Shown here: positions 1-64,000 of the stretch, piece after piece
How the letters are laid out: every line of letters begins with the position of its first letter
Numbering within the stretch: the first letter of the stretch is position 1
Origin: Megamonas hypermegale
GTDB lineage: Bacteria; Bacillota; Negativicutes; Selenomonadales; Selenomonadaceae
NCBI RefSeq assembly: GCF_900187035.1
Contig: NZ_LT906446.1
Location: 2,108,001 to 2,172,000, forward strand
Length of the DNA: 64,000 nt
Direction of reading: 5' to 3'
Position numbers and translations under genes: made by a program
The notes under the pieces: model-generated
The model's database searches: none
What the model saw: only the letters and a program-made list of their open reading frames with translations
Told to the model about the DNA's origin: nothing

Positions 1-846
1 TATTGCTTTAATGCAAAAGCATTATTTGAAAGCCTTAAAAAAGTAAATAATAATAATGCACAAGGTGAATATTATTTACCAGATGTATTATCAATTTTGC
101 GTGAAGAAGGTCAAAAAATAAATGCTTCTATCGCTGAAAACTATGAAGATACATTAGGTATTAATAGCCGTGAACAACTCGCTAATGCTGAAAAAATTCT
201 ACGTCAGCGTAAAAATAAACAGTTAATGGCACAGGGTGTTACACTTATGGACCCTGCAACAACATATATTGACTATGATGTAGAAATTGGTCAAGATACT
301 GTAATTTATCCATCTACATGGATTGAAGGTAATAGTAAAATTGGTGGAAATTGTAAAATTGGTCCAAATAGCCGCTTGAATAATGTAGTAATAGGTGATA
401 ATGTAGAAGCTATGTTCGTCTTCGCTGAAGATTGTGAAGTAGCTGATGATGTAAAAATGGGACCATATGTACATCTTCGTCCAAATACTAAAATTTGTGA
501 TAAAGTTAAAATCGGCAATTTCGTTGAAGTCAAAAATTCAACAATTGGCGAAGGTTCTAAATTACCACATCTCATCTATATCGGTGATACTGATATGGGC
601 TCAGGTGTAAATATGGGTTGTGGTACTATTACTGTAAATTATGATGGTAAAAATAAATACCGTACAGTAATTGGAAATAATTGCTTTATCGGTTGCAACT
701 CAAATTTAGTAGCACCTGTTAAAGTTAATGATGGAGCATATGTTGGTGCTGGTTCTACAATAACAAAAGAAGTTCCAGAAAATACACTAGCTATAGCTCG
801 TGAAAGACAAAAAAACATTGAACACTGGAAAGATAAAAGAAAATAA
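1..846 (+). CDS. glmU: GlmU, C-terminal part (N-acetylglucosamine-1-phosphate uridyltransferase / glucosamine-1-phosphate acetyltransferase)
   Basis: The reading frame is open from base 1, so the start lies outside the window; 281 codons are visible. The first residues match the end of the uridyltransferase domain (NNNNAQGEYYLPDV), followed by a linker helix and then a left-handed beta-helix of hexapeptide repeats (IGQDTVIYP, IGGNCKIG, VKIGNF, IGNNCFIGCNS), which is the acetyltransferase domain. GlmU makes UDP-GlcNAc for peptidoglycan and lipopolysaccharide in the cytoplasm. It sits 95 bp before prs, a neighbour pairing common in Firmicutes. Complete enzymes are about 455 residues, so roughly 170 N-terminal residues are missing. 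Confidence 0.95.
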   Translation, partial: YCFNAKALFESLKKVNNNNAQGEYYLPDVLSILREEGQKINASIAENYEDTLGINSREQLANAEKILRQRKNKQLMAQGVTLMDPATTYIDYDVEIGQDTVIYPSTWIEGNSKIGGNCKIGPNSRLNNVVIGDNVEAMFVFAEDCEVADDVKMGPYVHLRPNTKICDKVKIGNFVEVKNSTIGEGSKLPHLIYIGDTDMGSGVNMGCGTITVNYDGKNKYRTVIGNNCFIGCNSNLVAPVKVNDGAYVGAGSTITKEVPENTLAIARERQKNIEHWKDKRK

Positions 847-941
847 AAATACTATTACTAAAATTTAAAGTTTGGTAGTAATGTAAATAATACATTATTA
901 TATGTTATTTATTTATTTTTATATATTTCAGGAGGAGTAAA

Positions 942-1916
942 ATGAACTTCGATACCTCAAAATTATGTATTCTCGCTGGTAATGCAAACCCTAAATTAGC
1001 GCAGGAAGTTGCGCAGTATATCGGCGTTGAATTATGTCATGCTTTTGTAGGTCATTTTAACAATGGCGAAACACAGGTAATGATTAGCGAAAGTATTCGC
1101 GGTAAGGATGTATTTATCATTCAACCAACTAGTCAGCCAGTAAATGACAATCTCATGGAACTTTTAATCATGGCTGATGCTTGCCGTAGAGCTTCTGCAC
1201 AAAGTATTACTGCTGTTGTGCCATATTACGCTTATTCTCGTCAAGACCGCAAAACTCGTGGTCGTGAACCTATCTCTGCAAAATTAGTAGCAAATTTAAT
1301 GACTACAGCTGGTGTAACTCGTGTAGTAACTGTTGATTTGCATGCAGGTCAAATTCAAGGTTTCTTTGATATTCCTGTAGACCATTTAGCAGCAGCACCT
1401 CTTTTAGCAGGTTATATTCAAACTAAAAATCTTGAAGATGTAGTAGTTGTTTCTCCAGACCTTGGTGGTGTAACTCGTGCACGTGCTTTGGCTGACCGTT
1501 TAAAAGCTCCAATTGCTATTATTGAAAAACGTCGTCCAAAACCTGGCTGTGCAAAAGTTATGAACCTCATTGGTGATGTAAAAGATAAAAACTGTGTTAT
1601 CATCGATGATATCGTAGATACAGCTGGCTCCTTGTGTGAAGGTGCAAAAGCTCTTGTAGCACATGGCGCAAAATCTGTATATGCTTGCTGTACACATGGT
1701 ATTTTAAGTGACCCAGCAGTTCAGCGTATTGAAGATTCTCCAATGGAAGAATTAATTGTTACAAATACTATTCCATTACCTGAAGAAAAACATTCTAGCA
1801 AAATCATTTCCTTATCTATGGCTGCTCCTATCGGAGAAGTTATTAGCCGTATTTATCAGAAAAAATCTGTAAGCAAACTTTTTGATTCTATCGATATCAT
1901 AAAAGGTAAAGGCTGA
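942..1916 (+). CDS. prs: Ribose-phosphate pyrophosphokinase
   Basis: A 324-residue protein that transfers pyrophosphate from ATP to ribose 5-phosphate to give PRPP for purine, pyrimidine, His, Trp and NAD synthesis. Class I signatures are visible: the flexible loop region [10 protein letters not shown], the Mg-binding stretch [13 protein letters not shown], and the PRPP-binding loop [12 protein letters not shown] near residues 219-230. Length is normal (310-325). The ATG follows AGGAGG-like AGGAGGAG at 931-938. It lies directly after glmU and is followed by a terminator. Confidence 0.97.
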
Positions 1917-1938
1917 TAATAAGTATATAATGATATTT

Positions 1939-1967
1939 GAAAAAGGTCTCTTTATGAGGCCTTTTTC
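1939..1967 (+). terminator. Rho-independent terminator after prs
   Basis: AAAAAGGTCTC and GAGGCCTTTTT form a stem around a TTTAT loop and run into a T stretch. Confidence 0.8.
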
Positions 1968-2059
1968 TAGGTTTTACAAGAAATTAAGTAGTTAATATTA
2001 TTTTAAGATAGACTTTATATTATTTATAAAATAAGAAATAAATATTAGGGAGGCTTTTT

Positions 2060-2878
2060 ATGTTTACAATAGAAATTATTAAAGCTATTGTATTAGGGGT
2101 CGTTGAAGGCTTAACAGAATGGCTACCAGTCAGCAGTACAGGTCATATGATTTTGGTAGACGAATTTATGCGCCTTAATGTAAGTAAAGAATTTATGGAT
2201 ATGTTCCTTGTAGTTATCCAATTAGGCGCAATTTTAGCTGTAGTTGTTTTAAACTTTGATAGATTAAACCCTTTTTCACGTAGAAAAACATATTTGAAGA
2301 AAAGACAAACAATATCCTTATGGGGAAAAGTTATTGTAGGTTGTATACCAGCGGCTGTAATTGGACTGGCGTTAAATGATTTCATGGAAGAACATTTCAT
2401 GAATGCTTACGTTGTAGCAGCTATGCTCATTTTATATGGCGTGTTATTTATCGTTGTTGAAAATTACAATAAACACCGTCGTCCAACAATAACAGATGTC
2501 GATAATCTTGATTATAAAACAGCATTGATAATAGGCTTTTTCCAAGTACTTTCTTTAGTACCAGGAACATCTCGTTCAGGTTCTACAATCTTAGGTGGTA
2601 TTTTATTCGGTACAAGTCGTATTGTAGCTACAGAATATACATTTTTCTTAGCTATTCCAGTAATGTTTGGTGCAAGTGCATTAAAATTATTTAAATTTGG
2701 TTTAGCTTTTTCATTTGAAGAAACTATATTGCTTTTAGTTGGTATGGTAGTTGCATTTATCGTATCTATCATTTCTATTAAATTCTTACTTCGTTATGTA
2801 AGAACAAATGACTTTAAAGCATTTGGTTGGTATCGTATTATTGTAGGTATTTTAGTTCTCATTTTTATCTATATTTAA
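2060..2878 (+). CDS. uppP: Undecaprenyl-diphosphatase (BacA/UppP)
   Basis: A 272-residue polytopic membrane protein that dephosphorylates undecaprenyl pyrophosphate to recycle the lipid carrier for wall and LPS synthesis; it also gives low-level bacitracin tolerance. Both family motifs are present: [16 protein letters not shown] near residues 14-29 and PGTSRSG at 168-174. Several hydrophobic segments fill the rest. The start follows GGGAGG at 2048-2053. It stands alone between two terminators. Confidence 0.96.
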
Positions 2879-2887
2879 AATCTAAGT

Positions 2888-2922
2888 AAAAAAGAGTTTT
2901 GCTTTTGCAAAACTCTTTTTTT
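2888..2922. terminator. Bidirectional terminator between uppP and the YitT gene
   Basis: A 13-bp stem (AAAAGAGTTTTGC with GCAAAACTCTTTT) has T tracts on both strands and serves the two convergent genes. Confidence 0.85.
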
Positions 2923-2923
2923 A

Positions 2924-3763
2924 TTATTTATATGAAAAACCTTTACCATTTACCTCAGAAGCATTAGAAATTATAAAAAAGGATTTTGCATCTGATTTTA
3001 AGGCAATTTCTTTTACTTTACTCAATTGTGTAAGCGTGATTACTACATAGAGAATTCTTTTTTTAGTGTGAGTATAACCACCTTCACCCTCAATAAAAGT
3101 AACACCGCGACCGAGTTCATTCATGATATGTTCAGCGATTTCTTCTGATTTATCTGAAACAATCATTATAGATTTTCGTTTATTAAAACCAGTAACGATG
3201 CGGTTATCTACTTCGCCCATGATGTACATATAAATCAAAGTATAAATAGCTGCCTCAAAACTGAATAAGACCAATCCGCATAAAACAATGAGACAATTTA
3301 AAGCAAAAATCATCGTGCCGATATTATAAGAATAAAGTTTTCGAATTAATGCTGCTACTACATCGGCACCGCCTGTATTAGCACTAGCACGTAGTATTAA
3401 ACCAAAACCGATACCTGAAACAACGCCTGCTACAATAGCAGAAAGCATAGGATTGTTATGTAGTGGCGTCAAAGGTGTTAAAAAAGAAGTCAAGTCAATA
3501 AAGGTTGAATATAAAAATGTGCCTAATATGGTATTGATAAAATAGATTTTACCAAAGAAATGATAAGCGATATATAAAATTGGTATATTGAAGACAATAT
3601 TTTGTATACCAATTGGCAGGTCAAAAAGATAATGAAAAATAATAGCTATACCAGTTATTCCACCAGATAAAAAATGGTTTGGTATTAGAAATAAATTACA
3701 GGAGATAGCTGATATAAGTGCACCAATTACAATCATAGAATATTGTAAAAAATATTTTTTCAT
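2924..3763 (-). CDS. YitT family membrane protein (DUF2179 C-terminus)
   Basis: About 279 residues with five or six hydrophobic segments in the first 190 residues, then a soluble C-terminal domain (residues about 200-279) typical of the YitT/DUF2179 family. The Gly-rich stretch SGGITGIAIIFHYLF near the N-terminus is a family hallmark. The function is not established; members are proposed transporters. I chose the start at MKKYF because AGAGGT lies 8 nt upstream on the minus strand; a longer frame would begin at 3796 without a good ribosome site. Confidence 0.88.
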   Translation of the reverse strand: MKKYFLQYSMIVIGALISAISCNLFLIPNHFLSGGITGIAIIFHYLFDLPIGIQNIVFNIPILYIAYHFFGKIYFINTILGTFLYSTFIDLTSFLTPLTPLHNNPMLSAIVAGVVSGIGFGLILRASANTGGADVVAALIRKLYSYNIGTMIFALNCLIVLCGLVLFSFEAAIYTLIYMYIMGEVDNRIVTGFNKRKSIMIVSDKSEEIAEHIMNELGRGVTFIEGEGGYTHTKKRILYVVITLTQLSKVKEIALKSDAKSFFIISNASEVNGKGFSYK

Positions 3764-3865
3764 ATAGTAAATACCTCTAGAATAATTAGTCTTCAACTAT
3801 TATACATGATATGTTTTTTTAGGCAACTATTTTTTTAAAAATTTTTTTGAAATATAAATAAAAAT

Positions 3866-3890
3866 AGTTACAGAAAAGATTTCTGTAACT
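3866..3890 (-). terminator. Hairpin between the YitT and YgiW-like genes
   Basis: AGTTACAGAAA and TTTCTGTAACT pair perfectly. On the minus strand the hairpin is followed by TATTTTTATTT, so it can end transcription of the YgiW-like gene. Confidence 0.7.
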
Positions 3891-3910
3891 ACTATATGTT
3901 AGGGGTTTTA

Positions 3911-4261
3911 TTATAATTTCTTAATGCCTTTTACATCTAAATCCATACCATGCCAATCTTTATCTACTTCAGCAAGAATTTGAACAGGTACGTTGAGTTC
4001 TAAATTGAACCAGCAATCATCATCAACTTCTACATTCATTTCAGTTCCATTGTTGTCTTGGAATGTGAAGATATCATCGTAAACGTGTTTTGTGAATTGA
4101 CCTTCAATTAATACACGTTGGTCATCATAAGAATTTTTTTGAATTTCAGCAATTGTAGTTGGCTGTATATTGCCAGAATTATGTCTAGCAGCAAATACAG
4201 CAGCACTGCCTACTACACAGATGATTAAAACACTTAAAATAGCGATGAGTAATTTTTTCAT
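3911..4261 (-). CDS. YgiW/YdeI-family periplasmic OB-fold protein (BOF)
   Basis: A 116-residue exported protein: an uncleaved or cleaved hydrophobic N-terminus (MKKLLIAILSVLIICVVGSA) is followed by a bacterial OB-fold domain with TIAEIQKNSYDDQRVLIEGQ, DIFTFQDNNG and a DDDCWF motif. YgiW/YdeI relatives are stress-tolerance proteins of the envelope; the ligand is unknown. The start is set by GGAGGT about 6 nt upstream; a frame from 4276 would put that site inside the gene. Confidence 0.85.
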   Translation of the reverse strand: MKKLLIAILSVLIICVVGSAAVFAARHNSGNIQPTTIAEIQKNSYDDQRVLIEGQFTKHVYDDIFTFQDNNGTEMNVEVDDDCWFNLELNVPVQILAEVDKDWHGMDLDVKGIKKL

Positions 4262-4479
4262 AAAGGTAACCTCCATATATTATATATTATTTATTATTAC
4301 AATTTTGTTTTTTATTTTAGTATGGTAACTACAACATCTTACACTTATATAATAAACAATTATTATTAAAGAAAAATTACAATTAAATTAAAATTTGATT
4401 AAAAATACAGAATAGTACTTTTTATTTGTCGAAAAAAATGTTTTCATATAAGTAGATAAATCTTTAAGGAGGAGTTGCA

Positions 4480-5160
4480 ATGACAAAAATATTTATAGTA
4501 GAAGATGAAAGACGCATTGCTCGTTTTTTGCAGATGGAACTAGAGCATGAAGGCTTTGCTACAGCAAGTGAAAGTAACGGGTTACGTGCATATGAACGAA
4601 TCATACAAGAAGATTACGATTTAGTATTATTAGATATAATGTTGCCAGAGATGGACGGGCTTACTATTTGTAAAAATGTACGAAAAATATCTGATATTCC
4701 TATTATAATGCTCACAGCTAAAGATGAAATCAGTGATAAAGTAACAGGGCTTGATATTGGTGCAGATGATTATATAACAAAGCCTTTTGCTATACAGGAA
4801 CTTTTAGCACGAATTCGCGTAGCATTGCGCAAACATAATAATACAGCTAAGCAAGAAGAAGCTGCTACCTTTGTTTTTAAGAATATAATTGTTTATTTAG
4901 ACCGCCATGAAGTTACTGTAAATGGTAAATTGGTAGAACTTACGAAAAAAGAATACGATTTATTATTGTATATGTTACAAAATCATGACCATGTATTATC
5001 GCGTGAACAGATTTTGCAGTTCATATGGGGTTATGAATACATGGGCGATACGAATGTTGTAGATGTATATATCAGATATTTGCGTTCTAAAATTGATGAT
5101 GAATTTAAGGAAAAATACATTCATACGGTAAGAGGAATTGGTTATGTTATCAAAACTTAA
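4480..5160 (+). CDS. OmpR-family response regulator
   Basis: 226 residues: a receiver domain with the phosphorylated Asp at residue 52 (LVLLDIMLPEMDG) and a conserved Lys in ITKPF, then a winged-helix DNA-binding domain (residues about 130-226, ending VRGIGYVIKT). The gene overlaps its kinase gene by 17 bp, so the pair is translationally coupled. The signal and target genes cannot be read from the sequence. Confidence 0.95.
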   Translation: MTKIFIVEDERRIARFLQMELEHEGFATASESNGLRAYERIIQEDYDLVLLDIMLPEMDGLTICKNVRKISDIPIIMLTAKDEISDKVTGLDIGADDYITKPFAIQELLARIRVALRKHNNTAKQEEAATFVFKNIIVYLDRHEVTVNGKLVELTKKEYDLLLYMLQNHDHVLSREQILQFIWGYEYMGDTNVVDVYIRYLRSKIDDEFKEKYIHTVRGIGYVIKT

Positions 5161-6610
5161 ACAGTATATAAAAGAACACATTCATCTTCGTTTGAGATAT
5201 ATGCCTATTTCATTGAAATTAGCGTTTATTTATAGCATTATGTTGTCAATGATACTCATAATAACATTAAGTGCTACTTTAGTTGGCATTCATTATGTAC
5301 TGTATCATGAAGCGGAAATTTCAATCACGCTTTCAGCAAATTTTGTAGAGAAAAAAGCTAATGAAAAAGGGCTAGAAGAGATTATTAAAGATGTGGAAAA
5401 ATCATCATTAATTCCAGGTGTAGTAATGCGCATAACGGACAAGGATAATAATGTGATTTACGACAGCATGCCGATGTATATTTCAAATGATAAGGTACAG
5501 AATAATTTGCAATTACAAACGCAAAGTCCTAGTTTCGGTGATTACATTCGCAATGCACTATTGCCTGAGAACTTAAAGTTTATTAATTTTAGGCATTTTT
5601 GGATATTCTACACCCAAAGAACGATTGAAAAAGATGATAATGTATATACCCTGCATTTTTTGCGTACGATAACGGCTGAAAAGGTTTTCTTAGAAGAGCT
5701 TTCTGAAACAATTTTATATGTTGGTCTTGTTGGTGTGTTGATTTCTATAATCTGCGGTTTTCTGCTTAGTAGAAAATTATTAAAACCGCTCAGCGATATA
5801 ACTAAAAAAGTTAAAGATATAGAAATTCAGGACTTAAATAAGCGGATAGAAGTGCCACCAACGCATGATGAAATTGAAGAACTCGCTAATACGTTTAATT
5901 TAATGTTAGAGAGATTGCAAAAGGGCTTTGAACAGCAAAGACAATTCGTTTCCGATGCTTCGCATGAACTCAGAACGCCAGCCACTGTAATTTGTGGTTA
6001 TTCAGATATGTTGGCACGTTGGGGCAAAGATGACCCGCAAACGGCTGATGAATGTATAACAGCAATTCATTCTGAAGCTATAAATATGCAACGCTTGATT
6101 GAAAAATTATTATTTTTGGCACGCGCTGACCAAAAAAGACAGGTATTGCATAAAGAATCAATTAGCATGAAACCACTTATTGCAGATATCGCTAAAGATA
6201 CTCAACTTATAGCACCACAACACAGTGTGACTTGTAGCTTAAATGAAGATGGGTATATTTTTGCTGACCCATTGTGTATGCGACAAATGTTGCGTATCTT
6301 TTTAGATAATAGTATAAAATATACACCAGATGGCGGGAAAATAGAGATTTCTTCGCATAATGATGGCAATAAGATGATTGTAAAAATATCTGATAATGGT
6401 ATCGGTATTGGTAAAGAAGAACAAAAGAAAATATTTGAACGTTTTTATCGTGTTGATGCAGCCAGAACTAAAAACGGTGTAGGCGGTACGGGACTTGGGC
6501 TTTCTATTGCAGAATGGATTGCACAAGCACATGATATTGAAATAAAATTAGATAGTGAACTGGAAAAGGGAACGACGATAACTTTATTCATACCGCTTGA
6601 TTTTGGCTGA
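5144..6610 (+). CDS. Sensor histidine kinase
   Basis: 488 residues: one membrane segment near residues 20-45, an extracytoplasmic sensor region of about 140 residues, a second membrane segment near 195-215, a HAMP domain, then HisKA with the phospho-acceptor His274 (SDASHELRTP) and an ATPase domain with DNSIKYTPDGG, DNGIGIG and GGTGLGLS. It resembles the ArlS/CssS type of kinase. The ATG at 5144 follows AGAGGAA at a 6-nt spacing; an upstream TTG at 5138 is less likely. Confidence 0.94.
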   Translation: MLSKLKQYIKEHIHLRLRYMPISLKLAFIYSIMLSMILIITLSATLVGIHYVLYHEAEISITLSANFVEKKANEKGLEEIIKDVEKSSLIPGVVMRITDKDNNVIYDSMPMYISNDKVQNNLQLQTQSPSFGDYIRNALLPENLKFINFRHFWIFYTQRTIEKDDNVYTLHFLRTITAEKVFLEELSETILYVGLVGVLISIICGFLLSRKLLKPLSDITKKVKDIEIQDLNKRIEVPPTHDEIEELANTFNLMLERLQKGFEQQRQFVSDASHELRTPATVICGYSDMLARWGKDDPQTADECITAIHSEAINMQRLIEKLLFLARADQKRQVLHKESISMKPLIADIAKDTQLIAPQHSVTCSLNEDGYIFADPLCMRQMLRIFLDNSIKYTPDGGKIEISSHNDGNKMIVKISDNGIGIGKEEQKKIFERFYRVDAARTKNGVGGTGLGLSIAEWIAQAHDIEIKLDSELEKGTTITLFIPLDFG

Positions 6611-6616
6611 TAGTAA

Positions 6617-6693
6617 TAGCTCATTATGGATTTTAGTACAAAACTCATGAAAAAATATGTACTAATTGAACATAATGAGCTATAATTTTTTTT
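6617..6693 (+). terminator. Terminator after the two-component operon
   Basis: TAGCTCATTATG (6617-6628) pairs with CATAATGAGCTA (6671-6682), followed by a T run. The 42-base loop contains a second small pairing (TAGTAC with GTACTA). Confidence 0.7.
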
Positions 6694-6730
6694 ATAACAT
6701 TTATTAAGATAAAAAGAAGGGATTTTTTTT

Positions 6731-7963
6731 ATGTTAGATTTACATAATTTATTAGTTTGTCATCATTTATTAGATGATAAAACTATTGAAGATTTTAATA
6801 AACTTATGGGAGGCGCAAGTGTAAATAAAGGAAAACTTGCAGCACAGTTTATTGAGCAAGCAGAAAAATTAGGTTTATCTGGAAACATCATTAAAGTATA
6901 TATCTTATATATGTTAGCCCATAAAAATAATTGTGTATCCTATGCGGTAGAAAGCTCTGGTGGCAAAATCGGTACAAGTTTATACAAAGCTTTTTGCCAC
7001 GATATTGATATATTGAGTAAATTACTCGTATTAAAACCAAGTATAGTATTAGGCTGTGAATATTTAGATGATTATGAGCCAACTGTTAAAAATGTATCAG
7101 CTGCTTTTAAAACATTAGAAGAAAATTTACTTACAGCAAAAACTGTAGAAGAAAAAGCTGATGCTTTCATTGAATATTATCGTACTTATGGCAGCGGTGA
7201 TATGGCAGATTATAGAGCTTTCCGTTGGAGTAATAGCGATGAAGAATTAGTCGGCATTAAGTATTTTGAAGCAATGAGTCTTGATGAACTCATCGGTTAT
7301 GAACAGCAAAAACAGCAGTTGAATGATAATACATTGGCATTTGTAGAAGGCAAACCAGCTAATAATGTACTTTTAGTAGGCGCTAGAGGTACTGGTAAAT
7401 CTTCTGGTGTAAAAGCTGTAGTAAATTCATTTTTTGATAAAGGTTTGCGTCTTGTACAGTTGACTAAAGACCAACTTATAGCACTTCCTATAATCATGGA
7501 AAGACTCAGAACATACAGCAGTAAAAAATTCATCATATTCTTAGATGATTTATCTTTTGAAGAATTTGAAGTGGAATATAAATATTTAAAATCTGCAATC
7601 GAAGGTGGAGCATCTGCTAAACCTGAAAATGTACTCATTTATGCTACATCTAATCGCCGTCATTTGATAAAAGAAAGTTATAAAAATCGTGGCGTAGATG
7701 ATGATGATATGCATCGCAATGATACGCTCAATGAAACGATTTCCTTGTCAGACCGCTTTGGTCTTATCATCAATTATTTAAGTCCAAATCAACAGGAATA
7801 TTTAGATATCGTTGATGGTTTATTGCGTCAACACGGTGTAGTTTTAGATAAAGAAGAATTGCGCATAAAAGCAGGTGCATGGGCACAAGAACATTCTGGT
7901 CGTTCAGGTAGAATTGCACAACAATTTGTAACGTATTATTTAGGACAGATTTATAATAAATAA
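6731..7963 (+). CDS. DUF815 AAA-type ATPase
   Basis: A 410-residue protein of the DUF815 family. The ATPase core holds a Walker A GARGTGKSS at about residues 217-225 and a Walker B KFIIFLDDLSF near 268-278, then a sensor-like ATSNRRHL. The N-terminal 200 residues are helical. The family is widespread in anaerobes and its role is unknown. It is monocistronic, with a terminator on each side. Confidence 0.9.
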   Translation: MLDLHNLLVCHHLLDDKTIEDFNKLMGGASVNKGKLAAQFIEQAEKLGLSGNIIKVYILYMLAHKNNCVSYAVESSGGKIGTSLYKAFCHDIDILSKLLVLKPSIVLGCEYLDDYEPTVKNVSAAFKTLEENLLTAKTVEEKADAFIEYYRTYGSGDMADYRAFRWSNSDEELVGIKYFEAMSLDELIGYEQQKQQLNDNTLAFVEGKPANNVLLVGARGTGKSSGVKAVVNSFFDKGLRLVQLTKDQLIALPIIMERLRTYSSKKFIIFLDDLSFEEFEVEYKYLKSAIEGGASAKPENVLIYATSNRRHLIKESYKNRGVDDDDMHRNDTLNETISLSDRFGLIINYLSPNQQEYLDIVDGLLRQHGVVLDKEELRIKAGAWAQEHSGRSGRIAQQFVTYYLGQIYNK

Positions 7964-7986
7964 AAGATAAAAAGGACAAAAGAGAA

Positions 7987-8017
7987 GACTTATTGCTTTT
8001 AGCAATAAGTCTTTTTT
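7987..8017 (+). terminator. Terminator after the DUF815 gene
   Basis: AGACTTATTGC and GCAATAAGTCT form an 11-bp stem followed by seven T. Confidence 0.85.
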
Positions 8018-8029
8018 TGAAAACAGGCA

Positions 8030-9460
8030 ATGAATAAGAATTTAATAGATTTTGTAAGTTTAAATAAACAAAGTAAAAAACCATTATATGTACAGCTTTA
8101 TGATGAGATTGCTGAAAAAATAAAATGCAAAACATTATCTGCTGGTTATAAATTGCCACCGGTACGCATTTTAGCGCAACAACTAAATATAAATAACGGC
8201 ACTGTCGTGAGTGCGTATAGAGAATTGGAAAAAAACGGCTATATTTTCACGCGCCGTGGCAGTGGCAGTTATGTAGCTGAGCAAATGAATACAATTAGCT
8301 CGGAAGTTGATGAGAAAAAAGATGTATTGATTGATTTAGCAGAGGAAGTAAATGCAGAAAATATCCCAACTGATGTAATCAATATGAGCAGTGTATCTTT
8401 AAATCCAGAGATGATTTCTATGGAAATCTTTCAAAAGGCAATAGATGAAATTTTAAAAAGAGATAAAGGATATGCATTTACGTATCAAGATAGTAAGGGG
8501 TATTTGCCACTTAGACAATCCATTGTGCAATCTTTAGCGCAAAAGAAGATAAATACGACACAGCAAAATGTGCAGATAATATCAGGGGCACAGCAGGGAA
8601 TAGATATTGTAGCGCGTGCTTTATTAAAACACGGAGATATCGTTTTTGTAGAAAGTCCGACATATCCAGGTGCAATGGCGGCTTTTCGTTCATGTGGAGC
8701 AAAGATTATAGATATAAAACTCACAAAAGAAGGAATTGATTTAGCAGACCTAGAAAATAAATTAAAGCTATTTAAACCGCGTCTTATATATGTGATGCCA
8801 AATGTGCAAAATCCTACAGGGATTTCTTATAGTAAATACGTTCGCCATAGACTCATGGGATTGGCACGGTATCATGATGTATATATATTGGAAGACGATT
8901 ATATCGGTGGTCTGTATTATAGCAAAAATGAAATGTTACCGCTTAAAACGTATGATACAGATGATAGGGTAATTTACATTCGCACTTTATCAAAAGTTTT
9001 TATGCCTGGGCTTCGTTTAGCGTATTTGATTGTGCCTTCAGATTTAGCGCAAAGATTATTAAATGTAAAATACATTTCAGATATTGCAACCTCAGGACTT
9101 ACACAGCGAATTTTTGATTATTATTTGCGTGAAGGATTATGGCAAAAACATTTAAATTCTATTCGCAGTATTTATAAAACTAAATTTGATTTCATTTTAA
9201 AGATGATGAAAAAATATTTGCCAAAGGATATTTCATATATAAAACCTACAGGGGGATTATCTGTTTGGCTTAATTTACCAGAAAGACTTCTAGCTGATGA
9301 TGTGATTGAGAATGCTAAAAAACAAGGGGTGATAATTTCAAATGGTGCACCGTTTTTTGTGCGAAGAGCACCCCATAGACAATTGCGCATAAGTTTTGCT
9401 GTATTGTCTTTGGCAGAAATAAAAACGGGAATAAAGATTTTGGCAGAGATAATGAAATAG
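8030..9460 (+). CDS. MocR-family regulator (GntR helix-turn-helix plus aminotransferase-like domain)
   Basis: 476 residues. Residues about 10-80 form a GntR winged helix (LPPVRILAQQLNINNGTVVSAYRELE); the rest is a fold-type I PLP domain with NVQNPTG and the PLP-lysine region IRTLSKVFMPGLRL. MocR proteins sense PLP or amino-acid metabolites and usually control a nearby gene. The next gene (an oxidoreductase, 11 bp downstream) is cotranscribed. The ribosome site before the ATG is weak, with only CAGG visible. Confidence 0.9.
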   Translation: MNKNLIDFVSLNKQSKKPLYVQLYDEIAEKIKCKTLSAGYKLPPVRILAQQLNINNGTVVSAYRELEKNGYIFTRRGSGSYVAEQMNTISSEVDEKKDVLIDLAEEVNAENIPTDVINMSSVSLNPEMISMEIFQKAIDEILKRDKGYAFTYQDSKGYLPLRQSIVQSLAQKKINTTQQNVQIISGAQQGIDIVARALLKHGDIVFVESPTYPGAMAAFRSCGAKIIDIKLTKEGIDLADLENKLKLFKPRLIYVMPNVQNPTGISYSKYVRHRLMGLARYHDVYILEDDYIGGLYYSKNEMLPLKTYDTDDRVIYIRTLSKVFMPGLRLAYLIVPSDLAQRLLNVKYISDIATSGLTQRIFDYYLREGLWQKHLNSIRSIYKTKFDFILKMMKKYLPKDISYIKPTGGLSVWLNLPERLLADDVIENAKKQGVIISNGAPFFVRRAPHRQLRISFAVLSLAEIKTGIKILAEIMK

Positions 9461-9471
9461 GGGGAGTTTTG

Positions 9472-10449
9472 ATGAAAATTGGGATTGCTGGAAATGGCAA
9501 AATTGTAAGAGAGATGATAGGTGCTGCTAAAACTGTAGCAGGCATATCAATTGAAGCTATTTGTTCTAGAGCGCAAAGCAAGGCAAAAGCAGAAAAAATC
9601 GCTCAAGAATGTAATATTAGCAAGGTTTATACAGATTATCAAAAAATGTTATCGGATAGCGATATCGATTTTATCTATGTAGCAGTTTCAAATAATGTGC
9701 ATTATCAATATACTAAGCAAGCTTTAGAAGCTGGAAAAAATGTTATTTGCGAAAAACCTTTTACAGTGAAAGCAAGCGAAACAGAAGAATTAATACAGAT
9801 AGCGAAAGATAAGCATTTATTTTTATTTGAAGCGATTACTGTTATTTATGCGCCGAATTATCAATATATAAAGGATAATTTGAAAGAAATTGGCACACTT
9901 CATTATGTACATGCCAATTATGCACAGTATTCTAGTCGTTACGATAAATATTTAAATAAAGAAGTAACACCAGCTTTCAGTCCAGAAAGTGCTGGCGGAG
10001 CATTGTATGATTTAAATATTTATAATTTGCATTTTATTGTAGGTATATTCGGTATGCCTAAAAATATAATTTATCGTGCAAACTTAGGCTTTAATGGCAT
10101 AGATACTTCTGGCACGGCACTATTGGATTATGATGGATTTACAGTAGTATGTAGTGCAGCTAAAGATTCTGAAAGCGTAAGCGGAATTGTTTTCCAAGGC
10201 GAAAAAGGATATATGCGTTTAGAAGGTGCAACAAATGAATGTGCGCTGATAAGGGTAAACAAAAAAGGCGAAACAGAAAAAATCGTTAGTAAAGAACGGT
10301 ACAATCATCGCATGATAAATGAATTCATTGCATTTGAGCAGATGTTCAAACAACAAGATTATAAAACATGCTATGAAAACTTAGACCATTCCATGATGGT
10401 GATGAAAGTATTAGAACAAGCACGTGAAAGTGGAAATTTAGAGTTTTAA
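9472..10449 (+). CDS. Gfo/Idh/MocA-family oxidoreductase
   Basis: 325 residues: N-terminal Rossmann fold (GIAGNGKIVREM), the family signature CEKPFTVKASE near residue 96-106 with the catalytic Lys, and a C-terminal alpha/beta substrate domain (ESAGGALYDLNIY). Enzymes of this group oxidise or reduce sugars, inositol or related polyols with NAD(P). The substrate is unknown. The ATG at 9472 follows GGGGGAG; a TTG at 9469 is closer to that site and less likely. Confidence 0.9.
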   Translation: MKIGIAGNGKIVREMIGAAKTVAGISIEAICSRAQSKAKAEKIAQECNISKVYTDYQKMLSDSDIDFIYVAVSNNVHYQYTKQALEAGKNVICEKPFTVKASETEELIQIAKDKHLFLFEAITVIYAPNYQYIKDNLKEIGTLHYVHANYAQYSSRYDKYLNKEVTPAFSPESAGGALYDLNIYNLHFIVGIFGMPKNIIYRANLGFNGIDTSGTALLDYDGFTVVCSAAKDSESVSGIVFQGEKGYMRLEGATNECALIRVNKKGETEKIVSKERYNHRMINEFIAFEQMFKQQDYKTCYENLDHSMMVMKVLEQARESGNLEF

Positions 10450-10454
10450 GTAAA

Positions 10455-10490
10455 AAAGCTTCCAGTACAAATTGTATTGGAAGCTTTTTA
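10455..10490 (+). terminator. Terminator after the oxidoreductase gene
   Basis: AAAAGCTTCCAGTACAA pairs with TTGTATTGGAAGCTTTT with one G-T mismatch, followed by T-rich sequence. It marks the left edge of the AT-rich island. Confidence 0.85.
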
Positions 10491-10655
10491 TATTATATCG
10501 ATACAGGAATATTTTTAGTTTGTTATTAATAAGTAACTTTTTGCTACGTTTGTGTAGATAAGTATAGAAATTGTAATGCAAATCTTTTGTATTTTGATGG
10601 GTATATATAAATTATCAAGACTTTTATTAAAATTTCATTAAAAAATTTATAATCA

Positions 10656-10692
10656 TGCCAGATTTTTAAAATTATAGAGGATATACATATAT
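10656..10692 (+). promoter_or_regulatory. Divergent first copy of the island promoter-like element
   Basis: TGCCAGATTTTTAAAA followed by GAGGATATAC and TATATATAG resembles the element found before most island genes (best copies at 15795, 17071, 18559 and 23647). It lies 74 bp before the next start codon. Confidence 0.45.
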
Positions 10693-10729
10693 ATAGATAA
10701 GTTTTTTTATAAAGAAAGGTTGATTGTTT

Positions 10730-11053
10730 ATGAATAAAGTATCTATTAAAAATAATGTTTATGTTGTTGCGAAGGTTTCAAGCAAGTATAAGAACAAACT
10801 AGATTATTACTTGATTATTCCAGGAAGAGGATATGAATATGCTTTTACAAAAAACTATAGAAAAAGTTGTTATATTTTTTGTAAATCTCCAATTTTACTT
10901 AACAAAGTATTGTACAACAGAAGTCATAATATACCTTTAATGGTTTTAAAGAAATATTTTCATCATAATATGTCATATCTCATTGATTGTTTAGAATTAG
11001 ATGATTTTGTCTTGAAACGAGGTGCAAAAAATAAGTATCATAAAGCAGCTTAG
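10730..11053 (+). CDS. Hypothetical basic protein, 107 residues
   Basis: I do not recognise this protein. It is small and Lys/Tyr-rich with no signal peptide, membrane segment or cysteine cluster, ends in a basic tail (KRGAKNKYHKAA) and contains an HH motif (KKYFHHNMSYL). The ATG at 10730 is preferred because AAAGAAAGG ends 10 nt upstream; a TTG at 10724 is too close to that site. It is the first gene of the island, has its own promoter-like element and a terminator, and lies before the CARF-HEPN gene, so it may belong to the defence cargo, but nothing in the sequence proves that. Confidence 0.6.
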   Translation: MNKVSIKNNVYVVAKVSSKYKNKLDYYLIIPGRGYEYAFTKNYRKSCYIFCKSPILLNKVLYNRSHNIPLMVLKKYFHHNMSYLIDCLELDDFVLKRGAKNKYHKAA

Positions 11054-11072
11054 ATTTTTATAAATTAATAAA

Positions 11073-11109
11073 ATTTATGTGGTGCTTGTTTTATCAAGTA
11101 CCACATAAA
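11073..11109 (+). terminator. Terminator after the 107-residue hypothetical gene
   Basis: ATGTGGTGCTTG pairs with CAAGTACCACAT with a single G-T pair around a TTTTAT loop, but only AAAAAT follows, so termination may be weak. Confidence 0.55.
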
Positions 11110-11203
11110 AATATATAAAGGAATTGTGTTATAAAAAATAGAAAATATACTATTAAAATTGATATAAGATTTTGTTGTTAAATTTAAATAAGGCGGTGTA
11201 ATT

Positions 11204-12925
11204 ATGGTTAAAAACATAGTTTTATTTATAATGAGTTTATATCGTGATGATAGTATTGAGAAAGAATACACAGATGATAGTAATTTATTTAAGGCTAGTT
11301 GTAAACACACTAATGAAACAGCATTGAAATATATAGCATGGAAATTAAATCAAGAACAGCAACAGATAGATGAGATATATGCTTTTATTTCTGAACAAGT
11401 GCGAGAAACATCTTTAGATAAATTTAAAGAACTCATACAAGATGAATATTATAAAGATAAAATAATTGATGTACCGCTTTATAACAATGGAGAAATGAAA
11501 GGCTCTTTTAAAAGTATATCTGAAATGTTTGATAAATTGCAGGCTTATAAAGAAAAAAATCCTGATGATACAGTAGTTATCCATGTAGATATGACTGGTG
11601 GTTTAAGACATGCTTCAATGTTGATGTTGGCATTGATTAGAATGTTGAAATATATAGGTATGGAGCTTGGATTGGTGCTGTATGTTAATTTCAATACTGC
11701 AAAGATAGAAAATGCTAGTGATATCATGGATATGTTTACATTACTAGGTGGAGCAGAAGAATTTAATTCATTTGGTAGTGTAAATCAAATTCAAAATTAT
11801 TTTGACAAGTTAAATAGTAAAAAATTAAGAACAAGTTCTTCAGCGCTTGAATTACTATTAGAAGAGATGAGAGATTTTTCAGAAGCGATAAAAGTTTGTA
11901 CGAATTATAAAGATATGACAAATGTATTATCTTTATTGAATGATTCTCTGAAAATTTATAAAAGAATAATAAAATCGAAAAGTAATAGATTAAGTGAACA
12001 AGAGTTATTTTTTGCAAAGTTGATATTAGTGATAGAGAAAACGTACGCGGATATATTGCCTAAAGATAACAAGCCTAGTAGTGTACCTGCTATTATAAAA
12101 TGGTGTGCTAAAAGAGATTTTTTACAAGCAGCGATAACTTTTTATACAGAATGGATACCAGTATATTTAATTGAAAATAAATTAGTAATAATAAAAGATG
12201 CTTCTATTGAAGAAGAATGTAGAAAAAATAAAGCTTGGTCGAATTGGCAAGTCAGTTTTTTTAAAAATTATAGAATGTCTCAGTCGTCGCAAATAAAGTT
12301 GGAAGATGTTGAAGAATATGAATTGACATATAGTACAGTTAGAGGTTTGATAGAAAGTGATTTATCCGCAAATAAAATTTTGGGAAAGGTAAAAGACAAA
12401 AATAAAAAATTCAGTGATTTTTTAAAGGAAACAATTGATTTTATAAAGAAAACAACTCGTTATCGTTTTTATAAAGCAGTTGTTAATTTATCCAACAATA
12501 GTATATTAAAACAGATTTTAAGAGAAAGTATGCCAAAAAATGAAAATGATTTTGAAGTATATTTAACAAGAAGACTTATAAAAGAAAACAGTAATTTGGA
12601 AGCAGTTGTTTTAAATTCTGTTAAAGGGATAGAAAAAAATAGAGTGAGAGAAATTTTTGATTTAAAAGAAGATAAGAAATTAACTACTGTAGAAAAATCA
12701 AAGGAACGAAGAGAAATGTTTAAGGAGATGTTAGAAAAAAATATCATAGAAACGAAATTACCTAAAGAACGATTATTACAATTTGTAGAAGAATATTCTA
12801 ATTATGTTAATGATTGGCGTAATCAAGTTAGTCATGCTAATAGTTTGGCAGCTAGTCGGGAAAGTAATTTTGATATAGCGCAGGCAATAATCAATAGTGT
12901 TAATTTAATAGATGAAAAATTTTAA
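11204..12925 (+). CDS. CARF-HEPN protein (Csx1/Csm6-like, TM1812 type), predicted cyclic-oligoadenylate-activated RNase
   Basis: 573 residues. The N-terminal Rossmann-like CARF domain carries the TM1812-type ligand motif VDMTGGLR, with Asp129 and Arg135. A long helical middle leads to a C-terminal HEPN domain with Arg539-x4-His544 (DWRNQVSHAN), the R-x4-6-H active site of HEPN RNases. Proteins of this plan bind cyclic oligoadenylate made by Cas10 and then degrade RNA nonspecifically in the cytoplasm. The Cas10 operon starts 20 kb downstream. The gene has its own ribosome site (AAGGCGG) and terminator. Domain plan and both motifs make the call firm; the exact subfamily is not certain. Confidence 0.88.
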   Translation: MVKNIVLFIMSLYRDDSIEKEYTDDSNLFKASCKHTNETALKYIAWKLNQEQQQIDEIYAFISEQVRETSLDKFKELIQDEYYKDKIIDVPLYNNGEMKGSFKSISEMFDKLQAYKEKNPDDTVVIHVDMTGGLRHASMLMLALIRMLKYIGMELGLVLYVNFNTAKIENASDIMDMFTLLGGAEEFNSFGSVNQIQNYFDKLNSKKLRTSSSALELLLEEMRDFSEAIKVCTNYKDMTNVLSLLNDSLKIYKRIIKSKSNRLSEQELFFAKLILVIEKTYADILPKDNKPSSVPAIIKWCAKRDFLQAAITFYTEWIPVYLIENKLVIIKDASIEEECRKNKAWSNWQVSFFKNYRMSQSSQIKLEDVEEYELTYSTVRGLIESDLSANKILGKVKDKNKKFSDFLKETIDFIKKTTRYRFYKAVVNLSNNSILKQILRESMPKNENDFEVYLTRRLIKENSNLEAVVLNSVKGIEKNRVREIFDLKEDKKLTTVEKSKERREMFKEMLEKNIIETKLPKERLLQFVEEYSNYVNDWRNQVSHANSLAASRESNFDIAQAIINSVNLIDEKF

Positions 12926-12967
12926 TAAAAAAAACGGCATGATATCATTTTTCATGCCGTTTTTTTG
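12926..12967 (+). terminator. Terminator after the CARF-HEPN gene
   Basis: AAACGGCATGA and TCATGCCGTTT form a perfect stem followed by seven T. Confidence 0.9.
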
Positions 12968-13013
12968 TAAAAATAGGTGATAGATATAATATAACGATGA
13001 TGAGGTGATATTT

Positions 13014-14123
13014 ATGAAAAAATATGTAATGATAATAGTATGCCTTTTATGTAGTTTATGGTGGGCAGTGGCATCAGCGCAATCAGTAAATGTATCTGGT
13101 CATGGTATGAATTATGATGAAGCAGAAAGAGACGCACTTAGAAATGCGATAGAGCAAGCAGTTGGTACTATGGTAGATTCGACTGCATTAGTTAAAAATG
13201 GCATCTTACTTAATGATGAGATTTATAAATTTTCTAAAGGTTATATCACTAATTATCAAGTGATAGATAAAAGATGGCTTGAAGATGGTTTGTATGAAGT
13301 TAATATTTTAGCTGATGTGGATACAAATCCTAATTCTAAATTGATGAATGAGCTTACAAGATTGGGTATAATTAATCGTCAACTTCGTGACCCAAAGATT
13401 GCGGTTATAATTCCTGAATATCATATCAGAGCAAAAATTCCTGACCCTGCTGGTGAAACGGCTGTAATCAATAAATTGATAGAAGCTGGATTTAGTAGAA
13501 TAGTGTATGCAGAAGGTATGAGAGATACTATTGGTAAGCTAGATTATTTGACAAATCAAGATATGCAAAATATCGCTAATAATTTAAATGTAGATATATT
13601 AGTAGTAGGTGAAGCCTTTAGTGAAGGTGTTGGTGATGTAAGTAAATTTATTGGTAATGGCAGAGGGAGAAATACAGGGATTTTATCATGCAATGCTCGT
13701 TTAGAAGCTAAAATCTTTATAGCAAAAACAGGACAAATAATTTCTGCTAATGGCACTTATGGCAAAGCTGCTGATGTAACAGAATTTATAGCAGGGAAAA
13801 AAGCATTGAATAATGCTGGTGAAAAAATGGGAGATTATATTGTAGAAAAGCTTTTAAATTATGGTAGTGGGAATAAACAAAATATAGAACTAAAAGTTAT
13901 AACCACTGATTATAATAAAGTGAATATGGTAAATAATGCTTTACAAAATATTCGAGGAGTAAATTCAGCAAGGGTAAATAGTTATGATGAAGGTACAGCA
14001 ACTATTGATATAAAATATTCAGGAACACCACAGAATATTTATAATCAGTTAATTCAAAATATAAATTGCAATCTTAAACTGCAACAAATTACGTATAATA
14101 CTTTAACGATAGTAGTATATTAA
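13014..14123 (+). CDS. Exported FlgT-like protein
   Basis: 369 residues with a clear signal peptide (MKKYVMIIVCLLCSLWWAVASAQS). The mature N-terminus (NVSGHGMNYDEAERDAL) matches the FlgT N-terminal/LPP20-type domain, with a middle domain containing KIAVIIPEYHI and DILVVGEAF like FlgT/CsgG folds. FlgT-like proteins sit in the periplasm or outer membrane; no flagellar genes are in the window, so a flagellar role is not implied. The ATG at 13014 follows GAGGTGAT; a GTG at 13005 lies inside that site. The stop codon is only 10 bp before the first array leader. Confidence 0.8.
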   Translation: MKKYVMIIVCLLCSLWWAVASAQSVNVSGHGMNYDEAERDALRNAIEQAVGTMVDSTALVKNGILLNDEIYKFSKGYITNYQVIDKRWLEDGLYEVNILADVDTNPNSKLMNELTRLGIINRQLRDPKIAVIIPEYHIRAKIPDPAGETAVINKLIEAGFSRIVYAEGMRDTIGKLDYLTNQDMQNIANNLNVDILVVGEAFSEGVGDVSKFIGNGRGRNTGILSCNARLEAKIFIAKTGQIISANGTYGKAADVTEFIAGKKALNNAGEKMGDYIVEKLLNYGSGNKQNIELKVITTDYNKVNMVNNALQNIRGVNSARVNSYDEGTATIDIKYSGTPQNIYNQLIQNINCNLKLQQITYNTLTIVVY

Positions 14124-14133
14124 GTTTTATTTG

Positions 14134-14279
14134 CCAGCCGAAAAAGTAAAAAACCTATAATATCAAGCATTAAAAAAGATAGACATAAAACTGAAATCGG
14201 CTGGTAAGATTTCTATTAAAGATTGAAAAATAAGGATATATAAGCTATAATGAAGAAAAAGAATATTGATTTTACTGCG
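14134..14279 (+). promoter_or_regulatory. Leader of array 1: covarying hairpin plus promoter
   Basis: CCAGCCGA (14134-14141) pairs with TCGGCTGG (14197-14204), enclosing a weaker CCTAT/ATAG pairing. A promoter follows: TTGAAA at 14223-14228, 17 bp, TATAAT at 14246-14251. The predicted RNA start is about 20 bp before the first repeat, on the + strand. The last bases before the repeat, ATTGATTTTACTGCG, are nearly identical in all six leaders. Confidence 0.8.
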
Positions 14280-14627
14280 GTTAAGCATTAACATTGTACG
14301 GTCTCACTTAGTTGTTCCTAAAATAGAAACAGAAAAAATTACTGCGTTAAGCATTAACATTGTACGGTCTCACTTTAATATAGCGCTTCTTATTTTTACG
14401 CTCTCTATTAAGTTAAGCATTAACATTGTACGGTCTCACTTTTAGATATAGAAAAGCAGGATATGGATTTAACGAGTTAAGCATTAACATTGTACGGTCT
14501 CGCTAAGGCAAACAAACATATTAAGACACATAAAGTCTTGTTAAGCATTAACATTGTACGGTCGCCTTCTATTTTATCTTGATACTTTAATTGTGGCTTT
14601 AGTTAAGTATTAATATTGTACAATGTG
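14280..14627 (+). CRISPR. Array 1: six repeats (last one decayed), five spacers
   Basis: The 26-bp repeat core begins GTTAAGCATTAAC and ends TACGGTCTC; copies start at 14280, 14346, 14413, 14476 and 14540, with a decayed copy at 14602 (GTTAAGTATTAATATTGTAC). Periods are 62-67 bp. The first three cores are followed by ACTT, the fourth by GCT. Spacers are unique. Orientation is + because the conserved leader and promoter are on the left and the decayed repeat is on the right. Confidence 0.85.
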
Positions 14628-14748
14628 ATTTGGGTTGTAGAATTATGCTAAATGTATTTATGATGAATTATTGATTAATATTAACAAGTGATGCTTAGCA
14701 GTAAAATGAAAGAAGACATAACTTAGATTAAAGTTATGTCTTTTTTTT
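14628..14748 (+). terminator. Array 1 trailer and terminator
   Basis: The trailer conserved after arrays includes TTGATTAATATTAACAAG followed by TGATGCTTAGC (14671-14699). The terminator stem AGACATAACTT (14714-14724) pairs with AAGTTATGTCT (14731-14741) and ends in eight T. Confidence 0.85.
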
Positions 14749-14768
14749 ATAAAAATTTTTAAAAACCG

Positions 14769-14805
14769 TGCCGAATTTTGGAAAAAGTAGGTGATATATA
14801 AAATA
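14769..14805 (+). promoter_or_regulatory. Island promoter-like element before Cys-rich gene 1
   Basis: TGCCGAATTTTGGAAAAAG, then TAGGTGATATATAAAATAG. It directly follows the array 1 terminator and lies 81 bp before the gene. Confidence 0.6.
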
Positions 14806-14885
14806 GAGACTAAAGAGGGTGATGAAAAAAAAATAAATATTTAAAGGTAAACTAAAATTTTGTGATTAAGATTGGAGTTAGTATT

Positions 14886-15074
14886 ATGAAAAACAAAGCA
14901 AATGAAATCAAAACAAAAATTTGTATTCCAAAGGGATTTTTTGGCGGAAATTGCTCAGGTTGTCGGTATTGGGAAGAATACAATAGAGACTCAAGTGGCA
15001 GAGCATTTTGTAGTTATTATGATGATTGGTATTATCCATCAGAAAGACGAGGTTGCTTTGCTCGGAAGGAATAA
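14886..15074 (+). CDS. Small Cys-rich protein, copy 1
   Basis: 62 residues, probably zinc-binding: a C-x2-C (GGNCSGC), a Cys 16 residues later (RAFCSYY) and another 15 residues after that (RRGCF), plus an extra Cys near residue 12. The core RYWEEYNRDSSGRAF and WYYPSERRGCF is shared by five tandem copies. I recall similar hypothetical proteins in gut Firmicutes but no function. The ATG at 14886 is chosen because GGAG lies 8 nt upstream; the frame from GTG 14862 contains that ribosome site. Upstream there is a ribosome site followed by a four-codon frame (MKKK). Array 2 starts 18 bp after the stop. Confidence 0.75.
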   Translation: MKNKANEIKTKICIPKGFFGGNCSGCRYWEEYNRDSSGRAFCSYYDDWYYPSERRGCFARKE

Positions 15075-15091
15075 AAGAAGATGAGTTTTTG

Positions 15092-15231
15092 CCAGCCGAA
15101 AAAGTAAAAAGCCTATAATATTAAATATTAAATAGGCAGAAAACTGAAATCGGCTGGTAAGATTTCTATTAAAGATTGAAAAATAAGGATATATAAGCTA
15201 TAATGAAAAAAAGAATATTGATTTTACTGCG
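15092..15231 (+). promoter_or_regulatory. Leader of array 2
   Basis: Outer stem CCAGCCGA (15092-15099) with TCGGCTGG (15150-15157), inner stem GCCTAT (15111-15116) with ATAGGC (15132-15137). Promoter TTGAAA (15176-15181) and TATAAT (15199-15204). Confidence 0.8.
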
Positions 15232-15653
15232 GTTAAGCATTAACATTGTACGGTCTCGTCCGCGTTGGGTAAATAATAAGATAATCTTCAATAGTGTCGA
15301 GTTAAGCATTAACATTGTACGGTCTCGTCCGCGTTGGGTAAATAATAAGATAATCTTCAATAGTGTCGAGTTAAGCATTAACATTGTACGGTCTCGTCCA
15401 ATGGAAAGTCAGCAGCAGATGTATCTGGGACTACGTTAAGCATTAACATTGTACGGTCTCGTCCGAAACATTTAAATGTAGCTATAAAATAGAAATTCTT
15501 GTTAAGCATTAACATTGTACGGTCTCGTCCGAACATCTAGAACCTTGATGGTAGTAGCTATGCATTTGAGTTAAGCATTAGCATTGTATGGTTTCGCGCC
15601 TTCTGGTAGCTTTGTTTTAACAAATACGCTAAGCATTAACAATGTATAATGTA
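15232..15653 (+). CRISPR. Array 2: seven repeats, six spacers
   Basis: Cores start at 15232, 15301, 15370, 15434, 15501 and 15570 (the last with two changes), and a decayed copy starts at 15628. The first five cores are all followed by GTCC, so the repeat is effectively 30 bp here. The first two repeat-spacer units are identical (spacer beginning GCGTTGGGTAAATAA). Confidence 0.87.
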
Positions 15654-15772
15654 ATTTAGATTGTAGAATAATGCTAAATGTATTTATGGTGAATTTTTGA
15701 TTAATATTAACAAGTGATGCTTAGCAGTAAAATGAAAGAAGACATAACTTAGATTAAAAGTTATGTCTTTTT
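15654..15772 (+). terminator. Array 2 trailer and terminator
   Basis: The conserved trailer element lies near 15697-15725 and the stem AAGACATAACTT (15739-15750) pairs with AAGTTATGTCTT (15758-15769). Confidence 0.85.
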
Positions 15773-15794
15773 TTATAAAAATTTTTAAAAACCG

Positions 15795-15831
15795 TGCCGA
15801 ATTTTGGAAAAAGCAGGAGATATAATATATA
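15795..15831 (+). promoter_or_regulatory. Island promoter-like element before Cys-rich gene 2
   Basis: TGCCGAATTTTGGAAAAAGC, then AGGAGATATAATATATAG. Confidence 0.6.
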
Positions 15832-15922
15832 GAATAGATATTAAAGAGGGCGATGAAAAAATAAATAAATATTAAATTTAAAGGTAAACTAAAATTTTGT
15901 GATTAAGATTGGAGCTAGTATT

Positions 15923-16117
15923 ATGAAAAACAAAGTAAATGAAATTAAAACAAAAATTTGTATTCCAAAAGGATTTTTCGGTGGGAATTGTTCAAATTGT
16001 ATTTATTGGGAAGAATACAATAGAAATTCTGATGGTAGAGCATATTGTAGTTATTATGATGATTGGTACTATCCATCAGAAAGACGAGGTTGCTTTACTT
16101 ATGAAAGAAACTGGTAA
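15923..16117 (+). CDS. Small Cys-rich protein, copy 2
   Basis: 64 residues with the same C-x2-C, Cys, Cys arrangement as the copy at 14886; differences include NCSNCIYW and a TYERNW C-terminus in place of ARKE. GGAG precedes the ATG by 8 nt. No array follows; instead there is a short terminator that also follows copies 4 and 5. Confidence 0.74.
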   Translation: MKNKVNEIKTKICIPKGFFGGNCSNCIYWEEYNRNSDGRAYCSYYDDWYYPSERRGCFTYERNW

Positions 16118-16164
16118 TAAAGTCTCTCCTTAATTAATTTTATATAGAGTTATTTGTATCCCAT

Positions 16165-16206
16165 GAGCATAAGTTACTAAATGTAGCTTATGCTCAAAAT
16201 TTTTTA
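16165..16206 (+). terminator. Terminator after Cys-rich gene 2
   Basis: GAGCATAAG and CTTATGCTC form the stem, followed by AAAATTTTTT. Confidence 0.75.
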
Positions 16207-16213
16207 AAAGCTA

Positions 16214-16250
16214 TGCCGAATTTTGGAAAAAGCAGGAGATATAATATATA
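16214..16250 (+). promoter_or_regulatory. Island promoter-like element before Cys-rich gene 3
   Basis: Nearly identical to the element at 15795, followed by the same AGAATAGATATTAAAGAGGG context. Confidence 0.6.
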
Positions 16251-16341
16251 GAATAGATATTAAAGAGGGCGATAAAAAAATAAATGAATATTAAATTTAA
16301 AGGTAAACTAAAATTTTGTGATTAAGATTGGAGCTAGTATT

Positions 16342-16530
16342 ATGAAAAACAAAGTAAATGAAATTAAAACAAAAATTTGTATTCCAAAAGGAACTTTAGG
16401 TGGAAATTGTTCAGGTTGTCGGTATTGGGAAGAATATAATAGAGACTCAAGTGGCAGAGCATTTTGTAGTTATTATGATGATTGGTATTATCCATCAGAA
16501 AGACGAGGCTGCTTTGCTCGGAAGGAATAA
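16342..16530 (+). CDS. Small Cys-rich protein, copy 3
   Basis: 62 residues; its N-terminus matches copy 2 (KVNEIKTKICIPKG) but its C-terminus (RDSSGRAFCSYY, ARKE) matches copy 1. That mosaic suggests recombination between tandem copies. Distinctive residues are TLGGNCSGC. The short upstream frame seen in other copies has lost its ATG here (GATAAAAAAATAA). Array 3 follows 17 bp after the stop. Confidence 0.74.
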   Translation: MKNKVNEIKTKICIPKGTLGGNCSGCRYWEEYNRDSSGRAFCSYYDDWYYPSERRGCFARKE

Positions 16531-16546
16531 AAGAAGATGAGTTTTG

Positions 16547-16692
16547 CCAGCCGAAAAAGTAAAAAGTCTATAATATTAAATATTAAAAAAGATAGACATA
16601 AAACTGAAATCGGCTGGTAAGATTTCTATTAAAGATTGAAAAATAAGGATATATAATATATAATGAAGAAAAAGAACATTGATTTTATTGCA
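16547..16692 (+). promoter_or_regulatory. Leader of array 3
   Basis: Outer stem CCAGCCGA (16547-16554) with TCGGCTGG (16610-16617); inner stem GTCTAT (16566-16571) with ATAGAC (16592-16597), a compensated change relative to the array 2 leader. The promoter is TTGAAA (16636-16641) with TATAAT (16659-16664). Confidence 0.8.
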
Positions 16693-16928
16693 GTTAAGCA
16701 TTAACATTGTACGGTCTCGCGTTTGATAATTAAATGTTTGATAATTAATTATAGAAAAACCATGATAAACCTGTTAAGTATTAACATTGTACGGTCTCGT
16801 GTTTGAATCAGATTGCCTTTTACATAAATGGCACTATATTAAGCATTAACATTGTACGGTCTCACATGAGTTAAGTCACTTGTTTTAGATGGACTTATTA
16901 TAGTTAAGTATTAATATTGTACAATGTG
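16693..16928 (+). CRISPR. Array 3: four repeats, three spacers
   Basis: Repeats start at 16693, 16773 (one change), 16838 (first base A) and 16903 (decayed). The first spacer is long, about 54 bp, because TTTGATAATTAA occurs twice in it. Bases after the core are GCGTTTG, GTGTTTG and ACATGAG. Confidence 0.82.
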
Positions 16929-17048
16929 ATTTGGGTTATAGAATTATGCTAAATGTATTTATGGTGAATTTTTGATTAATATTAACAAGTGATGCTTAGC
17001 AGTAAAATGAAAGAAAGACATAACTTAGATTAAAAGTTATGTCTTTTT
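16929..17048 (+). terminator. Array 3 trailer and terminator
   Basis: The trailer element is at about 16973-17001. The stem is AAAGACATAACTT (17014-17026) with AAGTTATGTCTTT (17034-17046). Confidence 0.85.
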
Positions 17049-17070
17049 TTATAAAAATTTTTAAAAACTG

Positions 17071-17107
17071 TGCCGAATTTTGGAAAAAGTAGGGGATATA
17101 ATATATA
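17071..17107 (+). promoter_or_regulatory. Island promoter-like element before Cys-rich gene 4
   Basis: TGCCGAATTTTGGAAAAAGT, then AGGGGATATAATATATAG, between the array 3 terminator and the gene. Confidence 0.6.
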
Positions 17108-17198
17108 GAATAGATATTAAAGAGGGTGATGAAAAAATAAATAAATATTAAACTTAAAGGTAAACTAAAATTTTATGATTAAGATTGGAGTTAGTATT

Positions 17199-17393
17199 AT
17201 GAAAAACAAAGCAAATGAAATTAAAATTAAAATTTGTATTCCAAAAGGATTTTTTGGCGGAAATTGTTCAGATTGCATTCATTGGGAAGAATATAATAGA
17301 AATTCTGATGGTAGAGCATATTGCAGTTATTACGATAATTGGTACTATCCATCAGAAAGACGAGGTTGCTTTGCTTATGAAAGAAACTGGTAA
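17199..17393 (+). CDS. Small Cys-rich protein, copy 4
   Basis: 64 residues, closest to copies 2 and 5 (NCSDCIHW, DNWYYPSERRGCF, AYERNW). Cys spacing is unchanged. The ATG has GGAG 8 nt upstream; an in-frame ATG at 17175 precedes that site and is less likely. Confidence 0.74.
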   Translation: MKNKANEIKIKICIPKGFFGGNCSDCIHWEEYNRNSDGRAYCSYYDNWYYPSERRGCFAYERNW

Positions 17394-17440
17394 TAAAGTC
17401 TCTCCTTAATTAATTTTATATAGAGTTATTTGTATCCCAT

Positions 17441-17482
17441 GAGCATAAGTTACTAAATGTAGCTTATGCTCAAAAATTTTTT
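17441..17482 (+). terminator. Terminator after Cys-rich gene 4
   Basis: Same GAGCATAAG/CTTATGCTC hairpin as at 16165, followed by a T run. Confidence 0.75.
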
Positions 17483-17490
17483 AAAAACTG

Positions 17491-17527
17491 TGCCGAATTT
17501 TGGAAAAAGCAGGAGATATAATATATA
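17491..17527 (+). promoter_or_regulatory. Island promoter-like element before Cys-rich gene 5
   Basis: Nearly identical to the 15795 copy. Confidence 0.6.
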
Positions 17528-17618
17528 GAATAGATATTAAAGAGGGCGATGAAAAAATAAACAAATATTAAACTTAAAGGTAAAATAAAATTTTATGATT
17601 AAGATTGGAGTTAGTATT

Positions 17619-17813
17619 ATGAAAAACAAAGCAAATGAAATTAAAACTAAAATTTGTATTCCAAAAGGATTTTTTGGCGGAAATTGTTCAGATTGTATTC
17701 ATTGGGAAGAATATAATAGAGCTTCAGATGGTAGGGCACATTGCAGTTATTACGATAATTGGTACTATCCATCAGAAAGACGAGGCTGCTTTGCTTATGA
17801 AAGAAACTGGTAA
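17619..17813 (+). CDS. Small Cys-rich protein, copy 5
   Basis: 64 residues; differs from copy 4 mainly in RASDGRAHC in place of RNSDGRAYC. All four core cysteines and the PSERRGCF motif are kept. Most changes among the five copies avoid the Cys and aromatic core, which suggests that the proteins are functional and not random duplicates. Confidence 0.74.
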   Translation: MKNKANEIKTKICIPKGFFGGNCSDCIHWEEYNRASDGRAHCSYYDNWYYPSERRGCFAYERNW

Positions 17814-17860
17814 TAAAATTGCCTCCTTAATTAATTTTATATAGAGTTATTTGTATCCCA

Positions 17861-17893
17861 TGAGCATAAGTTACTAAATGTAGCTTATGCTCA
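17861..17893 (+). terminator. Terminator-like hairpin after Cys-rich gene 5
   Basis: Same GAGCATAAG/CTTATGCTC stem; here it is followed by AAAAATCTTTT and lies close to the next gene, so readthrough into that gene is plausible. Confidence 0.55.
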
Positions 17894-17928
17894 AAAATCT
17901 TTTAGTGATTAGAAAGGACGTATTTTTT

Positions 17929-18447
17929 ATGGAAAAAACAATCATTACTTTTGTATTATTAGCTATGGTAACTTTAGTTCCTGCGGTAGGCTTTGCTAGT
18001 GAAAATTCAAGTAAAGAAATAAAACATCTCAATGGTGTATCATGGGGAGAGTCATACCATGAGTTTTCTGAAAAGTATTCGATAAGACCGATATTGGAAG
18101 CTTGCGAAATAAACTTAGATAAAAAGATAAACTTATATGGTCAAGAAATGGATACAAAAGCTATTGCATATTTTAATAACGATAGATTATTTATGATGCA
18201 ATATTGTTTTCCAGAAAAATTGACTGATGAAGAATTTGACAAAGTAACTAAGGTTATTACTAAAGAACTTGGTGAAGTAGTAGCAGAAGATAAAAATAAG
18301 GAAATAGGTAAAATGATAGCATGGAGAAATGATGATGAGTTAGTTGCATTAAATAAAGAAGGCATTTATTATTTAGGTTTAAGTTTATTTGATACAGATA
18401 ACATTTTTTCTTTGGAAAGAATGAATGTATTAAGCGTTAAGAGATAA
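17929..18447 (+). CDS. Exported protein of an island-specific family (YGQ...LTDEE...LGE)
   Basis: 172 residues with a signal peptide (EKTIITFVLLAMVTLVPAV, cleavage near GFAS-EN). The mature part has WGESYHEFSEKYSI, LYGQEMDTK, a F-NDRLFMMQY strand, LTDEEFDKV and KELGE. It is a close paralogue of the gene at 21150 and shares the YGQ / LT-x-E / LGE core with those at 23715, 24880 and 25967. I do not recognise a function. The ATG at 17929 follows AGAAAGGA; the frame could begin at 17887, but that start lies in the preceding hairpin. Confidence 0.72.
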   Translation: MEKTIITFVLLAMVTLVPAVGFASENSSKEIKHLNGVSWGESYHEFSEKYSIRPILEACEINLDKKINLYGQEMDTKAIAYFNNDRLFMMQYCFPEKLTDEEFDKVTKVITKELGEVVAEDKNKEIGKMIAWRNDDELVALNKEGIYYLGLSLFDTDNIFSLERMNVLSVKR

Positions 18448-18463
18448 TAAGATTGTATGAAAT

Positions 18464-18513
18464 CATGTACTTTAGAAATATTTAATAATTTTTAGAGTAC
18501 ATGATTTTTTATA
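18464..18513 (+). terminator. Terminator after the exported protein gene
   Basis: AATCATGTACT pairs with AGTACATGATT and is followed by six T. An almost identical hairpin follows the paralogue at 21150. Confidence 0.8.
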
Positions 18514-18558
18514 CATAAAGATAAGATTTAAAATTTTTTATAAAATTTATATAAACTA

Positions 18559-18595
18559 TGCCGAATTTTAGAAAAAATAGAGTATAAGTATAATA
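18559..18595 (+). promoter_or_regulatory. Island promoter-like element before the JAMM gene
   Basis: TGCCGAATTTTAGAAAAAAT, and in this copy TTTTAG (18566-18571) is followed at 17 bp by a perfect TATAAT (18589-18594). Confidence 0.65.
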
Positions 18596-18623
18596 GAAAA
18601 ATATAAGATTGGAGAATTTGATT

Positions 18624-19040
18624 ATGAGAATAAAAGAAAATATCTTTAAAGAAATTGTAGAAAGTCCTGCACCACCTCCAGAAGTTGGCGGTATAATCGG
18701 TGGCAAAGAAGATATTATTACCTGTTACTTTGCAGATAAAGGTAGTAAGGAAAATTGCTATGATTCATATTATCCAAGTACAGATTTATTAAATAAACAG
18801 ATAGATAAATGGCAAGATGATGGAATTGATTTTTATGGAATTTATCATACACATTTTGCTGGTGATGATGGTTTATCTAGTAGTGACCGTAGATATATTG
18901 TCAATATAATGCAAGCAATGCCATCACAAATACAGTATTTATATTTTCCTATAGTATTTAAAAATAATATGCTTATATATAAAGCTATACGTGAAAATAA
19001 TATAGTGAAGATAGTTCAAGAAGATATTGAAATAATTTAA
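18624..19040 (+). CDS. Stand-alone JAMM/MPN metalloprotease (JAB-like)
   Basis: 138 residues. The full JAMM zinc motif is present: Glu20 (EVGGIIGG), His75-Thr-His77, seven residues, Ser85-x2-Asp88 (HTHFAGDDGLSSSD). Enzymes of this fold cleave isopeptide bonds or C-terminal tails of ubiquitin-like proteins; bacterial ones occur in sulfur-carrier processing and in anti-phage ubiquitin-like operons. No E1, E2 or ubiquitin-like gene is near, so the substrate is unknown. The ATG at 18624 follows AAGATTGGAG, the same ribosome-site context as in the Cys-rich genes. Array 4 starts just after it. Confidence 0.82.
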   Translation: MRIKENIFKEIVESPAPPPEVGGIIGGKEDIITCYFADKGSKENCYDSYYPSTDLLNKQIDKWQDDGIDFYGIYHTHFAGDDGLSSSDRRYIVNIMQAMPSQIQYLYFPIVFKNNMLIYKAIRENNIVKIVQEDIEII

Positions 19041-19049
19041 AAAAATTTA

Positions 19050-19194
19050 CCAGCCGAAAAAGTAAAAAGCCTATAATATCAAGCATTAAAAAAATAGGCA
19101 GAAAACTGAAATCGGCTGGTAAGATTTCTATGAAAGATTGAAAAATAAGGATATATAAGATATAATGAAGAAAAAGAATATTGATTTTACTGCG
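19050..19194 (+). promoter_or_regulatory. Leader of array 4
   Basis: TTACCAGCCGA (from 19047) pairs with TCGGCTGGTAA (from 19112); inner GCCTAT with ATAGGC. The promoter is TTGAAA (19138-19143) with TATAAT (19161-19166). Confidence 0.8.
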
Positions 19195-19390
19195 GTTAAG
19201 CATTAACATTGTACGGTCTCTCCTTGCTGAAAATATAAATGAATTATTTGACCGTATGTTAAGCATTAACATTGTACGGTCTCTCCTTTATCCTTTAAAT
19301 CCATTCTTAGCAGATTGAAGTAGTTAAGCATTAACATTGTACGGTCTCTCTTTCATCTCTATTCGTACACTGTAATATTGTACAATGTGA
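19195..19390 (+). CRISPR. Array 4: three intact repeats plus a truncated one
   Basis: Cores start at 19195, 19258 and 19323; a truncated last copy (TAATATTGTACAATGTGAT) lies at about 19372-19390. The bases after the cores are TCCTT, TCCTT and TCTTT. Confidence 0.83.
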
Positions 19391-19513
19391 TTTAGATTGT
19401 AATGTTGTGCTAAATGTATTTATGATGAATTATTGATTAATATTAACAAGTGATGCTTAGCAGTAAAATGAAAGAAAGACATAACTTAGATTAAAAGTTA
19501 TGTCTTTTTTTTA
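19391..19513 (+). terminator. Array 4 trailer and terminator
   Basis: Trailer element at about 19433-19461; stem AAAGACATAACTT with AAGTTATGTCTTT between 19473 and 19508, followed by T. Confidence 0.85.
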
Positions 19514-19532
19514 TAAAATTTTTTAAAAACCA

Positions 19533-19569
19533 TGCCGAATTTTGGAAAAAGCAGAGGATATATAAAATA
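19533..19569 (+). promoter_or_regulatory. Island promoter-like element after array 4
   Basis: TGCCGAATTTTGGAAAAAGC, then AGAGGATATATAAAATAG. No gene follows before the next copy of the element at 19645, so this one may be a leftover of a lost gene. Confidence 0.5.
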
Positions 19570-19644
19570 GAGATTAAAGATGATAATAAAAAATAAATAG
19601 GAGATAGAAAAAATATATAACATAGATAAAAAATTAAAAAACTA

Positions 19645-19681
19645 TGCCAGATTTTAGAAAAAATGAAAGATATATATATTA
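19645..19681 (+). promoter_or_regulatory. Island promoter-like element before a small membrane protein gene
   Basis: TGCCAGATTTTAGAAAAAAT followed by GAAAGATATATATATT, 59 bp before the start codon. Confidence 0.5.
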
Positions 19682-19703
19682 AAGAATTGATGAGGTGGTA
19701 ATT

Positions 19704-19892
19704 ATGAAAACTTGGATGAAAAATTTTATTTTATCAATATTGGCTATAATAGCAGTAATTATTTTTCATGAACAAATATGGCATGGTATATTATATGTTT
19801 TAAGTTTTTTTCTAGGTTTAATAATAGATTTTGTTAGTATTTTAGTTGTAATTGGTGTCGGTATGTATATTATCTTAGATTTACTTACTTAG
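19704..19892 (+). CDS. Small membrane protein, 62 residues
   Basis: Two hydrophobic segments (about residues 7-22 and 28-60) with almost no charged residues beyond the N-terminus (MKTWMKN). Function unknown. The ATG follows GAGGTGG at 6 nt; an upstream GTG at 19695 overlaps that site. Small membrane proteins next to type III CRISPR loci can be effectors, but nothing here shows it. It could also be an accessory protein for the exported CsgG-like protein encoded next. Confidence 0.6.
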   Translation: MKTWMKNFILSILAIIAVIIFHEQIWHGILYVLSFFLGLIIDFVSILVVIGVGMYIILDLLT

Positions 19893-19930
19893 ATAAAATT
19901 AAAATTTTTTATAAAAATTTTAGAAACTAA

Positions 19931-19967
19931 TGCCGAATTTTAGAAAAATAAGAGGATATATATAATG
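19931..19967 (+). promoter_or_regulatory. Island promoter-like element before the CsgG-like gene
   Basis: TTTTAG, 17 bp, TATAAT (19961-19966) fits a sigma-A-like promoter with a weak -35. Confidence 0.6.
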
Positions 19968-20052
19968 AAAGAAGGTGGTATAAAGAAAAATTTTTAATGG
20001 ATAATGTTAATTTATTTGAGTTTTTTAATAAAATAAAAGGAGTTTTGTTATC

Positions 20053-20934
20053 ATGAAAAAATATTTTGCACATTTTATCAGCTTGGCAGTATTTGTTATG
20101 ATTTTAGGTACAAGTCTTGTAAGTGAAGCGGCAATGAAAACTGTAGCAGTAGGTAATTTCATTGACGGTACACAAAGTAGATATGGCAAGATGATTTGCG
20201 AACAATTACAATCAAGTATTCAAAATGGATTAGTACAAAATAAAAATTATACAGTAGTAGAACGCAGTAATCTTGACCAGATTTTCAGAGAGCTAGGCTT
20301 GCAAAATTCAGGTGTAGTGAATAGTTCATCAGCTATAGAAATCGGTAATTTATCTGGAGCCGATTATACCTTGATGGGCAAGGTTGTTGAAGCAGAAATA
20401 AATCCATACAATAACTTAGCTTATGAAGGATTAAAAGCAAAAGTAGCTGTTTCGGTACAGATAGTGGACAATGAAACTGGTCAAGTTTTAAGTTCTGATA
20501 TGGTATCTGATACTGATAGCAGTGCTACTAAAAATAATTTGAAAAAATTCATCAAAAGTGATTTAGTGCCAGGTCATATGAGTGTAAATAGCGATAGCCT
20601 TATCTACAACGCAGCAGAAAAAGTAGCTAATAAAGTCTTAGAAAGAATGAATAAAATAAATCCTTTAGTAGGCATGGTAGTAGCGGTTAAACCAAATGAA
20701 GACACTGTAACTTTTGATTTAGGATACGAAGATGGAGTAAAAGAAGGTGACATCTATACGATTTATGCTGAAGCAGAACCAATAGTTCATCCAGTAACAG
20801 GAGAAATCCTTGGCGTTGATGAAAAATATGTAGGTACTGTTAAAGTTGAAGAAGTAAGAAATAATCTTTCAATAGCTAAAATAAAAGATTGTGAGGTAAC
20901 TCCTATGGTTAAAGACAAAGTGAAACGTAAATAA
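20053..20934 (+). CDS. CsgG/HfaB-type exported protein with FlgT-like C-terminus
   Basis: 293 residues: signal peptide (to about residue 27, VSEAA), a CsgG-like domain (TVAVGNFIDGTQSRYGKMIC, YTVVERSNLDQIFRELGLQ, GADYTLMGKV) and a C-terminal beta domain (VVAVKPNEDTVTFDLGYEDG) like FlgT C-terminal domains. It has no lipobox Cys, unlike true CsgG. Proteins of this kind act at the periplasmic face or in the outer membrane. It probably functions with the FlgT-like (13014) and LPP20-like (21785) products, a trio I associate with Negativicutes envelopes. Confidence 0.82.
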   Translation: MKKYFAHFISLAVFVMILGTSLVSEAAMKTVAVGNFIDGTQSRYGKMICEQLQSSIQNGLVQNKNYTVVERSNLDQIFRELGLQNSGVVNSSSAIEIGNLSGADYTLMGKVVEAEINPYNNLAYEGLKAKVAVSVQIVDNETGQVLSSDMVSDTDSSATKNNLKKFIKSDLVPGHMSVNSDSLIYNAAEKVANKVLERMNKINPLVGMVVAVKPNEDTVTFDLGYEDGVKEGDIYTIYAEAEPIVHPVTGEILGVDEKYVGTVKVEEVRNNLSIAKIKDCEVTPMVKDKVKRK

Positions 20935-20948
20935 ATAAGCCCCTCTTA

Positions 20949-20994
20949 TTTTTCGGTATAGGTTTTTATAATCTATACCGAAAATTTTTTAAAA
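20949..20994 (+). terminator. Terminator after the CsgG-like gene
   Basis: TTTTCGGTATAG pairs with CTATACCGAAAA and is followed by six T. Confidence 0.85.
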
Positions 20995-21008
20995 TTTAGT
21001 TGAAACAA

Positions 21009-21045
21009 TGTCGAATTTTAATTTTTTTAGTTGATATATATAATA
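21009..21045 (+). promoter_or_regulatory. Divergent island promoter-like element
   Basis: TGTCGAATTTTAATTTTTTT and TTGATATATATAATA; the central part has drifted, but the TATAAT end is kept. Confidence 0.45.
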
Positions 21046-21149
21046 GAAATTAGAAAGGAGAATTGAAAAAATAAATATAATTGGTATTATCAACATGAAA
21101 CAAAATTCTTTTAGTTTTTTAGATTTATATTAGAAAGGATAGGATTTTT

Positions 21150-21674
21150 ATGAAAAAAATAATTATTACATTTGTATTATTAGCTATGGTTGCTTTAGTT
21201 CCTGCAGTGAGCTTTGCTAGTGAAAATTCAAATAATAGTGGTATAAAACAACTAAAAGATATAGCATGGGGAGAAAGTTATCATGATTTTTCTACAAAAT
21301 ATTCAATAAAGCCATTATTAGAAACATGTGAAATAACTTTAGATGAGAAGGTAAATTTATATGGTCAAGAAATGGATACAAGAGCCGTAGCATGTTTTTA
21401 TAATGATAGATTATTTATGATACAGTATTGTTTTCCTGAAAAATTGACTGATGAAGAATTTGATAAATTAACGGAGGTAATGACTAAAGAACTCGGTGAA
21501 GTAGGAGCAAAAAATGAAAATAGTATAATAGGTGAAATGAAAGGCTGGAAAAATAATGATGAGCTCATTGCATTAAATAAAGAAGGTATTTATTATATAG
21601 ATTTTAATTTTCTGGATACAGATGAGCTTTGTTCCTTAGAAAAAATAAAATCTTTAAATATTAATAATAAATAA
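21150..21674 (+). CDS. Exported protein, paralogue of the 17929 product
   Basis: 174 residues. The signal peptide (KKIIITFVLLAMVALVPAV) and mature sequence are close to the 172-residue protein encoded at 17929 along the whole length (AWGESYHDFSTKYSI, LYGQEMDTRAVA, QYCFPEKLTDEEFDKL). The downstream hairpin is duplicated too, so the whole gene-plus-terminator unit was copied. Function unknown. Confidence 0.72.
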   Translation: MKKIIITFVLLAMVALVPAVSFASENSNNSGIKQLKDIAWGESYHDFSTKYSIKPLLETCEITLDEKVNLYGQEMDTRAVACFYNDRLFMIQYCFPEKLTDEEFDKLTEVMTKELGEVGAKNENSIIGEMKGWKNNDELIALNKEGIYYIDFNFLDTDELCSLEKIKSLNINNK

Positions 21675-21685
21675 TAGGATTGTAT

Positions 21686-21739
21686 AAAATCATGTACTTT
21701 AAAAATATTTAATAGTTTTTAGAGTACATGATTTTTTAT
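21686..21739 (+). terminator. Terminator after the 21150 gene
   Basis: AAATCATGTACTTTA with TAGAGTACATGATTT and a T run, a copy of the hairpin at 18464. Confidence 0.8.
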
Positions 21740-21784
21740 ACATAAATGTTGTTTTAGTTGTAAATAAATCTGGAGGAATTTTTT

Positions 21785-22669
21785 ATGAAAAAAACATTAA
21801 TAGTTTTAACTAGTGCAGCTTTATTTAGTTTTGGTGCAAGTATCTTGCCTGTTAATACTTATTTTGCACCTGTAAAGGCAGAAGCACAGTATCAAAATCC
21901 AGCTTATGCACAGACAGAAACAATAACAGCTGATGGCTATGGCGTATTACCACCAAATAAGCCATTTGGTCAAGCAAAATTGATGGCAAGAAGAGCAGCA
22001 GTTGTAGAAGCTCAACGTAATTTATTAGAAACAGTAAAAGATGTAGCCATTGATTCTGAAACAAATGTAGAAATGTCTATGACTTTAAATGATACAATAC
22101 ATTCAAAAGTTAGCGGCGTCATCAGAGGTGCTCGGGTAGTAGACGAAGAATACATTCGTGAAGATGGTATTTATCGAGTTACAATGTCAGTGCCGATGTA
22201 TGGTGATGGTAGCTTAGGTCAAGTGGTTTTTGATAATGTAATTGGCAATAATCAGAAAGTGCCAGTACCTGCACCTAGTCCAACATATAATCCTAATACA
22301 AGCCAGATTAATGGAAATTATACTGGACTTGTAATTAGAGCAAGAGGAGCAGGTCTTGTCAGAACATTTTGTCCTGCTATTTATGATACTTCTGGTAGAG
22401 CAATTTATGGTGTATATAACGTAGATAAAAAATACGCAATAGATTATGGTGTTGTTGGCTATGCTAAAGGACAACAGGGATGGGATACGGTACGCATGGG
22501 AACTTCTCGTGCGGGAAGTAATCCTCTTGTAGTCGACATTGTAGAAGTTCGACAACGTGTAGCTAATAAATGTGATGTAGTTATTTCCGTAGAAGATGCA
22601 GACAGAATATTAGCAGAAAATAGACATAGCCATTTTCTTGATAATTACGCTGTAATGTTCGAGATTTAA
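21785..22669 (+). CDS. LPP20/FlgT-N-like exported protein
   Basis: 294 residues with a signal peptide of about 35 residues. The mature N-terminal part (ITADGYGVLPPN, MARRAAVVEAQRNLLETVKD, REDGIYRVTMSVPMYG) is the LPP20-like fold found in Helicobacter LPP20 and FlgT N-termini. After a Pro-rich linker (residues about 160-175) a second domain (TGLVIRARGAGLVRTFCPAIYD) resembles domains paired with LPP20 in Negativicutes. It probably acts in the envelope with the CsgG-like and FlgT-like proteins. The start follows TGGAGG. Confidence 0.8.
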   Translation: MKKTLIVLTSAALFSFGASILPVNTYFAPVKAEAQYQNPAYAQTETITADGYGVLPPNKPFGQAKLMARRAAVVEAQRNLLETVKDVAIDSETNVEMSMTLNDTIHSKVSGVIRGARVVDEEYIREDGIYRVTMSVPMYGDGSLGQVVFDNVIGNNQKVPVPAPSPTYNPNTSQINGNYTGLVIRARGAGLVRTFCPAIYDTSGRAIYGVYNVDKKYAIDYGVVGYAKGQQGWDTVRMGTSRAGSNPLVVDIVEVRQRVANKCDVVISVEDADRILAENRHSHFLDNYAVMFEI

Positions 22670-22676
22670 CAGATAT

Positions 22677-22722
22677 TGAAACTATAGCCTGATGAAATTT
22701 TCATTGGGCTATAGTTTTATCA
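22677..22722 (+). terminator. Terminator after the LPP20-like gene
   Basis: AAACTATAGCC pairs with GGCTATAGTTT and is followed by T-rich sequence. Confidence 0.8.
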
Positions 22723-22759
22723 AAAATAATATTTAAGCTTTTATAAAATAAAAAAATCG

Positions 22760-22796
22760 TGCCGAATTTTAGAAAAAGTAAAAGATATATAATAAG
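22760..22796 (+). promoter_or_regulatory. Island promoter-like element before a Cys-rich pseudogene
   Basis: TGCCGAATTTTAGAAAAAGT followed by AAAAGATATATAATAAG. The promoter region is intact although the gene it served is broken. Confidence 0.55.
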
Positions 22797-22830
22797 AAGA
22801 GAAAAAGAAATATAAATTAGATTAGAAATA

Positions 22831-22932
22831 AGATTGGAGAAATTATTATGGATAGGAGATTTAAGCGGTAGAGTATATTTCAGATATTATGATGATTAGT
22901 ATTATTCATAAGAAAGACAAGTTTTAAAATAA
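22831..22932 (+). pseudogene. Broken sixth copy of the Cys-rich gene
   Basis: The ribosome-site context AGATTGGAG and an ATG at 22848 remain, but most of the N-terminal half is deleted. The rest (GGCAGAG-like GTAGAG, TATTATGATGATTAG, AGAAAGACAAG) aligns with the C-terminal half of the five intact genes and carries in-frame stops and loss of the last Cys. Array 5 follows it, exactly as arrays 2 and 3 follow intact copies. Confidence 0.8.
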
Positions 22933-22944
22933 GGTAAAAATTTA

Positions 22945-23089
22945 CCAGCCGAAAAAGTAAAAAGCCTATAATATCAAGCATTAAAAAAATAGGTAGAAAA
23001 CTGAAATCGGCTGGTAAAATTTCTATGAAAGATTGAAAAATAAGGATATATAAGATATAATGAAGAAAAAGAATATTGATTTTACTGCG
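22945..23089 (+). promoter_or_regulatory. Leader of array 5
   Basis: TTTACCAGCCGA pairs with TCGGCTGGTAAA (around 22942-22952 and 23007-23018). The inner stem is GCCTAT with ATAGGT, a G-T pair in RNA. The promoter is TTGAAA (23033-23038) with TATAAT (23056-23061). Confidence 0.8.
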
Positions 23090-23504
23090 GTTAAGCATTA
23101 ACATTGTACGGTCTCGTCGCATGAAAGCCCATTTTATGATGAAGATGCTTTTGCGTTAAGCATTAACATTGTACGGTCTCGTCTAAAGTTTTTTCTATTG
23201 TTTCAAATTTAACCTCACGTTAAGCATTAACATTGTACGGTCTCGTCTCAACATAAATCGGGATAAGATAGCCAGTGTCGAAGTTAAGCATTAACATTGT
23301 ACGGTCTCGTCTCAAAAGAACCAAGTTTTCTTACTTGATTGAGTTGGTTAAGCATTAACATTGTACGGTCTCGTCACCAGCTAAAGAATATTCTTCTTCA
23401 CTCCAGCGAACCGTTAAGCATTAACATTGTACGGTCTCGTCATTGGTCGCAATCTGCTTATCCATGGGCAGTTGATTTGTTAAGCATTAACAATGTATAA
23501 TGTA
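23090..23504 (+). CRISPR. Array 5: seven repeats, six spacers
   Basis: Cores start at 23090, 23155, 23219, 23283, 23347 and 23413, with a decayed copy at 23479. The following bases are GTCG, GTCT, GTCT, GTCT, GTCA and GTCA, so GTC is constant inside the array. Spacers are unique and more GC-rich than the flanks. Periods are 64-66 bp. Confidence 0.87.
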
Positions 23505-23627
23505 ATTTAGGTTGTAAAATTATGCTAAATGTATTTATGGTGAATTTTTGATTAATATTAACAAGTGATGCTTAGCAGTAAAATGAAAGAAAGACATAAC
23601 TTAAATTAAAGTTATGTCTTTTTTTTA
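23505..23627 (+). terminator. Array 5 trailer and terminator
   Basis: Trailer element at about 23547-23575; stem AAGACATAACTT with AAGTTATGTCTT between 23590 and 23620, then T. Confidence 0.85.
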
Positions 23628-23646
23628 TAAAAATTTTTAAAAACCA

Positions 23647-23684
23647 TGCCGAATTTTGGAAAAAACAGCAGATATATATAATAA
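23647..23684 (+). promoter_or_regulatory. Island promoter-like element before the 23715 gene
   Basis: TTTTGG (23654-23659), 17 bp, TATAAT (23677-23682): the best fit of the element to a sigma-A promoter. Confidence 0.65.
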
Positions 23685-23714
23685 GATAATGATTTAAAAG
23701 AGAGGAAGATATTT

Positions 23715-24224
23715 ATGAAAAAATTATTGATGGCTTTAGCTTTAGCGATTGCAGTTTGTTTACAAAGTGGTGTTAGTATGGCTGCTACTGAAGATATGGC
23801 AAAAATAGATAGTATAGAAGTAAAAGAATTAGGATTAAATCTTATAAAAGTTGAAATGCCTTTGGAAAAAGGTTTTGAAAGTATTTATGGACAAGATTAT
23901 GCACCACTTACAATTATTGTTTACAATGATAAAAGCGATATGATAGCAATAGATGAACCTTTTGCACACAAATTGACATCTGAGAAATACGATTATGTAA
24001 AAGAACAGATGATAAAAAAACTTGGTGAGCCAGATAAAGTTGAGAATTTGGCAGATAATACAATAACTATTTGGTATACAGATGATAAAAAAAATATAGA
24101 TGTTGTTTTAAATTCAAAATCAATAACGCAGTTTTTTCGACAAGATGATGCAGATGTATTAAAAAAATATAAATTATCTACGCAAATTAAAGATTTCATA
24201 AGTTGTATTGTTAGTCAATATTAA
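23715..24224 (+). CDS. Exported protein of the YGQ/LTSE/LGEPD family
   Basis: 169 residues: signal peptide (KKLLMALALAIAVCLQSGVSMA) then one domain with FESIYGQDYAPLTI, YNDKSDMIAIDEPF, HKLTSEKYDYV, KKLGEPDKVEN, TITIWYTDD and VVLNSKS. The same domain occurs in the cytosolic-looking products at 24880 and 25967 and more distantly in those at 17929 and 21150. Function unknown. The CAP-domain gene starts 32 bp later and is probably cotranscribed. Confidence 0.7.
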   Translation: MKKLLMALALAIAVCLQSGVSMAATEDMAKIDSIEVKELGLNLIKVEMPLEKGFESIYGQDYAPLTIIVYNDKSDMIAIDEPFAHKLTSEKYDYVKEQMIKKLGEPDKVENLADNTITIWYTDDKKNIDVVLNSKSITQFFRQDDADVLKKYKLSTQIKDFISCIVSQY

Positions 24225-24256
24225 AAATAATACAATAAAAGAGAGGAATGATTTTC

Positions 24257-24760
24257 ATGAAAAAGATTTTTTTATTGATTGTTTCCTTATGTATATTCAG
24301 CTCTGTGTGTATGGCAAGTCCAGTTTATTATTATAATTATTCCAATACATCTAATTATGCTTACGAACCTAATACGGATAAAAATTATGCTCAATCGGTT
24401 GCAGCCCTTGTCAATCGGGAACGATTAAAAGCAGGGGTAAGACCATTGATATTAAATCCATATTTATGTAACAGGTCGGATATAAGAGCTAATGAATTGG
24501 CGATAATTTTTGCTCATACTCGTCCTGATGGAAGTCAGTTTTATACTGTATTAGATAGAAGAAAATTTCATTATATGACAGCTGGTGAAAATGCAGCGGC
24601 TGGTGCTAGTTCCCCTCAAGAAGTAGTAAATATTTGGATGAATTCTCCAGGACATAGACAAAATATCTTAAATCCTAAATTTCGCTATATAGGTGTAGGT
24701 TATGCTTATGTGCCTAATAGTCAATATAATAATTATTGGATACAGATATTTTCAGATTAA
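24257..24760 (+). CDS. Exported CAP-domain (SCP/PR-1-like) protein
   Basis: 167 residues with a signal peptide (KKIFLLIVSLCIFSSVCMAS) and a CAP domain: VAALVNRERLKAGVRPL, FAHTRPDGSQFYTVL, AGENAAAG, IWMNSPGHRQNIL. The conserved His and Glu residues (AHTRPDG, GENAA, PGHRQNIL) are kept. Bacterial CAP proteins are secreted or surface proteins of uncertain function. The ATG at 24257 follows GAGAGGA at 9 nt; the ATG at 24248 abuts that site. Confidence 0.88.
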   Translation: MKKIFLLIVSLCIFSSVCMASPVYYYNYSNTSNYAYEPNTDKNYAQSVAALVNRERLKAGVRPLILNPYLCNRSDIRANELAIIFAHTRPDGSQFYTVLDRRKFHYMTAGENAAAGASSPQEVVNIWMNSPGHRQNILNPKFRYIGVGYAYVPNSQYNNYWIQIFSD

Positions 24761-24797
24761 TTTGCCTCCATTTTAATTAACATAAATGTTGCTCCTA

Positions 24798-24834
24798 GGC
24801 ATAGGTTATAGTTTTATATAGCCTATGCCAAAAA
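24798..24834 (+). terminator. Hairpin after the CAP gene
   Basis: GGCATAGG and CCTATGCC with an inner CTATA pairing form the stem, but the bases after it are AAAAATT, so termination would be weak. Confidence 0.5.
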
Positions 24835-24879
24835 TTAAATATTTATTTCGTGATTGTATGTTTTGAAAGGAATTTTGTT

Positions 24880-25437
24880 ATGAAAAAAGAAATGACACCT
24901 GTAATTACATCAATGATAAAGCGTATAAAATCTGCGGGTTATGAATTTAATATATATAATCAAATCGAATCATTCTGTATAGAAAGTATGATAAACAGTA
25001 TGAAACTGGGTATTGCTAAAGAAAAATCATTAAAAAAGAGTTTTAGTGGTCAAGAGCTTATGCCTTTTGCTTTTAGGTTTTACAATTGTGATAGTGAGAT
25101 GATAGTAATTCAGTTGCCATTTAAACATAAATTGATAGATGAACAATTTGAAAGTATAGAAAAAAATATTGGTAAACCCGATAAAATAAAAAAAAATAAG
25201 GAAGATACTATGGCGATTTGGTATTTTGTTGTTGATGAAAAAGAAAGGGCGTATATGCTAAATTCAAGTGCTTTTATTATTGTTGAAGTAGATAGTGTTA
25301 TAAAAATTTTAGATTCATTTAATTTGCCAATGGAAATAGAGGATTTTGTAAATGTAGTTATTTCTTTAGATAAAGAAACACCAGAAGATTACGAAGATGA
25401 AAGGATTGCTCAAAACTTTGAATATATACTTTGCTAA
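24880..25437 (+). CDS. YGQ/LTSE-family protein, truncated
   Basis: 185 residues and no signal peptide. It holds one divergent copy of the family domain (SFSGQELMPFAFRFYN, HKLIDEQFESIEK, IGKPDKIKK, MAIWYF, YMLNSS). The stop at 25435 is followed, in the same frame, by a decayed second copy of the domain (25441-25810), so the ancestor was a two-domain protein like the 365-residue product at 25967. The ATG at 24880 follows GAAAGGA at 8 nt; the frame from 24850 includes that site. Confidence 0.68.
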   Translation: MKKEMTPVITSMIKRIKSAGYEFNIYNQIESFCIESMINSMKLGIAKEKSLKKSFSGQELMPFAFRFYNCDSEMIVIQLPFKHKLIDEQFESIEKNIGKPDKIKKNKEDTMAIWYFVVDEKERAYMLNSSAFIIVEVDSVIKILDSFNLPMEIEDFVNVVISLDKETPEDYEDERIAQNFEYILC

Positions 25438-25440
25438 AAG

Positions 25441-25810
25441 TCTCCGAAAGATTTTGGCTCTTTATATGATTAAGAGGCTGTACCGTATACATTAGCAATT
25501 AATGTGGAGGGCAGTGGAATGATAGCAATGGATATATCTTTTGTAAAAGAATTGACATCAGAACAGTAGGAGAGCGTAAAAAAAGAAATATCTCCCAAAA
25601 GGTGAACCTAATGAAATAAAGAATTTTAAAGAGGAAACAGTGATTGTTTGGTATTTTGAAGATGAAAAAAGATTATATGTTTTAAATTCAAAATCTGTTA
25701 CAATATTTATAAAAAATGATGTTTTAGATGTTTTAGATGTATATAATATATCCATATTAATTATTGATTTTATAAATATTATTACTAATATTCCTAAAAG
25801 TATAATTTAA
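25441..25810 (+). pseudogene. Decayed second domain of the 24880 gene
   Basis: In the frame of the upstream gene one reads KDFGSLYD, stop (25471-25473), EAVPYTLAINVEG, MIAMDISFVKELTSEQ, stop (25567-25569). After a frameshift it continues GEPNEIKNFKEE, VIVWYFEDEK, YVLNSKS and ends at 25808-25810. These match the C-terminal domain of the 25967 product block by block. Three stops and one frameshift show it is broken. Confidence 0.85.
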
Positions 25811-25831
25811 TATTTTATATCTTTGATATTA

Positions 25832-25868
25832 AGCATGAATTATATAAATATGTATTTCATGCTTAGTA
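25832..25868 (+). terminator. Terminator before the 25967 gene
   Basis: TTAAGCATGAA pairs with TTCATGCTTAG, followed by TATTTTTA. Confidence 0.65.
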
Positions 25869-25966
25869 TTTTTATAAGATTTTTAAATTTTATGTTGTGT
25901 TTTGATTTTTTAGGAATATGTAATGAGAATTTATGATTATAGTTTTATTTTGAAAGGATTTTTATT

Positions 25967-27064
25967 ATGACAAAAGAAACAACAACTAAAATTGCAGCTC
26001 TTTTTGATTTTATTGAATATTGTGATTATAAAAATTATCCATGTAATGATTTTAAATTATATTATATGAGAAATTTTTTTAAAGATGAATTTGAAATATA
26101 TCTTATGAAGAAAAAGATATCATCCCAAACAGTCTTTGGTTATCCTATTTTGCCTTATGTTTTTAGCGTTGAATGCTGTTCATGTGGTGGTTCAATGGCA
26201 GAAAAGTATATTTTTACTGAAGAATTGACACCTGAACAATTTGAAAATTTAAAAGAAGAATTATCTCAAAAATATGGTAAATATGATGAGATAAAAAATT
26301 TTACAAACGGTGTTACAATAGTTTGGCGTGTAGAGTCTGATTTATATGCGTTAAACTCTAAAGTATTTACTAAAATTTTATATAAATATAATATGGAATG
26401 TATCTTTGAGGCTTTAAAATATTTTAGAAAATACGATTTAGTAATAGATATTATTGATTTAATAAAGCTTATTATAAATTTAGATAAAGAAAAATATGAA
26501 ACAACATATGACTATGGATATATATATGATTGTGCTCCTTATGGTGAAGACGAGCTTACTGAAGAAGAAAAACGCCAATTTATAGAAGATTTAGAGGCAT
26601 ACCGTAGAGGCGAATATGAAGCAGAACTAGAGTTTATAGAACTTAGGGATAAAACAAAGAAATTATTTGAACATAAGGATATATATATTAGGGAAATAGA
26701 AACATCAGAAAAATTTAGTTCGCTATATGGCCAAAAGATATCAGAGTATACACATACGGTTAAGACTTATATCAATGGATTGATAGCAATAAACATGCCT
26801 TTTATAAAGGAACTAACATCAGAACAGTATGAAAATGTAAAAAAAGAAATGTTAAAAGAACATGGAGAGCCTGATGAAATAATAGATTTTAAAGAAGGTA
26901 CAGTAATAATATGGTATTCTCAAGATATGAAAGATATATCATATGCTTTAAATCCAAAATCGATTATTATATTTATAGAAGATTATGTTTTATATGCTTT
27001 AGATAGATATCATATTTCGATATCAAATGCTGAATTTGTAAATTTTGTTGCTAATAAATCTTAA
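25967..27064 (+). CDS. Two-domain protein of the YGQ/LTSE/LGEPD family
   Basis: 365 residues, no signal peptide. Two copies of the family domain: residues about 60-170 (EELTPEQFENLKEELSQ, VTIVWRV, YALNSK) and about 245-365 (FSSLYGQ, MPFIKELTSEQYENV, HGEPDEIIDF, VIIWYSQDM, YALNPKS), joined by an acidic helical linker (ELTEEEKRQFIEDLEAYRRG). The first copy has lost the YGQ motif and carries a CCSCGG cluster. Function unknown. The neighbour upstream is the decayed version of the same architecture. Confidence 0.7.
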   Translation: MTKETTTKIAALFDFIEYCDYKNYPCNDFKLYYMRNFFKDEFEIYLMKKKISSQTVFGYPILPYVFSVECCSCGGSMAEKYIFTEELTPEQFENLKEELSQKYGKYDEIKNFTNGVTIVWRVESDLYALNSKVFTKILYKYNMECIFEALKYFRKYDLVIDIIDLIKLIINLDKEKYETTYDYGYIYDCAPYGEDELTEEEKRQFIEDLEAYRRGEYEAELEFIELRDKTKKLFEHKDIYIREIETSEKFSSLYGQKISEYTHTVKTYINGLIAINMPFIKELTSEQYENVKKEMLKEHGEPDEIIDFKEGTVIIWYSQDMKDISYALNPKSIIIFIEDYVLYALDRYHISISNAEFVNFVANKS

Positions 27065-27091
27065 AATATAAGTTAATATTTTTAAAAATTA

Positions 27092-27145
27092 TAATTAAGC
27101 ATGAATCGTATAATATATATATGTATGGTTCATGCTTAATGTTTT
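27092..27145 (+). terminator. Terminator after the two-domain gene
   Basis: TTAAGCATGAA pairs with TTCATGCTTAA around a 30-base AT-rich loop, followed by TGTTTTT. Confidence 0.65.
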
Positions 27146-27209
27146 TAAAGGAATTTTATTATAAAAAAAGAATTTATTATTATATTAAATATGATTAGGA
27201 GTGTTTGTT

Positions 27210-27863
27210 ATGGCAAAAAGACCAGTTTATATTGTTTCAAATACTAAACCGTATTTTAAGTGTAAAATGACAGATTTTGAATATTTTAGTGGATTTTCTG
27301 TAAAACAGAAACAAAAAAATATTAGAAGTTTACATGATGCTTTCAATGTTTTAAATCCTAGTAGTAGAATATTAGAAATTTCTACTAAGTCGGAAGACTC
27401 ATTAGGCATTGCATTGAGTGCGTTTAATTTAATGGTAAAAAATGAAAAGGGAGAAGATTTATTTTCAGTAGAAGCAGCATTTCAATCGAGTAAAGTTTTT
27501 GAAAAAGGTGGACCATATACAGATTTATTATATGTTTCTTCAAAAGAAGCTAAAAAAGATAAAAGATTAAAAACCAGTGGCTCTATAATAGGTTTTAATT
27601 TTCAGGGAGAAGAATTTAAGTCACGACCAAAAACTTTTTTTTATAATTGGTTGTATATAAACGCTTTAAATTCTAATGAAGAATTAGCAGAGGCAATCAT
27701 GAATTTTGATGCGTTTACAGATATAGAATTTAATCCGCAAAAATCCTTAAATTGTCAAGCAGAAGCAGTAGCACTATTTGTATCATTAAAGAAGAATAAT
27801 TTATTACAAAAGGTGTTAAAAAATAAAGATGATTTTATGCAAACAGTATATTTTTTTGATTAA
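27210..27863 (+). CDS. NADAR-type antitoxin (DarT1-associated family, DUF6977)
   Basis: 217 residues. Family blocks are clear: GFSVKQKQKNIRSLHDAF, ILEISTKSEDSLGIALSAFN, SVEAAFQSSKVFEKGGPYTD, AKKDKRLKTSGSIIGF, FYNWLYINALN, AFTDIEFNPQKSLNCQAEA. In DarTG1 systems such NADAR proteins reverse DNA ADP-ribosylation by the toxin DarT1. No DarT-like ADP-ribosyltransferase is present on either side, so this copy is an orphan or has a new partner, the gene 23 bp downstream. The ATG at 27210 follows AGGAG; a GTG at 27201 overlaps that site. Confidence 0.85.
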   Translation: MAKRPVYIVSNTKPYFKCKMTDFEYFSGFSVKQKQKNIRSLHDAFNVLNPSSRILEISTKSEDSLGIALSAFNLMVKNEKGEDLFSVEAAFQSSKVFEKGGPYTDLLYVSSKEAKKDKRLKTSGSIIGFNFQGEEFKSRPKTFFYNWLYINALNSNEELAEAIMNFDAFTDIEFNPQKSLNCQAEAVALFVSLKKNNLLQKVLKNKDDFMQTVYFFD

Positions 27864-27886
27864 TTATTATCTATTGGAGGTTTTTT

Positions 27887-29122
27887 ATGTATATAAATCT
27901 GGAGAATGTAGATAAAATAAAAAAAGCAAATATAGAATTAAAAGGTATAACTATTATATTAACATCAAAATATGCACCTAAAAATTTGATTGGTAATGTG
28001 ATTTTTAGTAGTGATGTATTATTAGGTCGTTATGTAAATAAATTATATGAACATAGAGCCTTTGAGATTGTTGAGATGTGTGCTCAAAATACTAGTATAG
28101 AGTCTTTATCGAATATAAATAAGTTATATTTATTTAATAAAATAGATAGAGAACTTAAAAAAAAGGCTCGTTTATATAATACATTGGAAGAAGAAATCAG
28201 AGAGATTTTAGATATATTTGAAACTGTTTTAAAACAAAAATCTTCGATAGCAAAACAAATAGATATTGAAACTTATTTAGGCAAGATAAACCAGTTATTA
28301 CATAATAAATTACAGCAAAGTTTCATAGAAATAGTTAAAACAAAGATAAAAACAGAATTTTTGCCAAAGGTTTCTTTTGAAGCTAGTGATATAAAGATAG
28401 AAATTATTGAGGATAATGAGGTAAAAAAGTTTACACAAAAAAATTATCAATGTACAGAGTTAAAAGTCTTAAACAAAAGCAATGCAGTAATGAACATGGA
28501 GTCGTTGGGAATTTGTGATATTTTAGCAGATGGTTATAGAAAAGATTTTAATTATAGTGAGAAAAAATTGTATAAAAGAGTATTAGAAGTTTGTTTTGTA
28601 TCGAATGGAAATAGTGTTTCCTTGATAAATGATGTATCAGATAGAGACAATTTAGAAGTTTATGGTATTGATAAAAATGTGATTAATAATTTTTATGATA
28701 TTTTAGATAAAGTAGTAGATAGTATTAAAAAAACTTCTGATAATAAGTATTATCTTGTTTATAAATACTTAAATAAAAAAATTAATTTAACAGATGCTCC
28801 TAGAGATTTACGATGCTTTGTGGATTTTAAAATCTTATTAGAACGATATTTCTTTTGTGGCCATAAATGGGCAAAACCTAAAATAATTGTTTTTAAAGAG
28901 CCTGAAAGTTATTTAAATGATACTTGGCAGGATTTATATGCTGAATTTGTTGTTTTATTGCAAAAATATATAATTCCTAATTTGATTATAAGAACAGAAA
29001 ATAAAGATTTAATGGCTAAAATAAAACATTACATCAAAATTCATGATAGTATAGCAAAGGTTAACGTATATGAAGCCGTGAAAAATAATGATGGCTTTAA
29101 TCTAAATAAGTTAATTGATTAA
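27887..29122 (+). CDS. AAA/ABC-type (OLD-like) protein with all ATPase motifs lost
   Basis: 411 residues. The layout follows small ABC-like AAA ATPases of defence loci: N-terminal strand ENVDKIKKANIELKGITIIL, where a Walker A normally follows but here reads TSKYAPKNLIG; a long helical insertion; a signature region degraded to LTDAPRDLRCF; a Walker B-like PKIIVFKEPESYLN with Lys in place of the Asp; and then WQDLYAEFVVLLQKYIIPNLIIRT, as in EPE-HLHP-type proteins. It should not hydrolyse ATP. It is in an operon with the NADAR gene. The intact 1.2-kb frame argues that it is a functional pseudo-enzyme. The homology is inferred by eye. Confidence 0.65.
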   Translation: MYINLENVDKIKKANIELKGITIILTSKYAPKNLIGNVIFSSDVLLGRYVNKLYEHRAFEIVEMCAQNTSIESLSNINKLYLFNKIDRELKKKARLYNTLEEEIREILDIFETVLKQKSSIAKQIDIETYLGKINQLLHNKLQQSFIEIVKTKIKTEFLPKVSFEASDIKIEIIEDNEVKKFTQKNYQCTELKVLNKSNAVMNMESLGICDILADGYRKDFNYSEKKLYKRVLEVCFVSNGNSVSLINDVSDRDNLEVYGIDKNVINNFYDILDKVVDSIKKTSDNKYYLVYKYLNKKINLTDAPRDLRCFVDFKILLERYFFCGHKWAKPKIIVFKEPESYLNDTWQDLYAEFVVLLQKYIIPNLIIRTENKDLMAKIKHYIKIHDSIAKVNVYEAVKNNDGFNLNKLID

Positions 29123-29130
29123 TAAATAAA

Positions 29131-29206
29131 AATTACCAGCTAAAATGGATAAAAGCTTATAGATAGAGAACTTTTAAAAATTAATATTAGCTGGTAATTT
29201 TTTTAT
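29131..29206 (+). terminator. Leader hairpin of array 6 doubling as a terminator
   Basis: AAAATTACCAGCTAA pairs perfectly with TTAGCTGGTAATTTT and is followed by a T run. The stem bases differ from the other leaders on both sides (CCAGCTAA with TTAGCTGG instead of CCAGCCGA with TCGGCTGG). Confidence 0.85.
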
Positions 29207-29268
29207 AAACCTTGAAAAATAAGGCTTTATAGGTTATAATGAAGAAAAAGAATATTGATTTTACTGCG
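29207..29268 (+). promoter_or_regulatory. Promoter of array 6
   Basis: TTGAAA (29212-29217), 17 bp, TATAAT (29235-29240). The spacer region has diverged from the other leaders while both boxes are intact. Only the block GAAGAAAAAGAATATTG is otherwise kept before the repeat. Confidence 0.82.
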
Positions 29269-29493
29269 GTTAAGCATTAACATTGTACGGTCTCTTGTTT
29301 CAAATACAAATAATCCTAATTTTACATTACAATTGTTAAGCATTAACATTGTACGGTCTCTTGTTAATACAAGACTTAACATTTAAAAGCGTCGGTAACG
29401 GGTTAAGCATTAACATTGTACGGTCTCTCATTACGTAGAATGAATTACGTTTTTTTCTCGCTTTTCGGTTAAGCCTTAATATTGTACGGTCTC
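29269..29493 (+). CRISPR. Array 6: four repeats, three spacers
   Basis: Cores start at 29269, 29335, 29402 and 29468; the last has two changes. The bases after the cores are TTGTT, TTGTT, TCATT and TCTT. No fifth, decayed repeat is recognisable before the trailer. Confidence 0.85.
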
Positions 29494-29652
29494 TCTTGAG
29501 TCCATTTATTGATATGATGTAATAGGCTGAATATGTTATTTGTTTTTTAGTGATGTTATTTTATTGATTAATATTAACAAGTGATGCTTAATTGCAAAGA
29601 GAATAAGAAAAGACATAACTTTAATATATTTTAAGGTTATGTCTTTTTTTAT
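29494..29652 (+). terminator. Array 6 trailer and terminator
   Basis: Most of the trailer has diverged, but TTGATTAATATTAACAAG plus TGATGCTTA (29563-29589) is intact. The terminator pairs AAAAGACATAAC with GTTATGTCTTTT. Confidence 0.85.
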
Positions 29653-29670
29653 AAAAATTTTTCTTTTTTA

Positions 29671-29712
29671 TGCCGAATTTTGTTTTTAGTGGTGGATATT
29701 ATATATATAAAG
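29671..29712 (+). promoter_or_regulatory. Island promoter-like element, last copy
   Basis: TGCCGAATTTTG followed by TTTTTAGTGGTGGATATTATATATATA. Confidence 0.5.
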
Positions 29713-29731
29713 AAAAAATGAGGTGAAAATC

Positions 29732-29950
29732 ATGAAAGCATTATTTGAATTTGTATGGTTTCTTATTAAGGTTTGCTTAATGATATTTGCTGGTGTTGTT
29801 TTTGGTGGTATAGCTCATTTTATAATTGAAAGTGAGTTGATTTTTGTTATCCTTGGTTTGATACTGCTTTATTTCTTTGGCCCATATATTTTGGAGATTG
29901 TGTTAATGTATTCATTTGCTAAGGAGATAAAAAAGGAGCTTGATAAGTAA
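29732..29950 (+). CDS. Small membrane protein, 72 residues
   Basis: Three hydrophobic stretches (about residues 4-20, 23-35 and 36-55) and a basic C-terminal tail (AKEIKKELDK). Function unknown. The ATG follows GAGGTGA. It lies directly before the CARF-only gene of the CRISPR region and could be part of that response, or be unrelated. Confidence 0.58.
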   Translation: MKALFEFVWFLIKVCLMIFAGVVFGGIAHFIIESELIFVILGLILLYFFGPYILEIVLMYSFAKEIKKELDK

Positions 29951-29951
29951 A

Positions 29952-29987
29952 ATGGTAAAAAATACGAAAGGAGGTGAGTTAATGTAA
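29952..29987 (+). other. Eleven-codon frame ending in a start-stop (ATG-TAA) after a perfect ribosome site
   Basis: ATGGTAAAAAATACG leads into AAAGGAGGTGAG and then ATG immediately followed by TAA. The ribosome site is the strongest in the island but serves no long frame. Downstream codons read ICKPYEGFFVL, stop, EEFN, stop, as if a small gene had been lost. Confidence 0.4.
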
Positions 29988-30082
29988 ATTTGTAAACCAT
30001 ATGAAGGATTTTTTGTACTATAGGAAGAATTTAATTGATAAGTATAAGTTTTGCAGTTTAGAAAAATAAAGGAGAAATTAAA

Positions 30083-30742
30083 ATGAGAAAAGTATTTTTA
30101 TCTTCTATGTTATTAAATGAGTTGAAACCAGAAGACCCAACGTATTATACAAGTGATGATTTTGAATTAAGTGAAAACAGGTATGATTTTCCAATGACAT
30201 ATCTTATTGATGATAAAGTTAAGGCTAATGATGAAATTGTAATAATTACGGCCATTCAGCAAGATAGTGGAAATAATGTTAATAATGCTACAGTGAATTA
30301 TAAAAAATATAAAGCAGAAGTAGAAAAAATTCTTCAAGAGCGTAATGTAAATTTTAAATTTGAAGAAATTATGTTGACTGAGAATTTCGATTCATTGACT
30401 TTTAATAAGTTTTTTAAACAAGTAGCAGTTTTGATTAATGATAATGACCAATTGTTTGTAGATGTTACATTTGGTATGAAACCATATTGTATTAGTTTAT
30501 TTGTAGCTGTAGCTTATGCTGAAAAAGCTGCTAGAAATGTTGATGTGGATACTGTAATTTATGCGCAAAAATATAGTGGTTTCAGTAGAGCTAAAACAGC
30601 TGAAGAAAAAGCTAAAGACCCAAGTAAATCTAGAATTTATGATATAACAGGATTGTTTTATTTAAATGCTATTGCTGGTAATGCTAAACCTGGACAAAAA
30701 CATAAACTCGATAAGGCATTAGATTTATTGATAAATGACTGA
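30083..30742 (+). CDS. CARF-only protein of the TM1812 type
   Basis: 219 residues. Rossmann-like fold with the ligand motif FVDVTFGMKPYC, in which Asp127, Gly131 and Lys133 line up with Asp129, Gly133 and Arg135 of the CARF-HEPN protein at 11204. No effector domain follows, and there is no HEPN motif. It could be a cyclic-oligoadenylate sensor that works through the next gene, a ring nuclease that ends signalling, or a regulator. It is 38 bp upstream of the 642-residue gene and probably shares its transcript, which has a terminator at 32718. Confidence 0.8.
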   Translation: MRKVFLSSMLLNELKPEDPTYYTSDDFELSENRYDFPMTYLIDDKVKANDEIVIITAIQQDSGNNVNNATVNYKKYKAEVEKILQERNVNFKFEEIMLTENFDSLTFNKFFKQVAVLINDNDQLFVDVTFGMKPYCISLFVAVAYAEKAARNVDVDTVIYAQKYSGFSRAKTAEEKAKDPSKSRIYDITGLFYLNAIAGNAKPGQKHKLDKALDLLIND

Positions 30743-30780
30743 TGGGGATAATATTTTGATTTTTTAGGGAGGAACTGTAT

Positions 30781-32709
30781 ATGGGAAATACAAATGACTC
30801 TAAAGAAAAAGTTAAAGCTAGATATAAGAAGAGTAAAGAATATATTGAGATAAATCGAGATATAGAAGAAGAAAAAGATAAAAAAGAAGATAAAAAAGAT
30901 ATAAATAAACTAAAAAATGAAATAGAAGGATATGTGAAAACATATTTACAATATTTGTTTGAAGGCAATCTTAAGAGAAAAGAAGAAAACAATATTAACT
31001 TAAAGATAACTAGAAAATTAATGTTATTGGATTATAAGTATGATGCTTTTGCTAAAGTTAGAAAAAAAGCTTTAAATTTGCTGCCAAATCAAGATAAAAA
31101 TATTTATTTAAGTAATGTCGATATAGTACAATTTAAAAAAGTTACAAAAGATAGTTTAGATAACATTGTAATAGAATATAAAAAAGATACTACTTTATTA
31201 TCATTTTTTACGATATTTGAAAAAGAATATTATTTAGGTCTAAAATTATTAGCAGAAACTAAAATAAAAGAAGTAAGAGAAATAAGAAATCAAATAGAAG
31301 ATAGCGTAAGAGAATATGTACAAGGTACAGCTGATGAAATTTTAAGTGATACACGTAAAACTTATTTAGTAATGAAAATTGTTAAGAATTTAATATTTTT
31401 AGAAAAAGAATATGATTTTTTTGCTAAGCAACGATTAGGTGCATTAAAAATTTTAAATTATTATAATAAGAAATTAACTTTTTATGAAGCAAAATCAGAT
31501 GGATATGTTTCATTGGTAAAGAAAATTTTGGATAGTAAAGTAAAAGAGTATAAGGATACAGGAGAAATATATTCATTCATAATTGAATTTAGAAAAAAAT
31601 ACTATAATGAAATGAGAGAGGCAGTTGTAAATTTATTAAATGAAGAGAATGTACAATATAAAATGCGTAAAAGTTTTGTAAAAAAAGAAATACGAATTTT
31701 ATATAAAGAATTATTTAAAAATGATAAAGCGTTCTTGCGAAAGGTAACAAAACAGCTTAATGACAAGAAAAGTTTTAATTATCATACAATAAAATATTTC
31801 TTTGTAAAAAACATTTTATTATATATAGAATTGCCATCTGAAAATGAAGAAGTAAATAATAATGTATATGATTATATAAGGAAGGAAGAAATACAAAAAG
31901 GAACGCCTAAACAGGAGATAGAATATCTTATAAAAACAAGAAGTAAAGAAGATTTGGAACAATTAAAGAAAAATGTAAGTGATATATTAAACAGATTTTA
32001 TTCAGTAGATCGCGGTGGAGATAATAATAAATACATTTATAAAGCTATGAAAAATAAAAATGCTTTAGAAGAACAATTGAAAAATATGAAAGGGATTGAT
32101 ATAAACAAATTAAAAGATATAGAATTGCAAATGGAAGCAATAGAGACTTGTTTATATAAAATACAAAAAGTATTTGAAGAAAGTCTTATTGTAGATATTT
32201 TTGAAATGAATGAAGATGGAAAAGAGTATTCCATATTAGAGCATAGGGCATTAAAGCAACCATCTTTTGAATATGCTAAAGAAAAGTTTTTTTCTTATAT
32301 AGATATTTATGAAAATATAAAAGATAAATTATCTGAATCATCACGAACCTTTTTTAAATATGTATTTGGATATATTATATTAGAATTTAAAAGAAGAGGT
32401 CATGATGACGTAGAATTATTCGATTATATAAAAGATGAAACTAATTTTATAGAATTTTATAATAAAAATATTCCTGATACAGAAAATCCTAATTATATAG
32501 AAAATGCTACAGATAAAAAATATGATTTACCAAATGAAAAAATAGTACATAAAGCAATAGCTTTTATAACGGATTATTTAGATATAGCGTACGATACTGG
32601 TAGAAAGCATAAAAATGTAGTATTAAAAGAAATGTATAAAACAATAAAATCAGAAAATACTGGTTTAAGATATTTTAGACGTTTTTTAGAGGAAGATTTT
32701 TTACAGTAA
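30781..32709 (+). CDS. Large helical protein with an internal duplication, unknown function
   Basis: 642 residues, very Lys/Glu-rich, no membrane segment. The start is highly charged and probably coiled coil (residues 1-60). Two similar blocks follow: about 60-165 (LMLLDYKYDAFAKVRKKALN, then VIEYKKDTTLLSFFTIFEKEYYL) and about 170-290 (LIFLEKEYDFFAKQRLGALK, then VKEYKDTGEIYSFIIEFRKKYYN). The C-terminal half is helical with another charged coil near 430-470. I see no R-x4-6-H pair in a convincing HEPN context, no PD-ExK and no Walker motif. It follows the CARF-only gene and precedes the Cas10 operon, so it may be a CRISPR ancillary effector. Confidence 0.7.
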   Translation: MGNTNDSKEKVKARYKKSKEYIEINRDIEEEKDKKEDKKDINKLKNEIEGYVKTYLQYLFEGNLKRKEENNINLKITRKLMLLDYKYDAFAKVRKKALNLLPNQDKNIYLSNVDIVQFKKVTKDSLDNIVIEYKKDTTLLSFFTIFEKEYYLGLKLLAETKIKEVREIRNQIEDSVREYVQGTADEILSDTRKTYLVMKIVKNLIFLEKEYDFFAKQRLGALKILNYYNKKLTFYEAKSDGYVSLVKKILDSKVKEYKDTGEIYSFIIEFRKKYYNEMREAVVNLLNEENVQYKMRKSFVKKEIRILYKELFKNDKAFLRKVTKQLNDKKSFNYHTIKYFFVKNILLYIELPSENEEVNNNVYDYIRKEEIQKGTPKQEIEYLIKTRSKEDLEQLKKNVSDILNRFYSVDRGGDNNKYIYKAMKNKNALEEQLKNMKGIDINKLKDIELQMEAIETCLYKIQKVFEESLIVDIFEMNEDGKEYSILEHRALKQPSFEYAKEKFFSYIDIYENIKDKLSESSRTFFKYVFGYIILEFKRRGHDDVELFDYIKDETNFIEFYNKNIPDTENPNYIENATDKKYDLPNEKIVHKAIAFITDYLDIAYDTGRKHKNVVLKEMYKTIKSENTGLRYFRRFLEEDFLQ

Positions 32710-32715
32710 CTATAT

Positions 32716-32748
32716 ATGGAGTGCCTTTTTGGGCACTCCGGATTTTTT
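32716..32748 (+). terminator. Terminator between the ancillary pair and the Cas10 operon
   Basis: GGAGTGCC and GGCACTCC form the stem, followed by six T after GGA. Confidence 0.85.
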
Positions 32749-32797
32749 ATATATTATAGGATAAGAAATAATTATCATATTGATAGGAGTAATGTGT

Positions 32798-34447
32798 ATG
32801 TTAAATTCAGTAGGTGCAATTTTATTAGATACACGTTCTATACAGAAATATGTTTTTTCTTGTAATAGATTAAAAACTAATATTGGAGCTTCTTTTCTTG
32901 TAGATAGTATTTTTAGCGATTTGATGGTAAATAAAATACTACCTAGTTTAAATTTAAAAATGCCTGAATTTTCATGGAATGAAGTAGATAATGTTCAAAT
33001 GCTTGAAGATGATAGTATTGAATGTGAAGTTGCTTATATTGGCGGCGGAAATATGATTATATTGGTAAGAAAACAAGATGAAGATGTTATTGAACTTTGT
33101 AAAAAAATTGTAGGTAGTTGGAGTAAAGAAATATTAATAAAAGCACCAGGATTGAAGACAGGTGCAGCAATTGGTATGTTAGATATAGATAGTGAACATT
33201 TTCAAAAATCGTTGGGAATTTTATATAAGCAATTAAAAGATAATCAAAATACTATTTTGCCACAGGTTGATGTGCCATATGTAGGTTTTACTTTAGAGTG
33301 TGATTACAGTGGAAAAACAGCGGAATATCTTAGAGGCAGGGTAGAGGATAGTATTATTAATGAATTTGATAATAAAATGGTATCAGCGGAAATTGTGGCA
33401 AAATCAAGTGCGTATAATGTAGCTACAGAAAAATTAAAAGAAGAGTATAAGGACATTTTAGGAAATAGATTTGATTTTGTTACAAAATTTGATAATTTGG
33501 GCTATAAAGATAATGAAAGTTATATAAGTGTTGTTCATATAGATGGAAACAATATGGGAATAAAGTTTGCTTCGTGTAAGAACATGCAGGAACGTAAAAA
33601 ATTATCACTAAGAACAGCTCAGATTGTAAAAAGAGGCTTTTATAAATTATTAAAGTCTGTTGTAATAGATTTTAAAGAAGGAATATATGATAAAAGCCTT
33701 AATATAAATAAAATGAAAAATAGGTATTTGCCAATAAGACCAATAATAATAGGTGGCGATGACATTACTTTTGTTTGTCCTGGTAGATTAGGTTTAGAAT
33801 ATGCAAAAAGATTTATTCAATTTGTTAGTAAAGAACAATTATTAGATGAAAAATTGTATTCTAATGCACAAAGTTATGCAGGAAAGATATTTAATAATCA
33901 AAATATAAAAGTTAATAATAATATGAGTTGTTGTGCTGGAGTAGCGATTGTACCAGCTAAATATCCATTTTATAGAGCGTATGAATTAGCAGAGCAACTT
34001 TGTGGTTCGGCTAAAAAGAAATCACGTGAAGATGATGAGAGTTTTGTTGATTTTGCTATATTGCATGGAGATATGTCACCAACATTAGACCAATTGTGTG
34101 TACAACAATATGAAGCACCAGAAGGTTATTTACATTATGGACCGTATTGTATAACACAAGAGCAAAATGATAAGAGCAATATAAATGATTTATTTTCTTT
34201 GATAGAAAAGATAAAAAAGGTGCCTAATAATAAAATAAAAGATTTGCGTAATGTTTTAAATGAGGATAATCATAGTATTGTTAGATTTTTAGAAAATTGT
34301 CCAGAGGTAGAAAATATATTAAAAGATGAATTGCAAAAAGAAGATGTTGGGGCAAGTGATTTATGGCAGTATATGAAAAATGAAAAGATATTAAAGACAC
34401 GATATGTTGATGCAATAGAATTAATAGACTTTTCTTTAAAAGTTTGA
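32798..34447 (+). CDS. cas10: Cas10 of a type III-D system, without HD domain
   Basis: 549 residues. The N-terminus starts directly in the first palm region (VGAILLDTRSIQKYVFSCN) with a degenerate GGGNM near residue 84. The second palm holds HIDGNNMG (Asp249) and the cyclase motif GGDD at residues 319-322 (IIIGGDDITF). The GGDD site makes cyclic oligoadenylates from ATP when target RNA is bound. The HD nuclease domain of classical Cas10 is absent, so single-strand DNA cleavage by this subunit is not expected. I chose the ATG at 32798, 8 nt after AGGAG, over the ATG at 32792. It heads the effector operon. Confidence 0.9.
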   Translation: MLNSVGAILLDTRSIQKYVFSCNRLKTNIGASFLVDSIFSDLMVNKILPSLNLKMPEFSWNEVDNVQMLEDDSIECEVAYIGGGNMIILVRKQDEDVIELCKKIVGSWSKEILIKAPGLKTGAAIGMLDIDSEHFQKSLGILYKQLKDNQNTILPQVDVPYVGFTLECDYSGKTAEYLRGRVEDSIINEFDNKMVSAEIVAKSSAYNVATEKLKEEYKDILGNRFDFVTKFDNLGYKDNESYISVVHIDGNNMGIKFASCKNMQERKKLSLRTAQIVKRGFYKLLKSVVIDFKEGIYDKSLNINKMKNRYLPIRPIIIGGDDITFVCPGRLGLEYAKRFIQFVSKEQLLDEKLYSNAQSYAGKIFNNQNIKVNNNMSCCAGVAIVPAKYPFYRAYELAEQLCGSAKKKSREDDESFVDFAILHGDMSPTLDQLCVQQYEAPEGYLHYGPYCITQEQNDKSNINDLFSLIEKIKKVPNNKIKDLRNVLNEDNHSIVRFLENCPEVENILKDELQKEDVGASDLWQYMKNEKILKTRYVDAIELIDFSLKV

Positions 34448-34466
34448 TGGTAAATAGGTGATAGAT

Positions 34467-35108
34467 ATGGAAAAATTTAAAATAAAAATAGTAGCAAAAT
34501 CATCCTTACAATTATCTACAAATAAATCAGATATAACAGTTGATACAGAAGTAGTGCATGACCAGTATGGAATGCCATATTTTCCTGCTAAAAGATTTAA
34601 AGGCTTATTATATGAAAGTGCTTTAGAGATGGCAGAGATTAGCCAAGAAAAATGGATAACAATTAAAGATATAAATGATTTGTTTGGTTTAGGAAATACT
34701 GAATCTAAAATACGTATGGAAAATTTTTATTTACCAAATTACAAACAGATGTGTAGAGATTGGCAGTATTTGAATAGCCAATATAAAGGTATATTCACCA
34801 AACAAAGTGTATTAGAGTTATATACAGATATAAGGTTTCAAACGGCAATAGATAGAGAAACAGGTACTGCTAAAGCTACCAGTTTATATAATATGCAAGT
34901 TATTAATGATGGAACAACCTTTGAAGGAGAAATAGAACTCGTAGAAGATACAGAAAAAAATTTATTAATCTTAATTTTAGCATTGAAAAATTTGCGGTTT
35001 GTGGGTGCAAAGCGTAATCGTGGTTATGGTGAAATTACTTGTATTTGGGATAGTAATAAAGATAGATATAATAAAGTTTTTGATGAGTTTAAAAATGGAA
35101 TAATATAG
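34467..35108 (+). CDS. Cas7 (Csm3-like) RAMP subunit
   Basis: 213 residues. RAMP features: an N-terminal ferredoxin-like strand, DITVDTEVVHDQYG with Asp26 in the place of the Csm3 target-RNA-cleaving Asp, the RNA-binding segment YFPAKRFKGLLYES, FQTAIDRETGTAKATSLYN, and the Gly-rich loop RFVGAKRNRGYGEI. It forms part of the crRNA-binding backbone. It starts 19 bp after cas10; the ATG at 34467 follows AGGTGAT, while the GTG at 34458 is inside that site. Confidence 0.88.
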   Translation: MEKFKIKIVAKSSLQLSTNKSDITVDTEVVHDQYGMPYFPAKRFKGLLYESALEMAEISQEKWITIKDINDLFGLGNTESKIRMENFYLPNYKQMCRDWQYLNSQYKGIFTKQSVLELYTDIRFQTAIDRETGTAKATSLYNMQVINDGTTFEGEIELVEDTEKNLLILILALKNLRFVGAKRNRGYGEITCIWDSNKDRYNKVFDEFKNGII

Positions 35109-35125
35109 TATAAGGAGGTATAAAT

Positions 35126-36679
35126 GTGAAAAAGATAGAGTATATTATAGAAACATTAGCTCCAGTAAGTTTGGCAGAAAAAAATAATGATAATACATTA
35201 TATGTTACAAAAAAATATATTCCAGGTTCTATAATTAGAGGAATGTTGGCTGGAAAATTTATAAAGTATAAAAATTTAATAAATGCACATGAAGATGAAG
35301 AGTTTTTTAATATATTTTTATCTGGAAAGGTACGTTTTTTATCGGCTTATCCAGTAGGAAAAAATTTAAAGTTTCTGAAAAAAGGATTTTCGCCGATGAA
35401 TATACCATTATCTTTGGTATGTAGTAAAGATGGAAAAAGTATAAAAGATATTTCTTTGAATAAACAAATAACTCCAGGATATAAAAAAATGAATGGTTTT
35501 ATATTGAAGGATAATAATGAAATTTGTAAGGTTGATGTAAATACGCAGGTTGAATTACATATGGCGCGTAATAGTGATAAATTGCGTCTTATTGGCAGTA
35601 ACAAAGATGGAAGAATTTTTAATTATGAATATATAGAACCTAATCAATTTTTTAAAGGATATATGATAATAGATGATGATGTAGTTGATTGTATTGAAGA
35701 TTTCTTGGATAGCATTGATTTAACAAATATTCATATAGGTCGTTCAAAAAATATACAGTATGGTAAATGCTCCTGCAAAATGGGAAAAAGTTTAGATTGT
35801 GATATTTTTAAATATAATTTAAGCAATAAAAATGTATATTTACAAGCAATAACACCATATATTCCTATAAAAGAATGGCAATCTGTTGATGAAGTAGTAA
35901 GTAGTCTTTTATCTGATATAGAAAAACAGTTAAAAAAAGTTGGATTTAATGTAAATATAAAAAAAGAAAATATATCTATTTTATCTACTTGTGAAGAGAT
36001 TAGTGGTTATGTTAATGTTTGGCAGTCTATGAGAGAAAGAAAAGTTGCCATTTCTGCGGGTTCATTAATAGAATTTATTATAGATAAAATGGATACGGAT
36101 ATTTTAAAAAACTTAAGTGAAATCTTGTATTCTGGATTGGGCTGCAGATATGAAGAAGGTTTTGGTCAATTTAGAATATGGCAATCGATGGATGATATAA
36201 AAATAGTAGATTATCCGACTGAAGTAATAAGTAGAGATAATATAAGTGATGAAGTTCGAAAAAATGCTAGAGAAATAATTCATAGAAGAATTATATTAGA
36301 AGTTAGAAAAAAAGCTATAATGGATGCAGAAAAAATAAATCCATTAAAAAGCAAAAATGTTTTAAATAGAATAGAACGAATACTTTTGAGTAATTATAAG
36401 GAAGAAACTATCAAACAAGAAATAAGTGAATTTAAATCGATAGCAAAAGATAATTTACGTAAAATAAGATTAAATGGAATAACTATGTATGATTTTTTAT
36501 TTAAAGATTTAAAAATGCCATATGATGATATAAAATGGGAAAAATATTTAGAATTAGATGGTAACAAGATAGAATTATTAAAAAATGATTTAGGATACAA
36601 TGTTTTTGACATTGATAAGAATATTTTATTTAAAGAATATTGGTTATGGTTTGTAAAACATTTAAAAAAGAGAAATTAG
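35126..36679 (+). CDS. csx10: Csx10 (Cas5-like RAMP) with a long helical C-terminus
   Basis: 517 residues. The first 200 residues carry Csx10 features: YIIETLAPVSL, KYIPGSIIRGMLAGKF, KVRFLSAYPVG, and IHIGRSKNIQYGKC as the Gly-rich loop. A second RAMP-like part ends with LGCRYEEGFGQFRIW near residue 355. Residues about 372-517 are strongly helical and charged. No separate small subunit (Cas11) gene exists in the operon, so this tail might supply that role. Csx10 caps the crRNA 5' handle in type III-D complexes. Translation starts at GTG 35126 after AAGGAGGT; an overlapping ATG at 35124 is followed at once by a stop. Confidence 0.87.
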   Translation: MKKIEYIIETLAPVSLAEKNNDNTLYVTKKYIPGSIIRGMLAGKFIKYKNLINAHEDEEFFNIFLSGKVRFLSAYPVGKNLKFLKKGFSPMNIPLSLVCSKDGKSIKDISLNKQITPGYKKMNGFILKDNNEICKVDVNTQVELHMARNSDKLRLIGSNKDGRIFNYEYIEPNQFFKGYMIIDDDVVDCIEDFLDSIDLTNIHIGRSKNIQYGKCSCKMGKSLDCDIFKYNLSNKNVYLQAITPYIPIKEWQSVDEVVSSLLSDIEKQLKKVGFNVNIKKENISILSTCEEISGYVNVWQSMRERKVAISAGSLIEFIIDKMDTDILKNLSEILYSGLGCRYEEGFGQFRIWQSMDDIKIVDYPTEVISRDNISDEVRKNAREIIHRRIILEVRKKAIMDAEKINPLKSKNVLNRIERILLSNYKEETIKQEISEFKSIAKDNLRKIRLNGITMYDFLFKDLKMPYDDIKWEKYLELDGNKIELLKNDLGYNVFDIDKNILFKEYWLWFVKHLKKRN

Positions 36680-36706
36680 TTGTATAAATTTATAGGAGAG
36701 ATGGTA

Positions 36707-38137
36707 ATGGATAATGAAGCAAAAATAATAAAAAAGATAGTTTTTCCAAATGTTCCTATAAAAGTAAAATCACCGTTACGAATATCTACTGGAAAAAATG
36801 ATGGCATCATAGATATGTTGATTTTGAAAGATAATCATGGACAAGCATTTATACCAGGAACTTCAATAATAGGTGTATTGAGAAATTATATATATGATAT
36901 CTATGGAGAAAAGATAGAAGATGTTATTTTTGGTAATGTGAAAAATAATAGCGAAAGTCAAAGTTTAATTAGAGTTGGTGATGTAAAATTAGAAAATGTA
37001 AAAATTATTCATAGAGATGGAGTAGCTATTGATGATATCACCAATGTAAGTAAGAACAAAGCTAAATATGATTTTGAAATGATTGATAGAGGTGCAGAAG
37101 GATTATTAAATATAGAAATTACTGTACGAAAGAAATTTGAAAATATTGATATTGACGAAGTGGCAAAAACAATAGCATATATATTGGATAATGGCATGAG
37201 CATTGGGGCATTGACGACAAAAGGTTATGGAAAAATACAAACAAAGAAAAAACCTACTCCATATTATATTTTTGATTTTAATAATGAGGCAGATTCATGG
37301 GCTTGGTTAGATTATCTAGATGGTAAGATTAACAAGAAACCTGTAAAATATGAAAACGTTAGAACAAATATATCTAATGAATTTACAATGAGGATAGGTT
37401 TGTCGTTAAATAGTGCTATTATGATAGCAGATACTAATGTTCAAGAAGATTTAACGAAAAAAAGTAGCATAAAAATAAGAGCAGTACAAATGAAAAATGG
37501 AGACGATTATGTTATTCCTGGTACTAGTATAAAAGGAGTTATACGAAATAGAGCTATTAATATATTGAGATATTTATCGAATTATAATGAAGAGAAAGTA
37601 ATATCGTTTATAGATGATTTAATGGGACATGGAAAGAAAGTTGATAAGGATGGCAATAATAAACTTCTACGAAGTCGACTATATGTAAATGAAATTTATC
37701 TTAGAAAGAATAATTTTGTCAGTGCAAAACAACCACGAACTAGAATAGATAGCTTTACAGGAGGAGTTTTTTATGGAAATTTGTTTGGTGATGAACCTAT
37801 TTGGCAAATAGACAAGTCTAAAACAATGATTTCTATTAACTTGAGAATAAGAAAGTGTACTGAGGCTGAAGCTGGTCTTATGTTATTAATTCTAAAGGAT
37901 TTATGGCTAGGAAATTTAGCAATTGGTGGTGGAAAATCTATTGGTAGAGGCACTTTTAAAGGAAATAATTGTTTAATAAAATATCAAGGAAATACCTTTA
38001 GAATAGAAAGAGTAAATGATGATGATGATAAAAATAGAAATAAGATAAAAATTGAAAAAGATGGTTGTGAAGAAGACGTTCAAGATGTTTTAGAACGGTA
38101 TGTTAAAGTTTTGTGTGGTGAATTCTATGGAAAATAG
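36707..38137 (+). CDS. Double Cas7 (tandem Csm3-like) fusion
   Basis: 476 residues with two RAMP modules. Module 1: LRISTGKNDGIIDMLI, AFIPGTSIIGVLRNYI, IHRDGVAIDDIT, Gly-rich loop GALTTKGYGKIQ. Module 2: YVIPGTSIKGVIRNRA, QPRTRIDSFTGG, Gly-rich loop NLAIGGGKSIGRGTF. Fused Cas7 units are typical of type III-D complexes; the acidic residues of module 1 are candidates for target-RNA cleavage. The ATG at 36707 lies 6 nt after AGGAGAG. The end overlaps the csx19 start by 11 bp. Confidence 0.88.
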   Translation: MDNEAKIIKKIVFPNVPIKVKSPLRISTGKNDGIIDMLILKDNHGQAFIPGTSIIGVLRNYIYDIYGEKIEDVIFGNVKNNSESQSLIRVGDVKLENVKIIHRDGVAIDDITNVSKNKAKYDFEMIDRGAEGLLNIEITVRKKFENIDIDEVAKTIAYILDNGMSIGALTTKGYGKIQTKKKPTPYYIFDFNNEADSWAWLDYLDGKINKKPVKYENVRTNISNEFTMRIGLSLNSAIMIADTNVQEDLTKKSSIKIRAVQMKNGDDYVIPGTSIKGVIRNRAINILRYLSNYNEEKVISFIDDLMGHGKKVDKDGNNKLLRSRLYVNEIYLRKNNFVSAKQPRTRIDSFTGGVFYGNLFGDEPIWQIDKSKTMISINLRIRKCTEAEAGLMLLILKDLWLGNLAIGGGKSIGRGTFKGNNCLIKYQGNTFRIERVNDDDDKNRNKIKIEKDGCEEDVQDVLERYVKVLCGEFYGK

Positions 38138-38702
38138 TTTTTTTGATAAAGATAATTGTCTACGATATGAAAATAGATATTCAATAAAAAAAGAATATGT
38201 GTATGATAAAAAAATATCTTTAAATGATATTTTAGAAAAAGTAGCTGTTAATGATTATAAAGTATTAATACAAAATGTGAATGAAATGAAATTTGGTTAT
38301 TATAGAGATAAACATTTTATATTTAATGATGGTAGTGATGTTGTTCCTAAATATTTAATACAAATGAGACTATTTAATGAAATAGAAGAAATATTGGTTT
38401 TAAGTAATAAAGAGGAATATTATTTAAGAGTTATAAAAGATGAAATGAACGGAGAAAGTAAACTTATAGAAACTGTTGATAGTATATCGGTTTTATTTGG
38501 AAAATTAGATAAAGATGAAAATTTATTAGATGGTTTTGTAGAATTATATGATGCAGGAAGAAAGATAAGAAAAGTAATTCCTTCTAGTATAAAAAGTGAT
38601 TATTATGCATTAACTACGCGAAGTTATATCGAATATAATAAGAAAACTGGTCAAGCTGGATATGGTTATTATCGTTACGTAGATATAAAACCTGAAAAAT
38701 AA
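38127..38702 (+). CDS. csx19: Csx19-like subunit (TIGR03984-type)
   Basis: 191 residues. Blocks PKYLIQMRLFNEIEEILVL, EEYYLRVIKDE, a VDSISVLFGKLD segment, GFVELYDAGRKI and a C-terminal LTTRSYIEYNKKTGQAGYG resemble the small, poorly conserved Csx19 family that occurs only in type III-D loci. In known III-D complexes Csx19 is a minor structural subunit. The ATG at 38127 overlaps the previous gene in a different frame; only a weak GTGTGGTG ribosome site is present, so translation is probably coupled. Confidence 0.72.
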   Translation: MENSFFDKDNCLRYENRYSIKKEYVYDKKISLNDILEKVAVNDYKVLIQNVNEMKFGYYRDKHFIFNDGSDVVPKYLIQMRLFNEIEEILVLSNKEEYYLRVIKDEMNGESKLIETVDSISVLFGKLDKDENLLDGFVELYDAGRKIRKVIPSSIKSDYYALTTRSYIEYNKKTGQAGYGYYRYVDIKPEK

Positions 38703-38725
38703 TGATTACAGAAATCATAAGTTAA

Positions 38726-38797
38726 GAGAGGTGAAAAAGCAGCTATTTATTCTGTAAATATAAAATAATAAATTATATTTAAATAGTTGTTTCTATA
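38726..38797 (+). promoter_or_regulatory. Ribosome site joined to its start codon by a 13-bp hairpin
   Basis: GAGAGGTGA (38726-38734) is 62 nt from the next start codon, too far to work directly. Between them AAGCAGCTATTTA (38737-38749) pairs with TAAATAGTTGTTT (38780-38792), with two G-U pairs in RNA. When folded, two bases before and four after the stem separate the site from the ATG at 38797, which is normal spacing. Confidence 0.6.
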
Positions 38798-40581
38798 TGG
38801 GAAAAAATATTTCTGATTTAAAAGAACAAGCTAGAGCACCATATAATTTTATACAATTAAATGATGTAATTGTTCCATCAAAAATAAATGAATATGTAGA
38901 AAAAGAGCAGTTAAAAAATAACAAATTAAATTATTGGAATAAAAATGATAAAAAAATATTAAATGAAGCAGGTTATAAAGCTTTCATAAAAGATAGTGCA
39001 AAATATAGTGGTTATTTTGATGTAGATATAGAAAATATAACACCTTTATATTTTGGTGGAGAAAATGGAGCTTTAATAGATGGAATACATAATGCCATTC
39101 CAGGAAGTAGTTTAAGAGGATGTTTAAAAAATATTTTTAGAATAATAACTAATTCTGCCATGAGATGTAATGAGAATGGAAATTTTAGTGATAGGTTATT
39201 TTTTTGGAGAAGTATTTCGGAAGATGATTTATTTACAGAAGAGTATCTAAATGAAATGTCTTTACAAGGTAAAAACAGGCCTAGAGCTCAAGCAGGTTTT
39301 TTGATTGAATTCATGGGAAAAAAATATGTTTGTCCTGCTAAGTTTAAAGTAATTAAAAATACAACAAACATAAAAAAAGTAGAAAAGAGTCCTCGTATAA
39401 TATGGAGAAATGACTGTGTAGATGTTTTTTCAGGGAATATAGATGAAAAGGATAAATTATATTTTTATAGAATAACAGAACCTGTATGGGATAAAAGAAT
39501 AGCTATATCGGACAGATTTATGAATTTTTATAAATTAGATCAGAATAGAAATAGTAAAAATTTATTTAAATTTGAGGGAAATAGCTTCTCTAATGTACCT
39601 AGAGGAATAAAGTTATTGGAGTATGCACTAAAGAAAAGATATAAAGTTATTAATCCATGTTTTTATTGTATTGAAAATGGAAAAGTATGTCATTTAGGTT
39701 CTAGTCCATATTATAGGATACCTTACAAGAAAACAGTAGATATGCATGTTCCTTCGGAATTAAAGATACCTGTAATAGATTTTACAGATGCTGTTTTTGG
39801 AAATAAGGAATATTGGGGAAGTAGAATTTATGTTGATGATTGTTATTTAAAAGATGAAGGGAAAAAAGAGATATTTTATAAAGGTTTTAATTTGAGTGTA
39901 AAAAGTCCTAATCCAGCAGCATATCAATTTTATTTAAATACAGATGATGATGGTACTAGTGTGCAAAATTGGAATGGTGATACAAATATTAGAGGGTATA
40001 AAATGTATTGGCATAAAAAAATGGATTGGAAAGGAATACAAAAAGATGATGTAAATAAGAGATACAATGGAGTTTTAATAAAAAAACCTTTTAGAGAAAG
40101 ATGTCATTTTAAAGGAAGAGTACGTTTTGAGAATTTGGATGAAGTAGAATTGGGGGCATTGGTATATTTATTTAAATTAGGCGAAGAAAATTGTTGTTAT
40201 AAATTAGGTATGGGAAAATCGGTTGGATTAGGTAGTGTAAAAATTTTAGCTGATTTATATTTGAGAGATGATAAATATTATACAAGGCTTTTTGATGGAT
40301 GTGAAAAATTTAAGGAATATAGTTTAATAGAAGATACACAAAAATATGTAGAAGAATTTAATCAATATATGTACAAATATTTAATGAGTCATTCTAAAAA
40401 GTCGTTGGATTTGTATCAAAAAAGAATGAATGATTTAAGAATAATAATGGGAATTGAAAATATCGATAATAGTAAATGGTGTAAAAAAATTTCGTATATG
40501 GACATAAATAATGATATTGATAAGGAGATATTGAGAAAAAAAATACCATTACCAACAATAGCTGAGATAGCACAAAAATAA
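38797..40581 (+). CDS. TIGR03986-family CRISPR-associated RAMP (Cas7-like)
   Basis: 594 residues. Diagnostic segments: ARAPYNFIQLND at the start, AIPGSSLRGCLKNIFRI near residues 103-119, SPNPAAYQFYLNTDDDG, NIRGYKMYWHKK, and LGALVYLF with YKLGMGKSVGLGSVKI as the C-terminal Gly-rich loop. This is the large Cas7-with-insertion subunit of type III-D complexes. The family N-terminus fits the ATG at 38797 and a stop lies in frame 34 bp upstream, so no earlier start is possible. It is the last gene of the operon, followed by a terminator. Confidence 0.88.
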   Translation: MGKNISDLKEQARAPYNFIQLNDVIVPSKINEYVEKEQLKNNKLNYWNKNDKKILNEAGYKAFIKDSAKYSGYFDVDIENITPLYFGGENGALIDGIHNAIPGSSLRGCLKNIFRIITNSAMRCNENGNFSDRLFFWRSISEDDLFTEEYLNEMSLQGKNRPRAQAGFLIEFMGKKYVCPAKFKVIKNTTNIKKVEKSPRIIWRNDCVDVFSGNIDEKDKLYFYRITEPVWDKRIAISDRFMNFYKLDQNRNSKNLFKFEGNSFSNVPRGIKLLEYALKKRYKVINPCFYCIENGKVCHLGSSPYYRIPYKKTVDMHVPSELKIPVIDFTDAVFGNKEYWGSRIYVDDCYLKDEGKKEIFYKGFNLSVKSPNPAAYQFYLNTDDDGTSVQNWNGDTNIRGYKMYWHKKMDWKGIQKDDVNKRYNGVLIKKPFRERCHFKGRVRFENLDEVELGALVYLFKLGEENCCYKLGMGKSVGLGSVKILADLYLRDDKYYTRLFDGCEKFKEYSLIEDTQKYVEEFNQYMYKYLMSHSKKSLDLYQKRMNDLRIIMGIENIDNSKWCKKISYMDINNDIDKEILRKKIPLPTIAEIAQK

Positions 40582-40589
40582 TATATATA

Positions 40590-40627
40590 AAAAACCGAAA
40601 GCTAAAAAATGGCTTTCGGTTTTTGTT
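40590..40627 (+). terminator. Terminator at the end of the type III-D operon
   Basis: AAAACCGAAAGC pairs with GCTTTCGGTTTT, followed by T. It marks the right end of the AT-rich island. Confidence 0.88.
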
Positions 40628-40669
40628 TGATAAGATAAGTTATATTTAAGAAAAAAGTTGTTGATAAAT

Positions 40670-41242
40670 TTATTTTGATTGAATGTAATTGCAGATTACA
40701 TCTACAGCTTTATCGATACCGCATTTGCCTGCATTGATAACCATATCATAATCTACTGGGTCGCCCCAATTTTGACTTGTGTAATAATTGTAATAAGAAG
40801 CACGTTTAGCGTCTTCTTTTTTCAATTCTTTTAATGATTTATGATAAACTTTTATGCCACGTTCTTGGCGATATTCATCATCTGCTGCAATGAAGAAATG
40901 ATAAGCGTTGTCAAAATCTTTTAATATGAAATTAGTGCAACGACCGATAAAGATGCCAGAGTTTTTCTGAGCAAGTGCTCGAATAGCTTTGGATTGTGGA
41001 GTAAATAAATAATTATCATCTTCTACATTTAAATCAGCAAACATTGTTTCATATGGAGATACACTGCCATAAAGATTAGCGTATGTTAAATCAAGTTCAT
41101 CAAGTCCAACGCCTTTTTCTAAGTGAGCAGAAATAAAAGCAACGAGTTTTCTATCATACAGTGGAATTTGCAGTTTTTTAGCTAATTTTTCAGCTATTTC
41201 ACGACCACCTGCGCCATATTGACGACCTATTGTAATAATCAT
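40670..41242 (-). CDS. Cytidylate kinase-like family protein, copy A
   Basis: 190 residues with a P-loop-like GRQYGAGGREIA at the N-terminus, GIFIGRCTNFIL, and the motif DAKRASYYNYYTSQNWGDP typical of cytidylate kinase-like proteins in anaerobes. The physiological substrate is unknown. A paralogue at 46165 lies on the other side of the pentose genes. The start at 41242 follows GGAGAA; a frame from 41308 would cross a strong palindrome. It is downstream of the isomerase gene on the same strand. Confidence 0.85.
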   Translation of the reverse strand: MIITIGRQYGAGGREIAEKLAKKLQIPLYDRKLVAFISAHLEKGVGLDELDLTYANLYGSVSPYETMFADLNVEDDNYLFTPQSKAIRALAQKNSGIFIGRCTNFILKDFDNAYHFFIAADDEYRQERGIKVYHKSLKELKKEDAKRASYYNYYTSQNWGDPVDYDMVINAGKCGIDKAVDVICNYIQSK

Positions 41243-41259
41243 GATGAATTCTCCTTTTA

Positions 41260-41291
41260 ATAATAGAGAGTATCTTTTAAGATACTCTCTA
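41260..41291. terminator. Perfect 32-bp palindrome between the isomerase and kinase-like genes
   Basis: AATAGAGAGTATCTTT is the exact reverse complement of the sequence that follows it. It can fold in RNA of either strand. On the minus strand it lies between two codirectional genes and may lower expression of the second, although no T run follows. Confidence 0.6.
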
Positions 41292-41343
41292 TTTGCTAGA
41301 TTGTGCAATATAAATAAAGTCTAAAGAGGATTTTAGAATATAA

Positions 41344-42831
41344 TTAAGCGAATGGATTTTCAGTAGGATATAACATGCCTTTTGGCTGATTGAATGCTAC
41401 ATCTTGTACGCCTAAGAATTTAAAGATATCGAATAAAGCTTTGCCATAATGACCGAATACTACTGCACCATGATGAGGATATTGTTTTTCAATGAGAACA
41501 TGGCGATAGAAACGGCCCATTTCAGGAATTGCAAAGATACCAATACCACCGAAGGAACGAGTTGCAACTGGTAAAACTTCACCTTGTGCGATATAAGAGC
41601 GGAGTTGACCTGCTGCATTGCTTTGTAAGCGGTAGAAAGTAATTTGACCTGGAGCGATATCGCCTTCAAGTGTGCCACGTGTAATATCAGGAGTATTGCC
41701 GTTTTCAAGCAAACGATTTTGAATGAGCTGATATTTAATTGCACCTTTAGCGAGTTTGCACATTGGAGTATTACCGCAATGGAAGCCCATGAAAGTATCT
41801 TTAAGAGTGTATTGGCTGTATTTTGGAGCGATATCTTCTTCAAAGAGGTCTTTTGGTACAGAGTTGTTGATATCAAGCAAAGTAACAGCATCGCAACTTA
41901 CGCAAGTTCCGATATATTCGCTGAGTGCGCCATAAATATCTACTTCACAAGCAACTGGAATGCCACGAGATACAAGACGGCTATTTACATAGCATGGTTC
42001 AAAACCGAATTGAGAAGGGAAAGCTGGCCAGCATTTATTAGCAAATGCTACATATTTGCGAGCACCTTTGTGTTTTTCTGCCCAGTCGAGAAGAGTGATT
42101 TCATATTGAGCCATGCGTTTTAATAAATCTGGATATGGATTTGCTGAACCCATTTCTTCAGCCATATCTTTTACAACTTCGTCAATACGTGGGTCATTTG
42201 CATGTTCTTTATAGGAAACGAGAAGGTCGAGTTCAGAGTTTTCTTCGATTTCTACGCCGATATCATAAAGAGGTTTAATTGGAGCATTGCAAGCAAAGAA
42301 ATCTTGTGGACGAGGGCCAAATGTGATGATTTTGAGATTTGCAATACCGATTAAAGCGCGTGCTACTGGCTGGAATTCATTAATCATATCTGCGATTTCA
42401 TCAGCAGTACCAACTGGATATTCAGGAATGAATGCTTTGATTTTTCTAAGTCCTAAATTATAAGAGCAGTTGAGCATACCGCAATAAGCATCGCCACGAC
42501 CATTGATGAGGTCTTTGCCAGTTTCTTCAGCAGCAGCTACATACATTACAGGGCCATCAAATTTTTGAGCAATTAAAGTTTCTGGAGTTTCAGGACCGAA
42601 ATTGCCTAAGAAAACAACTAAAGCATTGCAACCAGCATTTTTAACTTCTTCTACAGCTTTGAGCATATCAGTTTCGTTTTCAACAGTTGTTTTAGCTTCA
42701 TAGATAGAACCATACTTTGCACTGTATGCATCAACAATAGCTTTTCTACGGTTTTCGGAAAGAGAAATAATAAAACAGTCACGACTTACGGAAATAATAC
42801 CGCATTTAACTTCAGGAATGTTAGTAAACAT
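41344..42831 (-). CDS. L-fucose/L-arabinose isomerase family protein
   Basis: 495 residues of the fucose/arabinose isomerase fold, a cytoplasmic metal-dependent aldose-ketose isomerase. Features: GNFGPETPETLIAQ, CWPAFPSQFGFEPCYVNS, VACEVDIYGALSEYIG and GFHCGNTP; the metal-binding Glu, Asp and His residues of the family are plausibly in EVDIYG and FHCGN. It is divergent from, and appears coregulated with, xylulokinase, which suggests a pentose substrate (D-xylose, L- or D-arabinose). No XylA is in the window. The exact sugar is not decided by sequence. Confidence 0.82.
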   Translation of the reverse strand: MFTNIPEVKCGIISVSRDCFIISLSENRRKAIVDAYSAKYGSIYEAKTTVENETDMLKAVEEVKNAGCNALVVFLGNFGPETPETLIAQKFDGPVMYVAAAEETGKDLINGRGDAYCGMLNCSYNLGLRKIKAFIPEYPVGTADEIADMINEFQPVARALIGIANLKIITFGPRPQDFFACNAPIKPLYDIGVEIEENSELDLLVSYKEHANDPRIDEVVKDMAEEMGSANPYPDLLKRMAQYEITLLDWAEKHKGARKYVAFANKCWPAFPSQFGFEPCYVNSRLVSRGIPVACEVDIYGALSEYIGTCVSCDAVTLLDINNSVPKDLFEEDIAPKYSQYTLKDTFMGFHCGNTPMCKLAKGAIKYQLIQNRLLENGNTPDITRGTLEGDIAPGQITFYRLQSNAAGQLRSYIAQGEVLPVATRSFGGIGIFAIPEMGRFYRHVLIEKQYPHHGAVVFGHYGKALFDIFKFLGVQDVAFNQPKGMLYPTENPFA

Positions 42832-42884
42832 ATGAAATTCTCCTTTATAATATATATCATTTTATTTTTTCTTTTTCTATTATC

Positions 42885-42934
42885 TTGTGCCTAAGCACAA
42901 TAAAAGAATAACACTGGATAATGCTTTTGTCAAT
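42885..42934 (-). promoter_or_regulatory. Promoter and operator of the isomerase gene
   Basis: On the minus strand TTGACA (42934-42929) is followed at 18 bp by TATTCT (42910-42905), and the palindrome TTGTGCCTAAGCACAA covers 42885-42900, right over the expected start of transcription. Confidence 0.7.
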
Positions 42935-43133
42935 ATAAAATTTTTTTAAAATTTATAATAATTTATCTAAGATGAAGAGAATAAAGTATAAATCTAGTAT
43001 ATATAGTACTAATCTATATTTATGATATAAAATAAAAATATATCTTAAATATATTGAAAAATAAAAGGTTCTTAATTTGAAATAAAAAAGTTTGTTTGAT
43101 TTGAAAAAAACTGAAAAATATTAAAAATAAGTA

Positions 43134-43188
43134 TTGACGGATAAATTTAAAGATGATATATTTTAATTAATAAATGTGCTTGAGCACA
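43134..43188 (+). promoter_or_regulatory. Promoter and operator of the xylulokinase operon
   Basis: TTGACG (43134-43139), 17 bp, TATATT (43157-43162), then the palindrome TGTGCTTGAGCACA (43175-43188) just after the expected start. Same half-sites (TGTGC/GCACA) as at 42885, so one repressor can control both directions. The LacI-type protein at 49125 is the obvious candidate. Confidence 0.75.
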
Positions 43189-43243
43189 AAATTGAATGAC
43201 AAAAATAAAAGTTGATAAAGATAAAAGAAAGGCGGTTATATAT

Positions 43244-44767
43244 ATGAAATATTTATTAGGCTTGGATATTGGAACATCGGCTACTAAAACAGTTTTGTTC
43301 GATGAAACAATGCAGCCAGTTGTTTCTGCTAGTGAAGAATATCCAATGTATCAACCACAAAATGGTTGGGCAGAACAAAATCCTGAAGATTGGTATAATG
43401 CTTCGCTACATACTATTCAAGAAGTAATTGCAAAATCTAAGATTAATCCAAAAGATATCAAAGGTGTTGGCTTGTCAGGACAGATGCACGGTCTTGTAAT
43501 GCTAGATAAAGATAATAAAGTAATTCGTCCATCAATTATTTGGTGTGACCAACGTACGGCTAAAGAATGTGAAGAAATCACGGAAAAAGTAGGTGCTAAA
43601 CGCCTTATTGAAATTACGGCAAATCCTGCACTTACAGGTTTTACTGCTTCTAAAATTTTATGGGTACGCAATAATGAACCAGAAAATTATGCTAAATGTA
43701 AACATATATTGTTGCCAAAAGATTATGTGCGTTTTTGCATGACTGGAGAGTATGCGACTGAAGTATCTGATGCAAGTGGAATGCAACTTTTAGACATTCC
43801 AAAACGTCAATGGTCTGATGAAATTTTAGAAAAACTTGATATAGATAAGAGTTTATTGGCAAAGGTTTATGAATCACCAGAAGTAACAGGCCATATAAAT
43901 GATGAATTTGCTAAATTATCTGGATTGAGTACAGACACTGTTGTAGTTGGTGGTGCTGGAGATAATGCAGCAGCAGCAATTGGCACAGGTATTGTTAAAG
44001 ATGGTAAAGCATTTACAACAATCGGTACAAGTGGCGTAGTGTTTGCGCATACAGATAAACTCAGCATTGACCCAGAAGGTAGAGTTCATACTTTTTGCTG
44101 TGCTGTACCAGGTTGTTGGCATGTAATGGGAGTAACACTTGCAGCTGGTTTATCACTTAAATGGTTCCGCGACAATATAGCTGATAACTATAAAGCAAAA
44201 GCTGAAGAATTAGGCAAAGACCCATATGTACTCATGAATGAAGCTGTTGAAAAAATTCCATGTGGCAGTGATAGATTGATGTATTTGCCATATTTGATGG
44301 GTGAACGCACCCCACATTTAAATCCAGAAGCAAGAGGCGTATTTTTTGGTTTATCTGCTATTCATACAAAAGAAAATATGATGCGCGCAGTCATGGAAGG
44401 GGTAGCTTATTCACTTAGTGATTGTTATGACATTTTAAAAGGTATGGGTGTAAATGTTTCTGAAATGATGGCTTGCGGTGGTGGCGGAAAAAGCCCAGTA
44501 TGGCGTCAAATGCTTGCTGATATGTTTAATTGTGAAGTTAAGACATTATCCTCAGAAGAAGGCCCAGCACTTGGTGTTGCTATTTTAGCAGGCGTTGGTG
44601 CAGGTATCTTTAAAGATGTAGTTTCAGCATGTGATGAATTTATTAAAACAGGAACATCTTGTGGACCAATAAAAGAAGAACATGATTATTATGAAAAAGG
44701 ACACGCTTTATATAAAAAATTATATTTACAATTAAAAGATTGTTACAGTGATTTAGCTAAGTTATAA
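43244..44767 (+). CDS. xylB: Xylulokinase
   Basis: 507 residues of the FGGY kinase family: LGLDIGTSATKTVLFD at the N-terminus, GLSGQMHGLVML, IWCDQRTAKECEE, and VVGGAGDNAAAAIGTG with the catalytic Asp. It phosphorylates D-xylulose to xylulose 5-phosphate, which enters the pentose phosphate pathway. The start at 43244 has AAAGGCGG upstream; a frame from 43196 would begin just after the operator. It leads the operon kinase-transporter-cytidylate kinase-like-GH43. Confidence 0.93.
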   Translation: MKYLLGLDIGTSATKTVLFDETMQPVVSASEEYPMYQPQNGWAEQNPEDWYNASLHTIQEVIAKSKINPKDIKGVGLSGQMHGLVMLDKDNKVIRPSIIWCDQRTAKECEEITEKVGAKRLIEITANPALTGFTASKILWVRNNEPENYAKCKHILLPKDYVRFCMTGEYATEVSDASGMQLLDIPKRQWSDEILEKLDIDKSLLAKVYESPEVTGHINDEFAKLSGLSTDTVVVGGAGDNAAAAIGTGIVKDGKAFTTIGTSGVVFAHTDKLSIDPEGRVHTFCCAVPGCWHVMGVTLAAGLSLKWFRDNIADNYKAKAEELGKDPYVLMNEAVEKIPCGSDRLMYLPYLMGERTPHLNPEARGVFFGLSAIHTKENMMRAVMEGVAYSLSDCYDILKGMGVNVSEMMACGGGGKSPVWRQMLADMFNCEVKTLSSEEGPALGVAILAGVGAGIFKDVVSACDEFIKTGTSCGPIKEEHDYYEKGHALYKKLYLQLKDCYSDLAKL

Positions 44768-44795
44768 GTCTATATATTATAAGGGAGAGTTTAAA

Positions 44796-46133
44796 ATGGA
44801 AAAGGGACAAAAGATTTCTATTGGCGAAAAATTGGCATTTGGTGCAGGCGATTGCGGCTGTAACTTTGTATGGAACGTTTTAGCATTGTTCATGACAATT
44901 TATTATACGGACAGTGTAATGATTAGTGCGGCAGCAGTCGGCGGGATTATGCTGGCATCAAGAATTTTTGACGGTATCAGTGATTTGGTAATGGGGGCTA
45001 TTATCGATAAAACAAAAACAAGATGGGGTAAAGCCCGTCCTTGGCTTTTATGGATGGCTCCGTTTATGGCAATCGCTTTGGTTTTAACTTTCAGTGTACC
45101 GGATATCGGTGAAACGGGAAAAATCATTTATGCTTTCTGTACGTATTTCTTTTTAACTGTTGTAGTGTATACGGCAGCTAATTTACCATATAACGCTTTA
45201 TTATCTTTTATTACTGATAGTCAGAAGGAACGTACGTCTTTAAGTTCAGTTCGTTTTTTCATGGTAAATTTATTGGTAATTGCACTTGCTTTTATAACTC
45301 CTCCGGCTGCTAAAGCTTTAGGCTGGTTCGGTATTACCAGTATTTACGGTATAATCGCTATGTGCTGTCTGCTTATAACATTCTTTTTCTGTAAAGAACG
45401 TGTTCAGCCGGTAGCAACGAAAGAAGAAAATATAGGTTTTTTAAAATCCTTATCTTATCTGGTAAAAAATAAGTATTTCATTTATTTAACAATAATCTTC
45501 GTAATGGATTACATTATGTTTGCTGTAAATAGCAGCAGCGGTATGTATTATGTAAAATATATTTTTCATGATGAAAATATGTTCGGTGTAATTACTTTAT
45601 TCTGTAATATTCCACTTATGTTGTCTTGTCTGTTTTTCCAGGTTATTGCTAATAAATTCGGTAAATGGAATTGTATGATTGGCGGTTATGTTGTTATGAT
45701 TATCGGCTTCGGTATTATAGCATTGTTCCCGGATAACTATTACTGTGCTCTTTTGGGTAATGTTATTGCAGGTATCGGTAGAGCACCGCATAATGCGGGT
45801 TTGTTTGCTCTTGTAGCGGATGTTGTTGATTACGGTGAATGGAAAACGAATAAACGTATTGAAGGCGTAACTTACAGTGTAACCAGCTTCGGTATGAAAG
45901 TCGGCGGCGGTGTCGGCGGAGCTATTGTTGGTATTGTACTGGCTATGGGTAATTATGATGGTTCAGCTTTAATTCAAAGTGCAAGTGCCATAACAGCTAT
46001 AATGGCAATATATGTATATATTCCGATTTTAATATGTGTTTTAGGTGTAATATTGATGATGACGGCCAATATTGATAAGGTATATCCGCAGGTTATAAGA
46101 GAATTGGCTATTCGTCGTGCGAAAGAAAATTGA
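44796..46133 (+). CDS. GPH-family sugar/cation symporter (xyloside type)
   Basis: 445 residues with about twelve membrane segments. GPH features: GEKLAFGAGDCGCNFVWN, SRIFDGISDLVMGAIIDKTKTRWGKARPW, and NLPYNALLSFITD. Located between xylulokinase and a GH43 xylosidase-type enzyme, it probably imports short xylosides or arabinosides. From here to 48376 the DNA is visibly richer in GC and in codons such as GGC, CCG and GCG than xylB, suggesting a different origin. Confidence 0.88.
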   Translation: MEKGQKISIGEKLAFGAGDCGCNFVWNVLALFMTIYYTDSVMISAAAVGGIMLASRIFDGISDLVMGAIIDKTKTRWGKARPWLLWMAPFMAIALVLTFSVPDIGETGKIIYAFCTYFFLTVVVYTAANLPYNALLSFITDSQKERTSLSSVRFFMVNLLVIALAFITPPAAKALGWFGITSIYGIIAMCCLLITFFFCKERVQPVATKEENIGFLKSLSYLVKNKYFIYLTIIFVMDYIMFAVNSSSGMYYVKYIFHDENMFGVITLFCNIPLMLSCLFFQVIANKFGKWNCMIGGYVVMIIGFGIIALFPDNYYCALLGNVIAGIGRAPHNAGLFALVADVVDYGEWKTNKRIEGVTYSVTSFGMKVGGGVGGAIVGIVLAMGNYDGSALIQSASAITAIMAIYVYIPILICVLGVILMMTANIDKVYPQVIRELAIRRAKEN

Positions 46134-46164
46134 TTGTTGTTTAACAATTTAAGGGGGTTTTAAT

Positions 46165-46749
46165 ATGGTTATAACGATAAGCCGTCAATATGGCAGTGGG
46201 GGTCGTGAACTGGCACAGAAAGTGGCTGAAAAATTAAATATAAAATTATATGATAGACAAATAATACATTTAGCGGCAGCTCAAATAGGTATTAATGATT
46301 TAAGTGAGGAAAATTTAAGAGAATTGGAAAATAATGTCAGTCCATTATCTTTAGGATTTATACCGTTTTTTAACTTTGGCAATCACAGCGGAGATTTAAA
46401 TAATGAAGTTTTCATTAATGAAGCTAAAGCTATAAGACAGTTGGCCGATGACGGGGATTGTGTCATTTTAGGTCGTTGTGCCGATTTTATTTTGGCAGAT
46501 TTACCAAATCATTATTCTTTTTTTGTCTGTGCAGATGATAATTACAGAACAAGACGCGGTTTGGAAGTGTACGATGGCAAAACTTTAAAAGAATTAAATG
46601 AAGAAGATAAAAAACGTGCGAATTACTATAAACATTATACTAATCAAAAATGGGGAGACCCTGAAAATCACGATATGATTATAAATACCAGCAAGATGAC
46701 ATTAGATGAAGCTGCAAATGTCATTGTGGAATATGTAAAAAATAAATAA
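46165..46749 (+). CDS. Cytidylate kinase-like family protein, copy B
   Basis: 194 residues, clearly homologous to copy A (40670): ISRQYGSGGRELAQKVAEKL, CVILGRCADFILADL, RANYYKHYTNQKWGDP. It sits inside the pentose operon, 15 bp before GH43. Two diverged copies flanking one sugar locus suggest that the family has a role linked to this pathway and not to CMP metabolism, but that is inference. Confidence 0.85.
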   Translation: MVITISRQYGSGGRELAQKVAEKLNIKLYDRQIIHLAAAQIGINDLSEENLRELENNVSPLSLGFIPFFNFGNHSGDLNNEVFINEAKAIRQLADDGDCVILGRCADFILADLPNHYSFFVCADDNYRTRRGLEVYDGKTLKELNEEDKKRANYYKHYTNQKWGDPENHDMIINTSKMTLDEAANVIVEYVKNK

Positions 46750-46762
46750 GGAGTGAATAACA

Positions 46763-48376
46763 ATGATGATAAAAAATCCTGTACTGAGAGGTTTTAATCC
46801 TGACCCTAGCATTTGTCGTGCGGGTGATGATTATTATATTGCTACTTCAACGTTTGAATGGTTTCCGGGAGTACAAATTCATCATTCTAAGGATTTGGTA
46901 AACTGGCATTTAGTAGCGCATCCATTAAATGCAGTAAAATATTTGGATATGAAGGGCAATCCGAATTCAGGCGGTATTTGGGCACCGGATTTATCGTATG
47001 CTGATGGTAAATTTTGGCTCATTTATACGGATGTAAAAGTTGTAGACGGTATGTGGAAAGATTGTAAAAATTATCTTACTACATGTGATACGGTTGATGG
47101 CGTGTGGAGCGACCCTGTTGAGCTTAATGGCTCCGGTTTCGATGCATCACTGTTTCACGATAGCGACGGCAGAAAATATCTTGTAAATATGTATTGGGAC
47201 CACAGAGTGTATAATCATAATTTTTACGGTATTTGCTTGCAGGAATATTCTCCGGAACAGAAAAAATTAATCGGTAAACCGAAAATTATTTATAAAGGTA
47301 CTGATATTAAATATACAGAAGGTCCGCATTTATATCATATAGACGGTATGTATTATCTATTTGTGGCAGAAGGCGGTACGACATATCAGCATGCAGAAAC
47401 AGTGGCACGGTGTAAGACTATTGACGGTGAATATGAAACTGACCCTAATTATCCGCTGTTATCTGCATGGTTGGAACCGAAAAACAAATTACAAAAATGC
47501 GGTCATGCTTCTCTGGTGGAAACTCAAAATGGTGAATGGTATCTGGCGCATTTAACGGGTCGTCCTCTTGATTTTTCTAATCAGCCGATTAGAGAACGTG
47601 AACAGCATGCATACTGTCCGCTCGGACGTGAAACGGCTATTCAGAAAGTTGAATGGAAGAACGGATGGCCTGTTGTTGTCGGCGGCAGAGCGGGTCTTAC
47701 GGAAGTTCAGGCACCTGATTTACCGGAACAGAAATGGGAACCTACTTGTCCAATTAAAGATGATTTTGATGGAGATACGCTGAATATTAATTTTCAGTCC
47801 TTACGTATTCCTCTTACAGAAAATATCGCCACATTAAAAGCAAGAAAAGGATTTTTGCGTTTATACGGAAAGGAATCACTGACATCAGTGTTTACACAGG
47901 CATTAGTAGCAAGAAGATGGCAGGCATTTAATTTCGATGCGGCAACAAGTGTGGAATTTGAACCAGAAACTTTCCAACAGATGGCAGGTATGGTATGCTA
48001 TTATAATACGGAAAATTGGACAAATGTGCATATTACATGGAAAGAAAATGTCGGTAAAGTTATTGATATTATTTGTGCGGATAACGGTGTATTCACTATG
48101 CCGCTGGAAGGCAATGAAATTGTTATTCCTGAAAATATAAAAACAGTTCATTTTAAAGTTGAAGTAAGATACAATAAATATTATTACTTATATTCCTTTG
48201 ATGGAGAAAACTTTACTAAAATACCGGTTGTATTTGACAGTTATAAATTATCCGATGATTATATCCGCGGCGGCGGTTTCTTTACAGGAGCATTTGTAGG
48301 TATAAACTGCGTAGATATAAGCGGAACAAATAAACCAGCTGACTTTGATTATTTTATGTATAAAGAGTTAGAATAA
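46763..48376 (+). CDS. Glycoside hydrolase family 43 (beta-xylosidase / alpha-L-arabinofuranosidase type)
   Basis: 537 residues, no signal peptide, so cytoplasmic. The N-terminal five-bladed propeller shows the GH43 triad: general base Asp14 (FNPDPSIC), pKa modulator Asp127 (GFDASLFHD) and general acid Glu186 (YTEGPHLY). The C-terminal half (about 330-537) is a beta-sandwich domain common in GH43 xylosidases. Together with the transporter it would release xylose or arabinose from imported oligosaccharides. Confidence 0.93.
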   Translation: MMIKNPVLRGFNPDPSICRAGDDYYIATSTFEWFPGVQIHHSKDLVNWHLVAHPLNAVKYLDMKGNPNSGGIWAPDLSYADGKFWLIYTDVKVVDGMWKDCKNYLTTCDTVDGVWSDPVELNGSGFDASLFHDSDGRKYLVNMYWDHRVYNHNFYGICLQEYSPEQKKLIGKPKIIYKGTDIKYTEGPHLYHIDGMYYLFVAEGGTTYQHAETVARCKTIDGEYETDPNYPLLSAWLEPKNKLQKCGHASLVETQNGEWYLAHLTGRPLDFSNQPIREREQHAYCPLGRETAIQKVEWKNGWPVVVGGRAGLTEVQAPDLPEQKWEPTCPIKDDFDGDTLNINFQSLRIPLTENIATLKARKGFLRLYGKESLTSVFTQALVARRWQAFNFDAATSVEFEPETFQQMAGMVCYYNTENWTNVHITWKENVGKVIDIICADNGVFTMPLEGNEIVIPENIKTVHFKVEVRYNKYYYLYSFDGENFTKIPVVFDSYKLSDDYIRGGGFFTGAFVGINCVDISGTNKPADFDYFMYKELE

Positions 48377-48387
48377 ATATTTATAAA

Positions 48388-48423
48388 AAATTAGCTGATA
48401 CTTTTTGTATCAGCTAATTTAAA
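48388..48423. terminator. Terminator between GH43 and the toxin-antitoxin-like pair
   Basis: AAATTAGCTGATAC with GTATCAGCTAATTT around TTTTT; works for both convergent units. Confidence 0.85.
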
Positions 48424-48426
48424 ATA

Positions 48427-48651
48427 TTAAGCAACATATTCTACGATAGCAACCTCAGTCAGAATTTTTTTTAAGTCTTCTATGATTTCTTCTATTCTAG
48501 TTACAGTTTTTCCGCTGAAAGAAATTTCACCACATTGGCGGCATTTATGGCAGGGAACATTTTTTATAATAACAAAATGACCATCTAAATCGACCATGTA
48601 ATTAGTAAAGCTGTTTTCTATAGTACCTTTACAGAAAAAACATGTTTCCAT
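48427..48651 (-). CDS. YgiT-type zinc-finger protein (antitoxin-like)
   Basis: 74 residues with two C-x2-C pairs (CFFCKG and CHKCRQCGE), as in the N-terminal zinc domain of MqsA/YgiT. The helix-turn-helix that MqsA carries after it is missing; the C-terminus is a short helix (RIEEIIEDLKKIL). It follows the DUF4258 gene by 3 bp, the usual order for such pairs. Confidence 0.82.
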   Translation of the reverse strand: METCFFCKGTIENSFTNYMVDLDGHFVIIKNVPCHKCRQCGEISFSGKTVTRIEEIIEDLKKILTEVAIVEYVA

Positions 48652-48654
48652 AAA

Positions 48655-48966
48655 TCAACAGTCCTTTCTTTTCTTGAATTTATTATCCCATTTATCAGGG
48701 TCAGGTTCATAAGCTGTTATTAAATATAGTTTGGTGTCATTTATACCGACAACAACGTGTATTATACGACAGTTAATTGTTGTCCCTAATATTAAACAGC
48801 TGGGATAAGGAAAGTCATCGGGATATTCTTCAATAATTTCCCCGTTCATGATGACATTTTTTATTTCTTTATAAGAAATTTTTCGTTGATGAATTCGGAG
48901 TAAGCAGTGTTGGGTAATTTCTATGGTATTATCATTACATTTTCTTCGTATAGTAAAAATATCCAA
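48655..48966 (-). CDS. DUF4258 protein (toxin-like)
   Basis: 103 residues with the DUF4258 pattern TQHCLLRIHQRKISYKEI, IEEYPDDFPYPSCLILG, IIHVVVGINDTKLYLITAYEPD. DUF4258 proteins are small, basic, RelE-fold-like and are usually found next to YgiT-type zinc proteins, so a toxin-antitoxin role is likely but unproven. It has AAAGGAGGT just upstream on the minus strand. Confidence 0.82.
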   Translation of the reverse strand: MDIFTIRRKCNDNTIEITQHCLLRIHQRKISYKEIKNVIMNGEIIEEYPDDFPYPSCLILGTTINCRIIHVVVGINDTKLYLITAYEPDPDKWDNKFKKRKDC

Positions 48967-49124
48967 AGCATAACCTCCTTTAAGTTCATTATAGCATATA
49001 AAAAAAGTTATTGTTATTAATATTTAATAGGGATTTATTTTCGCATAGTAAAAGGTTATTATGGTAATATATTTATAAAAGGAAACGAAATAAAAGTTTA
49101 TAATATTATGGGGGAATTTTGTTG

Positions 49125-50141
49125 ATGGTAACGATTAAGAAAATAGCTGATTTGTGCGGTGTATCACGCGGAACGGTAGACAGAGTCATCAATGACCGTG
49201 GCAATGTCAAACCAGAAACAAGAGAGTTGGTTTTAAATATGGCGAAACAACTTGGATATAAACCAAATCCAGCCGGTAAAGCGTTATCAGCTCGTAAAAA
49301 ACATCCAGTAGTGGGCGTATTACTTTCATCAGAAGGTAATCCTTTTTTTGAAGATGTTATTAGAGGTATAAAATTAGCTGCGGAAAAATATGAAATTTAC
49401 GGACTTAAAGTTATTTGGCGTAATATGCGAGGATATGATGTTTCTTCGCAATATGAAATCATGGAAGATTTAAAAGATAAGGTAAATGCTTTAATCATTA
49501 ATCCAGTAAATGACCCTGTAATTATAAAAGAAATAGATGAATTTGTAGATACTGGAATTTTTGTAGTAACGGTGAATAACGATGTAGATAACTCAAAACG
49601 CCAATGTTATGTAGGCAGTGATTATATAAATGGTGGAGAAACAGCAGGGGCATTATTGCAAATGATTATACCGAGTGGAGCTAATATAGGCATAATCATG
49701 GGTTCATCAAAAGTATTAGGGCATAAACAGCGTCTAGCTGGATTTGAAAAGAATATAAGTAAAAATCCTAAATTTAAAATAGTAGATATTCAAGAAAATG
49801 ATGATGATGATATTTCTTCGTATGATAAAACAAAAATTATGTTAGAAAAACATAAGGAAATAAATGCAGTCTTCATTGTAGCAGCTGGTGTATATGGTGC
49901 ATGTAGAGCAGTATTATCGCTTGATAAACAGAATGATTTAACGATAATTGCTTTTGATACAGTGCCTACAACTATTGAGATGATGAAAAAACATGTGATA
50001 AAAGCTGTTATTTATCAACATCCATATAGACAAGGTCAACGAGCTATGCAGATTGTCTTCGAATATCTAGTAAATGGTATTAGTCCGGATAAAAGTAAAC
50101 ATATTATGAAAAATGAAATAAAAATTTTAGAAAATCTATGA
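49125..50141 (+). CDS. LacI-family transcriptional regulator
   Basis: 338 residues: N-terminal helix-turn-helix (TIKKIADLCGVSRGTVDRVIN, split over residues 3-23) and hinge helix, then a periplasmic-binding-protein-like sugar domain (VVGVLLSSEGNPFFEDVIRG, ALIINPVNDP, GAGVYGACRA-like AAGVYGACRAVLS). It likely binds a sugar or sugar phosphate and controls the divergent pentose promoters at 42885-43188. The ATG at 49125 is supported by GGGGGAA. Confidence 0.9.
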   Translation: MVTIKKIADLCGVSRGTVDRVINDRGNVKPETRELVLNMAKQLGYKPNPAGKALSARKKHPVVGVLLSSEGNPFFEDVIRGIKLAAEKYEIYGLKVIWRNMRGYDVSSQYEIMEDLKDKVNALIINPVNDPVIIKEIDEFVDTGIFVVTVNNDVDNSKRQCYVGSDYINGGETAGALLQMIIPSGANIGIIMGSSKVLGHKQRLAGFEKNISKNPKFKIVDIQENDDDDISSYDKTKIMLEKHKEINAVFIVAAGVYGACRAVLSLDKQNDLTIIAFDTVPTTIEMMKKHVIKAVIYQHPYRQGQRAMQIVFEYLVNGISPDKSKHIMKNEIKILENL

Positions 50142-50148
50142 GGTAAAA

Positions 50149-50772
50149 ATGATGAAAAGTGTAAATGATGTTGAATTTAAACAATACGGTAGAGTTTTAG
50201 ATGTCGATACTACTGAATTTGTAAATACAATGATGGCAAAAGAAGCTATTAAAGAAGGCGTTGTATATGAACCATCAGATGCAGATTTAGAAGCATTGCC
50301 TTTATTTAAACAGATGCAAGATGAAGTTTATGGTGGTTTAGAAGTAGAATTTGGTTTTTGCAGTGGATATAATGATAAATTAAATGCAGTGGAATATCAT
50401 CGTTCTTCTGAAATTGATATTGCAGCTACTGATTTAGTTTTAATGCTTGGCCGTCAACAAGATATAGATTATACAAATAACACGTATGAAACAAAAAATA
50501 TACAGTGCTTTTTCGTGCCAGCAGGTACAGCAGTAGAACTTTATGCTACAACACTTCATTATGCACCATGCAAAGAAAATAATGAAGAATTTCGCTGTGG
50601 TGTAGTATTGCCAAAAGGCACAAATTTACCACTTAAAGTAAAACCAGTTGAAAATAAAGGCGAAAATCAATTGCTTTTTGCAGCTAATAAATGGCTTATC
50701 GGCCACAGCGAAAGCGGCGTGGATAAAGACGGCGGCTTTATCGGTCTGGTCGGTGAAAATACTACTTTATAA
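50149..50772 (+). CDS. DUF4867 (cupin-like) protein
   Basis: 207 residues. The core EVEFGFCSGYNDKLNAVEYHRSSE, VLMLGRQQDIDY and FFVPAGTAVELYATTLHYAPC fits the DUF4867 family of cupin-like proteins that accompany sugar-catabolic loci; a His/Glu metal site may lie in EYHRSSEID and HYAPC. Activity unknown; a sugar isomerase or mutarotase role is possible. It starts 8 bp after the LacI gene, so they are cotranscribed. The last 80 bp are unusually GC-rich. Confidence 0.8.
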   Translation: MMKSVNDVEFKQYGRVLDVDTTEFVNTMMAKEAIKEGVVYEPSDADLEALPLFKQMQDEVYGGLEVEFGFCSGYNDKLNAVEYHRSSEIDIAATDLVLMLGRQQDIDYTNNTYETKNIQCFFVPAGTAVELYATTLHYAPCKENNEEFRCGVVLPKGTNLPLKVKPVENKGENQLLFAANKWLIGHSESGVDKDGGFIGLVGENTTL

Positions 50773-51518
50773 ATTTCTTTAGAATAAAGAAATTTAATTA
50801 AAGAAATTACCGTTTGGCATAATATATGTTAAAGATAAATATTTAATAATTTATTTCTATATTATGCCAGGCAATTTTTCTTTGCTGGCACAAAGAAAAG
50901 TTGTCGAAAAAGAAAATGCCTTGGTTCGTAGCCCATAAGAGATTTTCACTTTAAAAATAAAATTTATTAGCTGTAACGTTCAAAAACTCACTTATGCTCA
51001 AACATTTGAACTAAAGACACATCTAATAAATTTTATTTTTAATAGCTAAAGCTACCGTGAAAATCTCTAACATAGATGAAAGTTTCAGCATGAGTAGCGA
51101 ATTATAGTGTCAACAGCTCAAATTGAGTTCCTGCTGGAAACAGAAGGCACGAGCCAAATTCCAAACGTTTCGAGCCGTTGTACTGAATATATTCATAGAA
51201 GAGTTGCGAAGGCTCGCCTAGTGCAGCGATAGCGAAACGTTAAAAGGTTTTTTCTTTTTGGTTCGTTTTTCTTTTGACCTTTCAAAAGAAAAATGAATGA
51301 TGGGTAGTTTGATATATATTGTGCCGCACCGGCACTTTCGTAGAATAAAAAAATAATATAATAGATATTTGAAATATAACTATCAGTGAGTTATAATAAA
51401 TCTATAATAGAATAAATGAAAAGCAAGTATTTATATAATTCTTTTACATTTGCCACATGTGCTGAAACCTCATCATTTATTGATAATGTGAATAAGGTTG
51501 CAATGTTCAAACGGCTAA
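50773..51518. other. Non-coding stretch of about 750 bp
   Basis: No frame with a credible ribosome site was found. The segment holds the inverted repeat at 50939-51067, pyrimidine-rich tracts (TTTTCTTTTTGGTTCG and its partner-like CTTTCAAAAGAAAAA near 51249-51292) and scattered GC-rich blocks, unlike ordinary intergenic DNA of this genome. It may be the remnant of a mobile or repeated element. Confidence 0.5.
50939..51067. repeat. Long interrupted inverted repeat
   Basis: GAGATTTTCAC (50939-50949) is inverted at 51057-51067, and an 18-bp block starting AAAAATAAAATTTATTAG (50953-50970) is inverted perfectly at 51023-51040; TTCAAA and TTTGAA pair inside. The right arm has an extra 16 bp between its blocks. 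Confidence 0.85.
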
Positions 51519-51653
51519 CTAAAACGCTATAGACGGCCAATCTTTGAGCGTTAAAGTAACAACAATGAGCAGTGCCGTGAATGCAATGATAACGGATAAG
51601 CTATTGTTTATAGCAATATCAAGTATCATAATGAATAATTCATCCAAACTCAT
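51519..51653 (-). CDS. Small hydrophobic peptide, 44 residues, possible type I toxin
   Basis: The ATG at 51653 has GGGAGGTGAT 3-4 nt upstream. The peptide starts MSLDELFIMILDIAI, has one membrane segment (SLSVIIAFTALLIVVTLTL) and ends KDWPSIAF. Size and plan resemble holin-like or TxpA/Fst-type toxins, but I see no sequence match that proves it. It is too short for automated calls. The neighbouring MFS gene on the same strand starts far upstream and ends 77 bp before it. Confidence 0.55.
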   Translation of the reverse strand: MSLDELFIMILDIAINNSLSVIIAFTALLIVVTLTLKDWPSIAF

Positions 51654-51730
51654 GCTATCACCTCCCATCATATAAATGACAGGTAGTCAGCGAACGATAT
51701 AAATACTTGCCTTTTTTATTATATGGATTT

Positions 51731-52909
51731 TCAGGCATTTTTCTTGCGGGAGAAAAATATATTGCCGCAGTAAAATATAAGCGCAACGACAGCGAGCAAA
51801 GATGCGCAGACGTAAACGGAGCGGAAGCCGTAGACAGGAACAATCATGCCGAGCAGATACGGACCGACACCGCTGCCGGCATCGAGCGACATGTATAATG
51901 TGGATGTTGCCAAACTGAAGCGGTTCGGTTTGACTTTTTGGACGGCGATAGCCTGACCGGCTGACGGAATGGAGCCGTAGCCTGTGCCGACGAGGACGGC
52001 GCCGAGCAGCAAAGTGAAAGAAGAGTCAGCCAGCGCAATAGCCATGAAGCCGGTTATCATGGCAAACAGTACGGGAAACATGACGACATGGTTGCCGTAT
52101 CTATCCAACAAAATACCGAACAGCGGGCGAAAGACAAGGCACGCCAGAGAATACACGATAAAAAATATACTGCCGGCAAAAGCCAAGTCGATAACTTCGC
52201 TGTATGTACCAATGAAACTCATGATGGAAGCAAAGCCTATTGCGCCCAGAAAACCAATGAAGGAAATCGGCAGAGCCGTTGTTTCAATAAAAGTGCGCAG
52301 GCGCAGCGATTTGACTTCCACGCGCTGGCGAAAACCGGGCACGATAGCATGAACTTTAGTGGCAAGCGATACGATAACAATTGTTACGGCGATTATATCG
52401 CAGAAATACAGCGGATAGACGGGATTTATTTTCGGCAGGGTGATGCCGAGAAACGGTCCGATAGCCGATCCGAGCGTGATACTCAGGGTGAAATAGCCGA
52501 TACCCTCGCCGCGTCTGCTTTTCGGTATGATAGAAGTTATTTCCGTAGCGATTACGGTCGACATCATGCCGTAAGCAGCGCCCTGCACGAAGCGCAAAAC
52601 GAGCAGAAACATCATGTTCATGATAAAATGATAGCTCACGGTGCTCAATAGATACAGACAGGCGGAAAACAGCAGCATTTTCCTGCGTCCGACAAAATCG
52701 AGATAGCGGCCGGAGAACAGACGGGAAACGAGTGCGCCGAGTATGAATGTTCCGGAAGCAAGCCCCGCCTCACTGACGGAAGCATTGAACGATGAAATGG
52801 CAAATGAGGTTGTGTAAACCATAAGCATATAAAAGATGATGAACAAGAGAAAATTGTTTACAATATTGAGTATATAGTCTTTTGTCCATAAAGGTTCTTT
52901 AAATGACAT
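51731..52909 (-). CDS. MFS transporter, GC-rich and probably acquired
   Basis: 392 residues with twelve predicted membrane segments; MFS features include LGALVSRLFSGRYLDFVGRRK between helices 2 and 3 and RPLFGILLDRYGNHV at the matching position in the second half. It resembles staphylopine/YfcJ-type drug or metabolite exporters; the substrate is unknown. The DNA is far richer in GC (GCG, CCG and CGG codons) than all its neighbours. The start at 52909 fits GAAAGGA about 9 nt upstream; a frame from 52981 has no ribosome site. Confidence 0.88.
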   Translation of the reverse strand: MSFKEPLWTKDYILNIVNNFLLFIIFYMLMVYTTSFAISSFNASVSEAGLASGTFILGALVSRLFSGRYLDFVGRRKMLLFSACLYLLSTVSYHFIMNMMFLLVLRFVQGAAYGMMSTVIATEITSIIPKSRRGEGIGYFTLSITLGSAIGPFLGITLPKINPVYPLYFCDIIAVTIVIVSLATKVHAIVPGFRQRVEVKSLRLRTFIETTALPISFIGFLGAIGFASIMSFIGTYSEVIDLAFAGSIFFIVYSLACLVFRPLFGILLDRYGNHVVMFPVLFAMITGFMAIALADSSFTLLLGAVLVGTGYGSIPSAGQAIAVQKVKPNRFSLATSTLYMSLDAGSGVGPYLLGMIVPVYGFRSVYVCASLLAVVALIFYCGNIFFSRKKNA

Positions 52910-53116
52910 GAATAACATCCTTTCGCAAAATATAGTGTCAAATTGAATATTAATTTTAACACTGTTTTTACAGATATACAAGAAATCGTCAGTAGATGTT
53001 TCTGGCAGGAGGATTGCAAAAATTTTAATCGAATTATAATAAATAAGCTATAACGGTTTTTATCTATTTATGATATAATAGCTCTAATGACTTAATGTTT
53101 TTTAGGAGGATATCTT

Positions 53117-53557
53117 ATGAAAAAGCAATTTTTGGCAATTATCTGTTCTGCATTTTTCATGCTTGGAATAGGTTCAACTGCTTCTGCGGCAGAGGTTTAT
53201 CAGCCAGCAGCTACATCTTCTGTAGCAACAATTAATTATCAGTACGTATTGGCTAATATCCCTGAAAGCAAAACTATTCAACAATCTATGGCAAAGCTTT
53301 CCGAAGAAGCACAAAAGGACTTTGAAAAATCTGTTAATGAAAAAATGAATCCGGAAGAAATTCAAAAAGTTCGTATTCGTGTTGCTACTGATTTAAGACA
53401 GAAACAGATTGATTTAGTAAAACCTGTACAAGAAAAAATCAATAATGCAATTCAGCAAGTTGCTCAACAGCATGGCTATACAGTAGTAGTTGGTTCTGAC
53501 GTAGTATTATATACATCTGTTGATATTACTGATGAAGTTTTAAACGCTATTAAATAA
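53117..53557 (+). CDS. OmpH/Skp-family periplasmic chaperone-like protein
   Basis: 146 residues: signal peptide (KKQFLAIICSAFFMLGIGSTASA), then the OmpH pattern VATINYQYVLANIPESK, a helical region with EKMNPEEIQKVRIRVATDLRQ, and the C-terminal VVVGSDVVLYTSVDITDEVL. Skp-like proteins guide outer-membrane proteins through the periplasm, which supports a diderm host. The Skp coiled-coil arm is short here. Confidence 0.87.
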   Translation: MKKQFLAIICSAFFMLGIGSTASAAEVYQPAATSSVATINYQYVLANIPESKTIQQSMAKLSEEAQKDFEKSVNEKMNPEEIQKVRIRVATDLRQKQIDLVKPVQEKINNAIQQVAQQHGYTVVVGSDVVLYTSVDITDEVLNAIK

Positions 53558-53567
53558 TTTATGCAAA

Positions 53568-53599
53568 CAGTGCAGGTACTTTTGTACCTGCTTTTTTAT
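53568..53599 (+). terminator. Terminator after the OmpH gene
   Basis: GCAGGTAC with GTACCTGC around TTTT, then six T. Confidence 0.88.
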
Positions 53600-53621
53600 T
53601 AAATGATAAGAAGGTGTTTTT

Positions 53622-55298
53622 ATGGGTGAATTGAAATGGTGGCAGAAAACAATTGTGTATCAGATTTATCCTAAATCTTTTTGTGATAGTAATGATGACG
53701 GTATAGGTGATATCGCAGGTATTATCAGTAAATTAGATTACTTACATGATTTAGGCGTCGGTGCAATTTGGCTTTGCCCAATATATCCTTCTCCGCTTGT
53801 CGATAATGGATATGATATATCAGATTATTGTGCTATAGCTCCAGAATATGGAACTATGGAAGATATGGAAAAATTAATCAGTGAAGCTGATAAACGCAAT
53901 ATAAAAATCGTGATGGATTTGGTATTCAATCATACTTCAGATAAACATAAATGGTTTGAAGAAGCTAGAAGCTCAAAGGATAATCCAAAACGTGATTGGT
54001 ATATTTGGCGTGATGGTAAAGATGATAAAAGTGCGCCAACGAATTGGCGTGGTATTTTTGGCGGTTCAGCTTGGACTTTAGATGAAACGACAGGGCAGTA
54101 TTATTTGCATACTTTTACGCAAGCACAGCCTGATTTGAATTGGGAAAATCCAGAAGTACGCAAAGCTTTATATGATGTATGCCGTTTTTGGTTGGATAAA
54201 GGTATCAGTGGATTTAGAATAGATGCTATCGTTTATATAAAGAAACCAGCAGTATTTGAAGATTTGCCAGTAGATGGACCTGATGGTTTAGGGAATATAG
54301 CAAAAGCGGACGGTTGCCAAGATGGAATTTTAGACTTTTTGCATGAATGGAAAGATGAAATCTTTGCTAAATATCCAGATGTATTTACTGTAGCGGAAAC
54401 GGATGGAGTAAAACCTGCGGATTATTCAAAATGGATTGGTGAAAATGGCGTTTTTGATATGTCTTTTGATTTTAGCCATATTCGTTTAGGTTTTGAAGAT
54501 AGCTATATTTGGTATAAACGCAATCCATGGAAACTCATCGATATTAGAAAATGCTTTACAGCTGCACAAGAAGCTACAAAAGATAGTGGCTGGGTACCAG
54601 TATTTTTTGAAAATCACGATTTGCCGCGCTGTGTAAATTATTTCTTCCCTAAAGGAACTGATACGGATTTAGCTGCAAAATTTATCGGAACGATTTTGCT
54701 CACTATGCGTGGAACACCATTTATTTATCAGGCACAAGAGCTGGGCATGACGAATATAAAATGGCCTTCAATTAAGATGTACAATGATGTTTCTTCTATT
54801 GGTCAATATGAGTTGGCAATAAAAGAAGGTTTATCGCCAAAAGAAGCTATGCAAGGTGTATGGAAATACAGTAGAGATAATGCACGAAGTCCTATGACTT
54901 GGAATAATGGCTCACATGCTGGCTTTTCTAAAGGCAAACCATGGCTTCTACTCAATGATGAATACGGTAAAATCAATGTAGAAAGCGAATTGCAAGATGA
55001 AAATTCTGTACTCAACTATTATAAAGAATTAATTAAATTGCGCAATGAACATAAAGCTTTATATGATGGTGATTATGAAGAATTATTATCGTATAGCCCA
55101 GGGATATATGCTTATGCGCGCACTGCACAGGATAAATCAGAACGCATCATAGTAATCATGAATACTACTGCTAAAATTCGCGGTTATAAAGTGCCAGAAA
55201 TAAAAGGTGCACAACTTTTGATTTCTAACTATGGCAATAGAGAAAAAACATTACTTCGTTCATATGAAATCCGTGTTTATAAAGTAAAACAACAATAA
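53622..55298 (+). CDS. Alpha-glucosidase, GH13 (oligo-1,6-glucosidase/trehalose-6-phosphate hydrolase group)
   Basis: 558 residues, no signal peptide. GH13 signatures: QIYPKSFCDSNDDGIGD at the N-terminus, VMDLVFNHTSD, nucleophile Asp201 (GFRIDAI), general acid Glu259 (TVAETDG) and Asp333 (FENHDLPR). The group hydrolyses alpha-1,6, alpha-1,4 or alpha,alpha-1,1-phosphorylated glucosides in the cytoplasm; exact specificity is open. It stands alone. Confidence 0.92.
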   Translation: MGELKWWQKTIVYQIYPKSFCDSNDDGIGDIAGIISKLDYLHDLGVGAIWLCPIYPSPLVDNGYDISDYCAIAPEYGTMEDMEKLISEADKRNIKIVMDLVFNHTSDKHKWFEEARSSKDNPKRDWYIWRDGKDDKSAPTNWRGIFGGSAWTLDETTGQYYLHTFTQAQPDLNWENPEVRKALYDVCRFWLDKGISGFRIDAIVYIKKPAVFEDLPVDGPDGLGNIAKADGCQDGILDFLHEWKDEIFAKYPDVFTVAETDGVKPADYSKWIGENGVFDMSFDFSHIRLGFEDSYIWYKRNPWKLIDIRKCFTAAQEATKDSGWVPVFFENHDLPRCVNYFFPKGTDTDLAAKFIGTILLTMRGTPFIYQAQELGMTNIKWPSIKMYNDVSSIGQYELAIKEGLSPKEAMQGVWKYSRDNARSPMTWNNGSHAGFSKGKPWLLLNDEYGKINVESELQDENSVLNYYKELIKLRNEHKALYDGDYEELLSYSPGIYAYARTAQDKSERIIVIMNTTAKIRGYKVPEIKGAQLLISNYGNREKTLLRSYEIRVYKVKQQ

Positions 55299-55302
55299 AA
55301 GT

Positions 55303-55341
55303 TAAAGCCTCTATTAGATTTAAAACTAATAGAGGCTTTTT
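55303..55341. terminator. Terminator between convergent genes
   Basis: AAAGCCTCTATTAG with CTAATAGAGGCTTTT, with T runs. Confidence 0.88.
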
Positions 55342-56238
55342 TTATAAGTTTATAGCATTTATAACAGTATCGAGCATATGCTTTATATCTTCTGGTAAAG
55401 TATCAATAAAGCGTGTTGGAATAGCATCGTAACCATAGAAACAACCAGCTAATCCACCAGTGATAGCACCGATGGTATCGCTGTCGCCACCGTAATTTAC
55501 AGCAGTGATGATAGCATCTTCGAAGTTATCTGTATTCATAAAAGCATGAAGCATAGTGACAATACTATCATAAGCTGAAGCTGTTGGTTGTACTTCTTCA
55601 TTTTTATAATCGTAATACATCGTATTATCGAGCATAATATCCATATCTTTTTTAGTGATATCTTTATTTAATATACGGAAGATAAATTGACAGTATATAC
55701 GACAAGCATTATCAGATTGAGTATTTACATGCGTCATGTTAGAGATATCAAGTGCTTTAGAAACTACTGTATTTTCATCTGTATAATAAAGAGCAGGATA
55801 AAGTGTATTTAAAATTGCTCCGTTGTCTACGCTGCCGCGATTGCTAAATACATCAACTTGTGCTGCTGATTCATGCCAGCGAGCTTTTGGTATAGTGTAT
55901 TTACCATGTCCTTTAGACATTGTCTTATCAATACTGCGAAGCGTTGTATCGCTGATATCTTTTGGACGACTGATAGCCCAATTGATGAAGTTTTTGCCAA
56001 TTTCCGGAAACGGATTTTCAGGCTGTTTCATAATTCCATAAGCTGTAGCAAGCATTAAAGCTGTTTCGTCTGTTCCTTCACCAGGCATGGTTTTGAGCCA
56101 ACCTCCACCAATCATATCGCGAACGGTACCGAATTGAGCTTTAATTTGTTCTTGCGGCATAAATTCAAGTGGAGCACCGAGAGCATCGCCGATAGCAGCT
56201 CCATAAAGTGCACCTTTAATTCGATTTAATTTGTCCAC
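55342..56238 (-). CDS. ADP-ribosylglycohydrolase family protein
   Basis: 298 residues. Metal-binding motifs of the DraG/ARH family: GALYGAAIGDALGAPLEF at the N-terminus, TDETALMLA, and the C-terminal NYGGDSDTIGAITGGLAGC with the two Asp residues that bind Mg. It removes ADP-ribose from proteins or other substrates. It is 21 bp downstream of the DUF554 gene on the same strand. It is far from the NADAR gene and probably unrelated to it. Confidence 0.92.
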   Translation of the reverse strand: MDKLNRIKGALYGAAIGDALGAPLEFMPQEQIKAQFGTVRDMIGGGWLKTMPGEGTDETALMLATAYGIMKQPENPFPEIGKNFINWAISRPKDISDTTLRSIDKTMSKGHGKYTIPKARWHESAAQVDVFSNRGSVDNGAILNTLYPALYYTDENTVVSKALDISNMTHVNTQSDNACRIYCQFIFRILNKDITKKDMDIMLDNTMYYDYKNEEVQPTASAYDSIVTMLHAFMNTDNFEDAIITAVNYGGDSDTIGAITGGLAGCFYGYDAIPTRFIDTLPEDIKHMLDTVINAINL

Positions 56239-56259
56239 AAAATTTCCTCCAATAAAAAA

Positions 56260-56991
56260 TTACATAAATATATGATAAACTACTGGCACAAGAAGAGCAA
56301 GCAGCATATTACCTACACGAATATGTATTATATTATCGAATGTAAGATTTATACCGATGACAGTGATTAAAATATTGCCTATGTAGCAAATATCATTGAT
56401 TAAAGCTTGAGTTAAATATGGAGCGATAAAGCTAGCACATAAGGTAATTAAACCTTGATAAATAAATAGTGGCAAGGCTGCTAGTAAAACACCAATACCC
56501 ATAGTAGAGGCAAAAACCATGCAAATTACACCGTCTAATACTGCTTTTGTTAAAAGTAAACTGTAATCACCAGATAAACCATCTTGGAGTGCTCCGATAA
56601 TAGCCATAGCACCAATACATATTACAAGCGTAACAGTTACAAAAGCATCTACAAATTTTGATTGTTCATTAGCATGAAATACTTTTCGGGCGAATTCACC
56701 GAGTCTTTCTAGTTTGGCTTCAATATTGATGATTTCACCGATTAGAGTACCTATTAATAAGGAAAAAATCATCAGCATTGTTCCAGTTGTTTCTAAATGA
56801 CCATCTTTAAATACAAGCATTTGAGACAGTGTACCGCCTATGCCAATGAATAAAACAGCAATACCCATGGCTTGTAGCAAGGAATCTTGTAGCGATTTTT
56901 TTATACCTTTCTTTAAAAATAAACCGATTGCGCCACCGATAAGTACAGCGGCAGTATTGGCAATTGTACCTAAACCAATCACGAAAAACAC
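56260..56991 (-). CDS. DUF554 family membrane protein
   Basis: 243 residues with six or seven hydrophobic segments; the Gly-rich GLGTIANTAAVLIGGAIGLFLKKG at positions 6-29 (split motif) and IGTLIGEIINIEAKLERLGE identify the DUF554/YdfK group. The role is unknown; transport is a guess. It starts the minus-strand operon with the ADP-ribosylglycohydrolase gene. Confidence 0.88.
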   Translation of the reverse strand: MFFVIGLGTIANTAAVLIGGAIGLFLKKGIKKSLQDSLLQAMGIAVLFIGIGGTLSQMLVFKDGHLETTGTMLMIFSLLIGTLIGEIINIEAKLERLGEFARKVFHANEQSKFVDAFVTVTLVICIGAMAIIGALQDGLSGDYSLLLTKAVLDGVICMVFASTMGIGVLLAALPLFIYQGLITLCASFIAPYLTQALINDICYIGNILITVIGINLTFDNIIHIRVGNMLLALLVPVVYHIFM

Positions 56992-57137
56992 TTCCTTGAA
57001 AAAATTTTATAAGAAATAAATATATATATTATATCATTTAATGATTATACAGCTTATAAAATATAATAAAAAACTTTTTCTTAGACATACTATATACAAA
57101 GTGACATATTATTTTTAATTATAAATAAATTAGAATA

Positions 57138-57166
57138 TTGACAAAATACAAATGTAGTTATATAAT
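57138..57166 (+). promoter_or_regulatory. Consensus promoter upstream of the symporter gene
   Basis: TTGACA (57138-57143), 17 bp, TATAAT (57161-57166): a perfect sigma-A promoter, 118 bp before the start codon. Confidence 0.88.
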
Positions 57167-57195
57167 AAACAAAAAGAACACAGAATAGTTTATAC

Positions 57196-57232
57196 AAAGG
57201 CGTATGAATTAGTTTTTTCATACGTCTTTTTT
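57196..57232 (+). terminator. Terminator inside the symporter leader (attenuator or small-RNA end)
   Basis: AAAGGCGTATGAA pairs with TTCATACGTCTTT, followed by T. RNA started at about 57173 would stop after roughly 55-60 nt, before the symporter gene. Confidence 0.75.
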
Positions 57233-57283
57233 ATATAAGTAAATATTTTATATTGTATTTTTTTAATTTAAAGGAGGTAAATT

Positions 57284-58708
57284 ATGCTAGAAGCGATTAA
57301 TTCATTTGTAACTTCATTGAATGGCATTGTCTGGGGCTGGGGAATGATAATTTTATTGTTAGGCACTCATATTTTTATGACGCTTAGGACAAAAGGTATT
57401 CAAAGAAGATTAATTCAAGGTATTAAATTATCTGTTACAAAGGATAAAGAGGCTGAAGGTGAAGTAAGTCAGTTTGGTGCTTTGACAACAGCTTTAGCAG
57501 CAACTATCGGTACAGGTAATATCATCGGTGTAGGAACAGCCGTTGCCCTTGGTGGTCCGGGAGCTGTTTTTTGGTGTTGGCTTACTGGTGTGTTTGGCAT
57601 TGCGACAAAATACAGTGAAACTTTGATTTCTGTAAAATATCGTGTAAAAACGAAAGATGGCAGAATGCAAGGTGGCGCAATGTATGCATTAGAACGTGGC
57701 TTAAATATGAAATGGCTTGGCGTTTTATTCGCTTTTTTTGGCGGATTTGCTTCTTTCGGTATAGGTTGTGCAACGCAGGTAAATGCAATTGCTACAGTTT
57801 GCAGTGAAAACTTAGGTATTCCAGCATGGGCAGTCGGTATTATCATCGCTATTTTAGTAGCACTTGTTATTTTTGGTGGTATAAAATCCATTGCTTATGT
57901 ATGTGAACGTTTAGTTCCATTTATGGCTGCATTTTATGTATTAGGTTGTTTATTTATTTTAGTTTTAAATGCAGATTTTATCATTCCTGCAATTGAAACA
58001 ATCGTTACATTAGCTTTTAATCCTGGTGCTGCTGCTGGTGGTCTTGTTGGTGGCGGTATTATGCAGGCTATGCATTTTGGGGTAGCACGTGGTTTATTCT
58101 CCAATGAATCTGGTATGGGTTCTGCTCCAATTGCAGCAGCTGCTGCTCAAACAAGAAATCCAGTTCGCCAAGCGATGGTTTCAATGACAGGTGTTTTCTG
58201 GGATACTGTTATCGTTTGTGCTATGACTGGTCTTGTATTAGTATCTAGTATCATGAAAAACCCTGCAATAGATATGGGGGCAATTCGTGATGGTGGTGTA
58301 TTAACTACATTAGCTTTTAATCAAATTCCATATATTGGACCATTTATTCTCGTTATAGGTATTATCACATTTGCCTTCTCTACAATTTTAGGTTGGTCTT
58401 ATTATGGTGAACGCTGCGTTGAATATTTTGCAGGTAGAAAAGTATTAACTGGCTATAAAGTACTTTATCTTTTAGTAGCTATTATTGCTCCAATCGTTTC
58501 TTTAAATCTTGTTTGGCTCATTGCAGATACGTTAAATGCGATGATGGCAATTCCAAACCTTATTGCAGTATTGTTATTATCGCCAGTGATTGTGGCTGAA
58601 ACGAAAAAATATATTAATAATATTGATTTAAAAGATGAAGAAACTGTTCCGTATTTGGAAGATATTAGAAATAAAGAAACTGTAGCTAAAGAAGAATTAG
58701 CTAAATAA
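57284..58708 (+). CDS. Alanine/glycine:cation symporter (AGCS family)
   Basis: 474 residues, about ten or eleven membrane segments. AGCS signatures: ALTTALAATIGTGNIIGVGT near residues 66-85, GGPGAVFWCWLTGVFG, and FSNESGMGSAPIAAAAA. Imports alanine or glycine with sodium. The start follows AAAGGAGG. Expression probably depends on readthrough of the terminator at 57196 or on a second promoter that I cannot see. Confidence 0.94.
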   Translation: MLEAINSFVTSLNGIVWGWGMIILLLGTHIFMTLRTKGIQRRLIQGIKLSVTKDKEAEGEVSQFGALTTALAATIGTGNIIGVGTAVALGGPGAVFWCWLTGVFGIATKYSETLISVKYRVKTKDGRMQGGAMYALERGLNMKWLGVLFAFFGGFASFGIGCATQVNAIATVCSENLGIPAWAVGIIIAILVALVIFGGIKSIAYVCERLVPFMAAFYVLGCLFILVLNADFIIPAIETIVTLAFNPGAAAGGLVGGGIMQAMHFGVARGLFSNESGMGSAPIAAAAAQTRNPVRQAMVSMTGVFWDTVIVCAMTGLVLVSSIMKNPAIDMGAIRDGGVLTTLAFNQIPYIGPFILVIGIITFAFSTILGWSYYGERCVEYFAGRKVLTGYKVLYLLVAIIAPIVSLNLVWLIADTLNAMMAIPNLIAVLLLSPVIVAETKKYINNIDLKDEETVPYLEDIRNKETVAKEELAK

Positions 58709-58716
58709 AGTAAATG

Positions 58717-58762
58717 CAAAAACCACTTGTTAAACATATTTGTTTAATAAGTGGTTTTTGTA
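58717..58762. terminator. Terminator between the symporter and araD
   Basis: AAAAACCACTTGTTAAACA with TGTTTAATAAGTGGTTTTT, a long stem with one mismatch. Confidence 0.88.
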
Positions 58763-58784
58763 TTATATGTTATTTATTTATTAG

Positions 58785-59489
58785 TTATTTTTTCTTTTGA
58801 CCATAATAAGCATTAGCACCGTGTTTACGGAGATAATGTTTGTCTAAAAGTTCTTGTTGCATTGGTGTTAAGCTAGGGTCAATAGTCATAGCATGATAAG
58901 CCATAAATGCTACTTCTTCGAGAACTACTGCTTTTTTTACAGCAGCAATAGGGTCTTTTTCCCAAGTGAATGGACCATGAGAGTATACAATTACACCAGG
59001 AACATCCATCATTTTAATGCCGCGTTCTTTGAATGTTTCAACGATGACATTACCAGTTTCAGCTTCATAAGAACCATGAATTTCTTCTGGAGTCATAGCA
59101 CGTGTACAAGGAATGCCACCATAAAAATCATCAGCGTGTGTTGTACCAAGAGCTGGAATATCGCGGCGAGCTTGTGCCCAAGATGTTGCATAACGAGAAT
59201 GTGTATGTACTACACCACCAATTTCAGGGCAAGCTTGATAAATTTTAATATGTGTATCAGTATCAGAAGATGGATTGTAATCGCCTTCAACTACTTTACC
59301 AGTGTTGATATCTACAACGACCATGTCTTCAGCTTTCATAGTATCATATTCCACACCAGATGGTTTTATAACCATTAAACCTTTTTCACGGTCAATACCA
59401 GAAACGTTACCCCAAGTAAATGTAACCATATGATATTTTGGTAACATTAAATTAGCTTCAAATACGACTTTTTTCAAATTTTCCAACAT
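58785..59489 (-). CDS. araD: L-ribulose-5-phosphate 4-epimerase
   Basis: 234 residues of the class II aldolase fold. It has the substrate-loop [20 protein letters not shown], zinc His residues in [14 protein letters not shown] and [10 protein letters not shown], and the acidic loop [12 protein letters not shown]. It converts L-ribulose 5-phosphate to D-xylulose 5-phosphate, the product that XylB also makes. It is 16 kb away from the pentose operon and appears monocistronic, with AAAGGAGAG upstream. Confidence 0.94.
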
Positions 59490-59604
59490 TTGGCATTCTC
59501 TCCTTTAAAGTACCGTATAATTAACATCTAATATTTATTATACATATTTTGCCAAAAATAACAATATGTCATACAAATTTTTGTGATATATTTTTGAAAA
59601 AAGT

Positions 59605-59641
59605 AAAAGGCTCAACTTCTTTATTTGAAGTTGAGCCTTTT
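59605..59641 (-). terminator. Terminator of the ptsH-ptsI operon
   Basis: AAAAGGCTCAACTTC with GAAGTTGAGCCTTTT around TTTATTT; on the minus strand it is followed by TTTT. Confidence 0.88.
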
Positions 59642-59642
59642 A

Positions 59643-60017
59643 TTATTGCTCTAATTTATGTTCAAGTTCTTGTATTTTCTTTTTATGATGTTCAATAGCA
59701 AATTTTAAGTGATTTTGAATTTCTTCATTATCGGCTGATTTTAAAGCTGTTTCTAGCTTGGCCAGACGATTTCTAATTTCTAGAAGTTCATTACTTAAAA
59801 TGCTAGGTTCATTTAAACCAATGCCGTAAACGCTACGAATATCTTTAAGTACGATATCCGCATAACCCGGTTCAGAAGAAACATCTTCAAGATATTTGGC
59901 AAATTCATAGATGATTTCATATGAATTTTTGCCTTCATTTAGCCATTTGAGCAGTTCAATTTTTATATTTTGCTGTTTACCGTGGTCGGATTTTATCTTG
60001 TCATCTGTTGTTGTCAT
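59643..60017 (-). CDS. Hypothetical coiled-coil protein downstream of ptsI
   Basis: 124 residues. It has a helical middle (LLKWLNEGKNSYEIIYEFAKYL split at residues 23-42) and a C-terminal coiled coil (ELLEIRNRLAKLETALK, then HHKKKIQELEHKLEQ). I do not recognise it. It starts 6 bp after ptsI and ends at the operon terminator, so it is expressed with the PTS general proteins and could modulate them. Confidence 0.75.
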   Translation of the reverse strand: MTTTDDKIKSDHGKQQNIKIELLKWLNEGKNSYEIIYEFAKYLEDVSSEPGYADIVLKDIRSVYGIGLNEPSILSNELLEIRNRLAKLETALKSADNEEIQNHLKFAIEHHKKKIQELEHKLEQ

Positions 60018-60023
60018 TGTTTA

Positions 60024-61730
60024 TTATAGAGCAGTTTGAAGATATTCTTTAATAGCGTTGCCATCTTCCATTGTCATAACTGTGTCGAGTGCAGCTTTTG
60101 CTTGAGCAGAAGTTATGGAACGAATTTTTTCTTTTACGCGTGGAATGGAAGGAGCGCTCATAGAAAGTTCATTGATACCCATAGCCATTAAGATTGCTGC
60201 AGCGTTAGGGTCGCTTGCCATTTCACCGCACATACCAACCCAGATATTGTTTTTGCGAGCAGAATCAATAGTGAGTTTGATTAAACGAAGTACAGCAGGA
60301 TTGAAATGGTTATAGAGATAACTTACGTTAGCATTTACGCGGTCAACGGCGAGTGTATACTGAACAAGGTCATTAGTACCGATACTGAAAAAGTCAAGAT
60401 ATTTAGCAAGTACCGGAGTCATAACAGCAGCTGCTGGAGTTTCAACCATGATACCGAGTTGAACATTATCGGAGAATGGTTTTTCTTGAGCAGCAAGTTC
60501 GGCTTTAGCTTGTTCTATAATTTCACGTACTTGTTTTACTTCTTCTACATTGATAACCATAGGAAGCATCATTGCAGCTTTACCGTAAACACCAGCACGT
60601 AGAATTGCCTTAACTTGTGGCATGAATACTTCACGACGATTTAAGCAAATACGAATTGCACGATAACCGAGGAATGGATTTTCTTCTTCCGGAATGTTTA
60701 AATATGGAAGTGGTTTATCGCCGCCGATATCCATAGTACGAATAACACATAAATTACCATTGCATTTTTCAATAGCTTCTTTATATGCTTTAAATTGAGT
60801 TTCTTCATCAGGAATAGTATCTCTACCCATGAATAAGAATTCAGAACGGAACAGACCTACGCCTTTTGCACCATATTTCATAGCTGCTTCAACATCGAGA
60901 TGTGTACTGATATTAGCCATGAGGTCAACTTCGATACCATCTTTTGTTACTGTTGGCAATTTAGAAAGTTGTGCATAATGTTCTTTCAAACGTTTTTGTT
61001 CTTCTAATTTTACCTGATAAGAAGCGATTAATTCTTCAGTTGGGTTAACAAAAATTTCACCGGTTTCACCATTTAAAATAACTTGTGCACCGTCTGGAAT
61101 TTGTTGGATTTTATCTCCGAGACCTGCAACAGTAGGAATTGCTCTTGCTTTAGCAATGATTACGGCATGACAAGTAGTACTGCCGTTACCTAAGATTACG
61201 CCAGCAATTTTTTCAGTTGGGATGTTAGCGATAACAGATGGTTCGATTTCGTCACCACATAAGATTACAGCTTCACCATCTACTGTTCTTTCAGCAAGAC
61301 CTAAGATACGTCTTACAACACGTTTACCAACGTCGCGAATATCTACAGCACGTTCACGGAAATAAGTATCATCCATTTGTTCAAAAATAGATGCATTTTC
61401 TTCAGAAGCTTCTAAAACTGCTTTTGGAGCACTACCGCAAGTGCCGAGTTTTGTCAAAGCATTTTCTTCTAACATTGGGTCTTGTACCATCATGCGATGA
61501 GCTTCCATGATACCAGCTTGTTCGAGCATTCCTTTTTCACGCAATGTTTTGATATTGGATTGTAAAACTTCAGCAGCGTATGCTATAGCTTCTTTAATTT
61601 TTTCTGCTTCTTTTTCAGGAGCTTCTGGAGTGTAATTATCAATATAACTTTGTAAATCTTCATTAAGGGTCATTACTTTAGCGATAGAAATACCAGTAAT
61701 AACACCTTTCCCTCTTAATTCGTACGGCAA
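60024..61730 (-). CDS. ptsI: Phosphoenolpyruvate-protein phosphotransferase (Enzyme I)
   Basis: 568 residues. The phospho-His is His188 in GSTTCHAVIIAKARAIPTVAG; the PEP-binding C-terminal barrel has VGLFRSEFLFMGRD, MDIGGDKPLPY, and SIGTNDLVQYTLAVDR with GMCGEMASDP. Passes phosphate from PEP to HPr for sugar uptake. Translation appears to start at a TTG (61730) 8 nt after AGAGAGGGGG; no ATG or GTG is better placed. It is 39 bp after ptsH. Confidence 0.95.
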   Translation of the reverse strand: MPYELRGKGVITGISIAKVMTLNEDLQSYIDNYTPEAPEKEAEKIKEAIAYAAEVLQSNIKTLREKGMLEQAGIMEAHRMMVQDPMLEENALTKLGTCGSAPKAVLEASEENASIFEQMDDTYFRERAVDIRDVGKRVVRRILGLAERTVDGEAVILCGDEIEPSVIANIPTEKIAGVILGNGSTTCHAVIIAKARAIPTVAGLGDKIQQIPDGAQVILNGETGEIFVNPTEELIASYQVKLEEQKRLKEHYAQLSKLPTVTKDGIEVDLMANISTHLDVEAAMKYGAKGVGLFRSEFLFMGRDTIPDEETQFKAYKEAIEKCNGNLCVIRTMDIGGDKPLPYLNIPEEENPFLGYRAIRICLNRREVFMPQVKAILRAGVYGKAAMMLPMVINVEEVKQVREIIEQAKAELAAQEKPFSDNVQLGIMVETPAAAVMTPVLAKYLDFFSIGTNDLVQYTLAVDRVNANVSYLYNHFNPAVLRLIKLTIDSARKNNIWVGMCGEMASDPNAAAILMAMGINELSMSAPSIPRVKEKIRSITSAQAKAALDTVMTMEDGNAIKEYLQTAL

Positions 61731-61769
61731 AGTACAAATCCCCCTCTCTCTCTCAAAAAAACGTTAGAA

Positions 61770-62033
61770 TTATTCTTCGCCGAATTTGCTTTTAATAAGA
61801 CCTGTAAGAGCGTCTAAAGCTGCCTGAGCGTCTTCACCGTCAGCGCTGATTGTGAGTTCTGTTCCCTGAGTAAGACCAAGGCTCATGATCATAAGAATGC
61901 TTTTAGCGTCTACAGTTTTGCCTTTAGCAGAGATTTTGATTTTGGATTTGAATTTGTTTGCTTCCTGTACGAACATAGATGCAGGACGAGCATGAAGTCC
62001 AGTTTTGTTTTCAATAATAAGTGTTGTTTCCAT
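61770..62033 (-). CDS. ptsH: Phosphocarrier protein HPr
   Basis: 87 residues with phospho-His14 (TGLHARPAS) and regulatory Ser45 (AKSILMIMSLG), the site of HPr kinase in Firmicutes-type regulation. The start at 62033 is set by AGAGAGGGG upstream and by the family N-terminus. First gene of the ptsH-ptsI-hypothetical operon. Confidence 0.96.
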   Translation of the reverse strand: METTLIIENKTGLHARPASMFVQEANKFKSKIKISAKGKTVDAKSILMIMSLGLTQGTELTISADGEDAQAALDALTGLIKSKFGEE

Positions 62034-62231
62034 AAGAATAAACCCCTCTCTTAATCTGTATAACATAATTAATTATAATATCGTTTGAAAATTATGTCTT
62101 TGTTAATTATAACCAAAAAATGCACAAATGACTAGTATCTTTTAGAAAAAAATAAGTAATTTTCTAAAAAAAAGTTAATTTAAAGTCATTTGTGCATGTA
62201 TTAATAAATTTTATTAATGATTATATGATTG

Positions 62232-63173
62232 TTACGACAGTAAGACCATATAAATTGGTATAGTAATTATGGATAAAAGAGTTGTCGAAGATACGACGAG
62301 TGTAGCGTATTCTGGGTCTGTTTGATATAAACTAGATAAAACAACTGTTTGTACCATAGCAGGCAGTGAAGCCATAATTACAAAAACTTTGTACATCAAT
62401 TCAGGCATTGGAAAAATATGCGCTAAAATGAACATACTGAGTGGGGCAATAATAAATCGACCAATACAAATACCACTAAGACTAAAATCAAAACGAAGTT
62501 TTTTAAGTCCCATAGAATGGAGTGTAACCCCTATAAAGATAAGAGCAAGTGGTGTTGTGAGATTACCCATATATTGAGCTGTATCTAAAAAGAATTTTGG
62601 TAGTGGAATATCGATTATTAAAATTACTAATGAAATTAAAAAGCCCAAGATTGGTGGGGAAAAAATTCGCTTTAAAGTAGACATAGTGAGAATTTTTCTG
62701 TAAGAGAAATTTGCCGAGTCTGATTGAATACTAGCATTGCCCAAAGTCCAGAAAAATGTCGTATTAGCGAAGAAGTATAAAAGTGTGTACGGTATAGCTT
62801 CTTCACCAAATAATGCCATGGTAACAGGTAAACCGACAAAGATTACATTAGAAGTCGTAAAACTAGACTGAAAGATACCACGACGACTTTTAGGTGCCAT
62901 GAAATGTGCTGCAATAACACTTAAAACAAAGCAAATTGCAATTGAAATAAAAGGAACGATAGAGCCTTTTATTAAATGAAGCAATTGGTCATGGCTAAAG
63001 GTATGTGTGATATTATACACAAAGAACAAGGGTAATGATACATAGTTTATCAATTTAGGCAAAATAGACTTATTAGTGTCATTTATCCAACCGAGTTCAG
63101 CCAAGACACAGCCAATAAGTCCCATTAAGATTAAAGTTAATACACCACTTATAGCATGTAATAAAGTGTCCAA
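62232..63173 (-). CDS. AEC-family (auxin efflux carrier) transporter
   Basis: 313 residues with about ten membrane segments and a Gly/Pro-rich central region (TSNVIFVGLPVTMALFG). It resembles AEC malate or auxin-type carriers; the substrate is unknown. I place the start at TTG 63173, 8 nt after GGGAG, giving MDTLLHAISGVLTL; an upstream TTG at 63200 is possible but has no ribosome site. Confidence 0.85.
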   Translation of the reverse strand: MDTLLHAISGVLTLILMGLIGCVLAELGWINDTNKSILPKLINYVSLPLFFVYNITHTFSHDQLLHLIKGSIVPFISIAICFVLSVIAAHFMAPKSRRGIFQSSFTTSNVIFVGLPVTMALFGEEAIPYTLLYFFANTTFFWTLGNASIQSDSANFSYRKILTMSTLKRIFSPPILGFLISLVILIIDIPLPKFFLDTAQYMGNLTTPLALIFIGVTLHSMGLKKLRFDFSLSGICIGRFIIAPLSMFILAHIFPMPELMYKVFVIMASLPAMVQTVVLSSLYQTDPEYATLVVSSTTLLSIITIPIYMVLLS

Positions 63174-63225
63174 AGTATCATCTCCCGTGTTATTATGCAA
63201 TTGTATATTAATTTAAATTCAATGA

Positions 63226-64000
63226 TTAACTTAAGAATAATTCATGAAGGAAACCTAAAAAATTAAAGCCTTCAGAAATATCTTCTGTAGTTACCATATC
63301 AATGCTACCGATTACTGTTCCATGATACAGTAAATTCACTGTACCAACTTTACTACCAGCTTTTAATGGCGCATCGATATAAGATGGCAAATTCATTTCA
63401 TAAGAAAAATCATCGCTGTTTTCATGCTTCATTACAGGATAAGTAAAGCTTTCAGCTGGAGCGACTGAAACTTTAGAAACATTTGCTCCATGAACATAAA
63501 TTATATTGGTTAAATCTTCAGGATTTACAGTTTGTTGTGAAGCGATTTGTTTAAAACCAAAATCAAGTAAAGCTCTGCTTTCTGTAAATCTAGCTCTACT
63601 ATCAGCTGTTTTTAAAACAACAGCGATTAATGCACTACCATTTTTTTCGGCAGCAGCGACGAGGCAACCACCAGCGGCATCAGTATAACCTGTTTTTATG
63701 CCTGTTATATCATCGTAATTCCATAAGAGGCGATTAGTACTACCATAAACATCTTTGCGAGTATTTGGTGTTATCCAACTGATTTCTTGTTCTTTAGTAG
63801 AAACTATTTTGCGGAATTTTGGATTTTTGTAACCATAGGCAGCAATTTTGGCTAAATCTCTAGCTGTTGTATAGTGATTTGGGTCTGTAAGACCGTGTGG
63901 ATTATTAAAATGAGTATTTTCGGCACCGATGGATTTAGCTTTATCATTCATCATCTGAACAAAATTTTCCATAGAGCCTTGTCCAACGTAATAACCAACA
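63226..64000 (-). CDS. D-alanyl-D-alanine carboxypeptidase (DacF/PBP5-like), C-terminal part
   Basis: The frame runs off the right edge, so the N-terminus with the SxxK serine is missing. Visible are NPHGLTDPNHYTTARDLAK, the KTG motif (GIKTGYTDAAGG), and the C-terminal PBP5 beta domain ending in a short hydrophobic anchor (NFLGFLHELFLS). Trims peptidoglycan pentapeptides in the periplasm. The first visible residues VGYYVGQGSMENFV suggest that the SxN motif lies just outside or is altered. Confidence 0.9.
   Translation of the reverse strand, partial: VGYYVGQGSMENFVQMMNDKAKSIGAENTHFNNPHGLTDPNHYTTARDLAKIAAYGYKNPKFRKIVSTKEQEISWITPNTRKDVYGSTNRLLWNYDDITGIKTGYTDAAGGCLVAAAEKNGSALIAVVLKTADSRARFTESRALLDFGFKQIASQQTVNPEDLTNIIYVHGANVSKVSVAPAESFTYPVMKHENSDDFSYEMNLPSYIDAPLKAGSKVGTVNLLYHGTVIGSIDMVTTEDISEGFNFLGFLHELFLS

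Follow-up and report, generated by a model that had tools for sequence, protein, structure and literature searches.

How is translation of the final gene of a type III-D CRISPR operon initiated when no ribosome site lies beside its start codon? The question is posed by a gene junction in the 64-kb window, the whole stretch of DNA analysed here (31% GC, from a 2.23-Mb genome), where a strong Shine-Dalgarno (SD) sequence and the only usable ATG stand far apart with a predicted hairpin between them. The original prediction for this locus was that folding of the hairpin brings the two together and thereby switches translation on, possibly under the control of temperature or of a protein.

The type III-D operon and its last gene

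The gene in question (38797 to 40581, positive strand) encodes a 594-aa, Cas7-insertion-like RAMP protein of the TIGR03986 family, identified by NCBIfam TIGR03986 (2e-73) and PADLOC Cas7_IIId (4.3e-85). It also matches PDB 8s9t_E (5.5e-5), a 795-aa chain named TIGR03986 family RAMP in a structure that appears to belong to the Synechocystis III-Dv system. Upstream on the same strand are genes encoding Cas10 (32780 to 34447; PADLOC Cas10d, 3.9e-109), a Csm3-like Cas7 (34458 to 35108; profile matches and PADLOC), Csx10, or Cas5_IIId (35126 to 36679; TIGR02674, 1.4e-23, and PADLOC), a double Cas7 assigned to Cas7_IIId (36680 to 38137; profile matches and PADLOC) and Csx19 (38100 to 38702; TIGR03984, 4.1e-28), the last of which by eye probably starts at ATG 38127. 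Cas10, Csx10, Csx19 and Cas7-type subunits thus occur together, as expected of a type III-D effector operon, with the TIGR03986-family gene at its end. The 594-codon frame is intact, suggesting that this gene has probably been kept in use.

Other features surround the operon. A 642-aa protein encoded at 30781 to 32709, between a CARF protein and Cas10, has no NCBIfam, Pfam or PADLOC match and is possibly a type III accessory protein of a new sort. A terminator-like hairpin recognised by eye at 32718 to 32748, GGAGTGCC...GGCACTCC followed by GGATTTTTT, lies between this gene and cas10 and suggests that transcription of the effector genes is separate or attenuated. Six short CRISPR-like arrays with the repeat GTTAAGCATTAACATTGTACGGTCTC and a period of mostly 63 to 69 are located from 14130 to 29513; near-identical leader-like sequences precede most of them, and other dispersed repeats are interleaved with them, including one of 300 nt in five copies and one of 46 nt in twelve, beginning AAAACCGTGCCGAATTTTGG. 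The first bases 3′ of the array repeat are often common within one array and differ between arrays.

Geometry of the junction

The stop codon of csx19 is followed, 94 nt downstream, by ATG 38797. Between them on the positive strand is the SD sequence GAGAGGTGA (38726 to 38734), whose 7-nt core GAGGTGA (38728 to 38734) is complementary to the 16S tail GGATCACCTCCTTT, a sequence with five occurrences in this genome. The end of this strong SD is 62 nt from the ATG, and the region 3 to 13 nt upstream of the ATG contains no SD match of at least 3 nt. Stop codons in frame with the last gene at 38755 and 38761 block any start upstream of ATG 38797, leaving it as the only plausible one, and no in-frame ATG, GTG or TTG intervenes from 38764 onward.

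The gap itself is predicted to fold into a stem of 13 contiguous base pairs, the 5′ arm at 38737 to 38749 and the 3′ arm at 38780 to 38792, which includes two G-U pairs (38739-38790 and 38742-38787) and closes an A/U-rich loop of 30 nt (38750 to 38779). An inner A/U helix of 7 bp is predicted within the loop (38757 to 38763 with 38773 to 38779). Two nucleotides on the 5′ side of the stem and four on the 3′ side are left unpaired, 6 nt in total, so that the gap is filled as originally described, from the missing near site and the in-frame stop to the stem, loop and six free bases. A distant strong SD with none nearer is the arrangement of a split, or accommodated, ribosome site, and the hairpin is predicted to restore a working spacing. 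If the arms were once a perfect inverted repeat, both departures from it preserve pairing on the mRNA strand only, as G-U pairs, but two such changes are too few to be given much weight.

Rarity of the arrangement

When the gap was dinucleotide-shuffled 20,000 times, stems of 13 bp or more that bridge it with a slack of at most 6 nt arose at a frequency of 0.0003, and a 13-bp stem anywhere in the gap at 0.0045. An equally low minimum free energy was reached in 0.0033 of 3,000 gap shuffles; the fold of the wider 131-nt region is just mildly better than expected from shuffling (z −1.63; 16 of 200 shuffled sequences folded equally well). Along the 64 kb, such a bridge is present in 3 of 9,134 segments of 62 nt, the hairpin under study included.

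The window and a further 400 kb of the same genome (464 kb altogether) were surveyed for comparison, giving 336 ORFs of 150 aa or more. Only two lack an SD match of at least 3 nt: the last cas gene and an ORF (L053:18029) that runs antisense to a 16S rRNA gene, with the 16S tail at the corresponding place, which leaves the last cas gene as the only real gene without an SD match. Its bridging stem is also the longest among 206 pairs of a far SD and a start. A strong SD lies far upstream of 140 starts, for which shuffling predicts 0.09 bridges of at least 13 bp and one is observed, that of the last cas gene; five of these starts have no SD of their own of at least 4 nt, and the four others have bridges of 3 to 6 bp. 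The arrangement of SD, hairpin and start is real and unlikely to be due to chance.

The same junction in relatives

The last cas protein was found in 52 of 189 genomes of the family, the window's own counted; the relatives are distant, at identities of approximately 27 to 37%. The single other genome of the genus lacks the gene, and a wider search found no copy of the protein in viral contigs and no closer relative in genome contigs or plasmids. From 56 loci examined, removal of the window's own, a duplicate contig (L039 appears to be L011, and the two were counted once) and L069, which has no csx19 match, left 53 distinct relative junctions; one family genome present as a short fragment (G099) was left out of the comparison.

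All 53 junctions between csx19 and the last gene are tight, with gaps of −17 to +18 nt and an adjacent SD of at least 4 nt. The script placed 51 of them in this class and the other two agree on re-reading: in the apparent exception L062 (gap 25), GGAG precedes an ATG that lies 1 nt past the csx19 stop, and in L076 (gap 87), a draft contig with a frame break, GGTGAT precedes a TTG that lies 1 nt past the csx19 stop in a different frame. The L076 break, at approximately 1560 to 1660 near the N-terminus of the Cas7-insertion gene, reflects either sequencing error or decay. The starts of the relatives were picked with a preference for an SD, which favours finding an adjacent SD there and affects the tight gap much less. 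One relative, L038, carries AGAGAGGTGAGACAAATG, in which the identical SD word GAGAGGTGA is located 5 nt before its ATG. The tight junctions and this shared word are most simply explained by an SD that is older than the 62 nt following it; the hairpin seems to have been inserted in this lineage alone, parting that SD from its start.

Orthologous operons that have lost the stem had been proposed as evidence against the bridge. The stem is absent in 53 of 53 relatives, which speaks against it if taken literally, yet it is absent because the insert is missing altogether and these operons have no gap to bridge; given how distant the relatives are, its absence neither confirms nor refutes a function here.

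As to what was inserted, a repeat element or MITE was rejected, as the genome holds no second copy (the best other DNA match covers 29 nt at 86%, inside csx10) and the 24-nt pattern of SD plus arm is unique in the genome at up to 3 mismatches. A CRISPR repeat-spacer unit was also rejected, the repeat of the arrays at 14.1 to 29.5 kb being by eye unlike the insert.

Initiation of the last gene

A far SD, no near SD, a sole start, a fitting stem above chance and an ancestral SD in relatives together make bridging by the hairpin the best-supported reading. It is plausible, and on balance the last cas gene probably uses an accommodated site of this kind. An ancestral SD would have stood a few nucleotides before the start, as it does in relatives, until, in this lineage, approximately 55 to 60 nt came to separate the two. 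The added RNA would fold into the 13-bp hairpin, pointing away from the 30S subunit, and would set the SD (38728 to 38734) and ATG 38797 approximately 6 nt apart again, so that initiation would be more or less constitutive. We propose that the insertion was tolerated because the RNA folds, and we infer that the RNA adopts this fold in vivo, that translation requires it and that the insertion arrived as one unit.

Structure predictions over longer contexts count against bridging. The AUG has a predicted unpaired probability of 0.60 to 0.81 in short contexts and of 0.00 to 0.12 in longer ones, where it is predicted to pair with downstream coding sequence; in the −117 to +64 context the value is 0.004, the 5% quantile of 162 genes being 0.024. 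The SD is predicted to be 0.42 to 0.73 free across contexts, and 42 to 54% free in the longer ones. It also counts against bridging that A/U-rich starts lacking an SD may be translated anyway. The sequence preceding ATG 38797 is A/U-rich and could recruit the 30S subunit directly, by S1 or as an unstructured start, in which case the far SD would be vestigial and the hairpin would play no part in initiation. Genes with a weak SD do exist in this genome, as 17 of the 336 surveyed ORFs have an SD match below 4 nt. However, the last cas gene is alone among real genes in having no match at all, a relic SD ought to decay and GAGGTGA is intact, and the 24 nt upstream of the ATG lie mostly inside predicted helices, the opposite of an unstructured start. 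We regard such SD-independent initiation as unlikely, if still worth weighing.

Ribosomes could instead arrive from upstream, scanning on from the end of csx19 at 38702, or from an 8-codon frame (GTG 38731 to TAA 38755) that overlaps the SD, shares the phase of the last gene and ends 39 nt before its ATG, to re-initiate at ATG 38797. The two cas genes are co-directional and overlap or abut in nearly all relatives, as coupling would favour, but here the csx19 stop is 94 nt away, a hairpin predicted to be stable lies in the scanning path, by eye only a weak TAAG precedes GTG 38731, and re-initiation would have to take place with no near SD, all of which makes coupling improbable.

Intercistronic hairpins are common, and the insert may serve mRNA stability or processing, or may be neutral, with the last gene poorly translated; the lack of a second genomic copy and of an Rfam match excludes only a known repeat or RNA. 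Against this, the hairpin sits exactly between SD and ATG with a spacing that fits, the gene is intact and there is no terminator-like site, and we rate this explanation a shade lower than coupling. A terminator in the gap was itself rejected, none being found at the junction, as was a leaderless mRNA from an internal promoter: the promoter scan gave 11 sites in 1.2 kb against 10.1 expected, and none is placed to serve ATG 38797.

A role of the hairpin as a switch is not supported, and only the bridging half of the original claim is retained, on the geometry, the chance estimates and the SD of the relatives. Predicted mean pairing of the stem is about flat, at 0.73 to 0.85 over 25 to 60 °C and 0.77 at 65 °C, and a temperature-controlled stoichiometry switch, or RNA thermometer, was rejected on this prediction. 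Rfam covariance models searched against 38500 to 39000 matched nothing at E ≤ 1, nor was there any sign of a protein site, and control by a protein is unsupported. The joint proposition that a chromosomal gene depends on a loop-out hairpin of approximately 60 nt and that the III-D complex or a partner also binds this hairpin, tying the supply of the Cas7-insertion subunit to assembly, is very improbable.

Comparison with known systems

In the Synechocystis III-Dv operon, according to PMC11026444, csx19 is followed by cas7-insertion and each subunit assembles as one copy. The gene order from csx19 to Cas7-insertion is the same in the present operon, whose last protein matches PDB 8s9t_E; the III-Dv system differs in having a fused cas7-cas5-cas11, whereas the Csm3-like Cas7 and Csx10 are separate genes here.

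For the bridge itself, the precedents recognised in the literature are two phage T4 genes and the E. coli polyamine modulon, a count that does not prove absence of others in print. In the modulon (oppA, rmf, cpxR and rpoE), the SD is far from the AUG or hidden and a stem is proposed to bring the two nearer, according to PMC4191411. The stem there is bulged (GC-rich in oppA) and stabilised by spermidine, unlike the unbulged, A/U-rich 13 bp of the present hairpin; the spermidine effect belongs to the E. coli mRNAs.

The closest likeness is to T4 genes 38 and 25; the original prediction had mentioned similar hairpins in a few phage genes. According to PMC3014915, a hairpin reduces the spacing between SD and AUG from 22 to 5 nt in gene 38 and from 27 to 11 nt in gene 25. 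Our bridge measure, run on the T4 record, recovers both (for gene 38, a stem of 6 in a gap of 22, leaving a residual of 6; for gene 25, a stem of 7 in a gap of 27, leaving a residual of 9) with values near the published ones, which counts for bridging at the last cas gene. In both T4 genes the SD is too far from the AUG and an intervening hairpin shortens the spacing, and gene 25, like the last cas gene, has its bridge at an intercistronic junction and in a restricted lineage. As published, the T4 bridges extend over 22 to 27 nt, under half of the present gap, which counts against bridging. Here a predicted fold would take 62 nt to 6 with a longer, A/U-rich stem and a 30-nt loop, on a bacterial chromosome and in a CRISPR operon. 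If this reading is correct, gene-finding programs may wrongly take such genes to have no SD, the junction would show how an operon may survive an insertion into a ribosome site, and the bridged ribosome site would extend from a few genes of phage T4 to a bacterial immunity operon, across a gap over twice the length of those in T4.
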